DNA of 64,000 nt from positions 1-64,000 of the forward strand of contig WHTT01000010.1 in the NCBI GenBank assembly GCA_009377605.1, read 5' to 3'. This DNA comes from Luteitalea sp. (GTDB taxonomy: Bacteria; Acidobacteriota; Vicinamibacteria; Vicinamibacterales; Vicinamibacteraceae). This document shows positions 1 to 64,000 of this stretch, one piece after another. The position numbers and the translations under genes were made by a program. How positions within the stretch are numbered: the first letter of the stretch is position 1; each line of letters begins with the position of its first letter. Below the pieces are notes generated by a model. The model was given only the letters and a program-made list of their open reading frames with translations. It did not search any database and was not told the DNA's origin.

Positions 1-206
1 ACTGGCGAATCACCGAGCTCGATGCTCGCTTGTGTCAGGCGATCCGAGTACACGTTGGTCAGCAGCGAGGGCACCACTATTCCCTGTGCGTCGACCGGCT
101 GCGCCAGCCCGAAGGCCACTGCCCCGCTTGCGATAATGCCGCCGCCAACCAGCGACGCTGCCATCACTTTCCGACTCCACCAATTCCTTGATCTCCAAGT
201 TCGCAT
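1..206 (-). CDS. Exported protein, N-terminal part (runs off left edge)
   Basis: Reading leftward from an ATG at 206, the frame stays open to the window edge (68 codons). The first residues are a classic secretion signal: a basic stretch (MRTWRSRNWWSRKV), a hydrophobic Ala/Gly-rich core and a likely signal-peptidase site after VDAQ, near residue 41. An AGGA ribosome site lies about 7 bases upstream of this ATG. A second in-frame ATG at 164 lacks the basic segment, so 206 is preferred. The mature start (GIVVPSLLTNVYSDRL...) matches no family I can name. Export to periplasm or outer membrane is inferred from the signal peptide only. Confidence 0.6.
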   Translation of the reverse strand, partial: MRTWRSRNWWSRKVMAASLVGGGIIASGAVAFGLAQPVDAQGIVVPSLLTNVYSDRLTQASIELGDSP

Positions 207-398
207 TGTTCGTCCTTTCTGAAGTCAGCTCCTACAAGAGCCTCCTCGGGTGCCTTGAGCCACCGGCGTGCGAAGCGTCGAACGCCACGCTGGCGTCTCC
301 TCCGGCACCAAGCAACATCCAGTATTGGCAACCGCCAGGTATCTTGAATAGCTACATAAATGGGGGAGATTTCGGACAGACCGATCGGCTTCTGGGTG

Positions 399-515
399 AT
401 GATCTGCACGGTCCGAGAGGACCGGCTCGTCGACGTGGGGAAGCTCGCCCGCGAGGGCCGCTTCGATTACTTGCTCGTGGAGTCGACGGAGATCTCGGCG
501 CCGCTGCCCGTCGCG
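399..515 (+). pseudogene. Relict of a CobW/G3E-family GTPase
   Basis: About 39 codons, in the frame with ATG at 360, read as an internal piece of a CobW/YeiR-type metal-chaperone GTPase. The sequence REDRLVDVGKLAREG followed by FDYLLVESTEISAPLPVA matches the family block normally ending in ESTGISEPLPVA, with the conserved Gly and Glu altered. The GTP-binding loop and the rest of the protein are absent on both sides. Its 3' part overlaps the tail of the convergent propeller gene. It is best read as a degraded remnant left by a deletion, not a functional gene. Confidence 0.55.
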
Positions 516-1153
516 GGGCCTCGCCTGGGCCGGCGGACGGTCCTCACCTTCCCGCTCCCGCCTCCTCCGCAGAAGAACTGATCGCCGCCATCGGACTCGA
601 GCCCTGACACGCCCACTCCGGGTGGCATCTCGAGCCTCTCCAGGACCTCTCCCGTTCGAGGATCGACGCGCCGCACCTCGCTCTCGTCACCTTCCCAGGT
701 ACCGTGCCACAGCTCTCCGTCGATCCAGGTGACCCCGGTGACGAAACGGTTGGACTCGATCGTGCGAAGAATCGCCCCTGTGTGGGGATCGACTTGATGG
801 ATCGTCCGGTCCCGATACTGCCCCACCCAGAGCGTCCCCTCGGCCCACGTGAGCCCCGAGTCACCGCCGCCGCCAGGCGCCGGGATCGTGGCGAGCACAC
901 GGCCGGTCTTCGGATCGATCTTCTGGATGCGATCCTCGGCGAGCTGAAACAGGTGCTGGCCGTCGAAGGCCGTTCCTGCGTGCGCGGCGACATCGATCGC
1001 GCGCAGCGTCTTCCCGCTCGCAGGATCGAAGGCGTTCAGCGTGTCTCCAGCAGCAATCCAGACGTGCTGACCGTCATACGTGACGCCATGCACCTGGTCG
1101 ACGGCCGGAAAGGGTCCATACTCACGGACGATCTCAGCGGTTGATCGACTCAT
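467..1153 (-). CDS. YncE/glutamine-cyclotransferase-like beta-propeller protein
   Basis: A 228-residue cytoplasmic protein without a signal peptide, made of repeated blade motifs of the type DGQHLFQLAEDRIQKIDP and EGTLWVGQYRDRTIHQVDP. This is characteristic of the short propeller family often annotated as glutaminyl-peptide cyclotransferase. No catalytic activity can be claimed. An AGGA ribosome site precedes ATG 1153 and overlaps the stop of the upstream HTH gene (9-base gap), so the two genes form one transcript. The tail after GGGGSGKVRTV runs for about 20 low-complexity residues into the region of the CobW relict, so the native stop may have been lost. Confidence 0.7.
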   Translation of the reverse strand: MSRSTAEIVREYGPFPAVDQVHGVTYDGQHVWIAAGDTLNAFDPASGKTLRAIDVAAHAGTAFDGQHLFQLAEDRIQKIDPKTGRVLATIPAPGGGGDSGLTWAEGTLWVGQYRDRTIHQVDPHTGAILRTIESNRFVTGVTWIDGELWHGTWEGDESEVRRVDPRTGEVLERLEMPPGVGVSGLESDGGDQFFCGGGGSGKVRTVRRPRRGPATGSGAEISVDSTSK

Positions 1154-1162
1154 GCTTCCATC

Positions 1163-2383
1163 CTAATCAATCGGCAGAGGAGCGGGGAGTAACAAGGTCG
1201 TCGTGAATCCCGGCACGGGCGGGGTCATCCAACGACGCGCTCGCCCGCGACCGCACGACTGCACCTTGCCGGCTGCAGCAAGCGCGTCGAGCGCCCGCTG
1301 CACGGTGCGCTGGCTCGTCCCAAGCGCAAGCGCCAGGGCCGAGCTCGACCACGATTCACCGTCGGCGAGGAAGGCGAGCACCGCCGCATGCTCCTCTTCG
1401 ACGGGCCGCGCCAGCACGACGACCTCGCGTGCCAGGCGCGGCGTCAGCGCAAACCCTCGCTTCGTTGCGCGCACGTCGGCCAGCCTCCGAAGCACCGTGC
1501 GAAGCCGCCCGACTTCGACGCGCAACCGCGCGCGGTGCGATTCATCGGCGTGCTTCGCTCCGAATGCCCGCGCCACGAGCGTGTCCCTCGGCACGTCTCC
1601 CGGCCACGCTTCGCCCAGCGCGCGTCCGAGCGCGAACAACACCGGACGCCTTGCGAGCGAGGCCACCGTGCGTGCGTCACGCACGACATGGCGGCACGCG
1701 TCCACGACGAGCGCGTTCGACGCCAGCAACGTTTCGACCTCCTCGAGCAGGAGGAGTCGCTCCTCGCCACTGGCAAGCAGGCGCGCGGCGGGCGTGTTCA
1801 GGACGAGGGAGGCGCTCTCGACCTCCGCCGTCAGCGCAGGGATACGTGCAAGGCGCGCGGCGCGCTCGGCCCGAGCGAGCGCCGCGCGCGCCGCCTTCGT
1901 CCGGAGGCGCCGCATCGCGATCCCCGCGACCACCAGCTCGTGGGCAGTCCTCGACGCGGGCGGGAAGGGCGCGGGGTCGAGCTCGGCGAGCGTTCGCTCG
2001 GCCGCGTCGAGGCGGCCGATCAGGAGGAGGCGCCGGACTTCGAGATACCGCGCATGCGCGGCGTTGACCCGGTCGCCGTGCGCGTCGAGCGTCGCCCGCG
2101 CCGCGTCGAGCGTCTTTGCAGGCCAGCCCAGGTCGCGCGAGACGAGCGCGATCTCGGCCTCGGCGACGACGCACCGCGCGCGGGCCACGGCCTCTTTCGG
2201 ACCGAAGGCGCGCGCGGCACGTCGCAGGAGCGCCTTCGCGCGCACGAGATCGCCGAGCTGCGCCATCGCGATGCCTCGCAACGCGAGCGCCGGGGCGTCG
2301 TCGCGCAGGGCGACCCGCTTCAATGCGCCGAGGGGATCACCCGCAGCGAGTGCACGCGCCGCGGCCGTGATCAACGAGTCCAT
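1163..2383 (-). CDS. Regulator-like protein with C-terminal winged helix-turn-helix
   Basis: A 406-residue Ala/Arg-rich protein. The first ~200 residues are helical repeats resembling tetratricopeptide repeats. Residues about 340-385 (AVLAFLADGESWSSSALALA, then TSQRTVQRALDALAAAGKV) look like a winged helix-turn-helix that could bind DNA. It is the upstream partner of the propeller gene, and the pair probably forms a small operon. The target is unknown; autoregulation of the pair is only an inference. Its very high GC and Arg/Ala content produce long antisense open frames, which are shadows. Start ATG 2383 has only a weak GGGA upstream. Confidence 0.6.
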   Translation of the reverse strand: MDSLITAAARALAAGDPLGALKRVALRDDAPALALRGIAMAQLGDLVRAKALLRRAARAFGPKEAVARARCVVAEAEIALVSRDLGWPAKTLDAARATLDAHGDRVNAAHARYLEVRRLLLIGRLDAAERTLAELDPAPFPPASRTAHELVVAGIAMRRLRTKAARAALARAERAARLARIPALTAEVESASLVLNTPAARLLASGEERLLLLEEVETLLASNALVVDACRHVVRDARTVASLARRPVLFALGRALGEAWPGDVPRDTLVARAFGAKHADESHRARLRVEVGRLRTVLRRLADVRATKRGFALTPRLAREVVVLARPVEEEHAAVLAFLADGESWSSSALALALGTSQRTVQRALDALAAAGKVQSCGRGRARRWMTPPVPGFTTTLLLPAPLPID

Positions 2384-2566
2384 CGGAATCCCGCCACACT
2401 GGTCACTCCCACCGTTCGATATCCCGCGCTCAGTCTATGTCATGACCAGAAACACCAGGTCGTACCGAGAAACGACTGGAAGGAGAGCCTGGAGCAGCAG
2501 CAGTCGGGAGTCGTCGAGTGCCGAGGCTGATCGGGGGATCGCGCCCCCGGTGAGACGCTACACGGA

Positions 2567-2773
2567 TCAATCTTGCCTGAGCGCGGCGACCGGATCGATC
2601 CGTCCTGCGCGCAGCGCCGGAATCAGCGCCGCACATGCGCACGCCTGGATCCGCTCCGCAATCGCCCAGCCATGGAGCGGCTGCGTCTGCAGCGTACGCA
2701 GGATGAGCATGTCGAGCGTCCCTGGCAGAAGGTCGGGAATGGAGCGGCGCGTCATGGTATGGGCTATCGACAC
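2567..2773 (-). pseudogene. Deletion scar: PadR regulator head fused to ADOP permease tail
   Basis: The first ~40 residues match the N-terminus of PadR-family repressors (MTRRSIPDLLPGTLDMLIL, natural start near 2755). After AERIQ the frame continues as the last ~25 residues of a MacB/ADOP-type permease (ALIPALRAGRIDPVAALRQD), the normal C-terminus of acidobacterial duplicated orphan permeases. PadR-permease pairs are a common acidobacterial arrangement, so an in-frame deletion seems to have removed the body of both genes. The resulting 68-residue product lacks the rest of the winged helix and all membrane helices. The flanks 2384-2566 and 2774-2922 show no other gene. Confidence 0.65.
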
Positions 2774-2922
2774 TAACGCGTACGGCGGTCAGCTGTCAAC
2801 CACTGGGCGTCGTGACGGCGGCCAAATCCAAACGAACGACTTGATCGTAGTTGCAGCGGCGAGAACAACGTAATGGTTACGATGACTACCGGACTGCTGA
2901 CGATGAGGATTCGTCTGGCGCG

Positions 2923-4299
2923 TCACTGCTCCATGAGCTCCCGTGCAACCGCCAGCGCCTCGTCCAGCGTGGTGACAGCGCCGTCGAGTTGCCGTTCGTA
3001 GACAGCGCGTAGGATCTGCCCCATCGATGGTCCCGGCGAGACGCCGAGATCGATCAGGTGTCGCCCCATGAGCAGCGGCACGGGCGGTCGGTGCTCGACG
3101 CCAAGCGCGCGCGCGCGTTGGATGAACCAGTCGATCGCGGAGCAATCGAAGTGACCGGCGCGGCCGCGGCAATCGGCGTGAGCGAGACGGCTGAGCAGCT
3201 CGAGGTCCAACTTCCGCGCAAGCCGGCGGAACGCACCGTCTCCCACCGGCGTCGGCGACTTGTACCATGCATTTGGCGCCAGGTGATACTGCACGAGCCC
3301 GAGCACCTGTCGCCGCACGTCGTACCCATCCATCGTGTGTACGTTGAGCCGATCCAAGAAGCGCTTCGCCGGCTCCACGCCGCGCGCCTCGTGGTTCGGC
3401 GATCGGATCCTCCCGTCGATGTCAGCCGTGGTCATCGGCTTGCCGAAATCGTGTGTGATCGCACCGAGCATGATCGTCACCCGTTCGGGACGAGACAGGC
3501 CGTCGAGTTGCTTCGTCGCCTCGTCTATCACCATCAACGTGTGGATCCAGACGTCACCTTCGGGATGCCACTCGGGCTCCTGCGGGCAGCCGATGAGAGC
3601 ATGCATCTCGGGCCACAGCACTTGAACGATGCCAAGGTCACCTGCGAGCGCGAAGCCCGCGGATGGTCGTGGTGCCTGCAGCAGGAGCTTTTCCAGCTCA
3701 CCCCAGACGCGCTCAGCGGGCAGATCATCGAGCGGGACTTGTCGGCAGAGCGCCGCCGTTGCCTCGTCGAGGCTGTACTCGAACCGGGCGGCAAACTGCA
3801 GCGCGCGCAATACGCGTAACGAGTCGTCTGCAAACGTGGCGAGATCGGTAGCACGGAGGCGTCGCGCCGCAAGATCCGAGCGTCCACCGTGGGGATCCAG
3901 CAGCTCGTCGGTCAGCGGATCCCATCCCATGGCATTGATGGTGAAGTCGCGGCGGCGCGACGCTTCCACGAAGGAGAGCGACGGATCGCCGGTAACCGCG
4001 AATCCACGATGACCGCGCCCCACCTTCGACTCACGTCGTGGCAGTGCCACGTCGATATCCTTCACCTTGTACACGGTGAAGCTTTCGCCCACCACGTCGA
4101 CACGACCGATGGATTCGAGCAGCGCGCGGAGCTCGGCTGCCGGCACGCCGTAGACCTCGAGGTCGACGTCCTTGGAGAGACGACCAAGGAGCCGGTCGCG
4201 CACGAAGCCGCCGACGACTATCGCGCGGCCACCATGCGCATCGACGACACGGGCAATGTCGATGGCCACCGTCAGATCGTGGGGCCGAGGCGAGTTCAT
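2923..4299 (-). CDS. cca: CCA tRNA nucleotidyltransferase with HD domain
   Basis: A 458-residue enzyme of the class II poly(A) polymerase/tRNA nucleotidyltransferase family, which adds or repairs the 3' CCA of tRNAs in the cytoplasm. Visible motifs in order are the nucleotidyltransferase GGFVRDRLLG, the metal-binding DVDLEVYG, RRDFTINAMGWDP, the RNA-binding head, and a C-terminal HD phosphohydrolase block with HDFGKP. The start ATG (4299) overlaps the stop of the upstream dehydrogenase in an ATGA arrangement, so translation is probably coupled. Length is normal for the HD-containing type. Confidence 0.92.
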   Translation of the reverse strand: MNSPRPHDLTVAIDIARVVDAHGGRAIVVGGFVRDRLLGRLSKDVDLEVYGVPAAELRALLESIGRVDVVGESFTVYKVKDIDVALPRRESKVGRGHRGFAVTGDPSLSFVEASRRRDFTINAMGWDPLTDELLDPHGGRSDLAARRLRATDLATFADDSLRVLRALQFAARFEYSLDEATAALCRQVPLDDLPAERVWGELEKLLLQAPRPSAGFALAGDLGIVQVLWPEMHALIGCPQEPEWHPEGDVWIHTLMVIDEATKQLDGLSRPERVTIMLGAITHDFGKPMTTADIDGRIRSPNHEARGVEPAKRFLDRLNVHTMDGYDVRRQVLGLVQYHLAPNAWYKSPTPVGDGAFRRLARKLDLELLSRLAHADCRGRAGHFDCSAIDWFIQRARALGVEHRPPVPLLMGRHLIDLGVSPGPSMGQILRAVYERQLDGAVTTLDEALAVARELMEQ

Positions 4300-5093
4300 G
4301 AGCGGCGGTGACGAGTGAATCGGCGCATGATGCGGTCACCCACCGCGGGTGCCATTGCATTCAGCACCGGCAACAGACGAGACAACCGATGCGGGTAGAC
4401 CTCGGCACGAGGGCGTGTGAGACAGCGCACGATGGCATCCGCCACCTGCTCGGCCGACTGGCGTGGTCCCAGGCCACCGACACGTCGGCCGAAGTCTCGC
4501 ACCATCACCTCGCGAAACTCCGTATCCGTACTAATAGGAAACACGACGCTGACATGTATGCCGGAGCCGGCCAGCTCCGTGCGAAGTGCTTCGGCGAGCC
4601 CCGCTTGGGCAAATTTCGTGGCGCAGTAAGCGCTGTACAAGGGCAAGCCACGGCGGCCGACGATCGACGAGACGAACACCAGGTGCCCGCTGCCTTGGGA
4701 GCGGAACAGTGGGAGCGCCGCGCGGGCCGCGTGAAGTGAGCCAAGCAGGTTGACGTCCATCAGATGACGGACGATCTCGACGGGTGTGTCTTCGAGCGCG
4801 CCGTGGTAGCCGATACCGGCGTTGCAAATCATGACGTCGAGTCGGCCGGTCGTCTGTGCCGCCTCGCCCGCAAGCCGGTGCATGTCTGCCTCCGAGGTCA
4901 CATCTGCAATCACCGGTATGGCCATCCGGCTCGTCGTGCGCAGCTCGTCCGCGAGCCTCGCCAAGCGATCGGCTCTCCGCGCTGCCAAGGCGACGTGCAT
5001 GCCACGGCCCGCACACGCACGGGCGCATGCGGCGCCAATGCCAGCGGAGGCTCCGGTGATCGCAACAGTACGACCCGCAAGATCGCGTGCCAT
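4296..5093 (-). CDS. Short-chain dehydrogenase/reductase
   Basis: A 265-residue classical SDR. TGASAGIG (cofactor loop) lies near residue 13, NAG lies in the middle, and the catalytic SS...Y-x3-K is seen as SSIVGRRGLPLYSAYCATK. The substrate cannot be told. Start ATG 5093 opens MARDLAGRTVAITG. A longer open frame upstream only translates the intergenic AAGGACC repeat and is rejected. The stop overlaps the cca start (ATGA), so the two genes are cotranscribed. This looks like a physical link rather than an obvious functional one. Confidence 0.85.
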   Translation of the reverse strand: MARDLAGRTVAITGASAGIGAACARACAGRGMHVALAARRADRLARLADELRTTSRMAIPVIADVTSEADMHRLAGEAAQTTGRLDVMICNAGIGYHGALEDTPVEIVRHLMDVNLLGSLHAARAALPLFRSQGSGHLVFVSSIVGRRGLPLYSAYCATKFAQAGLAEALRTELAGSGIHVSVVFPISTDTEFREVMVRDFGRRVGGLGPRQSAEQVADAIVRCLTRPRAEVYPHRLSRLLPVLNAMAPAVGDRIMRRFTRHRRS

Positions 5094-5106
5094 GCGACCA
5101 TCATAG

Positions 5107-5250
5107 CGAAGGTCCTTGGTCCTTGGTCCTGGGTCCTGGGTCCTTAGTTCTTGGCGTGGTGGCTGGGCGTCGTCTGGCAGGCTGGACGACCTGTTAGAAT
5201 CGCGGCGACGCCGCGCACCAAGAACTAAGGACCAAGGACCAAGAACCAAC
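5107..5250. repeat. Inverted clusters of AAGGACC tandem repeats
   Basis: Two short arrays of a 7-8 base motif face each other: GGTCCTT-type units at 5109-5152 and the complementary AAGGACC-type units at 5218-5250, separated by about 65 bases. Because they are complementary they could fold into an imperfect hairpin. The right array ends 6 bases before the M20 peptidase ATG. The same motif recurs at 35261-35354. Confidence 0.8.
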
Positions 5251-5256
5251 GCTGCC

Positions 5257-6390
5257 ATGGACCCGACCATTCACCTCCTACGCGACCTCGTCGCCATCGA
5301 TTCGGTGAACCCATCGCTCGTCCCTGGCGGCGCCGGGGAGCAGCAGATGGCAGAGGCGTATGCTGCGGATCTTCGAAGTGCCGGCTTGGACGTCGAGCTC
5401 GTCGAGGTCGCGTCTGGCCGTCCCAATGTCGTAGGCGTTCTGCAAGGACGCGAGCCCGGCCGGACGCTCTTGCTGTGCGGTCATCTAGACACGGTCGGTG
5501 TGGAGGGCATGGAGGCGCCGTTCACACCGATCGAGCGAGACGGCCGGCTCTATGGACGTGGCGCGCAGGACATGAAGGGGGGCCTTGCGGCGATTGCCGG
5601 CGCGGCACGAGCGGTGGCCTCGTCTGGCCGATTCACTCGCGGCCGCCTCGTGGTGGCGGGTGTGATCGACGAGGAGTATGCGAGTGTCGGCGCCGACGCG
5701 CTGGTCGCCGATTGGCATGCGGATGCCGCGGTGGTCACCGAGCCGACGGGGCTGCAGCTCGCCGTCGCCCACAAAGGCTTTGTGTGGATCGAAGCCGAGA
5801 CGCAAGGGCGAGCGGCGCACGGCAGCCGCCCGGAGGATGGACGCGACGCCATCATGCGCATGGGCCGCGTGATCGCGGCGCTGGAGCAGTTGAATGGCGA
5901 GCTGCGCGCGCGGTCGCCTCATCCGCTTGTCGGTACCGCCTCGTTGCATGCATCGATGATCGACGGCGGGCGCGAGTGGAGCAGCTATCCGGATACCTGT
6001 CGTCTGCGGCTCGAGCGCCGCACCGTGAGCGGCGAAACGGCGGACACGGCCCTGGCGGAGGTGACCTCGACCCTGGAGGCGTTGCGTGAAGCGGATGCCG
6101 AGTTCGAGGGACACGCGCGTATGGTTTTCGCGCGGCCCTCTTACGAAATCGACCGACGCGCGGAGATCGTGCAGGCGCTCATCGCTGCCGCCCATGGGAC
6201 CGGTCTGGGCCTGACACCGGAAGGGGTGAGCTTTTGGACAGACGCCGCCATTCTCGGCGGCGCCGGCATTCCGTCCGTGGTGTTCGGCCCCGGCGGCGCG
6301 GGACTTCACGGCACCTGCGAGCACGTGGTGATATCGGATGTCTTGATCTGTCGCGATGTGCTCGTGCGGTTGGCGGAGCAGTTTTGCTAA
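5257..6390 (+). CDS. M20-family metallopeptidase (ArgE/DapE/CPG2-like)
   Basis: A 377-residue zinc-dependent amidohydrolase. Metal and catalytic motifs are visible: GHLDTVG (His and Asp), the metal-bridging YGRGAQDMKGG, the general-base pair in IDEEYAS, a Glu in VVTEPTG, and a C-terminal His in GGAGLHGTCEH. A dimerisation lid follows HGSRPEDGRDAI. It probably deacylates or hydrolyses an N-acyl amino acid or dipeptide; the exact substrate is undetermined. Start ATG 5257 opens MDPTIHLLRDLVAID. The upstream extension of the frame is repeat translation. Confidence 0.88.
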   Translation: MDPTIHLLRDLVAIDSVNPSLVPGGAGEQQMAEAYAADLRSAGLDVELVEVASGRPNVVGVLQGREPGRTLLLCGHLDTVGVEGMEAPFTPIERDGRLYGRGAQDMKGGLAAIAGAARAVASSGRFTRGRLVVAGVIDEEYASVGADALVADWHADAAVVTEPTGLQLAVAHKGFVWIEAETQGRAAHGSRPEDGRDAIMRMGRVIAALEQLNGELRARSPHPLVGTASLHASMIDGGREWSSYPDTCRLRLERRTVSGETADTALAEVTSTLEALREADAEFEGHARMVFARPSYEIDRRAEIVQALIAAAHGTGLGLTPEGVSFWTDAAILGGAGIPSVVFGPGGAGLHGTCEHVVISDVLICRDVLVRLAEQFC

Positions 6391-6590
6391 AGGTTCGAGG
6401 TAAAAGGTCCGAGGTAAGAGGTTATCTGCAGGGTTCAACGCCGGAGGTTTCCTTCGGGTTTCGGGGTAAGGGCTTGACGAAACGCTCGACGTTCCAGCCC
6501 TCGGCGCTCGACGTCAACCTCTTCGCAGGAACTGGCCTCCTACCTTGAACCTCGAACCTCGAACCTCGAACCTTGAACCTCTTTCCTTCC
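6391..6590. repeat. GGTTCGAGGT-type tandem repeat flanks
   Basis: Two degenerate arrays lie between the M20 peptidase and the next gene: AGGTTCGAGGTAAAAGGT-type units at 6392-6421 on one side, and the complementary CCTTGAACCTCGAACC units at 6543-6585. The middle (about 6430-6540) shows no gene. The second array supplies the last codons of the small zinc-ribbon gene. The same family recurs at 9418-9567, 11461-11482 and near 31040. Confidence 0.75.
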
Positions 6591-6866
6591 CGGCAACCGA
6601 TGCCGTGCCGCATCTCCTTCGAAGCGAAGCACCGGCGCGCGTGGCTCCGTCGTCCATCCCGGGGAGGTGTGCCCGCATGCAGCACAACGCAGCGTGACCC
6701 GATTGGGCTCGAAGTGGAGGAGCGCGTCATGTCCCTGTATCCCGCACAGCCATTGTGCCAACCGTGTCACGACCCGCTGCGCCAAGCTCTCACGCGACGC
6801 GGGTGCCGCGGCGCTCGGCGTCTCAGCCTGGAGCGCCAACCGAGCAACGTTGGTCGTCATGTCCAT
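6540..6866 (-). CDS. Small predicted zinc-ribbon protein
   Basis: About 108 residues. It contains FEPNRVTLRCAACGHTSPGW, in which a CxxC pair follows a conserved-looking strand. An earlier Cys-His region (LCGIQGHDALLH) could provide the other metal ligands. Start ATG 6866 is preceded by AGGAGAGG; an ATG at 6860 is equally possible. The last ~12 residues (VQGSRFEVRGSR) are encoded by the GGTTCGAGG repeat, so the natural C-terminus may have ended near RLPGRKE. Function is unknown. The 6867-7134 stretch upstream holds nothing I recognise. Confidence 0.5.
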   Translation of the reverse strand: MDMTTNVARLALQAETPSAAAPASRESLAQRVVTRLAQWLCGIQGHDALLHFEPNRVTLRCAACGHTSPGWTTEPRAPVLRFEGDAARHRLPGRKEVQGSRFEVRGSR

Positions 6867-7134
6867 CCTCTCCTGGTACCGCCGCGCCTTCGCTGACGCG
6901 GCACCGGTGCGTGTGGCACGCAAAGAGATCACCCCGCACACCTGCCAGCAAATGATGTGCCTACAGACTCTCCAGGGGGACCATGATGAGCAACTATTTT
7001 ATTCGTAGCGCATTAGGGATGCTTGGCGCCAAACAGATGAGCTCCGGCGCGCCATGGAATTCCTTCCGCCGGTCACGGAAATTTGACCTGCTGGATCGAC
7101 GATTGGGATTCCCGGATCCCGAGGGGACGGCGGG

Positions 7135-8268
7135 TCAGCTCTTCGGTGCGAGGAGATGGTCGAGGGCGTGCCCGTAATAGCGCAGGACACCACGGTCGCG
7201 CACGCGAAAACGGTGCCCCTCGCGCACGATGACGCCGCGCAGACAGAGCAGCTCCACGCCGCGCTCGGTCGCCACGGTCGGGTCACTGACGTCGAGGTTC
7301 GCCCCTCGGACCATGAGCGTCGTCGTCAGGGCTTCGACGCGCGCTTCGAGATCGGACTCCGCAATCGACGGCCGCATGGCCGTGGCGACGAGGGCGGTGG
7401 GCAATACCTTGTAGAGCTGGCTGACGCGCTCTCGTGTCAGACGTGCGAGCTGCAGCACATCGCGCCGCGAATCGGAGCAATACCCAGTCAATGAAATCGG
7501 CGGGCCGAAGGTCACGAACGCCCGCGTCTCGTAGCCAACGGCAGAGCCGACCATCTCGGCAATCTCTCGCGTGAAGGGTCGCTGGCCACGCTTCACGCCC
7601 TGGCGAGCCAGCGTGCGATCCTCGAGCACCAGGTCGTAGGTGATCGCGCAGGGGACGATCTGCACATGCGCACCGTTGTCGGCCAGCAGCGTGGCATGAA
7701 CCAGCCCCGTCTTGAACGGCTTGAGATCACCCGCGTAGCTCCTGCCGCCCTCCGGATAGAACAACAGATCGTGCTGCTCGAGTATCTCGGCGACGTACGC
7801 CTTCTGCGTCGCCAGATATACTGGGTCGCGGGCGTTACGTCGAATCGGAATCGCGCCGGTGACATGCCGGTTGATCAAGCCGAACGCCCCGCCGAACAGG
7901 TTGATGCCGGCGGCGATAATCGGCGGCCGGATCGCGTAGTCTTCGAGCACGAGCGGGCCGATCAGGTAATCCAGGTGACTCCTGTGGTTCGAGACGTAGA
8001 CCGTACGTCCTGCCGCCACGCTCCGTTCGACATGCTCCAGGCCTTCGCCGATCCGTGTGATCTTTCGAAGAATAGGGTAGAGAGGGTGTTTCAGCGCGCG
8101 GTAGATGTGATACCGCTGCGTCGTGCGAAGCTCGTCGAGATAGGCGTGGATTCGCTCCCGCGCCTCAACCGGCGAGAGTCCCTCGGTGCCGCGGAGGTAG
8201 CGGGCCACCTCCTCGCGTGAGAGGACCGCCTGGGTAATCTCGTCCAGCATCAGCGGAGAATATAGCAT
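7135..8268 (-). CDS. Glycerol-3-phosphate/1-acylglycerol acyltransferase (PlsB/PlsC-like)
   Basis: A 377-residue acyltransferase of glycerolipid synthesis. The catalytic NHRSHLDYL (H-x4-D) and the later FYPEGGRSYAG acceptor-binding motif are clear, and IPIRRNARDPVY lies between them, as in PlsB-type enzymes. It is shorter than E. coli PlsB (about 800 residues). It is most similar in plan to standalone bacterial or eukaryote-like acyltransferases that bind the inner membrane. Start ATG 8268 follows GAGGAAGCG; a longer frame begins at 8310 without such a site. Confidence 0.85.
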   Translation of the reverse strand: MLYSPLMLDEITQAVLSREEVARYLRGTEGLSPVEARERIHAYLDELRTTQRYHIYRALKHPLYPILRKITRIGEGLEHVERSVAAGRTVYVSNHRSHLDYLIGPLVLEDYAIRPPIIAAGINLFGGAFGLINRHVTGAIPIRRNARDPVYLATQKAYVAEILEQHDLLFYPEGGRSYAGDLKPFKTGLVHATLLADNGAHVQIVPCAITYDLVLEDRTLARQGVKRGQRPFTREIAEMVGSAVGYETRAFVTFGPPISLTGYCSDSRRDVLQLARLTRERVSQLYKVLPTALVATAMRPSIAESDLEARVEALTTTLMVRGANLDVSDPTVATERGVELLCLRGVIVREGHRFRVRDRGVLRYYGHALDHLLAPKS

Positions 8269-8317
8269 CGCTTCCTCGCGGGGCGCAGCCTTAGGGCGGT
8301 GCCTCGCCACGCTCGCG

Positions 8318-8374
8318 GTGCGTTCGGCGAACGCGCCCTACCATCGTGGTAGGGACGCCTCGCCGAGGTGTCCG
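8318..8374. repeat. Palindromic intergenic repeat pair
   Basis: Two members of the GTAGGG palindrome family lie back to back: CGTTCGGCGAACG followed by CCCTACC, then GGTAGGGACGCCTCGCC with GAGG. Each unit is a perfect or near-perfect hairpin. They fill the space between the acyltransferase and the dehydrogenase gene. Confidence 0.8.
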
Positions 8375-8399
8375 TTTCCGGCTCCAGGGCTGTTGGTTC

Positions 8400-9398
8400 T
8401 CAGGACCCAAGAATCGCACAGATCCTTTGCGTGAACTGCGCCGTCGTTGCCGATCCGCCAAGATCCGGCGTGCGGCAGCCTTCGTCGAGCGCTTTATGCA
8501 ACGCGGTTCGGATGCGATTCGCCGCGGCGCCCTCGCCTATATGGTGCAACATCATCAACGCCGAGAGCAGAAGTGCTGTGGGGTTGGCCACACCCTTGCC
8601 GGCGATATCCGGTGCGCTGCCGTGTACCGCCTCGAAGACCGCCATCTCCTCGCCCAGGTTCGCGCCAGGGACGACGCCGAGGCCGCCCACGAGGCCTGCG
8701 CAAAGGTCGGACACGATGTCGCCATACAGATTGGGCATCAGCAGCACGTCGAACCGCTCCGGGTGCATGACGAGCTGCATGCACGCGGCATCCACAATGC
8801 GCTCATCGTAGGTGATGTCGGTGAACTCCTTGGCTACGGCGCGGACGCTGTCGAGGAAGAGACCGTCGCTCAGCTTCATGATGTTGGCCTTGTGCACCGC
8901 CGTGATCCGTTTCCGGTCGTGCTCACGCGCGTATGCAAACGCAAACCGCGCGATGCGCCCGGACGCGTGCGCCGTGATCACCTTCAGGCTCTCGACGACG
9001 CCCGGGACGACCCGATGCTCGAGACCGGCATACAGGTCCTCAGTGTTCTCGCGTACCACGACGAGGTCGACGTCGGCAAAGCGCGACGGCACACTCGGCA
9101 GGTTCGTCACGGGCCGGAGATTCGCGAACAGGTCGAGCTGCTGGCGCAGCGCGACGTTCACGCTCGTGAATCCCGAGCCAACCGGCGTCGTCACAGGGCC
9201 CTTGAGCGCCACCTTGTGGTGCCGAATCGAGGTCAGGAGCGCCTCTGGTAACGTTGTCTGTTGCTGCTCCAAGGCTGACGCTCCGACGTCGAAGCGTTCC
9301 CAGGTCACGTCGACACCAGCCGCGTCGATGATGCGCACAACGGCTTCCGTGACCTCAGGGCCGATACCGTCGCCAGGGATCAGGGCAATTTGATGCAT
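8400..9398 (-). CDS. NAD-dependent isocitrate/isopropylmalate dehydrogenase family
   Basis: A 332-residue beta-decarboxylating dehydrogenase. It shows IPGDGIGPEV at the N-terminus, the substrate-binding arginines around LFANLRPV and RENTEDLYAG, the metal-binding DAACMQLV and LMPNLYGDIVSDL, and the nucleotide loop AVHGSAPDIAGKG. The NTEDLYAG motif fits NAD-isocitrate dehydrogenase better than isopropylmalate dehydrogenase, so a TCA-cycle role is likely. Homoisocitrate or tartrate use cannot be excluded. Start ATG 9398 opens MHQIALIPGDG. The open frame upstream to 9539 is translated GGTTCGAGG repeat. Confidence 0.87.
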   Translation of the reverse strand: MHQIALIPGDGIGPEVTEAVVRIIDAAGVDVTWERFDVGASALEQQQTTLPEALLTSIRHHKVALKGPVTTPVGSGFTSVNVALRQQLDLFANLRPVTNLPSVPSRFADVDLVVVRENTEDLYAGLEHRVVPGVVESLKVITAHASGRIARFAFAYAREHDRKRITAVHKANIMKLSDGLFLDSVRAVAKEFTDITYDERIVDAACMQLVMHPERFDVLLMPNLYGDIVSDLCAGLVGGLGVVPGANLGEEMAVFEAVHGSAPDIAGKGVANPTALLLSALMMLHHIGEGAAANRIRTALHKALDEGCRTPDLGGSATTAQFTQRICAILGS

Positions 9399-9417
9399 GG
9401 GAGTAAGGGTCAGCGTC

Positions 9418-9567
9418 GAGGTTCGAGGTTCAAGGTTCAAGGTTCGAGGTTCGAGGTTCAAGGTCCAAGGTGGAAGGTCCGGCGTTCGGGCGCCCCGGCG
9501 CTCAACCTCGAGCCTTTCGTGGCTCCCGGGTGCTTTCAACCTCGAACCTTGAACCTCGAACCTCTCA
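9418..9567. repeat. GGTTCGAGGTTCAAGG tandem repeat arrays
   Basis: The array at 9418-9470 reads GAGGTTCGAGGTTCAAGG and continues in 7-9 base steps. The complementary array CCTCGAACCTTGAACC lies at 9538-9567, separated by unique sequence. The two arrays can pair. They occupy the divergent region between the dehydrogenase and transketolase genes and probably overlap promoters of both. Confidence 0.8.
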
Positions 9568-9576
9568 CCTTATAAT
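9549..9576 (+). promoter_or_regulatory. Predicted sigma70-type promoter for transketolase
   Basis: A perfect TATAAT (9571-9576) lies 16 bases after TTGAAC (9549-9554). The downstream start region has GGGAGG (9582-9587) as ribosome site. The -35-like element sits inside the repeat array, so the repeat may have contributed promoter sequence. This is a prediction from consensus match only. Confidence 0.5.
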
Positions 9577-9593
9577 TCCACAGGGAGGCACTC

Positions 9594-11459
9594 TTGACTG
9601 TGACTACTGCTGTTTCGCTCGACGTTCTACAGAATATCGCCACGCGGCTTCGCATCGACTCCGTTCGTGCGACCAGCGAAGCCGGAAGCGGCCATCCTAC
9701 GACCTGTTGCTCCGCGGCTGATATCGTAGCCGCGCTGTTCTTCGCGGACATGCAATTCGACCCCAAGAATCCGCGGCGGCCGGATAACGACCGCTTCGTG
9801 TTGTCGAAGGGGCATGCGGCGCCGCTGCTCTACGCGGTCTGGGCCGAGCTGGGCGTGATCGGCCGCGCCAGCCTCTTGAAGCTCCGCCAGATCGACTCCG
9901 ACCTCGAAGGTCATCCGACGCCGCGCCTGCCGTTTGTCGACGTGGCGACCGGTTCTCTTGGCCAAGGCATTTGTGCGGCGGTGGGGATGGCCCTCAACGC
10001 GCGCCGCATTGGATCCACCTACCGCACCTACGCCTTGTTGGGTGACGGCGAGTCGGCGGAAGGCTCCGTGTGGGAGGCTGCTCAGAGCGCGCAATTCTAT
10101 GCGCTCGAGAATCTCTGCGCCATTGTCGACGTCAACAAGTATGGGCAGAGCGGCCAGACGCAGCTCGGGCACGACCTCGAATCGACCGCGGCCAGATGGC
10201 GTGGCTTTGGTTGGCATGCACTCGTGGTCGATGGCCACGACCTGCAGGCGCTCGTCGAGGCGTACGCCACCGCGCGCGCGACGCAAGGTCGTCCAACTGT
10301 CATTCTGGCACGGACGCTCAAGGGCAAAGGCATCTCCTTTGTCGAAGGCAAGGACGGGTGGCACGGCAAGCCGCTCAAGAAGAATGGTGAGATGGAGCGC
10401 GCGATTGCCGAGCTCGAGCAGCAACTCGTCGACGAGCGTGGCGCCACGCGTCCGGTCATCCCGGCTCCGGTGAACGCGACGAGCCCTCCGACGCCTCGCA
10501 CGCCTCCGGATGTGCTCGTGCCCGCTTACAGCAAGGGGGACAAGGTTGCCACACGGGAAGCGTATGGCACAGCGCTCGCCAAGCTTGGCGCCGCCGATCC
10601 ACGCGTGGTGGCGCTCGACGGCGACGTCAAGAACTCAACCTTCAGCGAGAAGTTCAAGGAACAGTTTCCGGATCGTTTCTACGAGGCGTTCATTGCCGAG
10701 CAGTCAATGGTCGGCATGGCCATGGGACTCGCAAGCGTCGGTGCCATTCCGTTCGCCTCGACCTTTGGGTGCTTCCTCACACGCGCCGCGGATTTCATTC
10801 GCATGGCCGGCATCAGTGCGGTGAACGTCAAGCTCTCCGGATCGCATTGCGGCGTGTCCATCGGCGAGGATGGACCGTCCCAGATGGCGCTCGAGGACCT
10901 CGCGCTGATGCGGGCCGTGCCGGACGCGACCGTCCTGTATCCCTGCGATGCGGTCAGCACCGAGCGCCTCACCATCCTTGCTGCTCAACAGCCGGGCATT
11001 GTCTACCTGCGAACGACGCGGCCGAAGACTCCGGTGCTGTACGGGGCAGATGAGCCGTTCACCGTCGGCGGGTCCAAGGTCCTCCGGAGCGGTACGAAGG
11101 ACCAGGCCACTGTCGTCGGGGCCGGGATCACCGTCTATGAGGCGTTGGCCGCATTCGACGAGCTGTCCAAGAAGGGAATCTCGATTCGCGTGATCGATCT
11201 GTACTCGATCCAGCCGGTCGATGCCGATGCGTTGGTGGCTGCGGGGAGGGAGACCGGCAGGATCATCACGGTTGAAGATCACTACGCCGCTGGCGGGTTG
11301 GGCGATGCGGTTGCTGAAGCGGTCGCACCACACGCCATCCCGGTACAGCGTCTGGCCGTGCGTGAGATTCCCCGAAGCGGCCAAGCCGACGTGCTCCTCG
11401 ATCGCTACGGCATCTCCGCGCGTCACATCGTGGAAGCCGTTGTCGGAGCAACGGCTTAA
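9594..11459 (+). CDS. tkt: Transketolase (short, animal-like type)
   Basis: A 621-residue thiamine-diphosphate enzyme of the pentose phosphate/Calvin pathways that transfers two-carbon units between sugar phosphates. Visible are SGHPTTC near residue 30, the catalytic GHPTPRLP, the ThDP-binding GDGESAEGSVWEAAQSA...VNKYGQ, the glutamate motif AEQSMVGMA, and the C-terminal transketolase domain (EDHYAAGGLGDAV). Length is near 620, as in metazoan-like enzymes, rather than the ~660 of E. coli TktA. Start is TTG at 9594 with GGGAGG 6 bases upstream; no ATG gives a full N-terminus. Confidence 0.93.
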   Translation: MTVTTAVSLDVLQNIATRLRIDSVRATSEAGSGHPTTCCSAADIVAALFFADMQFDPKNPRRPDNDRFVLSKGHAAPLLYAVWAELGVIGRASLLKLRQIDSDLEGHPTPRLPFVDVATGSLGQGICAAVGMALNARRIGSTYRTYALLGDGESAEGSVWEAAQSAQFYALENLCAIVDVNKYGQSGQTQLGHDLESTAARWRGFGWHALVVDGHDLQALVEAYATARATQGRPTVILARTLKGKGISFVEGKDGWHGKPLKKNGEMERAIAELEQQLVDERGATRPVIPAPVNATSPPTPRTPPDVLVPAYSKGDKVATREAYGTALAKLGAADPRVVALDGDVKNSTFSEKFKEQFPDRFYEAFIAEQSMVGMAMGLASVGAIPFASTFGCFLTRAADFIRMAGISAVNVKLSGSHCGVSIGEDGPSQMALEDLALMRAVPDATVLYPCDAVSTERLTILAAQQPGIVYLRTTRPKTPVLYGADEPFTVGGSKVLRSGTKDQATVVGAGITVYEALAAFDELSKKGISIRVIDLYSIQPVDADALVAAGRETGRIITVEDHYAAGGLGDAVAEAVAPHAIPVQRLAVREIPRSGQADVLLDRYGISARHIVEAVVGATA

Positions 11460-11489
11460 CGAAGGTCCGAGGTTCGAGGTGTGATGGAA

Positions 11490-11567
11490 GGTAGGGACGC
11501 GTCGCCGACGCGTCCGTTCGCCGACGCGCTGTTCGCACACGGCGCGTTCGGCGAACACGGCCTACCG
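11490..11567. repeat. Palindromic GTAGGG-family repeats
   Basis: Three hairpin cores in a row (GCGTCGCCGACGC, CGTTCGCCGACGCG, CGCGTTCGGCGAACACGG) are bounded by GGTAGGG on the left and CCTACC on the right. The ATG of the propeller/GGT fusion lies only 17 bases further on, so this element forms its 5' leader. Confidence 0.75.
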
Positions 11568-11583
11568 CAGCTCCCTGACCCCG

Positions 11584-14500
11584 ATGCGGTCTTTCCTGCT
11601 CCATGTCGTTCCCGTGTTGATGGGGCTGGCGGCCGCGCCCGGCGCGGCGGGCACCGGTGTGCGGGATCCCACATGGTCACCCGACGGCCGGCAGTTGGCC
11701 GTCTCGGTTCTGGATCAGATCTGGACCGTCAGCCCGAGGGGCGAGCTCTCTGCCGCTCTCGCCAAATGGCCTGATAAGAAGCCGGCCGTCGAGCGCGACC
11801 CTGCGTGGTCTGCTGATGGTCGCTGGATCGTCTTTGCCGCCGATCGGGGCGAGGGATTCGATCTCTTCATGGTCGACCGTGGCGGCGGGGCACCGACACG
11901 CCTGACATTCTTGCCGGGCGACGAACGCTGGCCGTCGTGGACGCCCGATGGGCGCGTGGTGTTCGCCCATCACGCGATCGATCAGTGGGACCTCTACATT
12001 CTCGATGCCGCGGGCGCCGGTCCAGGTGCGCCGCCCACGCCGGTGCCTTTGGGCAAGACGTCAGACGATGAGATGCAGCCGCGGGTCTCGCGGGACGGCA
12101 CGCGCCTCGCCTTCGCCTCCACACGCGACGTGCTCCCGGGCGACATTGACATCTGGGTGACGGCGCTCCCTGGGCGGAGCGAGATCGCCGATCCGCAAGG
12201 CACAACGCCGGAGGGCGACACAGGCGAAGGCGCCACGGTGATCGAACGGGCGCGCCGCGTCCTGCGCGCAGGCGGTGCCGACCAGTATCCATCGTGGGCG
12301 CCGGACGGCAGCCGTCTCGCCTTCTTTGCGACCCGACAAGGTGTTGGCTCCGTCTGGATAGCGAACGTCGCTCCGCCGAATGGGCGAACCAGCCAGCCAT
12401 CCTCGACCGAGCCGGCCGTTCCTGACGTCGCGCGGCAGGAGAGCCTTCCGCGCGAGTATCCGGAGGCGCCACCGGTCTTGCTCTCGCGCGATGGCGGCCA
12501 ACCCGCCTGGTCGCCGGATGGTCGGACGATCATGGTGGCGGATGCGCCAGGGGCGGGGCTGGCCTACAACGGCAATCCGCTGCGGACGCGCGATGAGCCA
12601 CCGCCGCTCTTCACGCTCGGGCGCGCCTACCGCTTACGCGCGCTGCCCGCGCCACGAGCACCAGACGAGGGCGTCGTCTCGATCGCGACGAGCAGACCAG
12701 CGAGCCGCGCGCGCTGGCTCTTCGCATTCGATCGTGTGTGGGAGACACTGCGATCGCTCTACTACGCGGAGCCACCAACCGCCGCGGCATGGCAGGCGCT
12801 GGCCGCGCGGTATCGACCACGCGCGGCCGAGGCGCGCTCCGAGCCGGAGCTCGAAGCGGTTGTCGACGCGATGATCGACGAGCAGCCGCTCGTGAGGCAG
12901 CAGGTGACGTCTGACCACACCATTGTCGTTTCGGCGCACCCTCTTGCGTCACAAGCGGGCGTCGGCGTGTTGGCGTCTGGGGGCAACATCGTCGATGCGG
13001 CGATTGCCGTCTCGTTTGCGCTCGGTGTGGTCGAGCCGGACGCCTCTGGCATCGGTGGCGACGGTATGGCGCTGTTGTACCTGCGGGGGATGTCTCGGCC
13101 CACGCTCATCGATTTCAAGGATCAATCGCCCAGCCACGCAACGCTCGACAACCCCAAGATCCTTCGCGACGATCGGCTCGTGTCGGACGGACCGGCGGCC
13201 GCGAATGTCCCTGGGGTGGTGGCAGGCATGGACTCTCTCTTCAAGAAGTACGGGTCTGGCAACGTCACGTGGGCACGCTTGCTCGAGCCGGCCATCGAAT
13301 ACGCGGAGGACGGGGTCGTGCTCGACGCCTCTCTCCCCACGACGATTGCGACTGCGCGGCCCATCATCGAGAAATACACCGAGACGGCGCGCATCTTCCT
13401 GCCGAACGGCAGTGTGCCAGCGAGTGGCGCTCGGTTCGTGAACCGCGACTACGCGTCCACACTCCGGACGCTGGCCATTGAGGGCGCACGGTCCTTCTAC
13501 GAGGGGAGCATCGGTAAGCGCATCGCCGACGACATGGCGGAGCAGGGCGGTCTCATCAATGGTGCGGATCTGGCGCAGTATCGGGCCCTCGAGCGCGCTC
13601 CCCTACATGGACGCTATCGCGGCCATGCCGTCTGGACGGCGGCGCCGCCAGTCGCCTCCGGTGCCGCCCTCATTGAAATGCTGCAGATCCTCGGCCACTA
13701 TGACCCGCGAGATGGCGCGACGTTTCGCCATGATGCAGACTACCTTCACTACGCCATCGAAGCCCGGAAGGTCCGCGACCCGATGCGCCACGTCGCGGAT
13801 CCTGCGCGCTGGACGGTCGAGGTGGATGAGCACCTCACGGACGCCCACGCCAAGTTGCTGTTTCGCACGATTCGACGCGATCGCGCGTCGCGGTTCACGG
13901 ACGGCGGCGCGGACATCGAGAGGGAGCAGGACGTGGCGGGGGCGGATGAGAGCGGTCTCGGGCGCGGCACGACAGCCTTCGTGGTTGCCGACACCGCCGG
14001 CAACATGATCGTCGTGACGCAAACGCTCAGCACGTGGGGTGGGAGCTTCTACGTCTCGAAGGGGCTCGGATTTCTCTACAACAACCACGTCAAGTCGTAC
14101 CGGACGAGAAGCGGCGCCTACGGTCAATTGCTGCCGCTCACGCGATCGTCCACGACCAACGCTGTCTCTCTCGTGTTCGAGCGAGACGACCGGACGCGAC
14201 CGTTGCTCGGTGTCGCCGCAGCCGGCAATCAGTGGATCCTGCCGTCAGTGTTCCAGACGATCGCCGGCGTCATCGATGGCGGCCTCTCCGCGCAGCAGGC
14301 GGTCGAGGCGCCGCGGTTCTTCGTGGCGCGCGATCCATCGGATCCCGATCGTCGTGCGGCGAGCGTCCAGATCGAGGACCGCTTTCCCCGAGGGGTGCTC
14401 ACCAACCTCATCTCTCGAGGGCACCGGTTCCACAAGATTGGCCGCAAGGGCGAGCTGCGCTATGGATACGCGTCGGCGGTCATCGTCGACCGGCAGCGCG

Positions 14501-14649
14501 GTACCGTGGCGGGCGGCGCCGATCCGCGTCGCTCGCACGCCGCTCTCGCTTGGGAGCCTTCATCGAGCGCGCCGGACGGCGGCGCGTTCGGCGAACGCGC
14601 CCTGCCATTGCAAGGTAGGGACGCCTCGCTGAGGCGTCCGTTACCGTAA
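11584..14649 (+). CDS. Secreted WD40-like propeller / gamma-glutamyltransferase fusion
   Basis: A 1021-residue protein in three parts. Residues 1-24 are a signal peptide. Residues about 25-360 carry TolB/PD40 propeller repeats (DPTWSPDGRQLAVS, DPAWSADGRWIVF, YPSWAPDGSRLAFF, QPAWSPDGRTIMVA). Residues about 375-440 (WLFAFDRVWETLRSLYY...) resemble a helical segment from tricorn-like proteins. Residues about 445-1000 are a gamma-glutamyltransferase. The GGT part has VVEPDASGIGGDG and GRGTTAFVVAD, whose first Thr (about residue 796) is the expected autoprocessing nucleophile, then GFLYNNH. It probably cleaves gamma-glutamyl compounds in the periplasm. The last ~25 residues are encoded by an intergenic palindrome. 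No good ribosome site is visible. Confidence 0.85.
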   Translation: MRSFLLHVVPVLMGLAAAPGAAGTGVRDPTWSPDGRQLAVSVLDQIWTVSPRGELSAALAKWPDKKPAVERDPAWSADGRWIVFAADRGEGFDLFMVDRGGGAPTRLTFLPGDERWPSWTPDGRVVFAHHAIDQWDLYILDAAGAGPGAPPTPVPLGKTSDDEMQPRVSRDGTRLAFASTRDVLPGDIDIWVTALPGRSEIADPQGTTPEGDTGEGATVIERARRVLRAGGADQYPSWAPDGSRLAFFATRQGVGSVWIANVAPPNGRTSQPSSTEPAVPDVARQESLPREYPEAPPVLLSRDGGQPAWSPDGRTIMVADAPGAGLAYNGNPLRTRDEPPPLFTLGRAYRLRALPAPRAPDEGVVSIATSRPASRARWLFAFDRVWETLRSLYYAEPPTAAAWQALAARYRPRAAEARSEPELEAVVDAMIDEQPLVRQQVTSDHTIVVSAHPLASQAGVGVLASGGNIVDAAIAVSFALGVVEPDASGIGGDGMALLYLRGMSRPTLIDFKDQSPSHATLDNPKILRDDRLVSDGPAAANVPGVVAGMDSLFKKYGSGNVTWARLLEPAIEYAEDGVVLDASLPTTIATARPIIEKYTETARIFLPNGSVPASGARFVNRDYASTLRTLAIEGARSFYEGSIGKRIADDMAEQGGLINGADLAQYRALERAPLHGRYRGHAVWTAAPPVASGAALIEMLQILGHYDPRDGATFRHDADYLHYAIEARKVRDPMRHVADPARWTVEVDEHLTDAHAKLLFRTIRRDRASRFTDGGADIEREQDVAGADESGLGRGTTAFVVADTAGNMIVVTQTLSTWGGSFYVSKGLGFLYNNHVKSYRTRSGAYGQLLPLTRSSTTNAVSLVFERDDRTRPLLGVAAAGNQWILPSVFQTIAGVIDGGLSAQQAVEAPRFFVARDPSDPDRRAASVQIEDRFPRGVLTNLISRGHRFHKIGRKGELRYGYASAVIVDRQRGTVAGGADPRRSHAALAWEPSSSAPDGGAFGERALPLQGRDASLRRPLP
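14580..14640. repeat. Palindromic repeat pair forming the 3' end of the fusion ORF
   Basis: GGCGCGTTCGGCGAACGCGC with CCTGCC, then GGTAGGGACGCCTCGC with TGAGGCGTCC. These are the same two units as at 8318-8374 in the same order. They are translated as the C-terminal tail of the GGT fusion (AFGERALPLQGRDASLRRPLP region). Confidence 0.8.
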
Positions 14650-14661
14650 ACACTTAGGCCC

Positions 14662-16593
14662 TTACGCTTGCAGAAGCTCTGGTTCGGTATTACCGTCTGG
14701 CGCGGGCTGCGGCGCTGCCACGGGCGTCGGCGACCAGTCTACCAGTCGGCCGTCCTTGGGGATCTTGAGGGCCACAGGCTGTACACCGGCCGGCAGCGGC
14801 ACGGCCTTCCGCGGGTTCGCGTAGACGGGATGCTTGCCGTGCTCCTTGTACCATTCCGCCACGGTTGCGGTCTGGTGCATCTGCTCGACGATTTGCCGCC
14901 AGCCCACGCCCGTGTTGTAGGCGCAGAACGAGATCTCACCCATTTGCGTCGCGTACGGAATGATGCACATCTCCGTGCGCCGAAAGTCGTACGTCCAGAG
15001 GTCCTGGAACCACATGCCGGCAACGAACATGATGAGCCACTCGTCGCTCTTCCGGTCGCCGTTGTCGGGAGCACCCAGCCGACCGCCGAGCGCCCCTCCA
15101 CTCTGCTTGTCGTACTTCTTCACCAGGTCCAGGAGCCGGAAGCCTCGTGGCGCCGCGAGAGGCGAGTAGTTGCGGAGCAGGCTCAGCGCCGTTTGCAGCT
15201 TGGTGGCCAATGGCCCGCGGGCCGCATCGACGATGAGGCGCGCGTCTTCGAGGAAGCGATCGATGTTGATGAACTCCGAGACGGGGGCCCACGTCTTGGT
15301 GCGCTTGCTGACCATGAACGCCGTGCCAACGCCGCACTCCGGATGGCAGCCACACTTCAGCGTGCCCCAGTCCGCACCCGGCCCCTTGAGCAGGTCGGTC
15401 ACGTCCGAAAGCGGTCCGGTGGCGGATAACGGAAACCAGTCGCGCAGCGGCTCGGTCACGCCCGTCTGCCGCTTCACGTCCTGGGCGAGGTGCGAGAGGG
15501 TGTAACGCTTCTCGAGGCGTTCCTCTGTCGAGATGTCCTCGTCACGCCCTGTGAACGATACGGGCTGGAACGAGACAAAGCTGATCTTGTCGCAGTTCTC
15601 GATCGCGAACTTGATGATCGCGCCGACCTGGTCGTTGTTCACGCCGTTGACGATCGTAACCACGAGGCACACGTCGATCCCCGCCGCGTACAGGTGCTCG
15701 ATGGCCCGCAGCTTCACGTCGAAGAGGTTCTTGACCTTGCGGTGTGAGTTCGCCTCCTCGCCGATGCCGTCGAATTGCAAGTACGCAATGCGGAGCCCGG
15801 CTTCACGCGCGGCCCGCGCGAACTCCGGATCCTGGGCGAAGCGAATCCCGTTCGTCGCCGCCTGCACGCTGAAAAAGCCCACCTCGCGCGCGTAACCGAC
15901 GGCATCGAGAAAGAGCGGAGAGATCGTGGGCTCGCCACCGGAGAACTGCACCGAGAGCTGGCGCCGCGGCTGAACCGTGACGGCATCGTTCAGCAGCTGC
16001 TTCACATCGTCCAACGTGAGCTCGTGCACATAGCCCACCTGATTGGCGTCCATGAAGCACGGGTCGCACATCATGTTGCAGCGGTTGGTCAGATCTATCG
16101 TGAGCACAGCTCCACGGCCGTACTGGATGGAGGAGGTACCGTGGTTGTGCAACCGATCGGTCAGCGCGGTGAAGTCCCGGCCCGGAAAGAGCCGCTCCAT
16201 ACGCGCGAGGAAGGCGGGATCGATGGCGAGGACGTCCGTGAATGTGCCGTGGATCGGGCAGGTCTTCTCGATGATGACCTTACCGTCCCGCTCGACGATG
16301 TCTGCTTTGATCTCGCCGACGTGATCCTGCGTCAACGTCTCCAACGCTTGATCGCCGGCGAGAATACGCCGCCGCGCTTCCTTGACGCACGTGGGACAGA
16401 GCGAGTCGGTCGTTCGGGGCCATCCCAGCGGCGGCTTCGTGCGCTGCCCACTCTTCAGGAGCGGGGCAGGCGCCCACTTCGGCTGAAATGGCCGTCCCTC
16501 GATGCGGCGGTTCACCGCCTGGAACATCGGCCAGGCAATCCGCGCGGCTCCGGTCAAAGCCAGCTCGACCGGCTTCCACACGTTGATCTCCAC
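14662..16593 (-). CDS. Radical SAM enzyme of the MJ0619/Tes-like family
   Basis: A 643-residue multi-cluster radical SAM protein. The SAM-binding [4Fe-4S] motif is CNMMCDPC (Cys 172, 176, 179), and FSGGEPT follows. The N-terminal part carries a rubredoxin-like Cys set (CPTC at 66-69, CPIHG at 112). A later group LKCGCHPECG may bind an auxiliary cluster. This layout matches the family that includes tetraether lipid synthase (Tes) and the related membrane-spanning-lipid enzymes reported in Acidobacteria. Joining of lipid tails is therefore a plausible but unproved role. The GTG start at 16593 follows GGAGG. It has no obvious operon partner. Confidence 0.72.
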   Translation of the reverse strand: MEINVWKPVELALTGAARIAWPMFQAVNRRIEGRPFQPKWAPAPLLKSGQRTKPPLGWPRTTDSLCPTCVKEARRRILAGDQALETLTQDHVGEIKADIVERDGKVIIEKTCPIHGTFTDVLAIDPAFLARMERLFPGRDFTALTDRLHNHGTSSIQYGRGAVLTIDLTNRCNMMCDPCFMDANQVGYVHELTLDDVKQLLNDAVTVQPRRQLSVQFSGGEPTISPLFLDAVGYAREVGFFSVQAATNGIRFAQDPEFARAAREAGLRIAYLQFDGIGEEANSHRKVKNLFDVKLRAIEHLYAAGIDVCLVVTIVNGVNNDQVGAIIKFAIENCDKISFVSFQPVSFTGRDEDISTEERLEKRYTLSHLAQDVKRQTGVTEPLRDWFPLSATGPLSDVTDLLKGPGADWGTLKCGCHPECGVGTAFMVSKRTKTWAPVSEFINIDRFLEDARLIVDAARGPLATKLQTALSLLRNYSPLAAPRGFRLLDLVKKYDKQSGGALGGRLGAPDNGDRKSDEWLIMFVAGMWFQDLWTYDFRRTEMCIIPYATQMGEISFCAYNTGVGWRQIVEQMHQTATVAEWYKEHGKHPVYANPRKAVPLPAGVQPVALKIPKDGRLVDWSPTPVAAPQPAPDGNTEPELLQA

Positions 16594-16760
16594 TCATCCT
16601 CCACGGCAGCCCCACGGATACCCATGGGACTTGGAACGGATCGACGACGGTCACCGTCCGGCTCGTCCAGGCAAGTAGCGGATATCACGGAAGTTAGCTC
16701 TTGTTGCTGGGCCAGGACAGCAGGGTGACTATAACAGAAGTTCGCTCGCTTCGCTCGCCT

Positions 16761-16905
16761 ACCAGGGCAGTGACCAGTGGTCAGTGATCAGCCGATGTAC
16801 GAGCTTCCGGGGGTTGCATCGTTTACCGGGGTCGTTCGCCGTTAGCCCCCGAACAGTCGAAGATCGGCTGACCACTGGCCACTGATCACTGACCACTGCC
16901 CTGGC
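16761..16905. repeat. Inverted CAGTGACCAGTGGTCAGTGATC repeats
   Basis: The left arm (16765-16792) repeats the units CAGTGACC, AGTGGTC and AGTGATC. The right arm (16866-16905) carries the complementary GACCACTGGCC, ACTGATCACTG and ACCACTGCC. About 70 bases separate the arms. The right arm encodes the last codons of the AMP ligase. The remaining intergenic sequence from 16594 shows no gene. Confidence 0.8.
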
Positions 16906-18361
16906 GCGCGGAGCGCGCCAGGGCATCAAGCGCCTGCCGATCCACCTTGCCGCGGTCCGTGCGCGGTATCTCGTCAATGAAGAGGACGTCTCGGGGGATT
17001 TTATGAGGCGCGACCCGCTCGGCCAGGAAGGTTCGGACGGCCATCGGTCGTAGCCCGAGCCCGGTATCCGCTCGCACGATGCAGGCGACCAGCACCTGCC
17101 CCCGGCGGTCATCCGGCGCTCCGACCACGGAGACTTCGGCCACACCTGGCATGGTGCGGAGCACCCGCTCGATCTCGTCTGGTTGCACCTTCCGGCCGGC
17201 CACGTTGACAAACGACGACATGCGTCCCGAGAGCACCAAGTCGCCGTCGGCATCGAAGAACCCGAGATCGCCGGTGAGATAGCCGCCATCGACGAATCCT
17301 TCTCCAGGCTGGGTCTCATCCACGTACCCGTGCGAGACGGCCGAGCTGCAGACGTGCACCCGCCCGCTGCCCTGCGGCAGATCGGCGTGCTCGATCGGCC
17401 GTAACGTGATATGCACATCGCCGAGCGGTCGGCCGACGGGTACGGGGCTCTTGACGGCGGCCGAATCGTCGAAGGTGATGCCGCCCGTTTCGGTGCTGCC
17501 GTAGAACGAATGGATCTTTCGATGGAAGTGGCGCTCGAACGCGTCGACGGTGCGGAATTCCAACCGCGCGCCAGCCGAGATGCACGTGCCAAACTGCGGC
17601 GGGAGCGCCCCGCCAGGGACCTGATCCACGAGCGCGTCGAACATGAACGGCACGCCGGGCCAGATGCGGACGCGGTCGTCGATGATGTCCTGCACGAGCT
17701 GTGTGGGCGCGAACGCCTCGCGAAGCACCATGGCCGTTCCCTGCAGCAACATCGGCAGCAGCAGGTTGCCCAGGCCGTACATGTGTGACAGTGGAATCAC
17801 CGCCAGCTGTACGTCCTCCGGGCGGATATCCATGGCTGCAGTGATCTGGCGGACGTCTGCCATGAGGTGTCGCTCGGCTGCTCGGGCGGCCTTCGGTAGG
17901 CCGCTCGACCCAGACGTGAGCTTCAGCAAGCAGGTGTCGGGATAGCGCCCGCGCGGCGGTTGCTCGAGCAGCAGCTCGACGACGAGGCCCCCTGGTAGGG
18001 GAGTCGTCGTGTGTGGCAGCCGAATGTGGACGCCCTCGGGTGCGACGACGGCACAAGCGCCATAGGCGGTGGCGAGGGTGGTGACTTCCGGCATCGCGGT
18101 GCTGCGATCCACCGGCATGAGCGTGACGCCGAGGTCGAAGCAGGCGAGCAAGACTGCCGCGAAGGAGGAGCGGTTCCCCGCCAGCGAGAGCACCACCGAG
18201 CCAGGTGCGAGCCCGAGTCCGGCAAAGGTCTCCCTCGTGCTCACGTATTCGTCCCAGATCCCGCGCGCCGTAAGGGCTCGTCCCTCGGAGCGGGCGACGA
18301 TGAGCGTGCGTGACGGCGTATCGCGACACACCCGGCGAAAGCTATCGAGGAGCTCGCTCAT
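16886..18361 (-). CDS. AMP-dependent acyl/aryl ligase (cluster loading enzyme)
   Basis: A 491-residue ANL-superfamily adenylating enzyme. It has LTSGSSGLPKAA (ATP-phosphate loop), YGSTETGG, TGDLGFFDADGDL and the C-terminal lysine motif PRTDRGKVDR. In aryl-polyene and xanthomonadin clusters a ligase of this type activates the aromatic starter acid for loading on the carrier protein. With a chorismatase two genes away, hydroxybenzoate is a reasonable substrate here (inference). ATG 18361 is only 18 bases from the divergent dehydratase ATG. The last residues (ARQGSGQ) are translated from the CAGTGACC repeat. Confidence 0.82.
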   Translation of the reverse strand: MSELLDSFRRVCRDTPSRTLIVARSEGRALTARGIWDEYVSTRETFAGLGLAPGSVVLSLAGNRSSFAAVLLACFDLGVTLMPVDRSTAMPEVTTLATAYGACAVVAPEGVHIRLPHTTTPLPGGLVVELLLEQPPRGRYPDTCLLKLTSGSSGLPKAARAAERHLMADVRQITAAMDIRPEDVQLAVIPLSHMYGLGNLLLPMLLQGTAMVLREAFAPTQLVQDIIDDRVRIWPGVPFMFDALVDQVPGGALPPQFGTCISAGARLEFRTVDAFERHFHRKIHSFYGSTETGGITFDDSAAVKSPVPVGRPLGDVHITLRPIEHADLPQGSGRVHVCSSAVSHGYVDETQPGEGFVDGGYLTGDLGFFDADGDLVLSGRMSSFVNVAGRKVQPDEIERVLRTMPGVAEVSVVGAPDDRRGQVLVACIVRADTGLGLRPMAVRTFLAERVAPHKIPRDVLFIDEIPRTDRGKVDRQALDALARSARQGSGQ

Positions 18362-18379
18362 TGAGATAGGCTCGTTCTC

Positions 18380-18829
18380 ATGCGCTACCTCGACCTGCTG
18401 CCCCACGCGCCGCCGATGCGCCTGATCGAAGAGGTGCTGGAGGTCGCTCCGGGCGCGCGCGTGCAGGGACGCCGCATCGCACATGCAGACGACTGGTACT
18501 TCAACGGACACTTTCCGGGTCGACCTGTCGTGCCCGCCATTGTACTCGTCGAGCTCGTCGCGCAGGCAGGTGGGCTTGCCGTGGGTACGGCTGCGGAGGA
18601 CGCGCCACCGGCGCCGCGAGCGCTGCGCGTGGCAGGGCTCGGGCCGTTCAAGTTTCCGGCGGCGGCGGGACCGGGCAGCGTGCTCGTCGTCAACGCGCGC
18701 GTCGTCGGCCGCATCGGCAGTCTTGTCAAGATCGAGGGCGACGTGCACGCAGACGGAACCTTAGTCGCGGCAGGGAGCGTGGTGCTCGCGGACGTCGGCA
18801 CTCGTCGCGCAGGCCTGCGCTACGACTGA
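18380..18829 (+). CDS. 3-hydroxyacyl-ACP dehydratase (FabZ-like hotdog)
   Basis: A 149-residue single-hotdog protein. The catalytic His44 lies in NGHFPGRPVVPAIV and Glu58 in LVELVAQAGG, as in FabZ. It removes water from 3-hydroxyacyl-ACP to give a trans double bond; repeated use without enoyl reduction gives a polyene. It is transcribed away from the AMP ligase, with a very short shared upstream region. Its 3' end overlaps the convergent chorismatase gene by 10 bases. Confidence 0.85.
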   Translation: MRYLDLLPHAPPMRLIEEVLEVAPGARVQGRRIAHADDWYFNGHFPGRPVVPAIVLVELVAQAGGLAVGTAAEDAPPAPRALRVAGLGPFKFPAAAGPGSVLVVNARVVGRIGSLVKIEGDVHADGTLVAAGSVVLADVGTRRAGLRYD

Positions 18830-19764
18830 CCATTCCCAAGAGCCGCAATACCTTCGACCTCGACGAGGAGCTCTCGCCGGCAGATCTCACCGCGTGCGAT
18901 TTCGATGTCCTCGGTGTCGGGAAAGAGCTTGCTGGTCTGTTCCAACACGAATGCGGCGTCATCCGCACGCACGACGTAGGCGCGCAGTGCGGTGAACCGG
19001 TACGACGGCTGTGGGGCAGGCCCCTCGATTGAGGCATTCGCCGCCGCGAGCAGCGCTTCGAGATTGGTCAGCGTTTCGCGGGTCTGGCGGCCGATATCCT
19101 CCGCATGCCGCGATTCCTCGCCCACGATGCTTGCCGTACCCCCCACCAACAGGAGCTCTCGCCCGCCGATGGCGCGAGCAGGCCGCGTGGCGCGCGCAAA
19201 GCAGGGTGGCCGCGGACCGTAGCGAGTCGAGTAGTGATACGAAGGGATCTGACGAGGATTCTCAATCGGCGTCCCCGGCTCGTCTGCCGCCAGACAATGC
19301 ACCGTGAGCGTGGCCCCCTCGACGCCCACTGCCGACGCTGTTGCAAGCGTGTGATCGAACGCGCGCGGTGTGCCGTACCACGAGGTGAACGCGCGATAGC
19401 GCCCTCGGTTGAACACCATGTAGCGATCGAGCCCCTCGCCCATGGGGGCATGGATGTCCGGCACGTAGCTCCAAAATCGCACAGGGTGCCGTGCTTCGTC
19501 TGCCAGTCGGTGCGCGATGTTCAAGTACACATCCGCTACCAGGTCCTGGAATCGTTCGGGCGGGAGAGCCGTGGCTCGCGAGACCTCAACCTCGACGAAC
19601 GACAACTGCGGCAGGCGGCGCACATAGACGCCTCCGAGTCTGGTCGGCCCATCGTCGACTCGCCGGCGCGGTGCCTCACCTAGCAGCTCTATGAGCCACC
19701 GGGGAGGAGCGGCGACGAGAGTGGGCAGCGCAGGCGGACGGGCATAGGGGGCGCGAATCGTCAT
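18820..19764 (-). CDS. Chorismatase (FkbO/Hyg5/XanB2 family)
   Basis: A 314-residue enzyme of the chorismatase fold. It shows RFWSYVPDIHAPMGEGLDRY, a central SYHYSTRYGPRPPCFARATR, and GGTASIVGEESRHAEDIG followed by QTRETLTNLEALL, all hallmarks of the family. The family hydrolyses chorismate to 3-hydroxybenzoate, 4-hydroxybenzoate or dihydroxycyclohexadiene carboxylate. XanB2 supplies 3-hydroxybenzoate as xanthomonadin starter. Which product is made here cannot be read off with confidence. Start ATG 19764 (MTIRAPYARPP) is preferred over an upstream extension lacking family similarity. Its placement among polyketide genes fits starter supply. Confidence 0.82.
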   Translation of the reverse strand: MTIRAPYARPPALPTLVAAPPRWLIELLGEAPRRRVDDGPTRLGGVYVRRLPQLSFVEVEVSRATALPPERFQDLVADVYLNIAHRLADEARHPVRFWSYVPDIHAPMGEGLDRYMVFNRGRYRAFTSWYGTPRAFDHTLATASAVGVEGATLTVHCLAADEPGTPIENPRQIPSYHYSTRYGPRPPCFARATRPARAIGGRELLLVGGTASIVGEESRHAEDIGRQTRETLTNLEALLAAANASIEGPAPQPSYRFTALRAYVVRADDAAFVLEQTSKLFPDTEDIEIARGEICRRELLVEVEGIAALGNGQS

Positions 19765-19858
19765 GGGAACGTGCAGGGAGACCTGCCCTGCGCCGGTGCG
19801 ACCATGATACAGCCAAGACGCACGAGTCGGCGGGCACCGACTACAATGCGAGGAGGTT

Positions 19859-21052
19859 ATGGCTGTCGACATGTCCTCGGCCGGACGTCTCCGATCGCGC
19901 GCGCTCACGCGAGCCGGGCGGCTCCAGCGAGTGATCTACGAGCTTCGGACGGAGGGCACCAGCCGGCGCCGCGACGCAGTGGCGGTCGGCCTGGGACTCT
20001 TCGTGGGCTGCTCGCCGTTCTGGGGGCTTCACCTGGTGCTCTGCTGGATCGCTGGGCGACTCCTTGGCCTCAACCGCTTGAAGCTGTACCTCGCCGCGAA
20101 CCTTGCAAACCCGTTCTCCGCGCCGTTTCTGGTGTTCGGGGAGGTGCAGACCGGTGCCTTCTTGCGGCGCGGCGCGCCGCATGAGCTGTCATTGGAGGGC
20201 ATCAAACAGACCAGTCCATGGGTCTTTGGTGGTGACTTCGTGCTCGGGAGCCTGGTCGTTGGTGGGGTGCTCGGCCTCCTGGCTGCGGCGATTACGTACT
20301 TCACGATGCGACGCGCATCACACGATCCGGCATTTTCGACGGTGGTGCGCGAGGCTGCCGATCGGTTTCTCGCCACCGGCATCACCGCCTGGGAGTTCGC
20401 GCGCGGGAAGTTGCGGAACGATCCCGTCTACCGCGAGGTGTTGTGTGGCGGCTGGCTGCCATCAGGTGGGACCCTAGTCGATGTTGGATGTGGTCAAGGA
20501 CTCATGCTCGCGCTGCTTGCCGACGCTCGGCAGGAAATGGAAGAAGGGAGGTGGCCGTCGACCTTGCCCCCGCCGCCTCGCTTCGACGGCTTGGCGGGCC
20601 TCGAGCTGCGGCGGCGTGTCGCACATATCGCAGAGCGCGCGTTGGAGAAGGACGCCACGATCGTCCACGGTGATGCGCGCCACACCCTGCCTCGAGGCTG
20701 TCGCGTCGTCCTTTGCTTCGATGTTCTTCACCTCATGTCGGCCGAGGACCAAGATCAGCTGCTGGCGTCGGTCGCGAGCGCGCTAGAGCCGGGGGGCATT
20801 CTCGTGGTGCGCGAGGCGGATGCGGCCGGAGGTTGGCGCTTTCAGATGGTTCGCGCCGGCAACTGGATCAAGGCGATTGCGATCGGCCGGTGGCGGCAGA
20901 GGTTTCACTTTCGCACGACGGACGAGTGGCTGGCCTGCCTGGCGCGTCACGGCTTCGTGGCCGATGTTCGGCCCATGGGCCACGGGACTCCTTTTGCGAA
21001 CGTCCTGCTCCGGGCCAAGCGGCAGCAAGAGCTAAGGACCGACGCGGCGTGA
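19859..21052 (+). CDS. DUF2062 membrane domain fused to SAM methyltransferase
   Basis: A 397-residue two-domain protein. Residues about 35-155 are a DUF2062 module (RRRDAVAVGLGLFVGCSPFWG, ANLANPFSAPF, two to three membrane helices). Residues about 195-395 are a class I methyltransferase with LVDVGCGQGLMLALL as SAM-binding loop and a later CFDVLHLMS. Cluster methyltransferases modify the aromatic head of aryl polyenes, so a membrane-tethered ring or phenol methylase is a plausible role. AGGAGG sits only 2 bases before ATG 19859, so ATG 19871 is an alternative start. Confidence 0.75.
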   Translation: MAVDMSSAGRLRSRALTRAGRLQRVIYELRTEGTSRRRDAVAVGLGLFVGCSPFWGLHLVLCWIAGRLLGLNRLKLYLAANLANPFSAPFLVFGEVQTGAFLRRGAPHELSLEGIKQTSPWVFGGDFVLGSLVVGGVLGLLAAAITYFTMRRASHDPAFSTVVREAADRFLATGITAWEFARGKLRNDPVYREVLCGGWLPSGGTLVDVGCGQGLMLALLADARQEMEEGRWPSTLPPPPRFDGLAGLELRRRVAHIAERALEKDATIVHGDARHTLPRGCRVVLCFDVLHLMSAEDQDQLLASVASALEPGGILVVREADAAGGWRFQMVRAGNWIKAIAIGRWRQRFHFRTTDEWLACLARHGFVADVRPMGHGTPFANVLLRAKRQQELRTDAA

Positions 21053-22090
21053 TTGGACCAGGTCGGCGATCTGAACGATCTGCCTGAGCGCGCGCCCGTC
21101 GCGGTCGAACGTGCCGCCAAACCAAATCCCACACCTGATGGGGACGCCGCTCAACGAGGGTGTCGTTGGAGCGGGCCACCCGCTGGTCGCTGGCGCGTCG
21201 TTGGCTGGCGCGCGCGACATGGCCGTTCCAGAACGTGCCCAGCAGTACCTGATGTCCGACCAGACCGCCCGTTGGAGCCCGTTCGGACTCTGTTGCTCGA
21301 CCGGAAAAGCGAGAGCGTGACCACGGAGGAAGTTCTGGACGGTACCCAACGCACGCGATGACTGGACGAGCGGGGTTTCTCGACGGATCGGGTATGCGAA
21401 TCGCAATGTGACCGTGCCCGAGCCGTCGACGCGCCACGCGCGTAGGGCATGGTCCGTCCGGTCGAAGATATCCCACTCGAGCAAATGGCCCCAGGGGACC
21501 TCGATCGCGGAGGCGACCACGCGATCCCCACGGGTCAGGAGCGTGTCGCGATGCGCTTCGACCGCCCGATGTCGCAGCACGAGCTTGCCGCACAGCAAGC
21601 CTGCCAGCACGAAGATGGTTGCCGCGGCAAGGCCCACCTGGGAATGCCGGCGCACTCGGATTGCGACCGCGCCGGTGATCAAGAGCACCAAGACGAACGG
21701 ATCGCCCATCGCGACGAGCGGTGCGCTGATGAGCGGGTCGACGAGCGGCCATCCGACACGAACGCTGGCGCCGGAGACGAGGTCCCAGAAGAGGTGGCCG
21801 AGGCTGCCAGCCCACGCCGCGGCGAGTAGGCGCGGAAAGCGTGCCTGGGAACGTGCGAGACGCACCATGCCCGCGGCGGCGACGGCACACACCGCCGTGC
21901 CAACGAGCGCGTGGGTACCGGCGACATGGGCGCGCAGATAGACGTCCCACGCCACCGGCATCAAGACAACGTCGCTGTCGGGCAGAATCGAGCCTAGTAG
22001 ACACGCGCCAACGGCACCCGAGCCGAGCCGCTTCCGATCATCCAGCCCGATGAGCACGCGGCCGAACAGCAGGTGCGAGAGCGCGTCCAT
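21032..22090 (-). CDS. Predicted membrane-bound metal-dependent hydrolase (DUF457/YdjM-like)
   Basis: A 352-residue protein. MDALSHLLFGRVL carries the first conserved His, ILPDSDVV an acidic pair, and RAHVAGTHALVG and GSLGHLFWDLV further His/Asp residues, all spread over about five membrane helices. This is the pattern of the DUF457 family. The C-terminal third (about 200-352) is soluble and variable. It overlaps the convergent methyltransferase gene by 21 bases and begins the leftward operon tail after the acyltransferase (17-base gap). Its role in the cluster is unknown. Confidence 0.7.
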   Translation of the reverse strand: MDALSHLLFGRVLIGLDDRKRLGSGAVGACLLGSILPDSDVVLMPVAWDVYLRAHVAGTHALVGTAVCAVAAAGMVRLARSQARFPRLLAAAWAGSLGHLFWDLVSGASVRVGWPLVDPLISAPLVAMGDPFVLVLLITGAVAIRVRRHSQVGLAAATIFVLAGLLCGKLVLRHRAVEAHRDTLLTRGDRVVASAIEVPWGHLLEWDIFDRTDHALRAWRVDGSGTVTLRFAYPIRRETPLVQSSRALGTVQNFLRGHALAFPVEQQSPNGLQRAVWSDIRYCWARSGTAMSRAPANDAPATSGWPAPTTPSLSGVPIRCGIWFGGTFDRDGRALRQIVQIADLVQSRRVGP

Positions 22091-22107
22091 GTGGCGCCGT
22101 CACCTCC

Positions 22108-23043
22108 TCACCTGGTCGCGCCGTCACCTGCCACGTCCCAGTAGCGATAGAACTGATACCACAGCTCGGGGCGCGCGCGAACGCGTGCTTCGATCGCTTC
22201 CGCCACGCGTTGCGTGGCGTTCTGAACGAGCGTCTCACGATCGCCGTCACGCCCGACGAAGATGGGAGCCCCCAGGTGCACCAGAAATCGTCCATCGTCG
22301 CGACGCTCGAGCGAGACCGGCACGAGCGGCGCGCCGGTCAAGTACGCCATGAGCGCCGGCGTGCGGAGAAAGAGCGCTTGGCGTTCGAAGAGCGTGACCG
22401 GCACGCGGTCGCGGCCGACGTGCCGATCGACGAGGAGAGCCACGAGCTGACCTTCCGAGAGCTTCCGGCGAATCTGCAGCGCGGTGTCCATCGACTGTCG
22501 CACGGAAATCGTGTCGATGCCCAGCGCCTGCCGAATCGTGTCCCGGAGGCGATTGGCCTCCGGGCTCGCTTCCGTCATGGCCAACACGCTCAGCGGGTAG
22601 TCGTACGCGCGGCGCAACAGGATGCCGCCCATCTCCCAGTTGCCATGATGAGCGCTGACGAGGAGCATGCCGCGTCCAGCATGCAGGAGCTCATCGACCG
22701 TCTCCCGGTTATCGAACAGGAACAGGTCGCGCGCCTCTTCTCGTGAGAGGCGCAAGCCGCGAATGAAGTCGATGACGTCGCGCGCGTAGCTGCGATAGGT
22801 CGCCAGCGCGCGTTGCCGGAGCGCCGCGTCACTCTCGGTTGGAAAGACGACGCGGAGGTTGTGGACGAGGGCGTCCGTCGTTGCGTGCATCAATCGCCAT
22901 GCGAGGAAGGTGCTCGCATGGCCAATGCCGTACGAGACCGAGCGGGGCAGCACGCTCACGCCACGATACGTGGCGGCGTAGATGGTCCCGCTGTTCAAAG
23001 CGTGTGACGTCCAGGAGGTTGTCGGCGAATCGGCGCTACGCAC
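22108..23043 (-). CDS. HtrB/LpxL-type lysophospholipid acyltransferase
   Basis: A 311-residue inner-membrane acyltransferase. The catalytic His-x4-Glu is seen as AHHGNWEMGG, and the later LVDRHVGRDRVPV and RTPALMAYLTGAPLVP blocks are typical of the lipid A acyltransferase family. In aryl-polyene clusters this family is thought to attach the chain to a lipid or glycolipid anchor. It lies 6 bases after the glycosyltransferase stop, within an exporter-glycosyltransferase-acyltransferase operon. The start is GTG 23043. Confidence 0.82.
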   Translation of the reverse strand: MRSADSPTTSWTSHALNSGTIYAATYRGVSVLPRSVSYGIGHASTFLAWRLMHATTDALVHNLRVVFPTESDAALRQRALATYRSYARDVIDFIRGLRLSREEARDLFLFDNRETVDELLHAGRGMLLVSAHHGNWEMGGILLRRAYDYPLSVLAMTEASPEANRLRDTIRQALGIDTISVRQSMDTALQIRRKLSEGQLVALLVDRHVGRDRVPVTLFERQALFLRTPALMAYLTGAPLVPVSLERRDDGRFLVHLGAPIFVGRDGDRETLVQNATQRVAEAIEARVRARPELWYQFYRYWDVAGDGATR

Positions 23044-23049
23044 GTCAGG

Positions 23050-23721
23050 TTACATCCTTTCGAGGAACCGGTAATACACCGCGAGAAAGCAGGTCTTCGT
23101 AGTGTCGCGCATGGGCCGCAGCTTGCTGCGCTCCATGCCGTACACCGCGCTGACGGGCATCTCGATGATCCGAGCTCGGCGTCGCGCGAGCTTGACCAGC
23201 ATCTCGGTCTCGATCTCGAAGCCCGTGGCGCTGAGCGGGACGTTGCGCAGCGCCTCGCAGCGGTACACACGGAATCCTGACTGTGTATCTCGAAGTGGAA
23301 GCCCCACGAACCACGAGAGCACGCGGCTACCAGTCACGTTCGCGTAATAGCGTGAGGCTGGCATCGCAGCTCTGTCGAACCGCCGGCCGCCGATGACGAG
23401 GTCGGCTCCGGAGCGCCGCGCCGTGTCGAGCAGCCGCGGGACCTCGTCTGGAACGTGCTGCAAGTCACCGTCCAAGACGACGAGGTGTGTGGCAGGCGAA
23501 GCGAGCACGACTGCCAGCCCGGCACGCACCGCACGCCCTTTTCCGAGGTTGCGCGTGTGCGAAATGACGTCGGCGCCCGCCTGCCGCGCTGCTTCACCCG
23601 TTCGATCCGTCGATCCATCGTCGACCACGAGCACCCGCTCGACGTGCGGCGCGACGCCGCGGACGACGCGGGCGATCGTGCTCACTTCGTTGTACGCAGG
23701 AATCATGGCTTGCGCGCGCAT
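23050..23721 (-). CDS. Family 2 glycosyltransferase
   Basis: A 223-residue GT2 enzyme of the dolichol-phosphate-mannose-synthase-like branch. IPAYNEVSTIARVV opens the nucleotide-sugar domain, VVDDGSTDRT and VLDGDLQHVPDEV carry the metal-binding aspartates, and LRDTQSGFRVYR is the acceptor-side motif. There is no C-terminal membrane anchor. It overlaps the exporter gene by 19 bases, so expression is coupled. The neighbouring acyltransferase suggests it builds a sugar-containing anchor for the product (inference). Confidence 0.85.
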   Translation of the reverse strand: MRAQAMIPAYNEVSTIARVVRGVAPHVERVLVVDDGSTDRTGEAARQAGADVISHTRNLGKGRAVRAGLAVVLASPATHLVVLDGDLQHVPDEVPRLLDTARRSGADLVIGGRRFDRAAMPASRYYANVTGSRVLSWFVGLPLRDTQSGFRVYRCEALRNVPLSATGFEIETEMLVKLARRRARIIEMPVSAVYGMERSKLRPMRDTTKTCFLAVYYRFLERM

Positions 23722-26222
23722 GTCGCTCCAACCCGCTCCAACATCGCCGGCAGCACCAGCACCGACGCCGCCACCAGCGCCAGCACGCTCACCGCGGACA
23801 CGACGCCGATCGACTGCAGCGGCGGGTACGACGAGTTGATCAATGTGCCATATCCGAGCAGCGTGATGAGGCCGGCCACGAGAATCACGGGCGCGAGCTC
23901 CGACGTAGCCCGTTCAGCGTGGTAGCCATACTGCCGGTACCGGTGCACGAGGTGGATGCCATAGTCGACGCCGATGCCCACGAAGGTGACGACCGCAAAG
24001 ACGGCGAACAGATCCAGCTCGACACCGGCGAGTGCGAGCACACCGGCGGTCCAGACGAGGCCGAGCGCCGTTGGGGCAAGCGCGAGCAGCGAGAGCCGCC
24101 ACTCGCGGAACGTCGCGAGGATCAGCGCGAGCACGATTGCCGTGCCCACGCCGAGGCCCTTGAGAAACTCCGGCAGGAAGCGTGCCGCGAGCTCGGCGTT
24201 CACGAGCGGCAAGCCGGTGAGCTGTTGATCTGGCGCCACGCGTCGCACCAGCGCGTCGACGCGCGCGATATCCTTGGCGTCGCGTGGCAGCACGTACGAG
24301 GCGAGCACCCAACCGCCGCCCTCGCGCGACACGAAGCGCGAGATGACATCGCCGAGACCGTGGTCGACATACCCCTGATAGCTCACCCGTTGCGCGCGGT
24401 CGAGCAGACGCGGCAGACGCGCCACGAAGGGGGCGAGCGTGTCGGTGCGGAAGCCAACGTCGGTCGCGACTTGGTGGATTCTCCGTCCAGCGACGTCGGG
24501 CGAGAGACCCTCCTGGCGCAAGCGCTGCCTCGTGACGGCTTGCTGGCGAGACGAGGGCAGCAGCGCGCTCACGGTGTGAATCGGAAGGCCCGGTAGCTCG
24601 CGATGGATCGCGTCGGCGAGCTTCGCGTTCCCGTCGACGAGCGTCTGCAGCTCCCTGCCGCGCGCGAGCACGACGCCGACGTCGGTTGGCAGGCCAAACC
24701 GTCGCGCCACCGCTTGCTCGAACTGGACAGCGGGCGTCGTGGACTCCAAGCGCTCCAGTGTCGGGTTGACCTGCAGTCCGAGCGCGGCGACGGCGAGCGC
24801 GACCGTGACCAGGGCGGCCGCGATGAGAACGAGGCGACTTTGTCGACCGATGAGCGCGGCAAGACCTGGCAGGGTGAGCGCTCGTGGCGGGCGGGTCCCC
24901 GGTCGGGACGGGAGCATGGCCGGCACGAGGAGCAATGTCAGAATGCCACAGACGACCATACTGTGGCCAATGAGCATACCGAGCTGTTGCAAGCTCGGGT
25001 AGTCGATCACCACGAGCCCGTAGAAGGTTGCGGCCGTGGTCCACATGCCGAGCAGCATGCTCGCCGATGCGCCTGACGTTCGACGCACGGCCTCGTGCGA
25101 GGGCAGCCCGTCGCTCAGACCGAGCCGATACGTCACATAGAGCAACACCACGCCATCGATGCCAAGGCCGAAGAGCATGGCCGACGCGCCTGTCGCAGCG
25201 GCTGAGAGGGTAGTGCCGGCGAAGCCCAGGGCCCCCAGTACCACGAGCAGCGAGAGCCCGGTCGGAATTGCGCCACAGGCCAGCAGCCACGGGCTACGAA
25301 AGATGAGCAGGAGAGCGGGCAGGATCAGGACCAGCGATCCGATGCTGTTGACGATGCTCTCGCGCTTGATCTGTGCCTCGGTCTCGATGCCGATCCGATG
25401 GCCACCAGCGTATGCCACGTCCAGCGGCGGCAACGCGTCGGCGAACGGATCGGAGATCACGTCGCGGGACTCTTCGTTCGGCGTGTTGCGTTCGAGACCC
25501 ATATCGTGCGTGACGGCCCGCTCGATGTCGTTCAGCCGCTCGAACAATCGATGCGAAAACGCGGTATCGAACGGCGGCGAGCTGGGGCGGGCGATCACGA
25601 GCCGGCTCTGGCCATCAGGAGCGACGTATCCGGAGCTGCTCGCCCCGAGGCCTACACCGGCGCTGCCGCCTCCGAGCTGCGCGCTCAAGAGGTTGAACAG
25701 CCCAAGGGGATCCTGGCTCACCATCGTGGTCACCGCAGGTGATGGCAGCGTCAGCAGCCTTCGGCTTGCGTCGAGCGCCTCACGCATCTCCTCCGGCTCG
25801 AAGCGTGCAAGGGCCGCGTGGAGCCGTTGCTCGTCGAGCAGCCACAACAGGTGATCGGCCAGATACGACCAGTCGCGCGTGGTATCGATGCGACCGGTGT
25901 CGATGTGATCGATTTCGGGAGCTTTGCCCAGTCGTGCGACGAACCGATCGATGACGGAATCGTATTCGTCGATGGTGTGGTCAGGCGGTGCGGTAAAGAC
26001 GATGTAGAGTTGATCGAGGCTGCCGAATCGTTCGAGATAGGTCTCGAAGGCGGGCACCGCCGCGCCCTCTCGAGGCAACAGATGGAGCACGTTGGCATCG
26101 AACCTCACTCGACTGACACCAACCACCGAGACGAGTAAGAGCACGCAGGTGCCGATGAGCACCAGGCGGCGGTGGCCCCTGGCCCAAGCGATGAGGGCGG
26201 GTATTGAAAAGATGCCTGTCAT
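23703..26222 (-). CDS. MMPL/RND-superfamily exporter
   Basis: A protein of about 839 residues with two RND halves. Each half has one N-terminal membrane helix, a large periplasmic loop and a five-helix bundle (for example IVNSIGSLVLILPALLLIF and LFGLGIDGVVLLYVTYR, then VGTAIVLALILATF and FVGIGVDYGIHLVHRYR). The GxGxDxxxxL/HxxxR signatures of MMPL transporters are clear. In aryl-polyene clusters an MMPL protein is proposed to carry the lipid-linked product across the inner membrane. The frame is open upstream to 26378, but ATG 26222 (MTGIFSIPALIAWARG) best fits the family start. Confidence 0.85.
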   Translation of the reverse strand: MTGIFSIPALIAWARGHRRLVLIGTCVLLLVSVVGVSRVRFDANVLHLLPREGAAVPAFETYLERFGSLDQLYIVFTAPPDHTIDEYDSVIDRFVARLGKAPEIDHIDTGRIDTTRDWSYLADHLLWLLDEQRLHAALARFEPEEMREALDASRRLLTLPSPAVTTMVSQDPLGLFNLLSAQLGGGSAGVGLGASSSGYVAPDGQSRLVIARPSSPPFDTAFSHRLFERLNDIERAVTHDMGLERNTPNEESRDVISDPFADALPPLDVAYAGGHRIGIETEAQIKRESIVNSIGSLVLILPALLLIFRSPWLLACGAIPTGLSLLVVLGALGFAGTTLSAAATGASAMLFGLGIDGVVLLYVTYRLGLSDGLPSHEAVRRTSGASASMLLGMWTTAATFYGLVVIDYPSLQQLGMLIGHSMVVCGILTLLLVPAMLPSRPGTRPPRALTLPGLAALIGRQSRLVLIAAALVTVALAVAALGLQVNPTLERLESTTPAVQFEQAVARRFGLPTDVGVVLARGRELQTLVDGNAKLADAIHRELPGLPIHTVSALLPSSRQQAVTRQRLRQEGLSPDVAGRRIHQVATDVGFRTDTLAPFVARLPRLLDRAQRVSYQGYVDHGLGDVISRFVSREGGGWVLASYVLPRDAKDIARVDALVRRVAPDQQLTGLPLVNAELAARFLPEFLKGLGVGTAIVLALILATFREWRLSLLALAPTALGLVWTAGVLALAGVELDLFAVFAVVTFVGIGVDYGIHLVHRYRQYGYHAERATSELAPVILVAGLITLLGYGTLINSSYPPLQSIGVVSAVSVLALVAASVLVLPAMLERVGATCARKP

Positions 26223-26319
26223 CGTCACGTTCGAGAGCGGTCGATCGGCGCCGTCTGCGATGACTTCGCGTCGGTTGGCGATCATATCTTCATCGCGGAC
26301 GATTTGTGCCACGTAGGGC

Positions 26320-26348
26320 TTGACACGCGGCGAGGGTGACGCTAATTT
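26320..26348 (+). promoter_or_regulatory. Predicted promoter for blaI-like gene
   Basis: TTGACA (26320-26325) and TAATTT (26343-26348) are separated by 17 bases, ahead of the BlaI-family gene and divergent from the exporter. The expected start of transcription near 26355 leaves a leader of roughly 50 bases, in which a BlaI operator could lie; I do not see a perfect dyad. Confidence 0.4.
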
Positions 26349-26402
26349 TTCAGCATTGTGGGACTTGAGCGCGTTCACCCTCGGACTTCACGCTAGATCA
26401 TC

Positions 26403-26801
26403 GTGGCTTTACGAATGAACCGACCGCTTCACCTGGACGTTTCCCGCCGCGAGCGGCAAATCCTGGAGATCCTGTACGCGCGTGAGCGAGCGAGCGTCGC
26501 AGAGGTTCGCGCCGCCCTGCCCGAAGCGCCGAGCTATTCAGCCGTACGCGCCCTCCTTCGGATCCTCGAAGAGAAGGGCCATGTTCGGCACGTGCAGGAT
26601 GGGCCGCGCTACGTCTACGCGCCGACAATCGCTCGCGACAGCGCCAAGCGGTCGGCGCTACGACACATGCTCCGGACCTTTTTCAACGGGTCGACCGAGC
26701 AAGCCATCGCCGCCCTCTTGGACGACTCCTCTTCCCGACTCTCCGACGACGAACTGGCTCGCCTGGCGCGCCTGATCAACCAGGCACGACACAAGGAATA
26801 A
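26403..26801 (+). CDS. BlaI/MecI/CopY-family repressor
   Basis: A 132-residue winged-helix repressor. LDVSRRERQILEILYARERASVAEV opens with the usual helix-turn-helix, followed by SYSAVRALLRILEEKGHV (recognition helix) and GPRYVYAPTIARD (wing). A C-terminal dimer helix follows. Such repressors are cleaved by the signalling M56 protease encoded next to them, here 3 bases downstream. The start is GTG 26403 or ATG 26415. It sits divergent from the exporter and may control it; this is an inference from position only. Confidence 0.85.
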   Translation: MALRMNRPLHLDVSRRERQILEILYARERASVAEVRAALPEAPSYSAVRALLRILEEKGHVRHVQDGPRYVYAPTIARDSAKRSALRHMLRTFFNGSTEQAIAALLDDSSSRLSDDELARLARLINQARHKE

Positions 26802-26804
26802 CCG

Positions 26805-27644
26805 ATGCAAATCTCACCCAGCGCCGTGGACTTGGGGTGGACGATGCTCGCGGCCGACATCGCCATCAAGTCGAGCATCCTCCTGATCGTTGTGCTGCTC
26901 CTCAACGCGTGGGTGTTGCGGCGCGCCCCCGCCTCGTTACGCCACCTGACACTGGTCGTCGCGCTCATCTCTACGCTCGCGCTGCCTCCATTGTCGCGAT
27001 GGCTGCCAAGCTGGTCCGTCCCACTGCTTGGCGTCGCGACATCAGGTGAGCCGGCAGGGACGCTCGACCTGACGATGAGGGGAGACACTCACGACGTACT
27101 GCCCGCAACCAGCGCTCCAAGCGCGAAGCCGGTCTCACCTCCGCTCGGCGCCCAAGCGGCGGCGCCAGCCACAGCTCCTCCTTCCACGAGCGGAGGCTGG
27201 GTGGATCGAATCGGCTGGGCTCAGCTGCTCGGCATCATCTGGCTCGCCGGTGTCGTGCTGCTGCTACTGCGTGTGGCCGTCGGGACTCTCCGTGCGGGGC
27301 GAGTCACGCGGGACGCCGAGGCCGAGGCACGTTGGCAGTCGTTGGCCCATAGACTCGCGCGTGTCCTTCGTGCTCCGCGGACGACCCGGTTTGTGCGCTC
27401 CGAGACCGTCGCGATGCCCATGGCCTGCGGGCTCTTGCGCCCGATCGTCGCGCTGCCGGTCGAAGCGGATCATTGGCCTCGAGGACGACTGCGGGCCGTG
27501 CTTCTCCACGAGCTGGCACACGTGCAGCGCCGCGACTGCCTCACGCAGCTCATCGCCGACGTGGCGTGTGCGATTCAGTGGTACTCGCCGCTGGTCTGGC
27601 TCGCGGCGCGACAGCTACGCCGCGAGCCGCCTGCTCAGGGATAA
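26805..27644 (+). CDS. M56 (BlaR1/MecR1-like) peptidase, C-terminally truncated
   Basis: A 279-residue membrane peptidase with helices at about 20-45, 45-65 and 135-155. The zinc site HELAHVQRRD has its first His near residue 235. Intact members continue with REREHACDD, which provides the third zinc ligand, and then a sensor domain. Here the frame stops right at that point, as LRREPPAQG. A GTAGGG palindromic repeat begins 12 bases after the stop, so rearrangement at the repeat may have removed the rest. It is probably non-functional as a protease. Confidence 0.7.
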   Translation: MQISPSAVDLGWTMLAADIAIKSSILLIVVLLLNAWVLRRAPASLRHLTLVVALISTLALPPLSRWLPSWSVPLLGVATSGEPAGTLDLTMRGDTHDVLPATSAPSAKPVSPPLGAQAAAPATAPPSTSGGWVDRIGWAQLLGIIWLAGVVLLLLRVAVGTLRAGRVTRDAEAEARWQSLAHRLARVLRAPRTTRFVRSETVAMPMACGLLRPIVALPVEADHWPRGRLRAVLLHELAHVQRRDCLTQLIADVACAIQWYSPLVWLAARQLRREPPAQG

Positions 27645-27655
27645 CTAGCCCACTA

Positions 27656-27686
27656 GGTAGGGCCGCTTCGCCGAAGGCGGCCGTCA
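27656..27686. repeat. Palindromic GTAGGG-family repeat
   Basis: GGTAGGGCCGCTTCGCC followed by GAAGGCGGCCG forms a hairpin directly behind the truncated M56 gene. It is almost identical to the unit found in frame inside the DUF2339 gene at 56436-56463. Confidence 0.8.
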
Positions 27687-28123
27687 TCTCGTGGTCGAAG
27701 ATGCTAAGTTCTTAGCTTGTCAGGAAGGGGAGGTCACGACATGCGACTCCTGGTAATCGTGATCGAGGTGTTGGCCGACGTGGTGACGTGGTTGACCGTG
27801 ATTATCTCTTCTCTCGTCGGCATGGCCGTGGACGGCAAGGCAGCCGTCGCCGGACGGGACGTCGGCACCCTGGTCTCGGCTGCTGCACGTCCGGACGCCG
27901 GCGCCAGGATGCATTCCCCTGTTTTGCCGGTGGTCGTCGAGGATCGCCAAGACGTCCCCTCGCTCGCCGCCCAGCTTCACTCGAAGTCGCGGGTCGAGTG
28001 CGCGCGCACGGCGTCTGCCTTGCGAGAGCACCGCTCGGCGGCAGCGCCCACGGGTTCCGCCATCAGCGAACTCCTGAATGACCGAGCGCGCGCGGATCTC
28101 CTATGCGGCTGCAACGGTACGAC
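27687..28123. other. Gap without a recognised gene
   Basis: A plus-strand frame from ATG 27741 has a good ribosome site (GGGGAGG, 7 bases upstream) and encodes one convincing hydrophobic segment (MRLLVIVIEVLADVVTWLTV). It then becomes low-complexity and runs antisense into the LolA-like gene, ending at 28238. It may be a relict or chance frame. Neither strand gives a family match. Confidence 0.3.
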
Positions 28124-28834
28124 TCATTGCCCTTCCCAATCAATCTGGGGGTTCAATTCGACGTCTTCGAACGTCATGAGCTTCGTGTCCCCGCTCGGGA
28201 ACGTCAAACGCATTCCGCTCGGCAGAAACGAGCGCTGATCGACCCACAGCTCCAACTTTGTGATCGCCTGCAAAATCTGTTTGCGCTTGGGCACCATGGT
28301 GACGAGATACACGCCCTTCGACTCGCCCCTTTGGGCGGAGGTAATGCTGGCGTGAATGCGAAAGTGGCTCCGTAACTCATCCGGGTCGGCGTCGACGAAG
28401 TATCGTTGGATGCGTCGCTGCGCGGTCCCGATGTCCTTCGTTTCATTCACGCCACGGCTTGGCCACGTAAGGATCAACCGCTCGCCGTCGATCACAATCG
28501 TTCGTTCGTCGGGCGATGTGTACGTGAGCCGCACGCGCGACGGTCGAACGAGTGCCACCGAGCCGTGCTCGACGAGCGGTCGCGTGAGCATCGACGAGGT
28601 GGTGGTCTCGGTGACGCGAGCGGTCAGCGTCCGGAGAGATGTGCGCACGTGCTCGCTCTTGCGAAAGAGCTCATCGAAGAGATCCGGATCTTGGCTGGCG
28701 GTTCCGGCGCGAACGGTCACGAGGCCAAACAGCGCATGGAAGATGCACCACAACGAGGCAGCGGCGCCGAGACGAGCCGTCCAGGTGCGCACCCGGAGCC
28801 CCGCGCCCTGGCTCTCGAGTGGTTGATGCTTCAT
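28124..28834 (-). CDS. LolA-like outer-membrane lipoprotein carrier
   Basis: A protein of about 236 residues with an N-terminal hydrophobic signal (LGAAASLWCIFHALFGLVTV). A LolA/LolB-type half-barrel domain follows, with SGMRLTFPSGDTKLMTFEDVELNP, the characteristic last strands. Aryl-polyene clusters regularly carry such a LolA relative, thought to ferry the lipid-linked product across the periplasm. ATG 28834 (MKHQPLESQGAG) is preferred; 25 bases separate it from the divergent ketosynthase GTG. Confidence 0.78.
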   Translation of the reverse strand: MKHQPLESQGAGLRVRTWTARLGAAASLWCIFHALFGLVTVRAGTASQDPDLFDELFRKSEHVRTSLRTLTARVTETTTSSMLTRPLVEHGSVALVRPSRVRLTYTSPDERTIVIDGERLILTWPSRGVNETKDIGTAQRRIQRYFVDADPDELRSHFRIHASITSAQRGESKGVYLVTMVPKRKQILQAITKLELWVDQRSFLPSGMRLTFPSGDTKLMTFEDVELNPQIDWEGQ

Positions 28835-28859
28835 CGCGGCCAATGGTAACGTACGCCGC

Positions 28860-30092
28860 GTGCAGCGCCCCGCCTGCATTACCGGCATTGGTGTTCTCTC
28901 CGCCCTTGGTTGCTCTCCTCACGCATTTCGCGAGGCCTTGCTCGGCGGGCGTACGGGCATTGGCCCGATCACGACGTTCGACACGTCAGGCTGCCAGTCG
29001 AAGCTGGGTGCGCCACTCAAGGACTTCGATGCGACGCGCTGGCTCTCCCCGCTCAAGTTGCGACGCATGGATGAGACCGGCCGTCTCGCCGTCGTCGCCA
29101 CGCGCGAAGCGCTCGACGATGGGGGCTGTCGTATCGGCGAAGGGGGCGACGATCGCCTCGGCGTCGTCTTGGGCACGTATACGGCGGGCGGACCTGCAAC
29201 CAGCGAGTTCTTGGCGGCCCTCCTCCGTGGCGGGCCAACGGGCGTGCCCGCGCTCCTCTTCAGCAGCACGGTCGGGAACGCGCCAGCCAGTCTCGCGGCG
29301 CTCGAGTACAAGCTCCGCGGGCCGAACAGCACCATCAGCCAGAAAGAGTGCTCGGGCCTTGCCGCGATTGCCACCGCCGTGGATCTGCTCGCCGAAGGTC
29401 GTGCGCGTGCCGTTGTCACCGGCGGCGTCGATGCACTGTTCGCTGTCTTCTTTCAGGTCCATGATCGGTTTGGTGTACTGGCCAAATCAGATGGGGACGT
29501 ACCCGAACGGAGCCAGCCATTCGATCGGTGGCGCAATGGATTCGTGCTCGGCGAAGGCGGCTTCGGCCTCCTGCTCGAGGAAGCCGAGTCCGCCCGGGCG
29601 CGTGGTGCGCGTGTGTACGGCGCGGTGCTGGGCGTCGGAGCGTCGAGCGCCGTGTCCGGGATCAACGCCTGGCCTTCGGACCCGCGCGCCCTCGCGCGGA
29701 CCATGCGGCTGGCGCTGGAGGAGGCGGGTGTCGACCCGGCGGACATCGCGGCCATCTACGCCTCGGCGAACTCGACGGTGGTGCTGGACCGCGCGGAGGC
29801 AGAGGCCATCGCCCTCGTATTCGGGCCGCGCGATGTGCTCGTCACTGCGATCAAGGGCGCGATCGGCGAGTTCGGAGCATCTGGTGCGGCCGCGTGTGCC
29901 GCAGCGCTCCTGTGTGGCGAGGCAGGTCTCGTCTCCCCCACGGCCGGACTGACGGAGCAGGATCCGGCATGCGCCCACCTTCGGATCCCGACTGCGGCGG
30001 TGCCGCTGGCCGGACGCTTCGTCCTCGTCAACAGCTTTGCAAGCGGCGGTGCCACATACAGCGTCGTCTTGCGGGTGGGCGACCAAGCGTGA
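28860..30092 (+). CDS. Beta-ketoacyl synthase homologue lacking both catalytic His (chain-length-factor-like)
   Basis: A 410-residue thiolase-fold protein of the FabF type. The nucleophile position is kept (Cys164 in ISQKECSGLAAI). The first catalytic His is replaced (ASANST, Ser302), and the second is Glu337 (IKGAIGEFGASGA); the Lys (332) remains. Such a protein cannot catalyse normal decarboxylative condensation alone. It most likely pairs with the intact ketosynthase at 36348-37568, as ApeC-like or chain-length-factor subunits do. The start is GTG 28860. Confidence 0.82.
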   Translation: MQRPACITGIGVLSALGCSPHAFREALLGGRTGIGPITTFDTSGCQSKLGAPLKDFDATRWLSPLKLRRMDETGRLAVVATREALDDGGCRIGEGGDDRLGVVLGTYTAGGPATSEFLAALLRGGPTGVPALLFSSTVGNAPASLAALEYKLRGPNSTISQKECSGLAAIATAVDLLAEGRARAVVTGGVDALFAVFFQVHDRFGVLAKSDGDVPERSQPFDRWRNGFVLGEGGFGLLLEEAESARARGARVYGAVLGVGASSAVSGINAWPSDPRALARTMRLALEEAGVDPADIAAIYASANSTVVLDRAEAEAIALVFGPRDVLVTAIKGAIGEFGASGAAACAAALLCGEAGLVSPTAGLTEQDPACAHLRIPTAAVPLAGRFVLVNSFASGGATYSVVLRVGDQA

Positions 30093-30118
30093 CGGCTGCG
30101 TGGAGGTTCGGGCCGCAT

Positions 30119-30152
30119 GGTAGGGCGCGTTCGGCGAACGCGCCGTGCTAGG
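30119..30152. repeat. Palindromic GTAGGG-family repeat
   Basis: GGTAGGGCGCGTTCGGCG followed by AACGCGCC forms a hairpin between the ketosynthase-like gene and the ketoreductase. It lies about 45 bases upstream of the ketoreductase GTG, inside the presumed operon. Confidence 0.75.
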
Positions 30153-30195
30153 ATAGGGGTTTACTTCCCGCCAGGAGCAGCGGGCAGGGAGGGGC

Positions 30196-30952
30196 GTGTC
30201 CTTTCGAGGAACTCCAGCTCACGGACCGCGTAGCGGTCGTCACCGGCGGGTCTCGCGGCATCGGACGCAGCATCTCGGAGCTCTTGGCGGAGCGTGGCGC
30301 GGCCGTTGGCATCTTGTTTCGCGAACGTGTCGACGCGGCGCGCGAGGTCATCGCGACGGTCGAGGCGCGCGGTGGCCGCGCAGTGGCGGTGCAGTGTGAT
30401 GTGGCCGACGAGGCCGCAGTGAACGATGCATTTGCCCGTGTCACGCGTGAGCTCGGACCTGTCGATATCCTGGTCAACAATGCGGGCATCAATCATGACG
30501 TGCGCTTCCTGTTGATGGACCGCGCGGCATGGGACAAGGTGTTGAGGGTCAACCTCGATGGGGCGTACTACTGTACGCGAGCCGTCATTCGAGCCATGCT
30601 ACAGCGTCAGCGGGGACGTATCGTGAACATCACCTCACCCAGCGCAACGTTGCCGCTGCCGGGGCAAGCGAACTATGCGGCGTCGAAGGCGGGATTGGTC
30701 GGCTTGACACGTGCGCTCTCACGCGAGCTCGCTGGCCGCGGCGTCCTCGTGAATGCCGTCTGCCCAGGCCTCGTCGAGACCGACATGGTGACCAGCATGC
30801 CGGCCGACTTGCGGGCCGAGAGCCTTGGGGCCATACCCATGAATCGGTTCGGTTTTCCACGCGAGGTTGCCGCGTTGGTCGCCTTCATTTGTTCCGATGC
30901 CGCGAGCTACATCACAGGCCAGGTCATTGCCGTTGACGGCGGTCTTACATAG
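30196..30952 (+). CDS. 3-oxoacyl-ACP reductase (FabG family) with +1 frame change at codon 4
   Basis: The body is a full FabG-type [13 protein letters not shown] cofactor loop, NNAG, and [20 protein letters not shown] with catalytic Ser/Tyr/Lys, ending VIAVDGGLT. In that frame no ATG, GTG or TTG precedes the cofactor loop. A GTG at 30196 with GGGAGGGG just upstream reads GTG TCC TTT, and a +1 step at TTT-C (30202-30205) joins it to GAG GAA CTC CAG. This gives [18 protein letters not shown], a normal FabG start (251 residues). Either one base is inserted or the ribosome shifts. Its role is to reduce the beta-keto group in polyene extension. Confidence 0.75.
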
Positions 30953-30954
30953 CA

Positions 30955-31014
30955 GGGATCAAGGGATCAAGGGGTCAAGGGATCAAGGGATCAAGGGATC
31001 AAGGGGTCAAGGGG
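30955..31014. repeat. Tandem array of GGGATCAA (about 7 units)
   Basis: Seven consecutive 8-base units, five GGGATCAA and two GGGGTCAA, end in GGGG. The array starts 3 bases after the ketoreductase stop. There are no spacers, so it is not a CRISPR. A short GGTTCGAGG-type tract (31040-31056) follows before the carrier-protein gene. Confidence 0.9.
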
Positions 31015-31114
31015 CACAGGCGGCGGTCAGGGCAAGGCGAGGATCGAGGTTCGAGGTTGAGCGCGGCTTACCGCGATGGAAGGCGCGCCGGTCAGTGGCT
31101 GCTCGAAAACTTCT

Positions 31115-31381
31115 ATGAGTGATGCTCTCAAGGCGGAGATCAAGCAGGCCATCGTGCGGTGTCTTCGGCTTCCCATCCAGCCGGAGGAAATCGAGGACCG
31201 AGCAGCCTTATTCGGGGAGGGGCTGGGGCTCGATTCCATCGACGCTCTCGAATTGGTCTTGGAGCTGGAGCGCTCGTTTGGTGCCGTGATCGACAACGAA
31301 GAGGCCGGCGGCCGAATCCTGCGGTCGGTCGACACGATTACAGAGTTCGTCGAGCAACAGCGCACGGGCAGCGGACGATAG
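31115..31381 (+). CDS. Acyl carrier protein
   Basis: An 88-residue acidic four-helix protein. The phosphopantetheine serine is Ser41 in GLGLDSIDALELVLELE. It carries the growing chain for the cluster ketosynthases. ATG 31115 (MSDALKAEIK) fits the family length; a longer frame from 31076 adds an unlikely leader. The stop is 6 bases before the deacetylase start, so it is cotranscribed. Confidence 0.9.
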   Translation: MSDALKAEIKQAIVRCLRLPIQPEEIEDRAALFGEGLGLDSIDALELVLELERSFGAVIDNEEAGGRILRSVDTITEFVEQQRTGSGR

Positions 31382-31387
31382 ACGCTT

Positions 31388-32290
31388 GTGTCACTGAACG
31401 CCTTCACGGTCGACCTCGAGGAGTGGTTCCACATCTGCGGTGTCGAGGGGCCGCTGTCTGCCTCCAACTGGGCGAACCTGCCATCTCGGGTCGAGCTCAC
31501 CACGCGACGGTTACTGGACGAATTGGATGCCGCCGGCGTTCGGGCGACGTTCTTCGTCTTGGGGTGGGTTGCTGCGCGGTACCCCTCGATCGTGGGCGAG
31601 ATCGCGGCCGGAGGGCACGAGATCGGGTCGCATGGCTACTGGCACCGCTGGGTCCACATGCAGACGCCAGAGGAGCTCGCCGCGGACCTCGATGCCGGCG
31701 TTGGTGCGCTCGCTGCGGCCGGGGTCGGTGGTGTCACGGCCTATCGAGCGCCCGAATGGTCGATCAACGGTCGCTCGCCTTGGGCGCTCGAATGCCTGGT
31801 ACGTCACGGCTTTTGCATCGACGCGAGCATGGCACCGGTCGCGATCGTGGGACGTGCCTCGTACCCTCGCCGGCCGCACGTCCGCGCCACATGGGCAGGA
31901 CCGATCCTCGAGGTGCCACCTCTCGTCATCGACCGTCTCGGCCAGGCGATGCCCATCGGCTGGGGCTGGGGCCTGCGGATGAGCGCACCGCGCCGCGTCT
32001 TGGCCGCCATCGAGCAGGCGAATCGTGCGGGCGATCCCGCGGTCCTCATGGTGCACCCCTGGGAAGTGGATGCTGATCCGCCGCGGGTGTCCTTGCCGGC
32101 ACGCCAGCGCTTTGCCCACTACTTTCGGTTGGATGGCTTCCTCGCTCGGCTTCGTGTCATCCTGCGCGGCGCGTCGTTTCGACCGCTTGGCGAGGTGCTG
32201 GCGTCCGACGCGGGGCTGATCTCGCAGGGAGCCGCCAGATCGGCCGCACATGCGCATCAACGGTCGAATGGGTGTAGGCCCGACCTCTAG
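31388..32290 (+). CDS. Polysaccharide deacetylase family protein
   Basis: A 300-residue NodB-fold enzyme. FTVDLEEWFH carries the first metal/acid residues, GHEIGSHGYWH the two metal His, and YRAPEWSIN the arginine motif. The C-terminal part (MVHPWEVD, FRLDGFLARLR) is like the DUF3473 extension of deacetylases from exopolysaccharide loci. There is no signal peptide, so it may act in the cytoplasm on a sugar head group or lipid-linked sugar. It follows the carrier protein in an apparent operon. A deacetylase is not a usual aryl-polyene gene. Confidence 0.82.
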   Translation: MSLNAFTVDLEEWFHICGVEGPLSASNWANLPSRVELTTRRLLDELDAAGVRATFFVLGWVAARYPSIVGEIAAGGHEIGSHGYWHRWVHMQTPEELAADLDAGVGALAAAGVGGVTAYRAPEWSINGRSPWALECLVRHGFCIDASMAPVAIVGRASYPRRPHVRATWAGPILEVPPLVIDRLGQAMPIGWGWGLRMSAPRRVLAAIEQANRAGDPAVLMVHPWEVDADPPRVSLPARQRFAHYFRLDGFLARLRVILRGASFRPLGEVLASDAGLISQGAARSAAHAHQRSNGCRPDL

Positions 32291-32312
32291 GTCGGCGTGC
32301 TCGGCAATTGCA

Positions 32313-35258
32313 ATGCACGTCATGCTTCGTGCGTTCGGCTGCGTAGCCTGCCTGGTGATTGCTGTCGCAACCGTCACCGCGCAAGCTCAGCAGCCGTCGC
32401 TCCCACGCGTCGCGTTCGATGAGCGCCTGGACACGCCGCCCGTCCTGGTCTCCGCCCTCGCTTCGGCGCCTGCACCCGCGTTCCCGGTCATGGCACGAGT
32501 GCTCGTCACGCGCCGGGATCTCGAGCCGATGCCTGGGAAGTACGCGTTCGAGCGCCTCGAGGAGCGTTTGAATCAGTATGCCAAACGCGAGATTGACGTG
32601 TGGCTGAGCGTTGGCGGCATGCCGGACGGGCTCGACGAAGCGGAGGGTTGGACCGCGTTCGTGCGCGCCCTCGCGGCACGCTCGGTTCGCCGTGTTCGAC
32701 TGTTCGAGCTGTCCATCGATGAGCGTGATCCCAAGGTCGCTGCCTACCTCTTCAAGCTGGCGGCGACAGAGATTCACGGACGCGACGAGGAGACCCTCGT
32801 CGGCCTCGGAACCAAGCCTGGCGTTAGCGCCTCGACACTCGAGGATCTCTATCGCGAGGATCTCGGGCCCTACGTGGACGCTGTCACTCTTCCCGCATCA
32901 CTCGACGCCGATACCTCTCACGACATAGCGCGCGCGCTCGCACGCGTCGATCAGTCTGCCCGACTGCTCGTGAGCGGCGTCGCACTCGGAGAGACCACGC
33001 AAGCGGCCGCTCGCCAGTTCATAGGAAAAGAGCTGCAGGCGCTTGGAACGGCAACGCTCACACGGAGCTATCGGACCGAGCCGGCCAATGTGGAGCAGGT
33101 GCTCGCAGCTAGTCGAGCGATCGCCGACCTGCTCACGGGAGCGCTGGTGCCCCTCGATCCGGATGCTGCCTCATTGCGCCTCGCTCGGGGTGGCCAGGAC
33201 CTCACCAAGACCGCGGGCTACCGGCTGCTCTACAGCATCGAGACATTCGCGACATACCTCGTCTACTGGGGCGACGCTGCAGACGGTGAAGCGCTGGAGG
33301 TCTCGCTGTCGCTTCCACTCGAAGGCGACCCGGTGGTGCGCGATCCGTTCGATGGGTCGCAACGGCCGGTAGACGGCTATGCGCATGACCGATCGGCCCA
33401 GCGGATCAGCGCACGTGTGCCGTGGAGGCCAGGGCCGTTGATCGTGGACTTCAACCAGGGGGCGACCTCGGTGGTCGCCGAGCGTCAAGAGGTGACGGGG
33501 CGCCCCTCGCTGAGCGTGGAGGAGATCATCGCGCGGCATCAGCGACAGCAGGTGTCACAGGACGCGGAAGTCGACAACTACACGGCCCTGGTTCGGATGG
33601 AACAGCATTTCCGTCCGGCGCTCACCGACCCGGGCTACGACATCGTCAGCGAGAACCGATACTTCGTGCAGGGGCGCGACGTGGAGTGGGAAGAGCTGTC
33701 GTTCTCGGTGAACGGGACGCGCTGGGGGCCGGACCGGCCGCCCTTCCCGCTGCTGCAACCGGAAAAAGTGCTTTCGCTGCCGCTCGACCTGCGGTTCACG
33801 GCCGACTACCGTTATCGACTGGCAGGAACCGAGCGCATTGGAGAGCGCGCCTGCTACGTGGTGCGATTCGACCCCGTGCATCGAGACCGCTCGCTGTATA
33901 GGGGGACCGTCTGGATCGATCAGGAGACGTTTGGACGCTTGAAGGTGCACGCCGTGCAAACGGCGCTCTCGGCACCGGTCGTGTCGAACGAGGAGATCCA
34001 GACGTTCGAGCGCGTCGCGACGGTGGGAGGGCGTCCGGTCATGCTGCTCACCGACCTCTCGAGCCGTCAGCTCCTGCTCATCGCGGGTCGCAACATCCTG
34101 GTCGAAAAGCGTGTGCGCTTCAGCGACTTGGCGATCAACGACCCTTCGTTCGACCGCAAACGTGAGGTGGCGCGGGCTAGCGATCGCGTGATGTACAAGG
34201 AGACGGAGGAGGGCCTGCGATACTTCGTGAAGGATGGGGAGCGCCGCGTGGTGCGCGAGCGACCGACGCTGTCGGCGAAGGCGATGGCCATGGGCACGAC
34301 CATCGATCCTTCGTTCGACTTCCCTCTGCCGATCTTCGGCATCAACTACCTCGACTTCGAGTTCGGGGGCCCCGACACGCAGTTGGCGCTGCTGTTTGGC
34401 GGGGTGCTGGCGGTAGGGAACATTCAGTGGCCAAGGCTCGGTCGAACGCCGCTCGACGCAAGCGTCGACTTCTTCGCGATCGCGGTGCCCTCGAGCGACC
34501 GCGTCTACGACCCGGACGGGGAACTGGAGGCGGAGCGCCTCCTGACTTGGCCGATGACCGCTGGCGTCAACCTCGGCTATCAGTTCACCGACTTCCAAAA
34601 GGTGGGGCTGCGGTATCACCTTGGCTTCGATGCCTACGCCAATGAGCGGACTACCGGCGAGACGTTCGAGCGGCCCTCCAGTACGCTGACCAGCGGGATT
34701 GGTGCCACCTACGAGCTCCGGCGGCATGGCTATAACCTGACGGCCTGGGGCACCTGGTTCGGACGAGCTCGCTGGCGACCCTGGGGGCCAGCCGATGAGC
34801 TCGATCCGGGCGAGAAGACCTACGTCAAATACGGCGGCGTGCTAGCGCGGGACATCCACTTCCGGACGTTCCACAAGATTCACGTGGACGCCGCGTACTT
34901 TGGTGGGGAGCGCCTCGATAGGTTCAGCAAGTATCAGTTTGGACTCTTCGACGATACCCGGATCCACGGCGTGCCCGCGTCGGGGTTACGCTTTACCCAG
35001 CTCGCTGCCCTGCGGGCGTCGTATTCGTTTAATATCTTCGAGCAGTATCGGTTGGATCTGTTCGCCGACCGCGCCTGGGGTCGAGACGAGGAGCTCTCGA
35101 AGGCGTGGCAGCCAATCACGGGGCTTGGCGTCGGCGTGAACGTGCGGGCACCGTGGCGTACGATCTTGCGAGCCGATGTCAGCAAGAGCTTCTTGCCGCG
35201 CCAGTACCGCTCATCGGGGTCGACGGTGGTTCAGGTGATGCTCTTGAAACCGTTGTGA
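32313..35258 (+). CDS. Large three-part outer-membrane protein of unknown function
   Basis: About 981 residues with a signal peptide (MHVMLRAFGCVACLVIAVAT, cleavage near AQAQ). Residues about 25-370 look like an alpha/beta, perhaps TIM-barrel-like, domain. Residues about 400-560 contain YRYRLAGTERIGERACYVV and GTVWIDQETFGRL, resembling the LolA/LolB-type half-barrel of outer-membrane lipoprotein-sorting proteins. Residues about 660-981 are strand-rich with many aromatics and end VVQVMLLKPL, consistent with a terminal beta-barrel. I do not recognise the whole architecture. Its place between the deacetylase and PHP genes suggests surface display or insertion of the cluster product. Confidence 0.6.
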   Translation: MHVMLRAFGCVACLVIAVATVTAQAQQPSLPRVAFDERLDTPPVLVSALASAPAPAFPVMARVLVTRRDLEPMPGKYAFERLEERLNQYAKREIDVWLSVGGMPDGLDEAEGWTAFVRALAARSVRRVRLFELSIDERDPKVAAYLFKLAATEIHGRDEETLVGLGTKPGVSASTLEDLYREDLGPYVDAVTLPASLDADTSHDIARALARVDQSARLLVSGVALGETTQAAARQFIGKELQALGTATLTRSYRTEPANVEQVLAASRAIADLLTGALVPLDPDAASLRLARGGQDLTKTAGYRLLYSIETFATYLVYWGDAADGEALEVSLSLPLEGDPVVRDPFDGSQRPVDGYAHDRSAQRISARVPWRPGPLIVDFNQGATSVVAERQEVTGRPSLSVEEIIARHQRQQVSQDAEVDNYTALVRMEQHFRPALTDPGYDIVSENRYFVQGRDVEWEELSFSVNGTRWGPDRPPFPLLQPEKVLSLPLDLRFTADYRYRLAGTERIGERACYVVRFDPVHRDRSLYRGTVWIDQETFGRLKVHAVQTALSAPVVSNEEIQTFERVATVGGRPVMLLTDLSSRQLLLIAGRNILVEKRVRFSDLAINDPSFDRKREVARASDRVMYKETEEGLRYFVKDGERRVVRERPTLSAKAMAMGTTIDPSFDFPLPIFGINYLDFEFGGPDTQLALLFGGVLAVGNIQWPRLGRTPLDASVDFFAIAVPSSDRVYDPDGELEAERLLTWPMTAGVNLGYQFTDFQKVGLRYHLGFDAYANERTTGETFERPSSTLTSGIGATYELRRHGYNLTAWGTWFGRARWRPWGPADELDPGEKTYVKYGGVLARDIHFRTFHKIHVDAAYFGGERLDRFSKYQFGLFDDTRIHGVPASGLRFTQLAALRASYSFNIFEQYRLDLFADRAWGRDEELSKAWQPITGLGVGVNVRAPWRTILRADVSKSFLPRQYRSSGSTVVQVMLLKPL

Positions 35259-35260
35259 AG

Positions 35261-35354
35261 GGTCCTTAGTTCTTGGTCCCTGGTGCGCCTAGTACGCTTC
35301 GATGCTTCGCGACGCCAAGACGCACCAAGAACCAAGGACCAAGGACCAAGGACC
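35261..35354. repeat. Inverted AAGGACC tandem repeats
   Basis: GGTCCTTAGTTCTTGG at 35261-35283 faces CCAAGAACCAAGG plus three further ACCAAGG units at 35325-35354. It is the same family and geometry as 5107-5250. It ends 7 bases before the PHP gene ATG. Confidence 0.8.
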
Positions 35355-35361
35355 TGAAAGA

Positions 35362-36351
35362 ATGGCCCGCGCCGACTTACACGTCCACTCGTGTCACTCC
35401 AAAGCGAACGGCAACCTGCCGTTGTTGAAGAGCCGTGACTGCTACTCGTCTCCGCTGGATGTGTATCGGCAGGCGCGAGCGCGCGGCATGGATGTAGTCA
35501 CGATCACCGACCACGACAGCATCGATGGCTGCTTGGAGCTGCTGGCGGAGCGGCCGGATGCGCGCGACGTCATCATCGGCGAGGAGATCTCCTGCTGGGT
35601 GCCGGACACGGACTTGCAAGTTCACCTGGGCGCGTACGGGATGACGGAAGCCATCCATCGGTCCGTTCAGCCGCTGCGCGACAACGTGTTCGATGTCGCC
35701 GCGTACCTCCGCGCATCAGGCGTCTTCTTCTCGCTGAACCACCTGCTTCACTTCTACAAGGACCAAGTTCCGCTCGAGGCGTACCTCCGCCTGCTCACGG
35801 AGGTCCCCGCCCTCGAGGTCCGCAACGGCACGATGCTCGAGGCCCACAACCAGTTGGTCGAGTCCATCCGTGAAAAAGGAACCGGTTCTTTTTTCTCCCC
35901 ACTCGCTCTGGTGGCTGGCAGTGACGCGCACACGCTGCGGCGGGTGGGCACGACGTGGACCGCGGCTCCGGGCGAGGACGCGCACGAGTTCCTCGCGAAC
36001 GTGGCGTGCGGCCTGGGGCAGGCCGGCGGCGTGCACGGGACGACGCTCACAATTGCCGGCGACGCGTATGGCGTCATCTGGCGGTATTGCAAGAGTCTCG
36101 TCGGGTTGGGCCCCAACGATCACACCTGGCTCGAGCGTGTGTTCTGCCTCGCCACGGCCGTCGCGTCGATTCCGTTTCAGTGGCTGCCGGTGGCGATTGC
36201 GCTCCGTGGCAAGCGAAGCGAGGCACGCTACGTCGACCGCTGTGCGAGGCAGCTCCGCGAGTGGCGCGAGGGAGCCGAGGCGGCATCCCGCGCTGCCACC
36301 GTGAGCCGGGCGTCTGCGCCGGTGTTGGCGGATGAGGAGATGCTGGGGTGA
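35362..36351 (+). CDS. PHP-domain metal-dependent phosphoesterase
   Basis: A 329-residue protein. The PHP metal motifs are complete: DLHVHSCHS, TITDHDSIDG, GEEISCW, LNHLLHF and AGSDAHTLRR. Members hydrolyse phosphoesters such as histidinol phosphate or nucleotides; this subtype is not assigned. The stop (TGA) overlaps the next ketosynthase start in GTGA, so the two are translationally coupled and it belongs to the cluster. It might remove a phosphate from a sugar or lipid intermediate (inference). ATG 35362 is chosen; the upstream frame is repeat translation. Confidence 0.83.
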   Translation: MARADLHVHSCHSKANGNLPLLKSRDCYSSPLDVYRQARARGMDVVTITDHDSIDGCLELLAERPDARDVIIGEEISCWVPDTDLQVHLGAYGMTEAIHRSVQPLRDNVFDVAAYLRASGVFFSLNHLLHFYKDQVPLEAYLRLLTEVPALEVRNGTMLEAHNQLVESIREKGTGSFFSPLALVAGSDAHTLRRVGTTWTAAPGEDAHEFLANVACGLGQAGGVHGTTLTIAGDAYGVIWRYCKSLVGLGPNDHTWLERVFCLATAVASIPFQWLPVAIALRGKRSEARYVDRCARQLREWREGAEAASRAATVSRASAPVLADEEMLG

Positions 36352-37568
36352 GCGAGCGGCGCGTGGCCGTCACTGGCGTCGGCCTCATCTGCGCGCTGGG
36401 GATCTCGCGGGAGGAGGTCTGGCGGGCGATGCTTGCCGGCGAGTGTGGCATGCGTCGCGTGACGCTCTTCGATCCGGCGGGTCATCGGAGCGAGATCGCC
36501 GGCGAGATCGATCTCGAGCCTGCGCTCGACGGGTTCACGCCGCTCGAACGGCGCCGGTGGTCGCGGAGTGATCAGCTCGGTGTGATCGCGGCCAGCGAGG
36601 CGATCGCCGATGCCGGCCTGCTCGACGCGGCGCTCGATCCCACGCGAGTGGGCGTGCTGCTCGGCTCGGGCACCGCTGACTTGCTGCGCAACGAAGAGTA
36701 CTATTTCACGATGTTGCGCCGCGGGATCGAGCGCGCGCGCCCGTCGAAGGCGTGGAACCATTTCTCCAGCACCCCGGTCGACGTCATTGCCGCGCGGTTT
36801 GGCTTTGAAGGCATGCGCTCCTGCATTGCCGCCGCCTGCTCGTCGAGCACCATCGCCATCGGCCACGCGGCAGAAGCCATCCGCCACCATCGCCTGGATG
36901 TTGCGCTGGCCGGCGGCACGGACGCATTGGCGAGGCTGACCTTCAGCGGCTTCAATGCGTTGCGGCTGATGGATCCGGGCCCCTGCCGTCCGTTCGACCA
37001 GCGGCGCAATGGCATGAACATCGGTGAAGGTGCCGCCATCCTCGTGCTCGAGGACCTGGCGCGTGCGCGCCGCCGCGGCGCCGCGATTTACGCGGAGGTG
37101 GCGGGCTACAGTTTGAGCTGCGAGGCGTACCACCCGACCGCGCCGGAGCCGGACGGCCGAGCCGTGGCGACGATGGTGAACGCGGCGCTCGACGCCGCTC
37201 GCGTGTCGGCGACGGAGGTCGATCACCTCAACGCGCACGGCACCGCGACACCTCAGAACGATAGGGCAGAGGCAAATGGGTTCGTTGCCGTCTTCGGTGC
37301 ACACACACGCCGCTTACCGGTGACGTCGATCAAATCGATGGTCGGTCATTGCCTCGGGGCGGCGGGCGCCGTGGAAGCAGCGGTGCTCGCGCTGACCATC
37401 GCGCGAGGCGTCATCCCCCCTACGATTCACCACGAGGCCACCGATCCGGCGTGTCCAATCGATGTCGTCGCCAATCGAGCGCGCGAGCAGCGCGTCGGCT
37501 GCGGCGTCTCGACCTCGCTCGCCTTTGGCGGCAACGATGCCGCTCTCGTGTTGCGCGCCGTTCAGTGA
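36348..37568 (+). CDS. Beta-ketoacyl synthase, complete active site
   Basis: A 406-residue FabF-type ketosynthase with all catalytic residues: Cys164 (AAACSSSTIAIG), His297 (NAHGTATPQ), and Lys329 and His334 (IKSMVGHCLGAAG). It condenses malonyl-ACP with the growing chain and is the likely active partner of the histidine-less homologue at 28860-30092. Its GTG start overlaps the PHP stop by 4 bases. It faces the convergent PAP2 gene with a 16-base gap that contains a fragment of the GTAGGG repeat. Confidence 0.9.
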   Translation: MSERRVAVTGVGLICALGISREEVWRAMLAGECGMRRVTLFDPAGHRSEIAGEIDLEPALDGFTPLERRRWSRSDQLGVIAASEAIADAGLLDAALDPTRVGVLLGSGTADLLRNEEYYFTMLRRGIERARPSKAWNHFSSTPVDVIAARFGFEGMRSCIAAACSSSTIAIGHAAEAIRHHRLDVALAGGTDALARLTFSGFNALRLMDPGPCRPFDQRRNGMNIGEGAAILVLEDLARARRRGAAIYAEVAGYSLSCEAYHPTAPEPDGRAVATMVNAALDAARVSATEVDHLNAHGTATPQNDRAEANGFVAVFGAHTRRLPVTSIKSMVGHCLGAAGAVEAAVLALTIARGVIPPTIHHEATDPACPIDVVANRAREQRVGCGVSTSLAFGGNDAALVLRAVQ

Positions 37569-37584
37569 GAGATGGTAGGGCGCG

Positions 37585-38439
37585 TCAGCCTCCCGCGCCG
37601 ATCCACCTGAGAACGAGCCAGGCGAGGATGCCGACCGCCAGTCCCCCAACCGCGTCGACGAGGTAGTGATAGCGTCCAGCGACGGTTGCCGCAGCAATCA
37701 CCAGTGTCAGCAGGATGAGCAGCATGCCGGCGATCGGAAGAAACTGCGCCACGACCAAGGCCGCAGCGACCGCCACGGCAACATGGCCGCTGGGAAGCGT
37801 GTCGCCGCCGACACCCATGGATCCCGACACATGCTCATTCAGCTGGCGGAGCACGCGATGTGCAAGTGAGGCGGGTACGGCCGGTCGCGCGTGAGGATTG
37901 TCGGATCGATCGTGCGCTGCGATCTGTCGTGGCGGCCGCGCGGGCAACCACGGCAGCGTGCCGTAGCACGCGTAGCCGGAGGCCAGCACCGCTGACCAGA
38001 AGGTATCGGACACCTCGGATGGCGCCGTCGAGTACAGCAGAAGAAAACAGGCCGGGACGAACGGGTAAACGAGCAGATACACGGCTTCGAGCATGGCGCT
38101 GCGCCAGAACGGCGAGTCCAGATTCGACCCGAGCCAGGTGAGCAGCTGTCGGTCGGCCCTTGCGAGCCACGCTTCCAGACGAGGATTGGGGGGACGCTGC
38201 AGCCAGCCAGGCAGCCAGTAGCCGAACATCAGATATGCAGCGGGCGCCCAGTCACGTGCGATCGCGAGCCACCAGGCAGCGTCCGCCGCCGCGGCCATCG
38301 CAATCACGAGTGCCACGGCAGCCGCGGCGAGCCCGGCCACGGCCAGCCGCTTCTGCACAACGCCGCCCCTCGCCCCTCCGATCGCGACGAGAGCCGTGAC
38401 GACGAAATAGGTGACGGCAATCCACTCGCTCACACGCAT
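37585..38439 (-). CDS. PAP2-family membrane phosphatase
   Basis: A 284-residue protein with about six membrane helices. The acid phosphatase motifs are LPSGHVAVA (second motif) and GRYHYLVDAVGG (third, with catalytic His and Asp). The first motif is weak (LPARPPRQ). It would dephosphorylate a lipid phosphate such as phosphatidate, undecaprenyl diphosphate or an inositol-lipid relative. GGAGAACC precedes ATG 38439. It lies convergent to the ketosynthase at the cluster edge, so membership is uncertain. Confidence 0.78.
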   Translation of the reverse strand: MRVSEWIAVTYFVVTALVAIGGARGGVVQKRLAVAGLAAAAVALVIAMAAAADAAWWLAIARDWAPAAYLMFGYWLPGWLQRPPNPRLEAWLARADRQLLTWLGSNLDSPFWRSAMLEAVYLLVYPFVPACFLLLYSTAPSEVSDTFWSAVLASGYACYGTLPWLPARPPRQIAAHDRSDNPHARPAVPASLAHRVLRQLNEHVSGSMGVGGDTLPSGHVAVAVAAALVVAQFLPIAGMLLILLTLVIAAATVAGRYHYLVDAVGGLAVGILAWLVLRWIGAGG

Positions 38440-38635
38440 GGCGGTTCTCCGTCAGCCGCTGCGGTCGTTCCCATCTCCTAAATCGGTTATCGGCTTGGGG
38501 ATCTACGAAGTAGCCAGGTTCGAGAAGATGGTGACGCTGACGACACACGCGTAACGACAACGTGACGAGTCTGTTCGTCTTGTCTCGAGGGCCGAGCCTG
38601 CATCGGGGCCGATTGGCCTGGAGAGGCACACTAGG

Positions 38636-38800
38636 CTACCAGAGGTGGTAGTACCCATCTCGCCGCACGAGCTCGACCGCGCTTCCGAACAGCTCACGTA
38701 ACACGGCGGATGTCAGCACCTGTTCCTTCGGCCCGTCCAGGAAGAGCCGGCCATCCTTGAGCAGGATGACGCGCTCGATCTCCGGGATGCTCACCCGCGG
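38636..38800 (-). pseudogene. C-terminal fragment of an ABC-transporter ATPase
   Basis: The last ~52 residues of an iron/molybdate-type ABC ATPase remain: IPEIERVILLKDGRLFLDG, then EQVLTSAVLRELFG and ending RRDGYYHLW, with a proper stop at 38636. The Walker and signature motifs are missing. Upstream, the frame passes into sequence antisense to the DinB fragment and is meaningless. This is a deletion remnant. Confidence 0.65.
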
Positions 38801-39193
38801 TTGCAGACCATGGCCGAGCGCGCAAGCTTGGAATGTCCGCTCGCGATGAGGTGGTGTCGTAAGGAAATCCTGGGGCATCTCATCGATTCCGCCGCCAACA
38901 ATCACCATCGCTTCATCCGGGCTCAAGCCGTCGTTCGCCTGCAGTTTCCTCCGTACCAGCAGGACCAGTGGGTCGCGGCACAAGGCTATCGCGAGCGTCC
39001 GTGGCTCGAGCTGGTCGAGCTCTGGCGGCTGTACAACCAGCACCTCGTTCACGTGATGAACAGGGTGCCGAAGGAGTCACTCGGGAACGAGTGCGTGGTC
39101 TCGCCTGACGAGCCGTCGACCCTGGCCGACCACATGGTGGACTACGTCCGCCACGTGGAGCATCACCTAGGGCAAATCTTCGCTCAGGGTTGA
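38801..39193 (+). pseudogene. DinB-family protein, 5'-truncated
   Basis: From about 38853 the frame reads KEILGHLIDSAANNHHRFIR, then LQFPPYQQDQWVAAQGYRER and a C-terminal HHLGQIF, typical of DinB/YfiT-like metal-binding helical bundles. The usual N-terminal 40-50 residues are missing. What precedes (CRK and upstream) matches the antisense of the ABC relict, so the deletion joint lies between about 38800 and 38855. A short product from ATG 38801 could still be made. Confidence 0.6.
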
Positions 39194-39208
39194 AGCGCGA
39201 TGGGACCG

Positions 39209-40801
39209 TCACCGAGGCGGCTTGGGATCGCTCTTGAAGCTCTCGGGGAACGCCGTCGCTCCTGGTCCATCCTTACGCCGCAGGTTGTTCTGGCCGCCGC
39301 GATCTCGATAGAGCGGCATCTGCATGCCGTCGGTCTGCTCGAGGACGTCGAAGAGCTGTTGGTTCATCTGCTCCACGACCTCCTTGTGCGCGGGATCGTT
39401 GATGAGATTCTTGATCTCGCCAGGGTCGGCTTGTAGGTCGTACAGCTCGTCCAAGTCCCAAATGCCGTGATAGTGGATGTACTTGTAACGCTGCGCCCGC
39501 AAGGCATGGATGGTCGGCGTCTGAGGGAAGTTCCGTTCCCAGAAGTACTCGTACAGCACGGAGTCCCGCCACGGCACCTCTTTGCCTCGCGCGAGGTCGA
39601 GGAAGCTGCGGCCGTCCATGTCCGAAGGCGGCTGGAGCCCGGCGGCCGCGAGCACGGTCGGTGCGATGTCGATGTTCCCCACGACCTCCGAGACCTTGCC
39701 GCCTGCGGGAAGCTCGCCTGGCGCATACGCGACGAGCGGTACCAGCATCGACTCCTCGTATGCTGTCCGCTTGTCGATGAGACCATGCTCACCCCAGGCA
39801 AAGCCGTTGTCTCCCATGAGCATGATGACGGTTGATTCGAGCAGGCCTTGCTCGCGGAGCGCCTCAACCACGCGACCCACACTGTCGTCCACGGCCAACA
39901 CGGCCTCCAGGTACCGACGGTACTCCTCCGTGATGTCGCGCCGGCCGTAGTACGCGAAGTCGACGCCGTGCCAGCTGTTGCGTTGGTTGGTGACCCACAT
40001 GGGACGCCCGGCCGGATCGGTGGTGGGATCGAACGAGGCGGGCCAGTCCACCTGCTGCTTTGCGTAGCGCCCTTGATGGCGCTCGGCCGGCGTGAAATTC
40101 TCGTGGACGGCCTTGTGCGACAAGTAGAGCATGAACGGGCGCTTCGCATCGCGCTCTTTCAGCCAGTCGAGGGCGTAGTCGGTGAGCTCGTCGGTGATGT
40201 ATCCCTTCTGTGGGACATGACGGCCGTTGACATTGAAGATCGTCTTGGGCCCCGGGAGATACTGTCCTTGCCCACTGAAGCTGACCCAATGATCGAATCC
40301 GCGTTGGGGGTCGTCTGTATCGTGGCCCATGTGCCATTTCCCGACGAACGCGGTCTCGTAGCCGCCGTTCTGCAGGTACTGCGAGAAGAACACGAGGCCA
40401 GGCGGGACAGGCTCGTTGTTGTTGATGACGCGGTGCCGATGCGCGTAGAGCCCGGTCAGAATGGACGCTCGGCTCGGCGAGCAGAGCGAGGTCGTGACCA
40501 CCGCATGCGGGAAGTGCACGCCGCCGCGAGCCAGCGCGTCGATGTGGGGTGTTTCGACGAACGGGTGGCCCGTGAAGCCGAACACGTCGTACCGCAAGTC
40601 GTCCACCAGAATGAAGACGACGTTGCGGGGCTTCGCGTTGGGGATGGGCGGTAGTTGCAGCGATGGCTGTGCCTCAGTCGCCGATTCCGTGCTCTGTCCA
40701 CTGTGCGCGCGCGCTCTCTCTCCAGCGGAAAAGGGCTCGGATCCGACCGAGGTTGTTATGACGTACAGAAGCGGAAGGGTGGTGACAAGGAAGCGAAGCA
40801 T
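39209..40801 (-). CDS. Secreted type I sulfatase
   Basis: A 530-residue formylglycine-dependent sulfatase. An N-terminal signal (MLRFLVTTLPLLYVITTSVG) targets it to the periplasm. FILVDDLRYD provides calcium-binding aspartates. Cys107 in the C-x-P-S-R motif (LCSPSRASILTG) is the residue converted to formylglycine. GKWHMGH and GDNGFAWGEHG complete the site. It would desulfate a carbohydrate; the substrate is not evident. The frame extends upstream to 40855, but ATG 40801 starts the signal peptide. No sulfatase-maturing enzyme is visible in the window. Confidence 0.9.
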   Translation of the reverse strand: MLRFLVTTLPLLYVITTSVGSEPFSAGERARAHSGQSTESATEAQPSLQLPPIPNAKPRNVVFILVDDLRYDVFGFTGHPFVETPHIDALARGGVHFPHAVVTTSLCSPSRASILTGLYAHRHRVINNNEPVPPGLVFFSQYLQNGGYETAFVGKWHMGHDTDDPQRGFDHWVSFSGQGQYLPGPKTIFNVNGRHVPQKGYITDELTDYALDWLKERDAKRPFMLYLSHKAVHENFTPAERHQGRYAKQQVDWPASFDPTTDPAGRPMWVTNQRNSWHGVDFAYYGRRDITEEYRRYLEAVLAVDDSVGRVVEALREQGLLESTVIMLMGDNGFAWGEHGLIDKRTAYEESMLVPLVAYAPGELPAGGKVSEVVGNIDIAPTVLAAAGLQPPSDMDGRSFLDLARGKEVPWRDSVLYEYFWERNFPQTPTIHALRAQRYKYIHYHGIWDLDELYDLQADPGEIKNLINDPAHKEVVEQMNQQLFDVLEQTDGMQMPLYRDRGGQNNLRRKDGPGATAFPESFKSDPKPPR

Positions 40802-41031
40802 GGCTCGAGTTATGGATGCCCGCCCAATATACAGGTATCGTCTTCCCACACACAAGGAGCGCAGGCCCTTCCGACAGCGTCAGGTGATCGGGAAAGAGAG
40901 CTCAGAGCTCAACACCTCAACACTCAACTCCCGTGCCTTGACCGACCCGTGGAGATCATGGTAAGGAAGTAAGGTAGAGCGCTGAGAATGCAGTAATACC
41001 TGAACGACTGTAAGGCCTCATGGAGGGAGCC

Positions 41032-41277
41032 ATGGCGAAGCACCAAGACGTTCGCTACGCCAGCCGTCTGACGCGAAAGGCGCAGGTCACGATACCCCGG
41101 GCCGTGCGAGAGACCCTCGGCGTGGCGCCCGGGGATTACATCGCCTACGAGCTGGGCGAGGGACGCGTCTCGCTCCGCCGTGTGGAGCCATTCGACCTCG
41201 AGTTCCATGCGGCCCTCAGCGAGACCCTCGACGAGTGGAGTACGCCGGAGGACGAAGAGGCGTTCCGTGACCTGTGA
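41032..41277 (+). CDS. AbrB/SpoVT-type antitoxin
   Basis: An 81-residue protein. RKAQVTIPRAVRETLGVAPG is a swapped-hairpin AbrB DNA-binding domain, and the acidic C-terminus (STPEDEEAFRDL) would wrap the toxin. The toxin gene starts inside its 3' end (11-base overlap). It is probably autoregulated with the toxin. GGAGG precedes ATG 41032 by about 4 bases. Confidence 0.8.
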   Translation: MAKHQDVRYASRLTRKAQVTIPRAVRETLGVAPGDYIAYELGEGRVSLRRVEPFDLEFHAALSETLDEWSTPEDEEAFRDL

Positions 41278-41596
41278 CGCCTGGGAGGTCGTGGCCGTGC
41301 CGTTTCCCTTCACGGATCGTAGTGGGCAAAAGCGTCGTCCGGCGCTCATCTTGAGCCCGCGCCGCTTCAATGCCGAGGGGCACAGCGTGATGGCCATGAT
41401 GACCACCAAGCGTCATGCGCCCTGGCCCGGCGACACCTCGATTGCCAATCTCGATGCCGCTGGACTCCGTACCGCCTGCATCGTCCGCCTCAAGATCTTC
41501 ACCCTCGACAATCGCCTCATCGTCCGCCGGATCGGCTCGCTGGCGGCGCCAGACAAGAAGGCAATCCGCGCGAGCGTCCGCCAGCATCTCTGGTAG
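41267..41596 (+). CDS. MazF/PemK-family toxin
   Basis: A 109-residue protein. WEVVAVPFPFTDRSGQKRRPALIL is the N-terminal signature of MazF/PemK endoribonucleases, and KIFTLDNRLIVRRIGSL matches the later core strand. It likely cleaves mRNA when freed from the AbrB-type partner. GTG 41267 gives the family-length protein and a translational overlap with the antitoxin; the frame upstream of it is the antitoxin in another phase. Confidence 0.75.
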   Translation: MTCDAWEVVAVPFPFTDRSGQKRRPALILSPRRFNAEGHSVMAMMTTKRHAPWPGDTSIANLDAAGLRTACIVRLKIFTLDNRLIVRRIGSLAAPDKKAIRASVRQHLW

Positions 41597-41696
41597 GCGG
41601 CAGGCAGCCGTCCAGCCGGTTCCAACCACTCGCGAGCGCGCGATAACGCCAGGCTATGCCTACCATCAAAATAATAGATACGAACGATCCTATGCA

Positions 41697-41702
41697 TATA
41701 AT
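41697..41702 (+). promoter_or_regulatory. Possible -10 element for gltBD
   Basis: TATAAT stands in an unusually AT-rich patch (41660-41705) about 120 bases ahead of gltB. No convincing -35 lies 16-18 bases upstream, so an activator or another sigma factor may be involved if it is used. Confidence 0.3.
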
Positions 41703-41821
41703 CGCTGCACGGTCTTTCTGCTCGAGGGGCGCCGGCCGCCATCGTGCTCTGGAAACCGAGAGTACGGCGGTCTCTGTGTTCCCATCTCCCGTGGGCAGTA
41801 CGAAGAAAGGCAGCGCGCTTG

Positions 41822-46603
<4,782 letters not shown>

Positions 46604-46609
46604 CACAAG

Positions 46610-48061
46610 ATGGGTAATCCGACTGGGTTCATCGAGTTTCGACGGGAGACGCCGACGCGCCGGCCGGCCGACGTGCGCGTGCGCGACTACGACGAGGTGT
46701 ACGAGCCGTTTCCGGAGGCGAGCCTGCGCGGGCAGGCCTCGCGCTGCATGGACTGTGGCATTCCGTTCTGCCACCAGGGGTGCCCGCTTGGGAACCTCAT
46801 TCCGGAGTGGAACGATCTCGTCTACCACGATCGCTGGCGTGAAGCACTTGCCCGCCTGCATGCGACCAACAACTTTCCGGAGTTCACCGGTCGTTTGTGT
46901 CCGGCGCCGTGTGAGTCTTCGTGCGTGCTCAGCATCAACGACGATCCGGTCACGATCAAACAGGTCGAGGTCAGCATCATCGACCGCGGGTTGGACGAGG
47001 GATGGGTAGTCCCGGAGCCACCGGCGCATCGCACGGAGCGCCGCGTTGCCGTGATCGGGTCTGGCCCATCCGGTCTCGCCTGCGCGCAGCAGCTCGCGCG
47101 GGAAGGCCACGAGGCCGTCGTCTTCGAGCGTGCGGACCGCGTGGGCGGCTTACTCCGTTACGGCATCCCCGATTTCAAGATGCACAAGCGCCTGCTCGAT
47201 CGGCGGCTCGAGCAGATGGTGGCCGAGGGCGTCCTGTTTCGGCCGGGTGTCAGCGCGGGCGTTGACGTGACGGGTGAGGAGTTGATCAGCGATTTCGACG
47301 CTGTGTGTCTCGCGGTTGGAGCCACGGCACCGCGTGGCCTCAATGTGCCGGGTGACGATCTTGCCGGGGTCCATCTGGCGATGGACTATCTCGAGCAACA
47401 GAATCGACGGCTGGCCGGGGACTCGCTCGATCCGGTACAGGACATCACTGCCCGCGGCAAGCGCGTGATCATTCTGGGCGGTGGGGACACTGGCGCGGAC
47501 TGTCTGGGCACGGCGCACCGCCAAGGCGCGCGGGAGGTCCTGCAGTTCGAGATTGCCCCTCGGCCACCGGACGCCCGTGTGTCCAATAATCCGTGGCCGG
47601 AATGGCCCAACATCTTCCGCGTATCCGCGGCCCACGAGGAAGGCGGCGCGCGCGAGTACTCGCTGATGACGACCCGGCTCGAGGGAGACGGCCAGGGTCG
47701 GGTGACGCGGCTGCACGGTGTGCGTGTCGAGACGATTGTCGAGAACGGGCGGCTCACGTTCAAGCCAATCGAGGGAACCGATTTCGTCGAGGATGCGGAT
47801 CTCGTGCTCGTCGCGACCGGATTCGTTGGCCCAGAGCGCAGTCCGCTCTTCGAGCAGCTTGGCATCGAGCTCGATGCTCGCGGTCGCATCAAGCACGACG
47901 CGGATTACCACACCACGGCCGACGGTGTCTTCGTCGCGGGCGATGCCCGCCGCGGCGCGTCGCTCATTGTCTGGGCGATTGCCGAAGGACGACGTGCTGC
48001 GGCCGCGGTGGATCGCTATTTGTCGGCAGCAAGATCGGCTCTGCCCTCATTCTCCTCCTGA
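46610..48061 (+). CDS. gltD: Glutamate synthase small subunit
   Basis: A 483-residue FAD/NADPH subunit that feeds electrons to GltB. The N-terminal iron-sulfur cysteines lie in CMDCGIPFCHQGCPLGN and CPAPCESSC. The FAD fold is VIGSGPSGLACAQQLA, the NADPH fold ILGGGDTGADCLG, and the closing FAD motif GVFVAGDARRGASL. Length and order are normal for the family. A strong terminator follows directly. Confidence 0.95.
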   Translation: MGNPTGFIEFRRETPTRRPADVRVRDYDEVYEPFPEASLRGQASRCMDCGIPFCHQGCPLGNLIPEWNDLVYHDRWREALARLHATNNFPEFTGRLCPAPCESSCVLSINDDPVTIKQVEVSIIDRGLDEGWVVPEPPAHRTERRVAVIGSGPSGLACAQQLAREGHEAVVFERADRVGGLLRYGIPDFKMHKRLLDRRLEQMVAEGVLFRPGVSAGVDVTGEELISDFDAVCLAVGATAPRGLNVPGDDLAGVHLAMDYLEQQNRRLAGDSLDPVQDITARGKRVIILGGGDTGADCLGTAHRQGAREVLQFEIAPRPPDARVSNNPWPEWPNIFRVSAAHEEGGAREYSLMTTRLEGDGQGRVTRLHGVRVETIVENGRLTFKPIEGTDFVEDADLVLVATGFVGPERSPLFEQLGIELDARGRIKHDADYHTTADGVFVAGDARRGASLIVWAIAEGRRAAAAVDRYLSAARSALPSFSS

Positions 48062-48070
48062 ATCCCCCGT

Positions 48071-48112
48071 GCGGTCGGGACCAGTGCCCACGGCCCCGAC
48101 CGCCTTCTTTTT
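48071..48112 (+). terminator. Rho-independent terminator of gltBD
   Basis: GCGGTCGGG (48071-48079) and CCCGACCGC (48095-48103) form a perfect 9-base-pair stem with a 15-base loop, followed by TTCTTTTT. It ends at the stop codon of the convergent DUF2339 gene. Confidence 0.85.
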
Positions 48113-50201
48113 ACGTCGGTCTCTTTGTGTACAGGTACGACACGATCAGTAGCAGCACACCCAGCACCAACACCGTCGCCATCTTGTAGAACTGGCTGAG
48201 CGTCGCGAGGTCGATCACGAAAACCTTGAGGATCGTGACGGCGAATAGCGCAAGCGCCAGATAGCGAATGGGGGCGTACTGTCGCCTGAGGCCGATGGCG
48301 ACGAGTACTAGGGCGTATCCCGCCCACAGTGCCGAGATGGTGCCCTGCCGCGCAAGATCCGGCGACGTCAACCAGCTACCGCTGTAACCCAGGTGTTGGA
48401 ACGCCGTGCTGGTCTCGACGGTGAGCGCGAGCAGAGTGACCAGATTCGCGCTGACGAAGAGCAGCGCGCGCATGCCATCCTGCGCCGCGGCCTCCCATCG
48501 TCGGTACATGGCTGCGGTCACGTACATGACGGCCACGACGCATGTGCTCGTGAAGGCGAGCGTATTCAGGAAAGGCACGGCGATGCCAGCGTGGCCTGAA
48601 AGCAGGTGGCCAACGAGACGAAGACCGGCGACGATCACCAGTAACTCACCCACGCCTCGCGCCCAGCGGCGCTGGCCGATGAGACCGAGCCAGACGAGCG
48701 AGCAGCCTTCGATGGCTAGCGCCACGGTAGCCACGTAGCCCTCGAGCCAAATAACGATGGAGGCTGCCGTGAGGCCGAGCGCGAGGCCCAGGTGGTGCAT
48801 GGCCGCCGCGGGCAGGCGCGACCAAAGCCCCGTCGCGACCAGGCCGTTGACAGCGGCAAGACCGAGGGTGGCAGGTGCTTGCCAGTCCGGCGCATGAACG
48901 CCCAGCAGCTGATAGCTGACCGCGAACAGCCACCACCCATTCAAGTGAATGAGCGCCACGCGCGAAAGGGGAACGGGCCGGGGCTGACTACTATCCGAGG
49001 CACCCGCCGAACGCCAGGCGACCAGCAGATGCGCTACATAGATCGCTCCACCGGCCCCAAGGGCCGGCCACAGCCACTCACCGCGCGCGAACCCTTGCGC
49101 ATGCACCAAGAACGGCACAGCCGCTGCAGCCCAGAAGACGAGCGTGGCATCCCGGCGTTCGGAACCGACGTCGAACATCACGCCTACCAGCGCCAGCGCG
49201 ACCAGGAAAACGAGGAGTGCTGCATCATGTCCCGCGAGCAGGCCGAGCGAGACGATGTAGTACAAGACCGGCGCCGAGAGGATCGCTGCAACGATGACGT
49301 CCTTCCTGGGCGAGCTCGAGTGCCTTGCCTGTAATGCCGCCAGGATGAAGACCGCTGCAAATGCGGTCAGGAACAGCTCGGTCGTCAGCCAGAGCGACGG
49401 CTGGTAGGCGCTGTTCGCCCAGCCGAGCAAGCTTGCCGCGGTGGCAGCGTACGCAAGGACCGGCAGAGCGGGCCAGTCGTGGCGCGCCGCGATGACCACC
49501 GTACCGCCCGCTAGAACCAAATCGAAGGTGAGCAGCGCGATGGGGCTCTCGCGGTATCCGCCGGCGAGGAAGGGCGTGACGAAGCCACCGATCACTGCCA
49601 AGGCGGCAAACGGCAGCGACTCGTAGCGGCGCGCTAGCACGTATGCGAGTGCGGTCACACCGAGCAGCAGAGGAAACGCCAGCGCGCTCTCGATCAGCGC
49701 GTAATAGCCGTATGCGGCGTAGACGGCCACATATAGGACGACCAGGCCGGCACTGCTCAGCACTTGGCCAAACAGGGGCGTGCCGCGCGCAACCAGCCGT
49801 TCACCGAGCGCGATGAGCCCCACGCCCGCTGTGGCTGCGAGTCCTACGCGCGTCACCTCGTTCAGCCACAGTTGCGCAAACGCATAGCGCACGAAGTATC
49901 CCAGGCCAAGGATGATCGCTGCCACGCCGATGTACAGGAGCCAGCGCGTGCCGATGAGCGTCTCGATCTCTCCGCGCGGCGCGGCGGGCGCCGGGCCGGT
50001 AGCTTCAGGATGGCTCTCCAACGCCGACGACTCTGGAGGCATCGATTGGTGCGGCGTGTGCTCCGCTGCTGCTGCCCTGGCGGAGGGTGCGGGCACAGTT
50101 GGCTGTTGCCGGCGGACCAGCAGCACCGGAATCAGAACGAGCAAGGCGATGCCGATGGCTGCAAAGAATGCCATCAGCAGGAGTAGGAACAGGAGCTCCA
50201 C
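48111..50201 (-). CDS. DUF2339 polytopic membrane protein (first copy)
   Basis: A 696-residue protein. An N-terminal helix (LLFLLLLMAFFAAIGIALLVLI) is followed by a Pro/Ala-rich linker, then IGTRWLLYIGVAAIILGLGYFVRY and about 20 further helices, the DUF2339 pattern. The last helix region ends KMATVLVLGVLLLIVSYLYTKR. Function is unknown; it is an inner-membrane protein. GTG 50201 has AGGAG about 9 bases upstream. A second member of the family lies at 54557-56797, with three envelope or signalling genes between them. Confidence 0.8.
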   Translation of the reverse strand: MELLFLLLLMAFFAAIGIALLVLIPVLLVRRQQPTVPAPSARAAAAEHTPHQSMPPESSALESHPEATGPAPAAPRGEIETLIGTRWLLYIGVAAIILGLGYFVRYAFAQLWLNEVTRVGLAATAGVGLIALGERLVARGTPLFGQVLSSAGLVVLYVAVYAAYGYYALIESALAFPLLLGVTALAYVLARRYESLPFAALAVIGGFVTPFLAGGYRESPIALLTFDLVLAGGTVVIAARHDWPALPVLAYAATAASLLGWANSAYQPSLWLTTELFLTAFAAVFILAALQARHSSSPRKDVIVAAILSAPVLYYIVSLGLLAGHDAALLVFLVALALVGVMFDVGSERRDATLVFWAAAAVPFLVHAQGFARGEWLWPALGAGGAIYVAHLLVAWRSAGASDSSQPRPVPLSRVALIHLNGWWLFAVSYQLLGVHAPDWQAPATLGLAAVNGLVATGLWSRLPAAAMHHLGLALGLTAASIVIWLEGYVATVALAIEGCSLVWLGLIGQRRWARGVGELLVIVAGLRLVGHLLSGHAGIAVPFLNTLAFTSTCVVAVMYVTAAMYRRWEAAAQDGMRALLFVSANLVTLLALTVETSTAFQHLGYSGSWLTSPDLARQGTISALWAGYALVLVAIGLRRQYAPIRYLALALFAVTILKVFVIDLATLSQFYKMATVLVLGVLLLIVSYLYTKRPT

Positions 50202-50338
50202 CAGCGCTTCTCCTAACGCAAGACCAGCTCTGCAAGAGCCTACAGGCTCTCACATCGGTCATTCTGCATTAGAAGAAGTGCTAGGGGCGAGGGCCTGCCA
50301 CAGCACGTAGCGACCGTGCTACGTACCGTTGAACCTTC

Positions 50339-51355
50339 TCAAGGTCGAACTGTGATCTCGATGGCCTTGAGGAATTTCACGGGTTGGCCGTCTCGCGTCG
50401 CCGGCTTGTATTGCCAGCTCTCGGCGGCGTCCAACACCAGCGCATCATAGATTGGGTGTAGCGGTTGCGTCACCGCCGCACGCTCGACGCGCCCTTGCTC
50501 GTCGATGAGCACCTCGAGTGCCAGCGTCGCGGGTTGGCGATTGAGGGTGATGCCGCGCGGCGGAGGGACCTTTTGGCTGATGACGACTGGTGGGATGATT
50601 TCGGGTGGCGTCGCGGCACGAGGCTTGCTTGGTGGGACGTCCGCTGCCGCATCCGTCGTATCCTCGCCAGCCGCGGTACCACCGGGCGCCGCCGCTCCAT
50701 CCCCGTCGGTCTCCTCGTTCGGAGTACTGGCGCCGTCACTATTCGCTGCTGGCTCAGAGGGGGCCGGGGCGACTTCGAGGGGCACCGGGCTCGGCGCCGA
50801 GGCAGACGCAGGGGCATCATCTGCTGCGGAAGTCAGCGCCAGGAAACCGTCCACCAGGACACGCAGATCGGACGTGCCCATCTTTGCAAGATCAGAATCG
50901 TCGAGGAGCGGCCTCAGCTCCTTGAACGCGACCGCTGCTTCGTCGCGCTTTCCCTCGCTGAAGAGTGTCTTGGCTGCTGCGAAGCGCTCTTTGACGAGCG
51001 ACGGCAGCACGCGCTGACGGACCTCGCCAAACAGCTCGCGCACGCGCGGCGATACTTCCGCCTCGGTGAGTCGCACCAGTGGATCTGCTTCGACGAGCGT
51101 CTCGAACGCGCCCTCTGCCTCCGGCGCTCGACCAAGAGCGATCAAGCACAGGGCTCGTGTCTTGGCCGCGCCCACGGTCTCGGCTCGTGTCGCCGGCCGG
51201 ATGCCGGTCAACACGGCCAGCGCGTCGGCGAACTGTGCGGACGCGTACAGCGCCTTTGCCCGCTCGAGCGGCTCCTGTGCCCGCACCAGCAGCGGGGCCA
51301 GAAAGATCGTGGCGAGGCCGGCGATCCAAACGATGTTCTGGCGAACCGTAGTCAT
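50339..51355 (-). CDS. Exported protein with TonB C-terminal-like domain
   Basis: A 338-residue protein with a signal peptide (NIVWIAGLATIFLAPLLVRA). A helical, TPR-like region (about 30-165) and a long Ala/Pro/Asp linker (about 170-260) follow. The C-terminal TonB fold shows ALEVLIDEQGRVERAAVTQ and LVLDAAESWQYKPATRDGQPV. There is no N-terminal membrane anchor, so it is probably periplasmic and not a classical TonB. It forms a leftward block with the PEGA gene. ATG 51355 (MTTVRQNIV) is chosen over an extension to 51406. Confidence 0.75.
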   Translation of the reverse strand: MTTVRQNIVWIAGLATIFLAPLLVRAQEPLERAKALYASAQFADALAVLTGIRPATRAETVGAAKTRALCLIALGRAPEAEGAFETLVEADPLVRLTEAEVSPRVRELFGEVRQRVLPSLVKERFAAAKTLFSEGKRDEAAVAFKELRPLLDDSDLAKMGTSDLRVLVDGFLALTSAADDAPASASAPSPVPLEVAPAPSEPAANSDGASTPNEETDGDGAAAPGGTAAGEDTTDAAADVPPSKPRAATPPEIIPPVVISQKVPPPRGITLNRQPATLALEVLIDEQGRVERAAVTQPLHPIYDALVLDAAESWQYKPATRDGQPVKFLKAIEITVRP

Positions 51356-51440
51356 GACACTCTCCCCCGGAGAACGCGTGACGGCAGGGAGGGGGGCGCG
51401 CCGCAATCACCTGATGGGCAGGCCTGAATGAAGGCCTGCA

Positions 51441-53051
51441 CTACTGGCTGAAATCCACTGTTGCCACTGCTGGCTCATCGGCACGGATTGTCACGGGCAC
51501 GCGTCGCTCGCCAAGCTTCGGGTGACGGAACACCAGCTCGTAGCGTCCCACGGGCAGCGTGGCCTGGCCGATCGGGGTCTCGCCGAGCGAGCGACCGTTG
51601 ACGAACACCTCTGCCCACGGCGTCGCATTGGCGTGCAATTGGCCATCCGGCAGCGTGACGGCCACCGTGAGGCCACGGCCGGCAGCGACGTCAATCATTT
51701 GCTCGTTGCGAAAGCCATACGTCTCGTTCACCAGGGTCAGCACATGCCTGCCGGGCCGGAGCGCCAGCTGGCCGCCATCGCTGGATCCGAGAACTTCACC
51801 CTTCTCCAGCACCGTGACTGGGATCTTCGAGGCAATGGTCACCTGTCCCGTCTGCGGCTGGGGTGGCGGCTTTGGCGCCAACGCCACTGCCAAGTTCGTC
51901 GTCTGACCGCCGCGAATCTGGACGTCACGTGTCTGCTCGATGCCCTCTCGGCTCAGACGTACGCTGTGGCGGCCTACGGACAGCTCTTTCAGGGTCAGCG
52001 GGGTGGTGCCGCGCGTCTGACCACCGATCTCCACCTGTGCACCGCTCGGATCGCTGGTAATGACGAGTGCGCCGGCGTTCGCTACCGGCTCCGGCGTATC
52101 GGAGGGAGGCGCCGCCCCACCCAGCTCGACGTACTGTGAAGCGACCTGTCCTGCCGCGACGCCAACGTGTTGCCGGCGGACAACGCCACCGGCACGCAGC
52201 TCGACGACGTGATACCCGGGCCAGACCCGGACGCTCAGCGGGGTTCTCCCACGCGGCCGGCCATCGATCGCGACGTCGACACCGCTCGGGCGCGACTCGA
52301 TGATGATCTCGCCGTCGGCCGTGGCTCCACCACCCCTGCCAGGCCCAAAGAACCGCACTGCAATGTAGATTCCCTGCGCGAGAACGGCCAGGATCAGGCC
52401 CACGAGCAGGAGCCGCATCAAACGGCGCGAGCGCCCAGTGGCGATCGACACGCTGGGCTCCGCCTGACGATCGTGCAGGATCGAGGGAGGCGCGCCTGGC
52501 GCGCGGGTCGACGGCGCGAGAAAGGTGTGCCCAGTAGGTGAGCCGGCGCCACCGCGCCCTGCCGCTTCGGTTGGCGGCGCGGGCTGTCCAAGCGTAGCGG
52601 GTTGCACCGCCCCGGGACTTGACCCAGCACTGGGACCCTCAGACTCTCGTCTCTCGACGGGCCCGCCCCGAGCCGGGTCGAGGGGCTGGTCCCGAGCGGA
52701 GTCGAGGGACGACCCTGAGCGAGACTCGATTGCGTCGGGACGTCCTGAGCTTGTCCCCCCTCGGCCGTGCTCAGGGCCATCCTCAGGTTCTTGACGGGTC
52801 GAGGGGCTGAGGCTCGAGGCGCTTGGGGTTTCGGCGGCGGAGGAAGTTTCCACCACCAGGGCCCGCGGCGTGTTCGCCTCTGGTGCAAAGGCCTCGAGCG
52901 CACCGAGCTCTTCGTCGCGCGATGGCCACACGAGCTGCGGCGTGTGCTCACCGCTCACGAGCGGCGCTGACTCTTCACCGGAAATCGGCTTGCTGACTTG
53001 GCTGCCAGGAGAGGAGGTGGCCCAAGTACGCGGCCGGGGCTCACCACTCAT
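51441..53051 (-). CDS. PEGA-repeat membrane protein with disordered cytoplasmic part
   Basis: A 536-residue protein. The first ~215 residues are a disordered, Pro/Ser/Gly-rich cytoplasmic stretch. One membrane helix follows (RLLLVGLILAVLAQGIYIAV). Three PEGA-type domains complete it: IIIESRPSGVDVAIDGRPRG, LVITSDPSGAQVEIGGQTRG and HANATPWAEVFVNGRSLGET. PEGA domains bind cell-surface or wall components. Part of the disordered stretch is encoded by repeat-like sequence (52640-52800). ATG 53051 (MSGEPRPRTWATS) is chosen. Confidence 0.8.
   Translation of the reverse strand: MSGEPRPRTWATSSPGSQVSKPISGEESAPLVSGEHTPQLVWPSRDEELGALEAFAPEANTPRALVVETSSAAETPSASSLSPSTRQEPEDGPEHGRGGTSSGRPDAIESRSGSSLDSARDQPLDPARGGPVERRESEGPSAGSSPGAVQPATLGQPAPPTEAAGRGGAGSPTGHTFLAPSTRAPGAPPSILHDRQAEPSVSIATGRSRRLMRLLLVGLILAVLAQGIYIAVRFFGPGRGGGATADGEIIIESRPSGVDVAIDGRPRGRTPLSVRVWPGYHVVELRAGGVVRRQHVGVAAGQVASQYVELGGAAPPSDTPEPVANAGALVITSDPSGAQVEIGGQTRGTTPLTLKELSVGRHSVRLSREGIEQTRDVQIRGGQTTNLAVALAPKPPPQPQTGQVTIASKIPVTVLEKGEVLGSSDGGQLALRPGRHVLTLVNETYGFRNEQMIDVAAGRGLTVAVTLPDGQLHANATPWAEVFVNGRSLGETPIGQATLPVGRYELVFRHPKLGERRVPVTIRADEPAVATVDFSQ
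52640..52800. repeat. Repeat-like GTCCTGAGC/GGGTCGAGG stretch inside the PEGA gene
   Basis: Motifs of the sort GGGTCGAGGGGCTG, GGAGTCGAGGGACGA, CCCTGAGCGAGACTCGA and GTCCTGAGCTTGTC recur about every 25-40 bases. They resemble the widespread CCTGAGC/GTCGAGG intergenic repeat of GC-rich bacteria. Here they lie in frame and code for the low-complexity linker. Confidence 0.55.
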
Positions 53052-53147
53052 GGTTGACTCTGCCCACGACAAACTCCAATCCGCTCGCGACTGAGCACCC
53101 GGGGCCCGCAAGTGAGCGTCGCCCCTCGACTCGCTCGCTCGGGGCGC

Positions 53148-53205
53148 GGCCGACAGGCTGCGTCCCGGAAGAAGAGCGAAGCTCTTCCGTTAGCCCGGAA
53201 ACCTA
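53148..53205 (-). promoter_or_regulatory. Structured leader ahead of the PEGA gene (possible riboswitch-like RNA)
   Basis: On the minus strand this reads GGTTTCCGGGCTAACGG, a GAAGAGC-TTC-GCTCTTC hairpin, then CCGGGACGCA and GCCTGTCGGCC. The GGGACGCA after a long hairpin recalls the c-di-GMP-I (GEMM) riboswitch core, but the AAAGCC that should follow is shortened and the second domain is not evident. It stands about 100 bases upstream of the PEGA start. The rest of the gap to 53367 shows no gene. Confidence 0.25.
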
Positions 53206-53367
53206 TTGAGGTCGTCTCCGCCTCCCGAATGGTCTCCAGCGGCGGCGACGATTGGGGCCAGCCGAAGGAATAATAATCCAAACTGGCGTATACCAATACA
53301 AGGTACGTGTTCGACGCCTGTTTTCACCCTTACAGACACCCTACTACATTCAACGCCTTGCTCCGGC

Positions 53368-54471
53368 TCAAGGCACGGATCGTGCTCGCTCGGCAGCAAC
53401 GCGTTGCGGTGGCCGCCAGTCTTGATCTGTCAGGTCAATCTCCCCGCGCTCCACGATGCGGACGAGCGCCTCGACGACCCCAGGGTCGAAGTGCTTGCCG
53501 CTCTGACTGGCGATTTCCCCCAGCGCGTTGCTGATCGACCAGGCCGGCTTGTACGGTCGTGAGTGCGTGAGCGCGTCGAACACGTCCGCCACGGCGACGA
53601 TACGGCTTACGAGCGGGATCTCATCACCCTTGAGCGCGCGGTCGTATCCCGACCCGTCCCAGTGCTCGTGGTGTGTCAGCGCGATCTGTTCCGCCATCTG
53701 CAGCAATCCGTGTGCGCTGCCGGAGAGCAGGTCGGCGCCTGCAGCCGTGTGTGCCCGCATCGCCGCGTACTCCTGCTCATCCAGCCGGGCGAACTTCAGC
53801 AGAATCTGGTCTGGGATCGCGATCTTTCCAAGGTCGTGCAGCGGTGCCGCCAACCGCAGTAGGCGGACCGTCTCCGTGGACAGTCCCATCTCCGCGCCGA
53901 TCTGCGCGGCGACCCGTCCCACCCGATGCATGTGCTGCATCGTGTCATCGTCACGAAACTCCGCTGCGAGCGTGAGACGGTACAAGATCTCCTTTTGCGC
54001 ATCTTCGAGCTCTGTCGTGCGGTCGCGGACCTTTCGCTCGAGCAGCTCGTTTTGCGCCTGGAGCGCCACGTACAGAAACCGCGCCTCGAGCAAGTTGCGC
54101 AGCCGAAGCAGGATCTCGGTTCGGTCGAACGGCTTGTTGACGAAATCCTTCGCGCCGACGGCCAAGGCGCGCTTCTTCACTGAATGGCTGTCGTCTGCCG
54201 TGATGAAGACAATCGGCAGAAACTCGTCCTCACGGATGTGCGGCGTGATCTCGGCGAGCACGTGAAAGCCATCGTGGCCTGGCATGTGCAGGTCCAGCAA
54301 AACCAAATCTGGGCGGTGGTCGAGGAACAGGCGCAGCGCCGCGCGCGGATCGCTCGTTCCGACGACGTGGAGAAGCCCCGCGCCTCGGAGCAGCCGCTCG
54401 AGAATCTCGACGTTCGATGGTTGATCGTCGACGACGAGGACGCGTGCTTCTGGCCACGGCAAATCCGACAT
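53368..54471 (-). CDS. Response regulator with HD-GYP domain
   Basis: A 367-residue protein. Receiver domain: RVLVVDDQPSN, phospho-accepting Asp in LVLLDLHMPGHDG, and switch Thr/Lys (FITADD, NKPFD). A short coiled linker (LLERKVRDRTTELEDAQKE) leads to an HD-GYP phosphodiesterase: HDLGKIAIPD, HHEHWDGSGYDRALKGDEIP and RIVAVADVFDALTHSRPYK. The GYP motif reads GYD, a common variant. It likely degrades cyclic di-GMP under control of an unlinked kinase. ATG 54471 is chosen. Confidence 0.9.
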   Translation of the reverse strand: MSDLPWPEARVLVVDDQPSNVEILERLLRGAGLLHVVGTSDPRAALRLFLDHRPDLVLLDLHMPGHDGFHVLAEITPHIREDEFLPIVFITADDSHSVKKRALAVGAKDFVNKPFDRTEILLRLRNLLEARFLYVALQAQNELLERKVRDRTTELEDAQKEILYRLTLAAEFRDDDTMQHMHRVGRVAAQIGAEMGLSTETVRLLRLAAPLHDLGKIAIPDQILLKFARLDEQEYAAMRAHTAAGADLLSGSAHGLLQMAEQIALTHHEHWDGSGYDRALKGDEIPLVSRIVAVADVFDALTHSRPYKPAWSISNALGEIASQSGKHFDPGVVEALVRIVERGEIDLTDQDWRPPQRVAAERARSVP

Positions 54472-54556
54472 GGTGCACGCCCTGAAGAGAGCTGGGGAGC
54501 GCTCAATCGCGATTCTACCGCGACAGGTGCTGGGCGTGAGACTGTTTTTGGCCGCC

Positions 54557-56797
54557 CTACGCGCTTTCCATTTTCGTCGCACGGTAAAGGTAGGCCATTG
54601 TGAGCAAGACCATGCCCAGGCTCAGGGCGGACACCAGCCGCGCCACGGGGCCAATTACCGGGAAGTCGTTGACGCACAGCTTGCCGAGCGCGAGGATGGC
54701 CAGCGTCACGCCCAGGTATCGCAGGGCGGCGTGTCGGCGCCAAATCCCCGCTGTGACCAGGCCACAGCCGTAGGCCGCCCACAGCATGGTGGGGCCGACC
54801 CGTTGGGCCGTCTGCCAAGCGTGCGCGCGCGTCGACACCTCGAACGCGGCGGCATCGAGCGCCTGCTGCTGGAGCCACACCGCGGTCTCCATGGTGAGCA
54901 CCAGGACAACCAAGAGGTGTGCGCCGAGCAGCAGCGCGCCGCGCGTGGGGCCCAGCTCGCCCGAGCTCGGCTGAGCCTCTCGTCCAACCCGCCACCAGGC
55001 AACCAGCAGCGCGACCACCACCACGAAGGCTGGTCCCGTCCGATGGTTGAGAAACGCCGGCGCGATCAAGCTCGTACGCGTCGCCAGAGTGTGTAGGGCG
55101 CTGAAGTAGGCAAGGGCCAGTAGCGCCTCGCCTGTGATGCGGAGGCCGGTTCGCGATGCACCGAGCGACAGTAAGACCACACCCTCGAGCGCGAGCGCCA
55201 CCGTGGCGGCAAACCCTCCCGTCCACAGCGTCACGGCTGTCGCGCCCAGCGCCAGCGCGATGCCCGCGTGATGACGCGCGGCTTCGCCGTATCGGCGCCA
55301 CCACCCTGCGCCTAGCGTCACATGCGCCACGATCAGCGGCGCGCCGGCAAGTATCGGCCACGATGCGAACCGCGGCGCGAGGAGCAGGCCAAGCGCCACG
55401 AACGTCCACCATGCGTTGACGTGGCTCAAGGCGATCTCGGCGCCCGTCACCGGCTGCTCACCCAGCGCTTCCCACTCCGAGACCACATGCAGCGCGCTGA
55501 CTGCTGCGACAGCGACGAGGCCGGCCACGAACCATTCGCGATCGAGCGATGCATAGCACCACGCCAGGAGCGGAGCTGCCACCCCGGCGAATGTCGCCCC
55601 TCGCACCAGGCGCGAGCCCAGACGAGCCGCCGCGACCAGGCCGGCTAGCGTCGCAGCAATGGCGTACACGAGCCAGCCTCCGGCGTGTGGTAAGAGGATC
55701 GCCACCGACGCGGCATGGTAGGCAACCGGCGCGCTCGCCAGCGCGACGGCTGCCCAAGGCTGGAACGGGTGGACCGGTGCGTTGCCACGCGTCTCCCGCC
55801 GTGCCTCGCGCCACGCGATGACGAACAGCGCAAGATAGGCGGTGAGGAACAGCTCGAGTATCCACCACTGGTCGCGTGTATACGAATGTTCGGACCACCA
55901 CACGAGCAGCCAGACGGTCAGCAGGTACGACGCGACGTCGACGAGCGGCCACCGCGCGCGATGCGCCAGCCAGCGCGCCACCAGAATGAGGACGCCGACA
56001 TACATGAACAGCGCAACGGGCGCATGCTCAGGTCCCATCAGCACCGGCGTGACGAAGCCCGCACCTAGGGCGATCAGCGCGAAGGAGAGCGACCGATGGC
56101 GTATGCTCTGGACGAATGCCAGCGCGGTCACCGACGCGAGCAGGGCGAAGGCCGGCCAGGGCAACAGCAGCCAGGAGCCCGGTCCGATCATCCAAGCGCT
56201 TGCGTAGAGTGTGGCCAGCGCCACGCCGATGAGCACGCGCCCGCGTGCGATCTGCCGCCTCGCAGTGCGTTCCCCGAGCGCTAGCAAGCCGACCCCCAAC
56301 AGAGCGCCGGACGCGGCACGGATAGGGGCGGCCATCCAGTCACGGCTCACGACATATTCGAGCAGCCACACGACCCCGACGGCCGTCAAGCCCAGACCGA
56401 TGTAGAGAAACCAGTGCGCGCCGATACGTTGTTCTAGGTAGGGCCGCCTCGCCGAGGCGGCCGTGCCCGCGCTTGGTGCCTGAGGCTGCGTCTCGACCTC
56501 CGAGCTCAGTCTCTCAGCCTGCAGGCCACGAATCGTCTCGCGCCACTCTTCATCGTCGTCTGCGCGCTCCGATGCTTCGTCGTCAGGCACTGCGGCAGCT
56601 TGTTTGCCCAGCAGGTCGACGCGCTCGCCCAAGTGGCGGACCTGCTCGCCGAGCGCGCGCAGCTCACGCTCCAGCCCGTCCGCCACCTCGAGCGCGCGCG
56701 CCGCCCGCAGGAGGGCGCCGCTCGTCGTGATCAGTATGAGGAGCAGGCAGCCGAACAGGGCGAGGATCAGGAGCAAGTAGGAAGTAGCGTCGACCAT
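54557..56797 (-). CDS. DUF2339 polytopic membrane protein (second copy)
   Basis: A 746-residue protein. N-terminal helix (YLLLILALFGCLLLILITTS), then a coiled coil (ELRALGEQVRHLGERVDLLG), an acidic linker, then IGAHWFLYIGLGLTAVGVVWL and about 20 helices ending MVLLTMAYLYRATKMESA. It has the same plan as the first copy at 48111-50201. The residues just before the conserved core (AASARRPYLEQR) are encoded by a GTAGGG palindrome, an in-frame repeat insertion. Function is unknown; it is an inner-membrane protein. Confidence 0.8.
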   Translation of the reverse strand: MVDATSYLLLILALFGCLLLILITTSGALLRAARALEVADGLERELRALGEQVRHLGERVDLLGKQAAAVPDDEASERADDDEEWRETIRGLQAERLSSEVETQPQAPSAGTAASARRPYLEQRIGAHWFLYIGLGLTAVGVVWLLEYVVSRDWMAAPIRAASGALLGVGLLALGERTARRQIARGRVLIGVALATLYASAWMIGPGSWLLLPWPAFALLASVTALAFVQSIRHRSLSFALIALGAGFVTPVLMGPEHAPVALFMYVGVLILVARWLAHRARWPLVDVASYLLTVWLLVWWSEHSYTRDQWWILELFLTAYLALFVIAWREARRETRGNAPVHPFQPWAAVALASAPVAYHAASVAILLPHAGGWLVYAIAATLAGLVAAARLGSRLVRGATFAGVAAPLLAWCYASLDREWFVAGLVAVAAVSALHVVSEWEALGEQPVTGAEIALSHVNAWWTFVALGLLLAPRFASWPILAGAPLIVAHVTLGAGWWRRYGEAARHHAGIALALGATAVTLWTGGFAATVALALEGVVLLSLGASRTGLRITGEALLALAYFSALHTLATRTSLIAPAFLNHRTGPAFVVVVALLVAWWRVGREAQPSSGELGPTRGALLLGAHLLVVLVLTMETAVWLQQQALDAAAFEVSTRAHAWQTAQRVGPTMLWAAYGCGLVTAGIWRRHAALRYLGVTLAILALGKLCVNDFPVIGPVARLVSALSLGMVLLTMAYLYRATKMESA
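56436..56463. repeat. Palindromic GTAGGG-family repeat inside the DUF2339 gene
   Basis: AGGTAGGGCCGCCTCGCC with GAGGCGGCCG. It differs from the intergenic unit at 27656-27686 at only a few positions, and it is read in frame without a stop. Confidence 0.85.
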
Positions 56798-56825
56798 TCA
56801 GGATCCACATTTTTTGCGCGACGTG

Positions 56826-57836
56826 CTAAGTCTCTACGTCAGATTCGCCGAGGGCCTCCGCCATCGGCGAATCTGGCCAGCGCGCCTCCGGAGCGGCGGC
56901 GTACCCCGCATGAGCGAGCCGACTTTGGAACAGCGAGACTGCGGACGCGTAGAATTGCAGCTTCACCGCTAGGCGTGCGAGGATCCACAACTGGCCAGCG
57001 AGAAGGATGATCCATACCGGCCGCGCCGCCCCGGGGGCGGCCAGCCCGTAGCAGCTGGCGAGCAGGAGAAAGAGCAGGCCGTTCAGCCCATACAGAGCAA
57101 TGACGCTTCCCGAGTGTCGGCCGACGAACCGCGCGCCAGCCAGCAGCGCCCCGGATGCGCTCCTCCGATCTTCGACGACCAGCCGGACGCGTGCATAGTC
57201 GAGGATGATGTTGGCGATGAGGAGCAGCCCGCCGAAGAGAACGTACAGGACGACGCGTAGGGCGAGGGCGGTGCGCTCGGACGTGACGTCGCGTATCAGA
57301 CGAGCGTAGAGGTCATCGAACAGCCAACCGTGCAGCACGCCGAAGAGCAGCGCGTACACGCCGAGTCCGACCAGGCCGAGCCGCAGCAATCGGAAGAAAT
57401 ACCCGCCGCACGCACCGAAGAAGCCCCACGCGTAGAGCCGTCGTTGTCGCGCGAACCGGTCTAGGACTCCGCCTGAAAAGAACGTCCAGACGACGAGGAA
57501 GGTGGCGACGACCCACGCGAGCCCGTTCAGGATTTCCTCGTTGTCCAGAAGGTCGCTCACATTGTGCAGCACCGCTGCAAATCCAACCACTGCCGGCGTG
57601 AACGACCTGGCCAGCCCATGTGCGTTGGCGGAGAGCTCGCCCCACCAATCATCGTCTGCGCCCTGCGCCACCACCTCCGAGATCAGGCTATCTCCGAGCT
57701 GGTTCTGAATCTGGCGGTCGATCTCGGCGGCGAGCGGAATGCCCACGACGAGCGTCAGCAGCCACGCGCCCACGAGAACGGCCGGCGCGTCCGCCACCCG
57801 TTTCAAACCGTCGAGACATACGCCCCAGACAGACAT
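56826..57836 (-). CDS. Multi-pass membrane protein of unknown function
   Basis: A 336-residue protein with about six hydrophobic segments (for example VLVGAWLLTLVVGIPLAAEI, GLVGLGVYALLFGVLHGWLF, VVLYVLFGGLLLIANIILDY, VIALYGLNGLLFLLLASCYG). A soluble stretch (about 45-85) between the first two could face the periplasm. No motif is recognised. It starts 61 bases after the M1 peptidase stop, so the two may be cotranscribed. The sequence between 56798 and 56825 holds no feature. Confidence 0.65.
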   Translation of the reverse strand: MSVWGVCLDGLKRVADAPAVLVGAWLLTLVVGIPLAAEIDRQIQNQLGDSLISEVVAQGADDDWWGELSANAHGLARSFTPAVVGFAAVLHNVSDLLDNEEILNGLAWVVATFLVVWTFFSGGVLDRFARQRRLYAWGFFGACGGYFFRLLRLGLVGLGVYALLFGVLHGWLFDDLYARLIRDVTSERTALALRVVLYVLFGGLLLIANIILDYARVRLVVEDRRSASGALLAGARFVGRHSGSVIALYGLNGLLFLLLASCYGLAAPGAARPVWIILLAGQLWILARLAVKLQFYASAVSLFQSRLAHAGYAAAPEARWPDSPMAEALGESDVET

Positions 57837-57897
57837 ATCTATTCCCAGACAGCCTGCGCTACGACGAATTCTTCACACGCTCCAAAGCCGCGCGTAC

Positions 57898-59985
57898 CTA
57901 CACGAAGAACCCGTACGTAAGCAACAGATCCTGCAGCCATGTCAGCCAGGTGAGCGACCAGCGTCGCGCAGCGGCTTCGGCCTGCGGCTCGGCCGACCAT
58001 GAGTTGTTCGTGTAGTTCACATCCAGCGCGAGCACCCGCTCCGGGTCGACCCGCACGGATACCACCTGGCTGGGCCGCGCATATACGTAAGCGCGCCAGC
58101 GATCACGGCCATCCCACTGCTCGCGCACACGCTGGTCATCAGCGAACGTGACGACGACATCTACGGGAAAGATCCCCTCACCGTACCGTCGAACGACCAC
58201 GCGCGTTCGATATCGCCCGCGGGGGTCAGGAGGCTCCTCTTGGAACGCGAGGCCTTGTGGTCCCTCGACGAAGCCTCGCTTGGGATCCGCCTCCGACTGG
58301 ACGTCTTGCACCCCATAGTCGAACACGTTCGACGAGCGATACACCTGATCGAAGAACCAGCCCAGGTTGCGGCCGCTCACCTCGTTCGCGACGGCGAAGA
58401 AGTCCGCAGGTGTCGGGTGCTTGAAGCTATAGCGCGAGAAGTACGTGGACAGGATCTTCTGCAGCGTCGGCCAGCCGAGATAGCGCTCCAGCGTTTCGAG
58501 CCATAGCGCCGTCTTGCTGTATGTAATCGTCGCGTGCGTCGCGGGAAAGTACCGCCAGGTTGGCGTCTCCGGCACATCCGATTCGGCGTCGGTCCGATAG
58601 CGATCCAGTCCGTGAGCGCCGAGACGAGAGATCGGGAGATCGCGAATCAACCACGGGACGAAACTGCCGAAGAACCGCAGCGTTTCGTATCGCGGAAAGG
58701 CGATGGTCATCACCCGCGACGTCGAAAACGTGTTGAGTCCCTCGTCGAGCCAGGCATCCTCGAACTCGTTACTGCCGACCACGCCGTACCAGAACTGATG
58801 ACCGCACTCGTGCACGGTCACCCCCTCGGGGCTGCCCGATCTCTGCGGCTGGAGCCAGCGAGTACCAGATGTGAACAGGGTTGGGTACTCCATGCCACCG
58901 CTACCACTCTCCCACGCGGGGTCGACAATCGTGAGGTGGTCATACGGGTACGGACCGTACCACTCGCCGTAGTAACGAAGTGCCGCACGAGTCGCCGCGA
59001 AGTGCCGGTCCGCCTGGTGGACGTGTTCCGGTTGCAGCAGCAGTCGCATCTCGACGGGGGGCAGCCTCGCGTGTTCGAACCGTGCTCGACGTTCCACGAA
59101 GTCGGGGCTCGTCGTCCACGCGAAGTCGTGCACATCCTCACCGAGGAATCGATGCGTCGTCGTCTCTCCGTTCTCCCGCACGCCGATCGCCCGGCCCGTC
59201 GCACCGACGGCCCAACCACGGGGAGCCCGCACACGAACATCGTAGGTGCCGTAGTCGGCGAAGAACTCCGTTGTGGAATGGAACTGGTGCGCGTTCCAGC
59301 CGTCCTCCGTGAGCACGCCGATCTTGGGGAACCAGTGCGACAGGAAGAAATAGTTACCGCGCGCACCCGTTCTCGCGAACGTGCGCGAAACCTGCGCGCG
59401 CCATTCGACCTCGAGGTTGACCGTGCCGCCCGGCGCGACCGGCGCTGGCAACGGCACACGCAGCAGCGTCCGATCCTCTCGATTGCCATCATCTGGCGAG
59501 ATGAAGGTGATCTGGCGCGTGAGGTCGACCGGCGGCGCCGCTCCGAACAGGCGAACGGCGCGGACATCGCTCCACCCCCACTCGTCCGCCGTCAGATCGG
59601 CGAGGTCGGACGGCTCGATCAAGTCTCCAAGCTCACGCTCCCGCAACCAGCTCGAACGCGTGTTGCGCCACGCGTTGTAGTAGAGATGCAAGCGCAGCTC
59701 GGAGGTTGGCGAGCTCGTGATGTTGCGCCAGGTAATGACTTCGCGACCCTCCAGCAGCCGACGCGAGGGGAGAAGTGTGACGTCGATCGCATAGCTGGCG
59801 TTCCGAGGCGAGCGGGCGTGGCCTTCTCGTGTCTGGGCGCGGATCGTTGCCGACGAGGCACCACCTGGTTGGGGCTGCGCCCGCGCGGATGGACTTCCAC
59901 CAGGGGGGACGAGCGACAAGGACGCGAGCATGCCGGCTGCGAGACCCGCTCCGATGATGACGCGAAGGGCGAGGCGATGTGCCAT
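57898..59985 (-). CDS. Secreted M1-family metallopeptidase
   Basis: A 695-residue protein with an N-terminal signal (LALRVIIGAGLAAGMLASLS). The gluzincin site is HECGHQFWYG (first His near residue 392), with the distal zinc Glu in DAWLDEGLNTFS. SGGMEYPTLF corresponds to the GxMEN exopeptidase motif in altered form, so strict aminopeptidase activity is uncertain. A C-terminal hydrophobic end (WLQDLLLTYGFFV) is unusual. ATG 59985 is preferred; ATG 59997 adds four residues. Confidence 0.85.
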   Translation of the reverse strand: MAHRLALRVIIGAGLAAGMLASLSLVPPGGSPSARAQPQPGGASSATIRAQTREGHARSPRNASYAIDVTLLPSRRLLEGREVITWRNITSSPTSELRLHLYYNAWRNTRSSWLRERELGDLIEPSDLADLTADEWGWSDVRAVRLFGAAPPVDLTRQITFISPDDGNREDRTLLRVPLPAPVAPGGTVNLEVEWRAQVSRTFARTGARGNYFFLSHWFPKIGVLTEDGWNAHQFHSTTEFFADYGTYDVRVRAPRGWAVGATGRAIGVRENGETTTHRFLGEDVHDFAWTTSPDFVERRARFEHARLPPVEMRLLLQPEHVHQADRHFAATRAALRYYGEWYGPYPYDHLTIVDPAWESGSGGMEYPTLFTSGTRWLQPQRSGSPEGVTVHECGHQFWYGVVGSNEFEDAWLDEGLNTFSTSRVMTIAFPRYETLRFFGSFVPWLIRDLPISRLGAHGLDRYRTDAESDVPETPTWRYFPATHATITYSKTALWLETLERYLGWPTLQKILSTYFSRYSFKHPTPADFFAVANEVSGRNLGWFFDQVYRSSNVFDYGVQDVQSEADPKRGFVEGPQGLAFQEEPPDPRGRYRTRVVVRRYGEGIFPVDVVVTFADDQRVREQWDGRDRWRAYVYARPSQVVSVRVDPERVLALDVNYTNNSWSAEPQAEAAARRWSLTWLTWLQDLLLTYGFFV

Positions 59986-60127
59986 CTTGATACACAACCG
60001 GCGCCCTGCGCGGCACGACGCGCGGGGGCGCGAGTGTGTGACAGAGTATAATCCGCGTTTCGCGTCTGCCTACGCGCTTCGGCGGACAAGTCCGCCTCGA
60101 GTTTCTACATTTGGTGCTTCAACGTAC

Positions 60128-60155
60128 GTAGCGAGGAGCCTTCAGGCCCCTCGCC
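60128..60155. repeat. GTAGCG...CCTTCAGG palindromic repeat
   Basis: GAGGAGCC-TTCA-GGCCCCTC forms a hairpin with one mismatch between the M1 peptidase and the next gene. It is the intergenic relative of the copy inside gltB (44394-44421). A second small hairpin (GGCGGACAAGTCCGCC) lies just upstream near 60085. Confidence 0.8.
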
Positions 60156-60183
60156 CGCCGCAAGAACCCGTGCGGCGCTGAGG

Positions 60184-60203
60184 ACTTGACTCTTGAGTCA
60201 AGT
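60184..60203. promoter_or_regulatory. Perfect 9+9 palindrome, possible operator
   Basis: ACTTGACTC and GAGTCAAGT are separated by two bases, about 70 bases upstream of the dehydrogenase start. A further half-site-like GTCAAGT lies at 60213-60219. TTGACT inside the dyad could serve as a -35. It is unrelated to the window's repeat families, so a repressor site is possible. Confidence 0.4.
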
Positions 60204-60271
60204 TCCAGTGCGTCAAGTGAACGTCGGGGAGCGCGGCCCTGGCCGCGGTCCGCAAGAACCTGAGGAGATAG

Positions 60272-61270
60272 ATGCCGATTCGTGTTCTTCATGTGGGGCT
60301 CGGTCCCATTGGTAATGCCATTATTCGTCAGTGCGTATCGCGTCGCCGTGTGAAGGTTGTCGGCGCGGTCGATATCGACGCCACCAAGGTAGGGCGTGAC
60401 CTTGCCGAGGTGGTCGGGCTCGACCGCAAGCTCAACGTGACCGTGGCGCCGGAGATTGTGCCGGCAATCCGTAAAGCGAAGCCTGACGTCGTCCTGCTCT
60501 GCACGAGCTCGTCGCTCAAGAAAATCGTTCCCCAGATCCAAGCTATCTTGTCCTGCCGTGTCCCGATCGTCTCGACGACCGAGGAGCTCGCCTATCCGTT
60601 CTACTCCAACAAGCGCCTCGCGACTCAGGTCGACCAGATGGCAAAGCGCGCCAAGGCCGCCGTCCTGGGAACCGGCGTGAATCCCGGCTTCACCATGGAC
60701 GCCCTTCCCATCGCGCTGAGCTGCGCCTGCGAGCGTGTCGACAAGATTCTCGTGGAGCGTATTCAAGATGCTTCGACGCGACGCTTGCCGTTCCAGCAGA
60801 AAATCGGCGCCGGGCTCACCGAGGCGCAGTTCCAGGCACGCGTCGATGAGGGGAGCGTCCGTCACGTGGGCCTGACCGAATCGATTGCCATGATCGCAGA
60901 TGCCATGGCGTGGAAGCTCGACAAGATTACCGATGTCATCAAGCCGAAGCTCGCCGTACGGCCCGTGAAGAGCGCCTTCCTGGCCGTCAAGAGGGGGCAA
61001 GTGGCGGGGATCATTCAGGATGGCGTCGGGCACCGCCGCGGCGAGCCGCTCATCACTCTCCACATGGAGGCGTATCTCGGCGCGCCGGAATCGTACGACG
61101 CGGTCACCATCACGGGCGTGCCCAATCTCTACTCGAAAATCCCCGGCGGCGTGCCGGGCGACATCGCAACGGCGTCGGTCACCGTGAACGCGATTCCCAA
61201 GGTCATCGCCGCCCCGCCCGGCCTGCACACCATGCGCACGCTGCCACTCCCATCCTGGTTCGGCGGGTAG
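60272..61270 (+). CDS. NAD(P)-dependent amine/amino-acid dehydrogenase-like protein (DapB-N fold)
   Basis: A 332-residue oxidoreductase. The Rossmann loop is VLHVGLGPIGNAIIRQC with the acidic specificity residue in GAVDID. VVLLCTSSS follows the second half-fold. GTGVNPGFTMDALPIAL and SIAMIADAMAWKLDKI match proteins related to 2,4-diaminopentanoate dehydrogenase and dihydrodipicolinate reductase. The substrate is unknown. GAGGAG stands 5 bases before ATG 60272. It is a single gene between repeats. Confidence 0.75.
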   Translation: MPIRVLHVGLGPIGNAIIRQCVSRRRVKVVGAVDIDATKVGRDLAEVVGLDRKLNVTVAPEIVPAIRKAKPDVVLLCTSSSLKKIVPQIQAILSCRVPIVSTTEELAYPFYSNKRLATQVDQMAKRAKAAVLGTGVNPGFTMDALPIALSCACERVDKILVERIQDASTRRLPFQQKIGAGLTEAQFQARVDEGSVRHVGLTESIAMIADAMAWKLDKITDVIKPKLAVRPVKSAFLAVKRGQVAGIIQDGVGHRRGEPLITLHMEAYLGAPESYDAVTITGVPNLYSKIPGGVPGDIATASVTVNAIPKVIAAPPGLHTMRTLPLPSWFGG

Positions 61271-61295
61271 GGACACGCGTTTGCAAGCTGTGCGA

Positions 61296-61404
61296 TGGTA
61301 GGGACGCCTCGCCGAGGCGTCCTGGCCTTGCCGAGGTCAGGGACGGCGCGTTCCGCCTTCGCACTTAGCGCTACGGCGGACGAGTCGGCGAACGCGCCCT
61401 ACCA
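61296..61404. repeat. GTAGGG-family palindromes
   Basis: One unit GGTAGGGACGCCTCGCC with GAGGCGTCC stands at 61297-61322. A longer composite follows from GACGGCGCG to CGGCGAACGCGCCCTACC (61340-61403). The element separates two convergent genes. Confidence 0.8.
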
Positions 61405-61437
61405 TGCTGAGGCCGAGAGCCATCGACGTACAGCCCA

Positions 61438-63012
61438 CTAGGAGCGTCCTAGGCCACCGAGCGCCAGCCGCGGCATGCCGCGCTCGTCGACGACGAGGAA
61501 TCGCGTGCCTGGCGGCAACACCTGCAGCGTCTTGAGGAACTCGATGAGCGCATCCTGCTCATTGGGCGGCAGCGCCTTGAAAAGCGCCCGCGTCCCCGCC
61601 GCTTCGCCGCCGTGGGCGAGCACCGCTTCGCGGAGCGTCGTGTATTGGCCGTGATGGAAGTAGGGCGGCTCGTTCGCCGCCCCCCAGAGCTTCCGCGTGA
61701 GGAACAGGCGATTCCCCTCGAAAAAGCCAGCCGACCCGTGTGGCTGGTTCATGTCGAGTGGCTCGATATTCGGGTCCTCCGGACCGTCGCAGATGTCGTG
61801 CAGCTTGAGGTCTGTGTAGGCGGGCACGTGCACGACGCCTCTCACCGGCCTGAGGCGGGGTTGGGGCAGCCGAGGATCGGTCAGGTCGACCGAGAGCGTC
61901 GGCGCGTCGCCAGGGCCGACGGTGTCGTCCGGATTGAACGGGTTCGGCTCGGTGAAGATCCAGCCCTCGTCGTCCAGCGGAAGGCTCGGACGATGACACG
62001 TCGCGCAACCAATCGCTTCGAACCGTTCCTCACCCAGCGCCACCGCCGCCTCGATTGCTCGGTCGCGCGGGATGACGCGGCCGGGGACGGCCATCGTCGC
62101 TTGGAAGATGGTCGCGGCGGTGATGTCCGCTCTGGTGAGCTCGTTCACGAAGGCGTCGCCGTCCGGGTCCGCCCCATCGCCAAAGCGCTCGGTGGCTTGC
62201 ATCCCATGATGGTGGTTGAACGCTGTCACGGTGAACTGGCGGAGAGACACGACGTTGCCGGCCTGATGAAACGGCCGAATCAACAGGCTGGGCGGTTCGT
62301 CGGGTCCGGAGGTCGCCAAGCTCGCCGCTGGAAGCCCCTCAACGGCTGTCGTATCCCAGCTGCCATCCGGGTGCCTGGAGATGACCCCGTAGCTGATGCC
62401 CTTCGACGTCAAGTGGCTGCTGCCGCCCGGCGGCGTGGCATCCCGGATCCGCTGGAGGTCGATCGATACCTGACGCGCCAGCATCTCGATGAAGCCAGAC
62501 CCGAACATGCCGAGCGTCGCGCGTGAGTTGGCGACCGATTGGAGCGTGGTCTGCTTACCGCTTTCGTCCACACTGCTGCCCGTCGTTGTCCCGTCGTTCG
62601 TATCGAACATCGCGAAATCGAAGCGCTGGCCGAGCACGAACACGTTTGCCACCACATCACCACCGCCGCCCGCCATGCCGAACGGCGCATTGTGACACCC
62701 GGCGCAGCCGTTGGCGTCCGGCGCCGACACACGATTGAAGTTGCGCGGGAAAACGAGCGGCCGCGTCGGATCCGACAGCGGTGCGCCCGTGCCCTTCACG
62801 AGCGGCCGGCCCGCGCCCTCCTGAATCGTCCAGTTGGCCCGAAACAACTGCTCCCCGAACTCGATGAGCCTCGTCAGCGGCACCCCTAGCTCCTCGCCAT
62901 CCTCGAGATGGCGAGCGATGGCAACCTCACGACCAATCGGCGACTGGGCGAGGCCGGATGCGGTCAACACGATCGTGGCAAGCGCAAGACAGATGAAGGC
63001 ACGCGCACACAT
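61438..63012 (-). CDS. Secreted di-haem cytochrome c oxidoreductase (DHOR/peroxidase-like)
   Basis: A 524-residue periplasmic protein with a signal peptide (MCARAFICLALATIVLTASG). Two haem c sites are visible: CAGCH (about residue 110) and CATCH (about 340). The block LWGAANEPPYFHHGQYTTLREAV with a late His ligand is typical of the di-haem oxidoreductase/MauG-like superfamily. It probably transfers electrons or handles peroxide. ATG 63012 has GGAGG 6 bases upstream; upstream ATGs at 63033 and 63018 lack correct spacing. Confidence 0.82.
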   Translation of the reverse strand: MCARAFICLALATIVLTASGLAQSPIGREVAIARHLEDGEELGVPLTRLIEFGEQLFRANWTIQEGAGRPLVKGTGAPLSDPTRPLVFPRNFNRVSAPDANGCAGCHNAPFGMAGGGGDVVANVFVLGQRFDFAMFDTNDGTTTGSSVDESGKQTTLQSVANSRATLGMFGSGFIEMLARQVSIDLQRIRDATPPGGSSHLTSKGISYGVISRHPDGSWDTTAVEGLPAASLATSGPDEPPSLLIRPFHQAGNVVSLRQFTVTAFNHHHGMQATERFGDGADPDGDAFVNELTRADITAATIFQATMAVPGRVIPRDRAIEAAVALGEERFEAIGCATCHRPSLPLDDEGWIFTEPNPFNPDDTVGPGDAPTLSVDLTDPRLPQPRLRPVRGVVHVPAYTDLKLHDICDGPEDPNIEPLDMNQPHGSAGFFEGNRLFLTRKLWGAANEPPYFHHGQYTTLREAVLAHGGEAAGTRALFKALPPNEQDALIEFLKTLQVLPPGTRFLVVDERGMPRLALGGLGRS

Positions 63013-63163
63013 AGACATCCTCCAGTTCTGCATATCGGCTAAGCATCACTAAATGTTAAAAATAGTCGATACTACAATCGCACTATGGGGGGGATCACCT
63101 CAGGCCGTGCAGCCATCGAGCCGGGGCCTTGACTAGATCGCTCCGTCAGTATTGAATATTGAT

Positions 63164-63409
63164 ATGAAGCGGAAAGTCGTTCAGACAGGAAGCTCGCTGG
63201 CGGTGACGCTGCCAGCCGAAGTCGTCGAGGCCTTTCGTCTGAAGAAGGGGCAGGAGGTCGACGTCACGATCCATCCGGTCACTGGCGCGATCGTCATCCG
63301 TGCGGGGATCAAGTACTTCGACGATGGGAAGGTGACCAAGCGGTTTCGGGAGCTCATGGAGGAGCTCCTGGAGCGGCGTGCGGACCTTTACAAATCCCTA
63401 GCTCAATGA
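63164..63409 (+). CDS. AbrB/MazE-like antitoxin
   Basis: An 81-residue protein. VVQTGSSLAVTLPAEVVEAF and LKKGQEVDVTI form the AbrB DNA-binding hairpin. The C-terminal helix (VTKRFRELMEELLERR) would bind the Doc toxin. The stop overlaps the toxin ATG by 4 bases (ATGA). It is probably autoregulatory. Confidence 0.85.
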   Translation: MKRKVVQTGSSLAVTLPAEVVEAFRLKKGQEVDVTIHPVTGAIVIRAGIKYFDDGKVTKRFRELMEELLERRADLYKSLAQ

Positions 63410-63792
63410 CGGTCTATCTCGCCACAGCGCAGGTGCGAGCGCTGCACGAAGCCCTTGTCCGCCAGTTCGGTGGTAGCCAGGGCATTCGCGATGCAGGCGC
63501 CTTGGAAGCTGCTCTCGCCAGGCCGGCCATGACGTTTGGCGGGGAGGATCTCTATCCCGACGTTCACACGAAGGCCGGCGCGCTCCTCCACTCGCTCGTC
63601 CTCAATCACGCGTTCGTCGATGGTAACAAGCGCGCCGGAGTGGCGGCGGCCGAGTTGTTTCTCCAACTCAACGGGTGGCTGCTCGACGCGACTGACGAGG
63701 AGTTCGAGGTGCTCACGCTCGACACCGCCCAGGGTAACATCGAGCCCGAGGCGCTTGCGATCTGGTTTCGTCAGCACAGCCGTCCGATGTAG
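63406..63792 (+). CDS. doc: Doc (death-on-curing) toxin, Fic family
   Basis: A 128-residue protein. HAFVDGNKRAGVAAAELFL is the catalytic Fic/Doc motif (HxFxDGNKR), and FGGSQGIRDAGALEAALARP the conserved N-terminal stretch. Doc proteins phosphorylate elongation factor Tu and stop translation. Coupled translation with the AbrB-type antitoxin makes a type II pair. Length is normal. Confidence 0.9.
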   Translation: MTVYLATAQVRALHEALVRQFGGSQGIRDAGALEAALARPAMTFGGEDLYPDVHTKAGALLHSLVLNHAFVDGNKRAGVAAAELFLQLNGWLLDATDEEFEVLTLDTAQGNIEPEALAIWFRQHSRPM

Positions 63793-63873
63793 GTCATACC
63801 TTAAGGTCGGGGCAGCCAACGATCCAAAGTCCAGCACACGCCGGTAGACTTGCCAGCATTGGCGTTTTGACAG

Positions 63874-63901
63874 CGCGCATGCCCTTTGGGTAGCATGCGC
63901 G
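63874..63901. repeat. Perfect 9-bp hairpin before the last gene
   Basis: CGCGCATGC and GCATGCGCG (63874-63882 and 63893-63901) enclose a 10-base loop. The hairpin ends 4 bases before the GTG of the partial gene. It could act as an operator or translational control element, or as a terminator without a T-run. Confidence 0.6.
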
Positions 63902-63905
63902 TACT

Positions 63906-64000
63906 GTGCCCGAAGCACCCCGGTTTGCCATCACGCCCGATGAGCAACAGCTCGCCGCGGTCGAGCGTGACCTTCGCTTTCATCCGTCGCCCGTCACCGC
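63906..64000 (+). CDS. Start of a gene running off the right edge
   Basis: An open frame from GTG 63906 gives VPEAPRFAITPDEQQLAAVE, and 12 further residues follow before the edge. The composition is normal for a protein of this genome, but too little is present to name a family. The ribosome site is masked by the preceding hairpin. Confidence 0.4.
   Translation, partial: MPEAPRFAITPDEQQLAAVERDLRFHPSPVT

Follow-up and report, generated by a model that had tools for sequence, protein, structure and literature searches.

A Tes-like radical SAM gene associated with aryl polyene pigment clusters in Acidobacteriota

In the stretch of acidobacterial DNA that was analyzed here (64,000 nucleotides, referred to as the window), the gene for a Tes-like radical SAM enzyme is located beside an aryl polyene cluster. 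Its membership in the Tes/MJ0619 superfamily, its position in a separate paralogous clade, and the linkage and co-occurrence of this clade with pigment genes were established by sequence comparison. We tentatively propose, with somewhat less than even confidence, that a Tes-type enzyme was recruited to the acidobacterial aryl polyene pathway, where it would perform C-C coupling of the pigment lipid chain. We regard an aryl polyene lipid, rather than the fatty acids of the bulk membrane, as its likely substrate.

Tes-type enzymes join unactivated carbons, and their bacterial homologues were proposed as markers for organisms that produce branched tetraether lipids (brGDGTs), compounds of relevance to climate proxies (PMC8941075, PMC11868695). 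The family has been described in these surveys of Tes homologues from bacteria, and the clade with pigment linkage appears to be a new form of it. Within the literature searched, no paper joined aryl polyenes with a tetraether synthase, and the titles and abstract openings on aryl polyenes and radical SAM enzymes gave no pointer to a link between Tes and pigments. The presence of a second Tes-like copy in the pigment cluster of a soil bacterium suggests that pigment tails may be joined too. If true, a rare C-C coupling chemistry known from membrane lipids would also operate on polyketide-type pigments.

Gene, metal sites and predicted fold

The interval 14662-16593 is spanned exactly by an intact 643-codon open frame that begins with GTG and lies on the minus strand, the strand being a detail absent from the original prediction. 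That the gene is real was confirmed by matches of a strength far beyond chance. The protein matched the Pfam families Radical_SAM (E 4.5e-19) and Zn_ribbon_HMPTM (E 1.7e-14), the latter corresponding to an N-terminal zinc-ribbon/rubredoxin-type domain. Its best NCBIfam model was Tes (NF045702; E 1.7e-95, residues 62-575), with a score of 320.5 bits that lies under the 450-bit cut-off of this model. The best solved structure by sequence was GDGT-MAS of Methanocaldococcus jannaschii (MJ0619, PDB 7tol; E 2.2e-66, 32% identity). The nearest relative of the gene originates from the same genus and is 89% identical, and the dN/dS of ~0.10 between the two (642 codons) indicates purifying selection. 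Scanning for promoters and terminators in the vicinity of the gene gave no hit. At 11584-14649 on the plus strand, PD40 repeats, a Tricorn C1 piece and a full gamma-glutamyltranspeptidase are combined in a single open frame, an odd fusion which is either natural or assembly-derived.

It was originally predicted that the protein follows the multi-cluster plan of tetraether lipid synthase relatives, and the motifs named for this, CPTC/CPIHG, CNMMCDPC and a late CGC...C group, are all present in frame. CPTC (C66, C69) and CPIHG (C112, H115) give a rubredoxin-type CX2C...CX2H pattern and CNMMCDPC (C172, C176, C179) the radical SAM CX3CX2C motif, both invariant in an alignment of 26 sequences. The late group consists of CGCHPEC (C414, C416, C420) followed by C543 and C557. 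GDGT-MAS was described to coordinate its rubredoxin iron site by C9, C12, C33 and H36 and an N-terminal auxiliary cluster ([Fe4S4]N) by C73, C77, C80 and a histidine, and to contain in addition the radical SAM cluster and a C-terminal cluster with a labile Met439; during coupling, the sulfur of one of the clusters binds the substrate carbon (PMC9433317). In the window protein C420, C543 and C557 align with the C-terminal cluster cysteines of GDGT-MAS and are predicted to be ligands; they are invariant in the 26 rows, as are M527 and Y547, the equivalents of Met439 and Tyr459, and an extra CXC (C414, C416). The N-terminal [4Fe-4S] ligands CX3CX2CX2H are missing from the window protein in the alignment; the motif was found in MJ0619 and in 0 of the 123 relatives of a broader set. 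The multi-cluster plan was thus retained in its motifs and is one cluster short. Two [4Fe-4S] clusters and one mononuclear iron are predicted for the window protein, versus three and one in GDGT-MAS. Since these ligands are absent and the score lies below the NCBIfam cut-off, the protein is referred to as Tes-like and not as Tes.

An AlphaFold2 model was built from the 26-row alignment (mean pLDDT 81), in which the radical SAM cysteine loop is poorly modelled (pLDDT <50 at residues 172-183). Structure 7tol was its sole full-length structural match (Z 36.9, rmsd 2.7, 471 residues aligned), the next fold being MoaA with a Z of 19 versus 37, and Foldseek matched the model to the Tes structure with an E of 4.5e-34 and a TMt of 0.87. 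Sequence, metal-site residues and predicted fold therefore bear out the predicted membership in the Tes/MJ0619 superfamily. Placement in a different radical SAM family was also checked: the cofactor-maturation enzymes MoaA, NirJ, AhbC/D and PqqE, whose models scored far lower, were rejected as much weaker in both sequence and fold.

The aryl polyene neighbourhood

The Tes-like gene and the genes beside it are listed below.

14662..16593, minus strand: Tes-like radical SAM enzyme, 643 aa (P0001)
16886..18361, minus strand: acyl/aryl-AMP ligase (Pfam AMP-binding, E 4.6e-39)
18416..18829, plus strand: FabA-like hotdog dehydratase (Pfam FabA, E 3.1e-16; frame open from 18380)
18820..19908, minus strand: chorismatase of the FkbO/Hyg5/XanB2 type (Pfam PF21168, E 1.6e-14; start approximate)
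19859..21052, plus strand: DUF2062 - SAM methyltransferase fusion (homologues near the G014, G045 and G026 clusters)
21032..22090, minus strand: YdjM-like membrane protein
22108..23043, minus strand: LpxL-type acyltransferase (Pfam, E 2.2e-34)
23050..23721, minus strand: family 2 glycosyltransferase (Pfam, E 5.1e-23)
23703..26378, minus strand: MMPL/RND exporter (Pfam, E 2.6e-23)
28124..28888, minus strand: LolA-like carrier (Pfam, E 2.9e-11)
28860..30092, plus strand: ketosynthase-like chain length factor (Pfam, E 3.6e-31)
30284..30952, plus strand: FabG-like ketoreductase (Pfam, E 1.5e-62; frame open further upstream, start approximate)
31115..31381, plus strand: acyl carrier protein (Pfam PP-binding, E 3.3e-07)
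31388..32290, plus strand: polysaccharide deacetylase family protein
32250..35258, plus strand: large secreted protein 'orf1000' with a LolA/MucB-like segment (cluster marker)
35302..36351, plus strand: PHP-type phosphoesterase
36348..37568, plus strand: FabF-like ketosynthase (Pfam, E 8.3e-44)

The AMP ligase, whose ATG is probably that at 18361 (the mechanical ORF extends to 18748), directly adjoins the Tes-like gene. The 292-bp gap between the two holds a 49-nt inverted repeat (16765-16813 / 16846-16894) that is 80% complementary. The dehydratase is 59% identical to its homologue in genome G014, and in the chain length factor a Glu occupies the position of the catalytic Cys (alignment to 1e5m). 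The chorismatase matched TIGR04444 with an E of 9.6e-44, under the cut-off of that model, and PDB 5ag3 with an E of 3.4e-36; it is the likely source of a hydroxybenzoate starter. The core set of ketosynthase, chain length factor, acyl carrier protein, ketoreductase, dehydratase and AMP ligase is complete, a source of the aryl starter is present (chorismatase in the window, an aromatic amino acid lyase in subclade B described below), and acyltransferase, LolA and MMPL genes are available for lipid anchoring and export. Judged by gene content, these genes form an aryl polyene cluster of the xanthomonadin type, with a yellow membrane pigment as the predicted product.

A separate Tes-like clade and its pigment linkage

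The window gene is not the only Tes homologue of its genome, as a stand-alone paralogue with 61% identity to the window protein was found in the same genome (G000:C28:32629-34416). Tes-like matches at E 1e-50 were present in 208 of the 396 sampled Acidobacteriota genomes, and among the matches listed in this phylum most had ~60% identity. The 19 stand-alone-type loci examined had neither an aryl polyene cluster nor a conserved neighbour; weak matches to reductases, glycosyltransferases and one AMP-ligase-like domain were all that they yielded. The original prediction had linked the window gene to iso-diabolic acid, which was reported in acidobacterial subdivisions 1, 3, 4 and 6 (PMC13274423). 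As stated, this link was not supported: the paralogue is of the widespread acidobacterial type and would fit iso-diabolic acid and ordinary membrane-spanning lipids more naturally. The predicted role as a membrane-spanning lipid synthase is therefore retained only in part: the enzyme belongs to the Tes/MJ0619 superfamily and may still join hydrophobic tails, though probably those of an aryl polyene lipid. The pigment linkage also provides a genetic marker by which the acidobacterial Tes-like gene responsible for iso-diabolic acid may be singled out. If one Tes-like clade acts on pigments, counts of Tes homologues would overcount brGDGT genes.

The phylogeny suggested along with the original prediction was calculated with MJ0619 as the only characterized reference. 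The 10 window-type rows were recovered as one clade (support 100/99), next to the phylum-wide clade, in an IQ-TREE phylogeny of 46 rows calculated with a site mixture. A 124-row tree agreed, and in both trees the window-type rows fell outside the stand-alone acidobacterial clade. W533, in the region of the C-terminal cluster, was found in 10/10 window-clade rows versus F in 24/24 sister rows, and L520 of the window protein is replaced by N in the sister clade; both are among the candidate specificity positions. Window-type proteins were encoded in 13 of the 162 genomes of the order. Subclade A comprises the window, G001, G014, G083, G041 and G072 as well as partial genes in G122, G062 and G119, and subclade B comprises G045, G026, G053 and G036. 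A relative from a Latescibacterota MAG (L144, 72% identical) is positioned at the base of the clade.

Several other Tes-like genes came to light. One acidobacterial genome carries two of different lineages 6 kb apart (L134:8990-10981 and 16654-18480), of which one has the N-terminal cluster ligands and the other lacks them; the two are candidates for divided labour in brGDGT making. In L050:13472-17906 (G004:C61), a further Tes-like gene precedes genes for a fatty acid desaturase and a cytochrome P450. Stand-alone relatives with 61-63% identity were found in the Myxococcota Sorangium cellulosum and Minicystis rosea (L148, L150, L157, L208), which are cultivable.

Aryl polyene genes were located beside the Tes-like gene in 11 of the 12 window-type loci with upstream sequence, a count from which G062 and G119 were left out as their contigs begin inside the gene. 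In L144 no pigment gene was detected within 8 kb upstream, and the contig stops just past the gene. The AMP ligase neighbours the Tes-like gene in all seven subclade A loci with upstream sequence; in G072 a halogenase, also known from xanthomonadin-type clusters, and a UbiE-like methyltransferase are inserted between the two, the halogenase adjoining the Tes-like gene. All four subclade B loci harbor an aromatic amino acid lyase together with an AMP ligase, a B12-dependent radical SAM enzyme or a FabA-like dehydratase. One clade thus contains two starter systems, the chorismatase (window, G014) and the lyase (subclade B).

In the tree set, 9/10 window-clade rows were linked versus 4/102 others (Fisher p 1.3e-9, a value that overstates independence since the genomes are related). 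The linked rows outside the window clade were L122, L231, L232 (family f57) and L240 (G330), hence pigment linkage recurs in other Tes-like branches. Linkage changed at least three times on the tree (twice without the long-branched L240), suggesting more than one origin. For the 124-row tree, L078 (G072; its upstream half is L077) and L232 (AMP ligase and glycosyltransferase) were set to linked by hand, the incomplete L123 was dropped before counting, and L143 and L145 were labelled linked though the AMP ligase was their only listed gene. A PHP phosphoesterase was observed close to the Tes-like gene in eight of the ten loci of families f57 and f33 (L122, L123, L231-L236) and was not found near it in L237 and L238.

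The large secreted protein (32313-35258) served as marker for co-occurrence. Orthologues over 500 bits were regarded as strong, a cut that was picked after a gap in the score table had become visible, and were present in 20 of the 162 genomes. Strong markers occurred in 11/13 genomes with a window-type gene versus 9/149 without (p 3.3e-10), and at the original looser cut the marker occurred in 12/13 versus 21/149 (p 8.9e-9), both p values being subject to the same relatedness of the genomes. The two window-type genomes without a strong marker, G062 and G119, are fragmented assemblies. Since 9 of the 20 strong-marker genomes have no window-type gene, the gene is optional for the pigment. The lyase was found in exactly four of the 162 genomes, which are the four of subclade B. 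The chorismatase was found in 10 of 162 genomes, only three of which have a window-type gene, again indicating that the gene is optional and moreover tied to no single starter; with seven of its ten carriers lacking the gene, the chorismatase was dropped as a cluster-wide marker. In G001 the Tes-like gene and the AMP ligase are on one contig and the chorismatase and the marker on another.

Possible function and comparison with known systems

In the proposed pathway, chorismatase and AMP ligase would load a hydroxybenzoate starter, and the polyene would be assembled by ketosynthase/chain length factor, reductase and dehydratase. A methyltransferase may methylate the aryl end; in the E. coli cluster, the methyl group of the aryl ring is presumably added by a methyltransferase (PMC8253772). 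The acyltransferase would anchor the polyene on a lipid and MMPL/LolA would export it. With 5'-deoxyadenosyl radicals, the Tes-like enzyme would abstract H from the aryl polyene lipid, at an sp3 carbon of its hydrophobic end; on chemical grounds, an aryl methyl should donate H more easily than the methyl of a saturated tail. As proposed for GDGT-MAS, the carbon radical would be parked on the C-terminal [4Fe-4S] cluster and then coupled to a second chain, a step that we infer because the C-terminal cluster residues for radical storage are kept. The reaction at the chain end is most likely the formation of a C-C bond. The part of the scheme with the least certainty is the identity of the second chain, which could be a further aryl polyene or an iso-fatty acyl tail; the product would be a dimeric or membrane-spanning pigment lipid. 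That two aryl polyene chains, or an aryl polyene and an iso-fatty acyl tail, are welded end to end into a covalently membrane-spanning polyene pigment is a more doubtful extension; if true, a Tes-type enzyme for C(sp3)-C(sp3) coupling would here produce a non-isoprenoid equivalent of the bolaform carotenoids. Counted against the coupling proposal are its extrapolation from an archaeal enzyme of 32% identity whose [Fe4S4]N site is missing here, the 292-bp gap with its inverted repeat, which makes co-transcription of AMP ligase and Tes-like gene uncertain, the optional nature of the gene, the absence of pigment genes from L144 and the split contigs of G001.

The same observations bear on three other explanations. 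The linkage data would equally suit a radical tailoring of the aryl polyene lipid without coupling, such as ring closure, sulfur insertion or functionalizing of the aryl-end methyl. GDGT-MAS was reported to give a sulfur-bearing lipid under limiting SAM (PMC9433317), further genes for tailoring are found in the clusters (halogenase, methyltransferase, B12-dependent radical SAM), and clade-specific residues such as W533 lie in the region of the C-terminal cluster. Yet none of the radical-storage residues is lost, neither the cysteines of the C-terminal cluster nor the counterpart of Met439, and we consider this explanation somewhat unlikely. An ordinary membrane-spanning lipid synthase, which makes iso-diabolic acid from iso-fatty acyl tails and whose copy is located by the pigment genes for regulatory or historical reasons, would fit the preserved fold and most metal-site residues of Tes, the sister position to the type widespread in Acidobacteriota, the occurrence of iso-diabolic acid in the subdivisions named above (PMC13274423) and the role proposed for bacterial Tes homologues by Zeng et al. 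(PMC8941075). It is unlikely in view of the stand-alone paralogue that the genome already has, of the window clade tracking the pigment cluster in the 162 genomes, and of the recurrence of linkage in other Tes-like branches. If the gene were a mere neighbour, functionally unrelated to the pigment genes, this could account for the nine of 20 genomes with a pigment cluster and no window-type gene, and for the gap to the AMP ligase with its inverted repeat; 11 linked loci of 12, in two gene arrangements and with probably more than one origin of linkage, make this very improbable.

The neighbourhood resembles the xanthomonadin cluster, the arcuflavin cluster of Azoarcus and the APE cluster of E. 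coli in AMP ligase, acyl carrier protein, ketosynthase and chain length factor, ketoreductase and dehydratase, and further in acyltransferase, glycosyltransferase, LolA and RND exporter (PMC8253772, PMC3949708). With the arcuflavin cluster, chorismatase, halogenase, methyltransferase and polysaccharide deacetylase are also shared (PMC3949708). The gene tables for E. coli and Azoarcus in these sources differ in that, as far as they were consulted, they contain no Tes-like radical SAM enzyme (PMC8253772, PMC3949708).

Among the enzymes, the stand-alone acidobacterial type shares 60-62% identity and the same metal-site residues with the window protein and likewise has no N-terminal cluster ligands, but forms a separate clade, has a longer C-terminus (about 700 aa) and was without a pigment cluster in all 19 loci. 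The lineage of L060 and L134:16654-18480 also consists of acidobacterial Tes homologues; in contrast to the window protein, to which it is 35-36% identical, it retains CX3CX2CX2H and is 41-44% identical to MJ0619. Mss, the bacterial membrane-spanning lipid synthase, is similar by description, as it couples fatty acyl tails and its models resemble the Tes structure (PMC13274423). With GDGT-MAS (MJ0619; 7tol, 7tom) the window protein shares the fold over 471 residues, the rubredoxin-type site, CX3CX2C, the C-terminal cluster cysteines and the equivalents of Met439 and Tyr459, whereas it differs from this 32% identical enzyme in the lack of the [Fe4S4]N ligands, the extra C414/C416, its bacterial origin and its location in a pigment cluster.

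Follow-up and report, generated by a model that had tools for sequence, protein, structure and literature searches.

A 981-residue protein combining a degenerate PslG-like, a LolA/RseB-like and a probable outer-membrane barrel domain is linked to aryl polyene-type gene clusters in Vicinamibacterales

We describe a 981-residue protein of the acidobacterium Luteitalea sp. as a candidate for the outer-membrane step of an MMPL-LolA transport route, where it would accept and insert an aryl-polyketide lipid in the place that ApeN has in Escherichia coli, an assignment to which we give about even chances. The protein combines three recognised domains, its gene is linked to a polyketide gene cluster and it is under selective constraint. 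The order of its parts is a signal peptide, a PslG-like TIM barrel, a beta-sandwich, a LolA/RseB-like domain and a probable outer-membrane beta-barrel. The window analysed here is a stretch of 64,000 nucleotides of contig WHTT01000010.1, and the features are collected in Table 1.

Table 1. Features of the gene cluster and of the 981-residue protein in the window
Feature	Position	Strand	Basis
Radical SAM protein, HMPTM-type zinc ribbon, cluster edge	14662..16593	-	
AMP-dependent acyl ligase, probably starting near 18400	16886..18748	-	
FabA/FabZ-like dehydratase	18383..18826	+	PF07977 3.4e-16
FkbO/Hyg5-type chorismatase, putative aryl starter supply	18820..19908	-	
DUF2062 plus methyltransferase	19859..21052	+	
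Lipid A-type (HtrB-like) acyltransferase	22108..23043	-	PF03279
Family 2 glycosyltransferase (GT2)	23053..23721	-	
MMPL/RND exporter (HpnN/BstA-like), proposed inner-membrane extractor	23703..26378	-	
LolA-like periplasmic carrier, proposed donor	28124..28840	-	PF03548 2.4e-11
Ketosynthase-like, probable chain-length factor (CLF)	28860..30092	+	retains Cys, lacks both catalytic His motifs
FabG-like ketoreductase, start approximate	30203..30952	+	relatives and sequence
Acyl carrier protein (ACP)	31115..31381	+	PF00550
Polysaccharide deacetylase with DUF3473 (XrtA-type)	31388..32290	+	
Whole gene, probable outer-membrane protein under study	32313..35258	+	open reading frame, coding composition, dN/dS
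Sec signal peptide, residues 1-26	32313..32390	+	sequence inspection
GH-A (PslG/GH39-like) TIM barrel, residues 27-280, catalytic acid/base not conserved	32391..33152	+	family profile, fold match
Beta-sandwich, residues 281-388, like the carbohydrate-binding part after the PslG TIM barrel	33153..33476	+	position, model
LolA/RseB-like domain, residues 389-600	33477..34112	+	Pfam and profile matches
Probable outer-membrane beta-barrel, residues 641-981	34233..35255	+	strand alternation, relatives' C-termini, weak fold matches
PHP metallohydrolase (CehA/McbA-like)	35302..36351	+	
Ketosynthase; Cys, HGT and GHxxGA motifs intact	36348..37568	+	

Results

The gene and its coding evidence

The original prediction of an open reading frame of about 980 residues within a pigment-like cluster holds, the frame running from an ATG to its stop over 981 codons (981 amino acids; the longest version starts at 32250 and gives 1002 amino acids) with chorismatase, MMPL and LolA genes nearby. 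The predicted signal peptide was likewise found by inspection (MHVMLRAFGCVACLVIAVATVTAQA-QQ), showing no lipobox. The coding GC pattern of 0.68/0.47/0.79 and a whole-gene dN/dS of 0.16, obtained by comparison with the 76% identical orthologue of a Luteitalea metagenome-assembled genome (L024), show that the gene is real and under strong purifying selection. Resolved by part, dN/dS in this comparison is 0.27 for the TIM barrel, 0.24 for the sandwich, 0.12 for the LolA-like domain and 0.08 for the barrel region, the most constrained part of the chain.

The gene is present in a single copy in its own genome. Searches with the single sequence matched LolA/RseB only weakly and found no relative of solved structure, a scan of a genome collection returned two relatives, and a plasmid scan returned no match. 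A literature search in an open-access library turned up nothing on DUF5686 or on a fusion of glycosidase-like, LolA-like and barrel domains.

The surrounding cluster

The cluster carries an aryl polyene-type gene set consisting of ketosynthase (KS), CLF, ketoreductase, dehydratase, ACP and a putative aryl-acid ligase, accompanied by the corresponding transport set of an RND/MMPL exporter and a LolA-like chaperone; its product would be an aryl polyene. The first of the two ketosynthase homologues lacks both catalytic His motifs and is therefore probably the CLF, as judged from its sequence. The dehydratase gene, which fills a seeming gap in the cluster, lies masked by the 5' extension of the AMP-ligase frame, which runs in the opposite direction, and was found through a weak match to the ApeP profile. 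Neither the ApeI nor the ApeP profile gave a match above cut-off, the cluster dehydratase being FabA-like.

A YdjM-like membrane protein is also found among the cluster neighbours. Between the MMPL and LolA genes lies a pair encoding a BlaI-type repressor and an M56 peptidase (26403-27644, plus strand), seen in the window and in L024 only. Relatives of the radical SAM protein occur near the cluster in two further genomes (G026 and G053).

Linkage within Vicinamibacterales

Close orthologues (43-76% identity) share the same gene arrangement over whatever length their contigs cover, sitting between the deacetylase (or ACP) gene and the PHP or second ketosynthase gene, with LolA, the first ketosynthase homologue, ACP and MMPL nearby where the contig extends far enough. 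Besides the window, four genomes of the same family yielded the chorismatase. Among 60 related genomes, a close orthologue was found in 14, of which 13 also have the CLF (Fisher p 2.7e-12); none has a CLF without the gene. The sole orthologue lacking a CLF (G006) comes from a fragmented genome and sits on a short contig. In a midpoint-rooted tree the cluster-linked copies form one clade with support 100/100. The proposed domain order, cluster membership and co-occurrence are borne out.

A second cluster type and the wider family

A second cluster type, likewise aryl-polyketide-like, is found in a sister lineage (L092, G127), in which radical SAM, GT2/DUF2062, HtrB, ACP, KS, CLF and LolA genes are followed directly by a homologue sharing 31% identity with the window protein. 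This arrangement is conserved in a genome of another family (G401). It was seen at the loci L092 and L106, where GT2 is fused to DUF2062. The nearest relatives of the L092 copy in the tree set (L016 and L023) are sister to the clade of the window protein with support 96/94, again in the midpoint-rooted tree. The position of the gene directly after lolA strengthens the transport reading. We reject the idea that such clusters are never accompanied by homologues, since they are in two lineages; most members of the wider family are found elsewhere.

Homologues are present in 106 of 297 Acidobacteriota genomes, about a third. Distant homologues lie mostly away from LolA and polyketide synthase genes, so what the family does in general may differ from its role in the cluster and is broader than an aryl polyene-like pathway. 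Polysaccharide genes are often found near them, and about a quarter of the 29 distant loci examined have MlaE, MlaD or PlsC-like genes nearby. The distant homologues at L064, L065, L066, L068, L098 and L099 have MlaE, MlaD and PlsC-like acyltransferase genes nearby.

A degenerate glycosidase domain resembling PslG at the N-terminus

The original prediction of an alpha/beta, possibly TIM-barrel-like region is made more specific by our data. A profile built from 20 family members matches the solved structures of PslG (1.3e-8), endoglycoceramidase II (3.5e-6) and several beta-galactosidases, showing the TIM-barrel fold of clan GH-A, and five of 37 family members match Pfam GH42. Foldseek searches with a low-confidence model, which we take as a hint, likewise place PslG first (E 8.7e-7). 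The beta-sandwich that follows is the best-predicted segment of the model, with block means of mostly 56-78 pLDDT, and PslG also has a carbohydrate-binding beta-sandwich domain after its TIM barrel (PMC7237758).

In PslG, Glu165 acts as acid/base and Glu276 as nucleophile (PMC11912335). The motif NEP containing the acid/base residue is not conserved here, and none of the positions that are invariant or nearly so in the 20 N-terminal domains is a Glu; by eye, the aligned motif is altered or deleted in the cluster-linked copies, and the window protein has an Asp at the ungapped position. The profile alignment ends before the position of Glu276. We conclude from these alignments that the N-terminus carries a PslG-like glycosidase domain that has degenerated, and reject a glycosidase activity as in PslG. 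An EP pair is kept in a few distant members (L036, L047 and L050), and an active ancestor of the domain is therefore possible.

These features allow a reading in which the protein handles glycans at the surface or in the periplasm, its PslG-like and sandwich domains binding or slowly cutting a polysaccharide or glycolipid head group together with the adjacent deacetylase and the remainder of the chain serving as outer-membrane anchor. We regard this as rather unlikely, though PslG is the best match by profile and by fold, nearly all related cluster loci have the polysaccharide deacetylase gene immediately upstream, the distant homologues often neighbour polysaccharide genes, and the pairing of a deacetylase and a glycosidase domain is reminiscent of PgaB (PMC5933820). 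The missing conserved Glu, the N-terminal domain being the least constrained part of the chain compared to the LolA-like and barrel parts, and the second cluster type, in which the gene follows lolA with no adjacent deacetylase, all argue against it.

The middle domain belongs to the LolA/LolB/RseB superfamily

The predicted LolA/LolB-like middle region was recovered with curated Pfam models. MucB_RseB (PF03888) matches it with 25.1 bits, above its cut-off of 22.3, placing the domain in the LolA/LolB/RseB superfamily, whereas the match to LolA_like (PF17131) stays below its own cut-off (26.2 bits compared to 30). The family profile of this domain matches the LolA-fold structures 4z48 (1.2e-5) and 3bk5 (0.0016), and a direct hhalign comparison with the LolA-like protein of the cluster gave a weak result (probability 11.5%, E 0.0026). 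One homologue has a weak match to DUF5686 (PF18939) spanning the LolA-like region. We considered membership in DUF5686 and did not adopt it, the best member reaching 19.2 bits compared to a cut-off of 39.2; the window protein and its genome gave no match, and the Bacteroides ihuae control did match.

The MucB_RseB match would also agree with an RseB-like sensor of the lipid or protein state at the outer membrane, having a general part in envelope biogenesis or stress and recruited to the cluster, and the occurrence across the phylum mostly outside such clusters points the same way. The annotated neighbours in the window contain no noted anti-sigma factor or RpoE-like gene, and a sensor of general function does not sit well with the way the gene and the CLF strictly co-occur in its order, making this explanation improbable.

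The C-terminal region is a probable outer-membrane barrel

The hydrophobic alternation of residues 641-981 is 0.82 compared to 0.61 +/- 0.05 in shuffled sequences (about 3.9 s.d.), by a simple score that is also raised in the LolA-like part. The motif LDRFS at residues 868-872 is nearly invariant. Of 37 homologues, 20 have Phe or Trp as their last residue; the C-terminus of the window protein is the non-aromatic LKPL, and the cluster-linked copies end in LKPL or similar. AlphaFold2, run with alignments of three sequences, gave low-confidence models for the full-length chain (pLDDT 35) and for the barrel alone (pLDDT 36.6), so that fold matches serve as hints. The barrel-only model is mostly beta and not a soluble all-alpha structure, and the 50 listed fold matches are nearly all outer-membrane barrels, with E-values of at least 0.0097.

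Taken together, the alternation, the C-termini of the relatives and the weak fold matches suggest that residues 641-981 probably form an outer-membrane beta-barrel. That the C-terminal third is instead a soluble beta-rich domain of a periplasmic protein acting as carrier or scaffold only would fit the absence of any Pfam barrel family above cut-off and the low-confidence models, and is very unlikely given the strand alternation, the aromatic ends of the relatives and the mostly-beta model with its barrel matches.

Discussion

Our data are consistent with a pathway in which chorismatase and ligase would supply an aryl starter, which KS/CLF, the FabG-like ketoreductase, the dehydratase and ACP would extend, and which the HtrB-like acyltransferase and the glycosyltransferase might attach to a lipid or glycolipid. 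MMPL would then take the lipid out of the inner membrane and LolA would carry it across the periplasm, where the LolA/RseB-like domain of the 981-residue protein may accept it and the C-terminal barrel may pass or insert it into the outer membrane. A sugar or glycan could be bound, or the complex positioned, by the degenerate PslG-like domain. The protein would thereby stand in place of the LolB-like ApeN of E. coli. The hand-over from the LolA-like protein, as originally predicted, fits all of the evidence, including the second cluster type with the gene directly after lolA; we infer the barrel and the ligand, as well as which way transfer runs and what the glycosidase-like domain does. We count the distant homologues beside MlaE, MlaD and PlsC in favour of the outer-membrane acceptor, and the weak hhalign result, the LKPL end, the low pLDDT and the distant homologues found elsewhere against it.

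In a more far-reaching form, which we put forward tentatively, the protein would be a single-chain LolB-like receiver and membrane barrel for a lipid-linked polyketide, using a retired glycosidase domain to recognise its sugar and delivering it to the surface, and would be the first to be described from a family of lipid-placing barrels found across the Acidobacteriota. A protein in which a LolA-like domain is joined to a probable barrel, and which is conserved in two different cluster types, would make the hand-over from the LolA-like carriers of aryl polyene-type clusters to the outer membrane accessible to experiment. The protein also points to a large family of envelope proteins that is so far undescribed, present in about a third of the sampled Acidobacteriota genomes.

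Comparison with known systems

By profile, the middle domain shares the lipid-binding half-barrel fold with PF17131, PF03888, 4z48 and 3bk5, differing from the two Pfam families in being an internal domain of a large chain instead of a free carrier or lipoprotein. The likeness to DUF5686 is confined to the weak match of one homologue across the LolA-like region, well below cut-off. With PslG, a GH39 enzyme of Pseudomonas aeruginosa, the protein shares a GH-A TIM barrel followed by a carbohydrate-binding type of beta-sandwich and a location in an envelope-glycan cluster, whereas the Glu165 motif is not conserved here and the chain continues with LolA-like and barrel domains.

One of the closest parallels is the aryl polyene system of E. 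coli, for which ApeM (RND), ApeL (LolA-like) and ApeN (LolB-like) were proposed as transport set, weak Lol homology alone being reported for ApeL and ApeN (PMC8253772). Both systems have an MMPL/RND protein and a LolA-like carrier in a cluster of KS, CLF, ketoreductase, dehydratase, ACP and acyltransferase genes with an aryl starter (PMC8253772); the cluster described here differs in its 981-residue multi-domain protein, in its chorismatase, deacetylase and PHP genes, and in having additional genes related to sugars. DUF3261, representing ApeN, matched in none of the 60 related genomes, in a search in which the controls were silent too. The BBJ25-BBJ28 cluster of Borrelia, for which export of lipids or lipoproteins has been proposed, similarly includes both an outer-membrane barrel and a LolA-like protein, although its barrel is of the Omp85 type, its transporter a MacB-like ABC transporter, and its LolA-like domain is encoded by a separate gene (PMC13078400).
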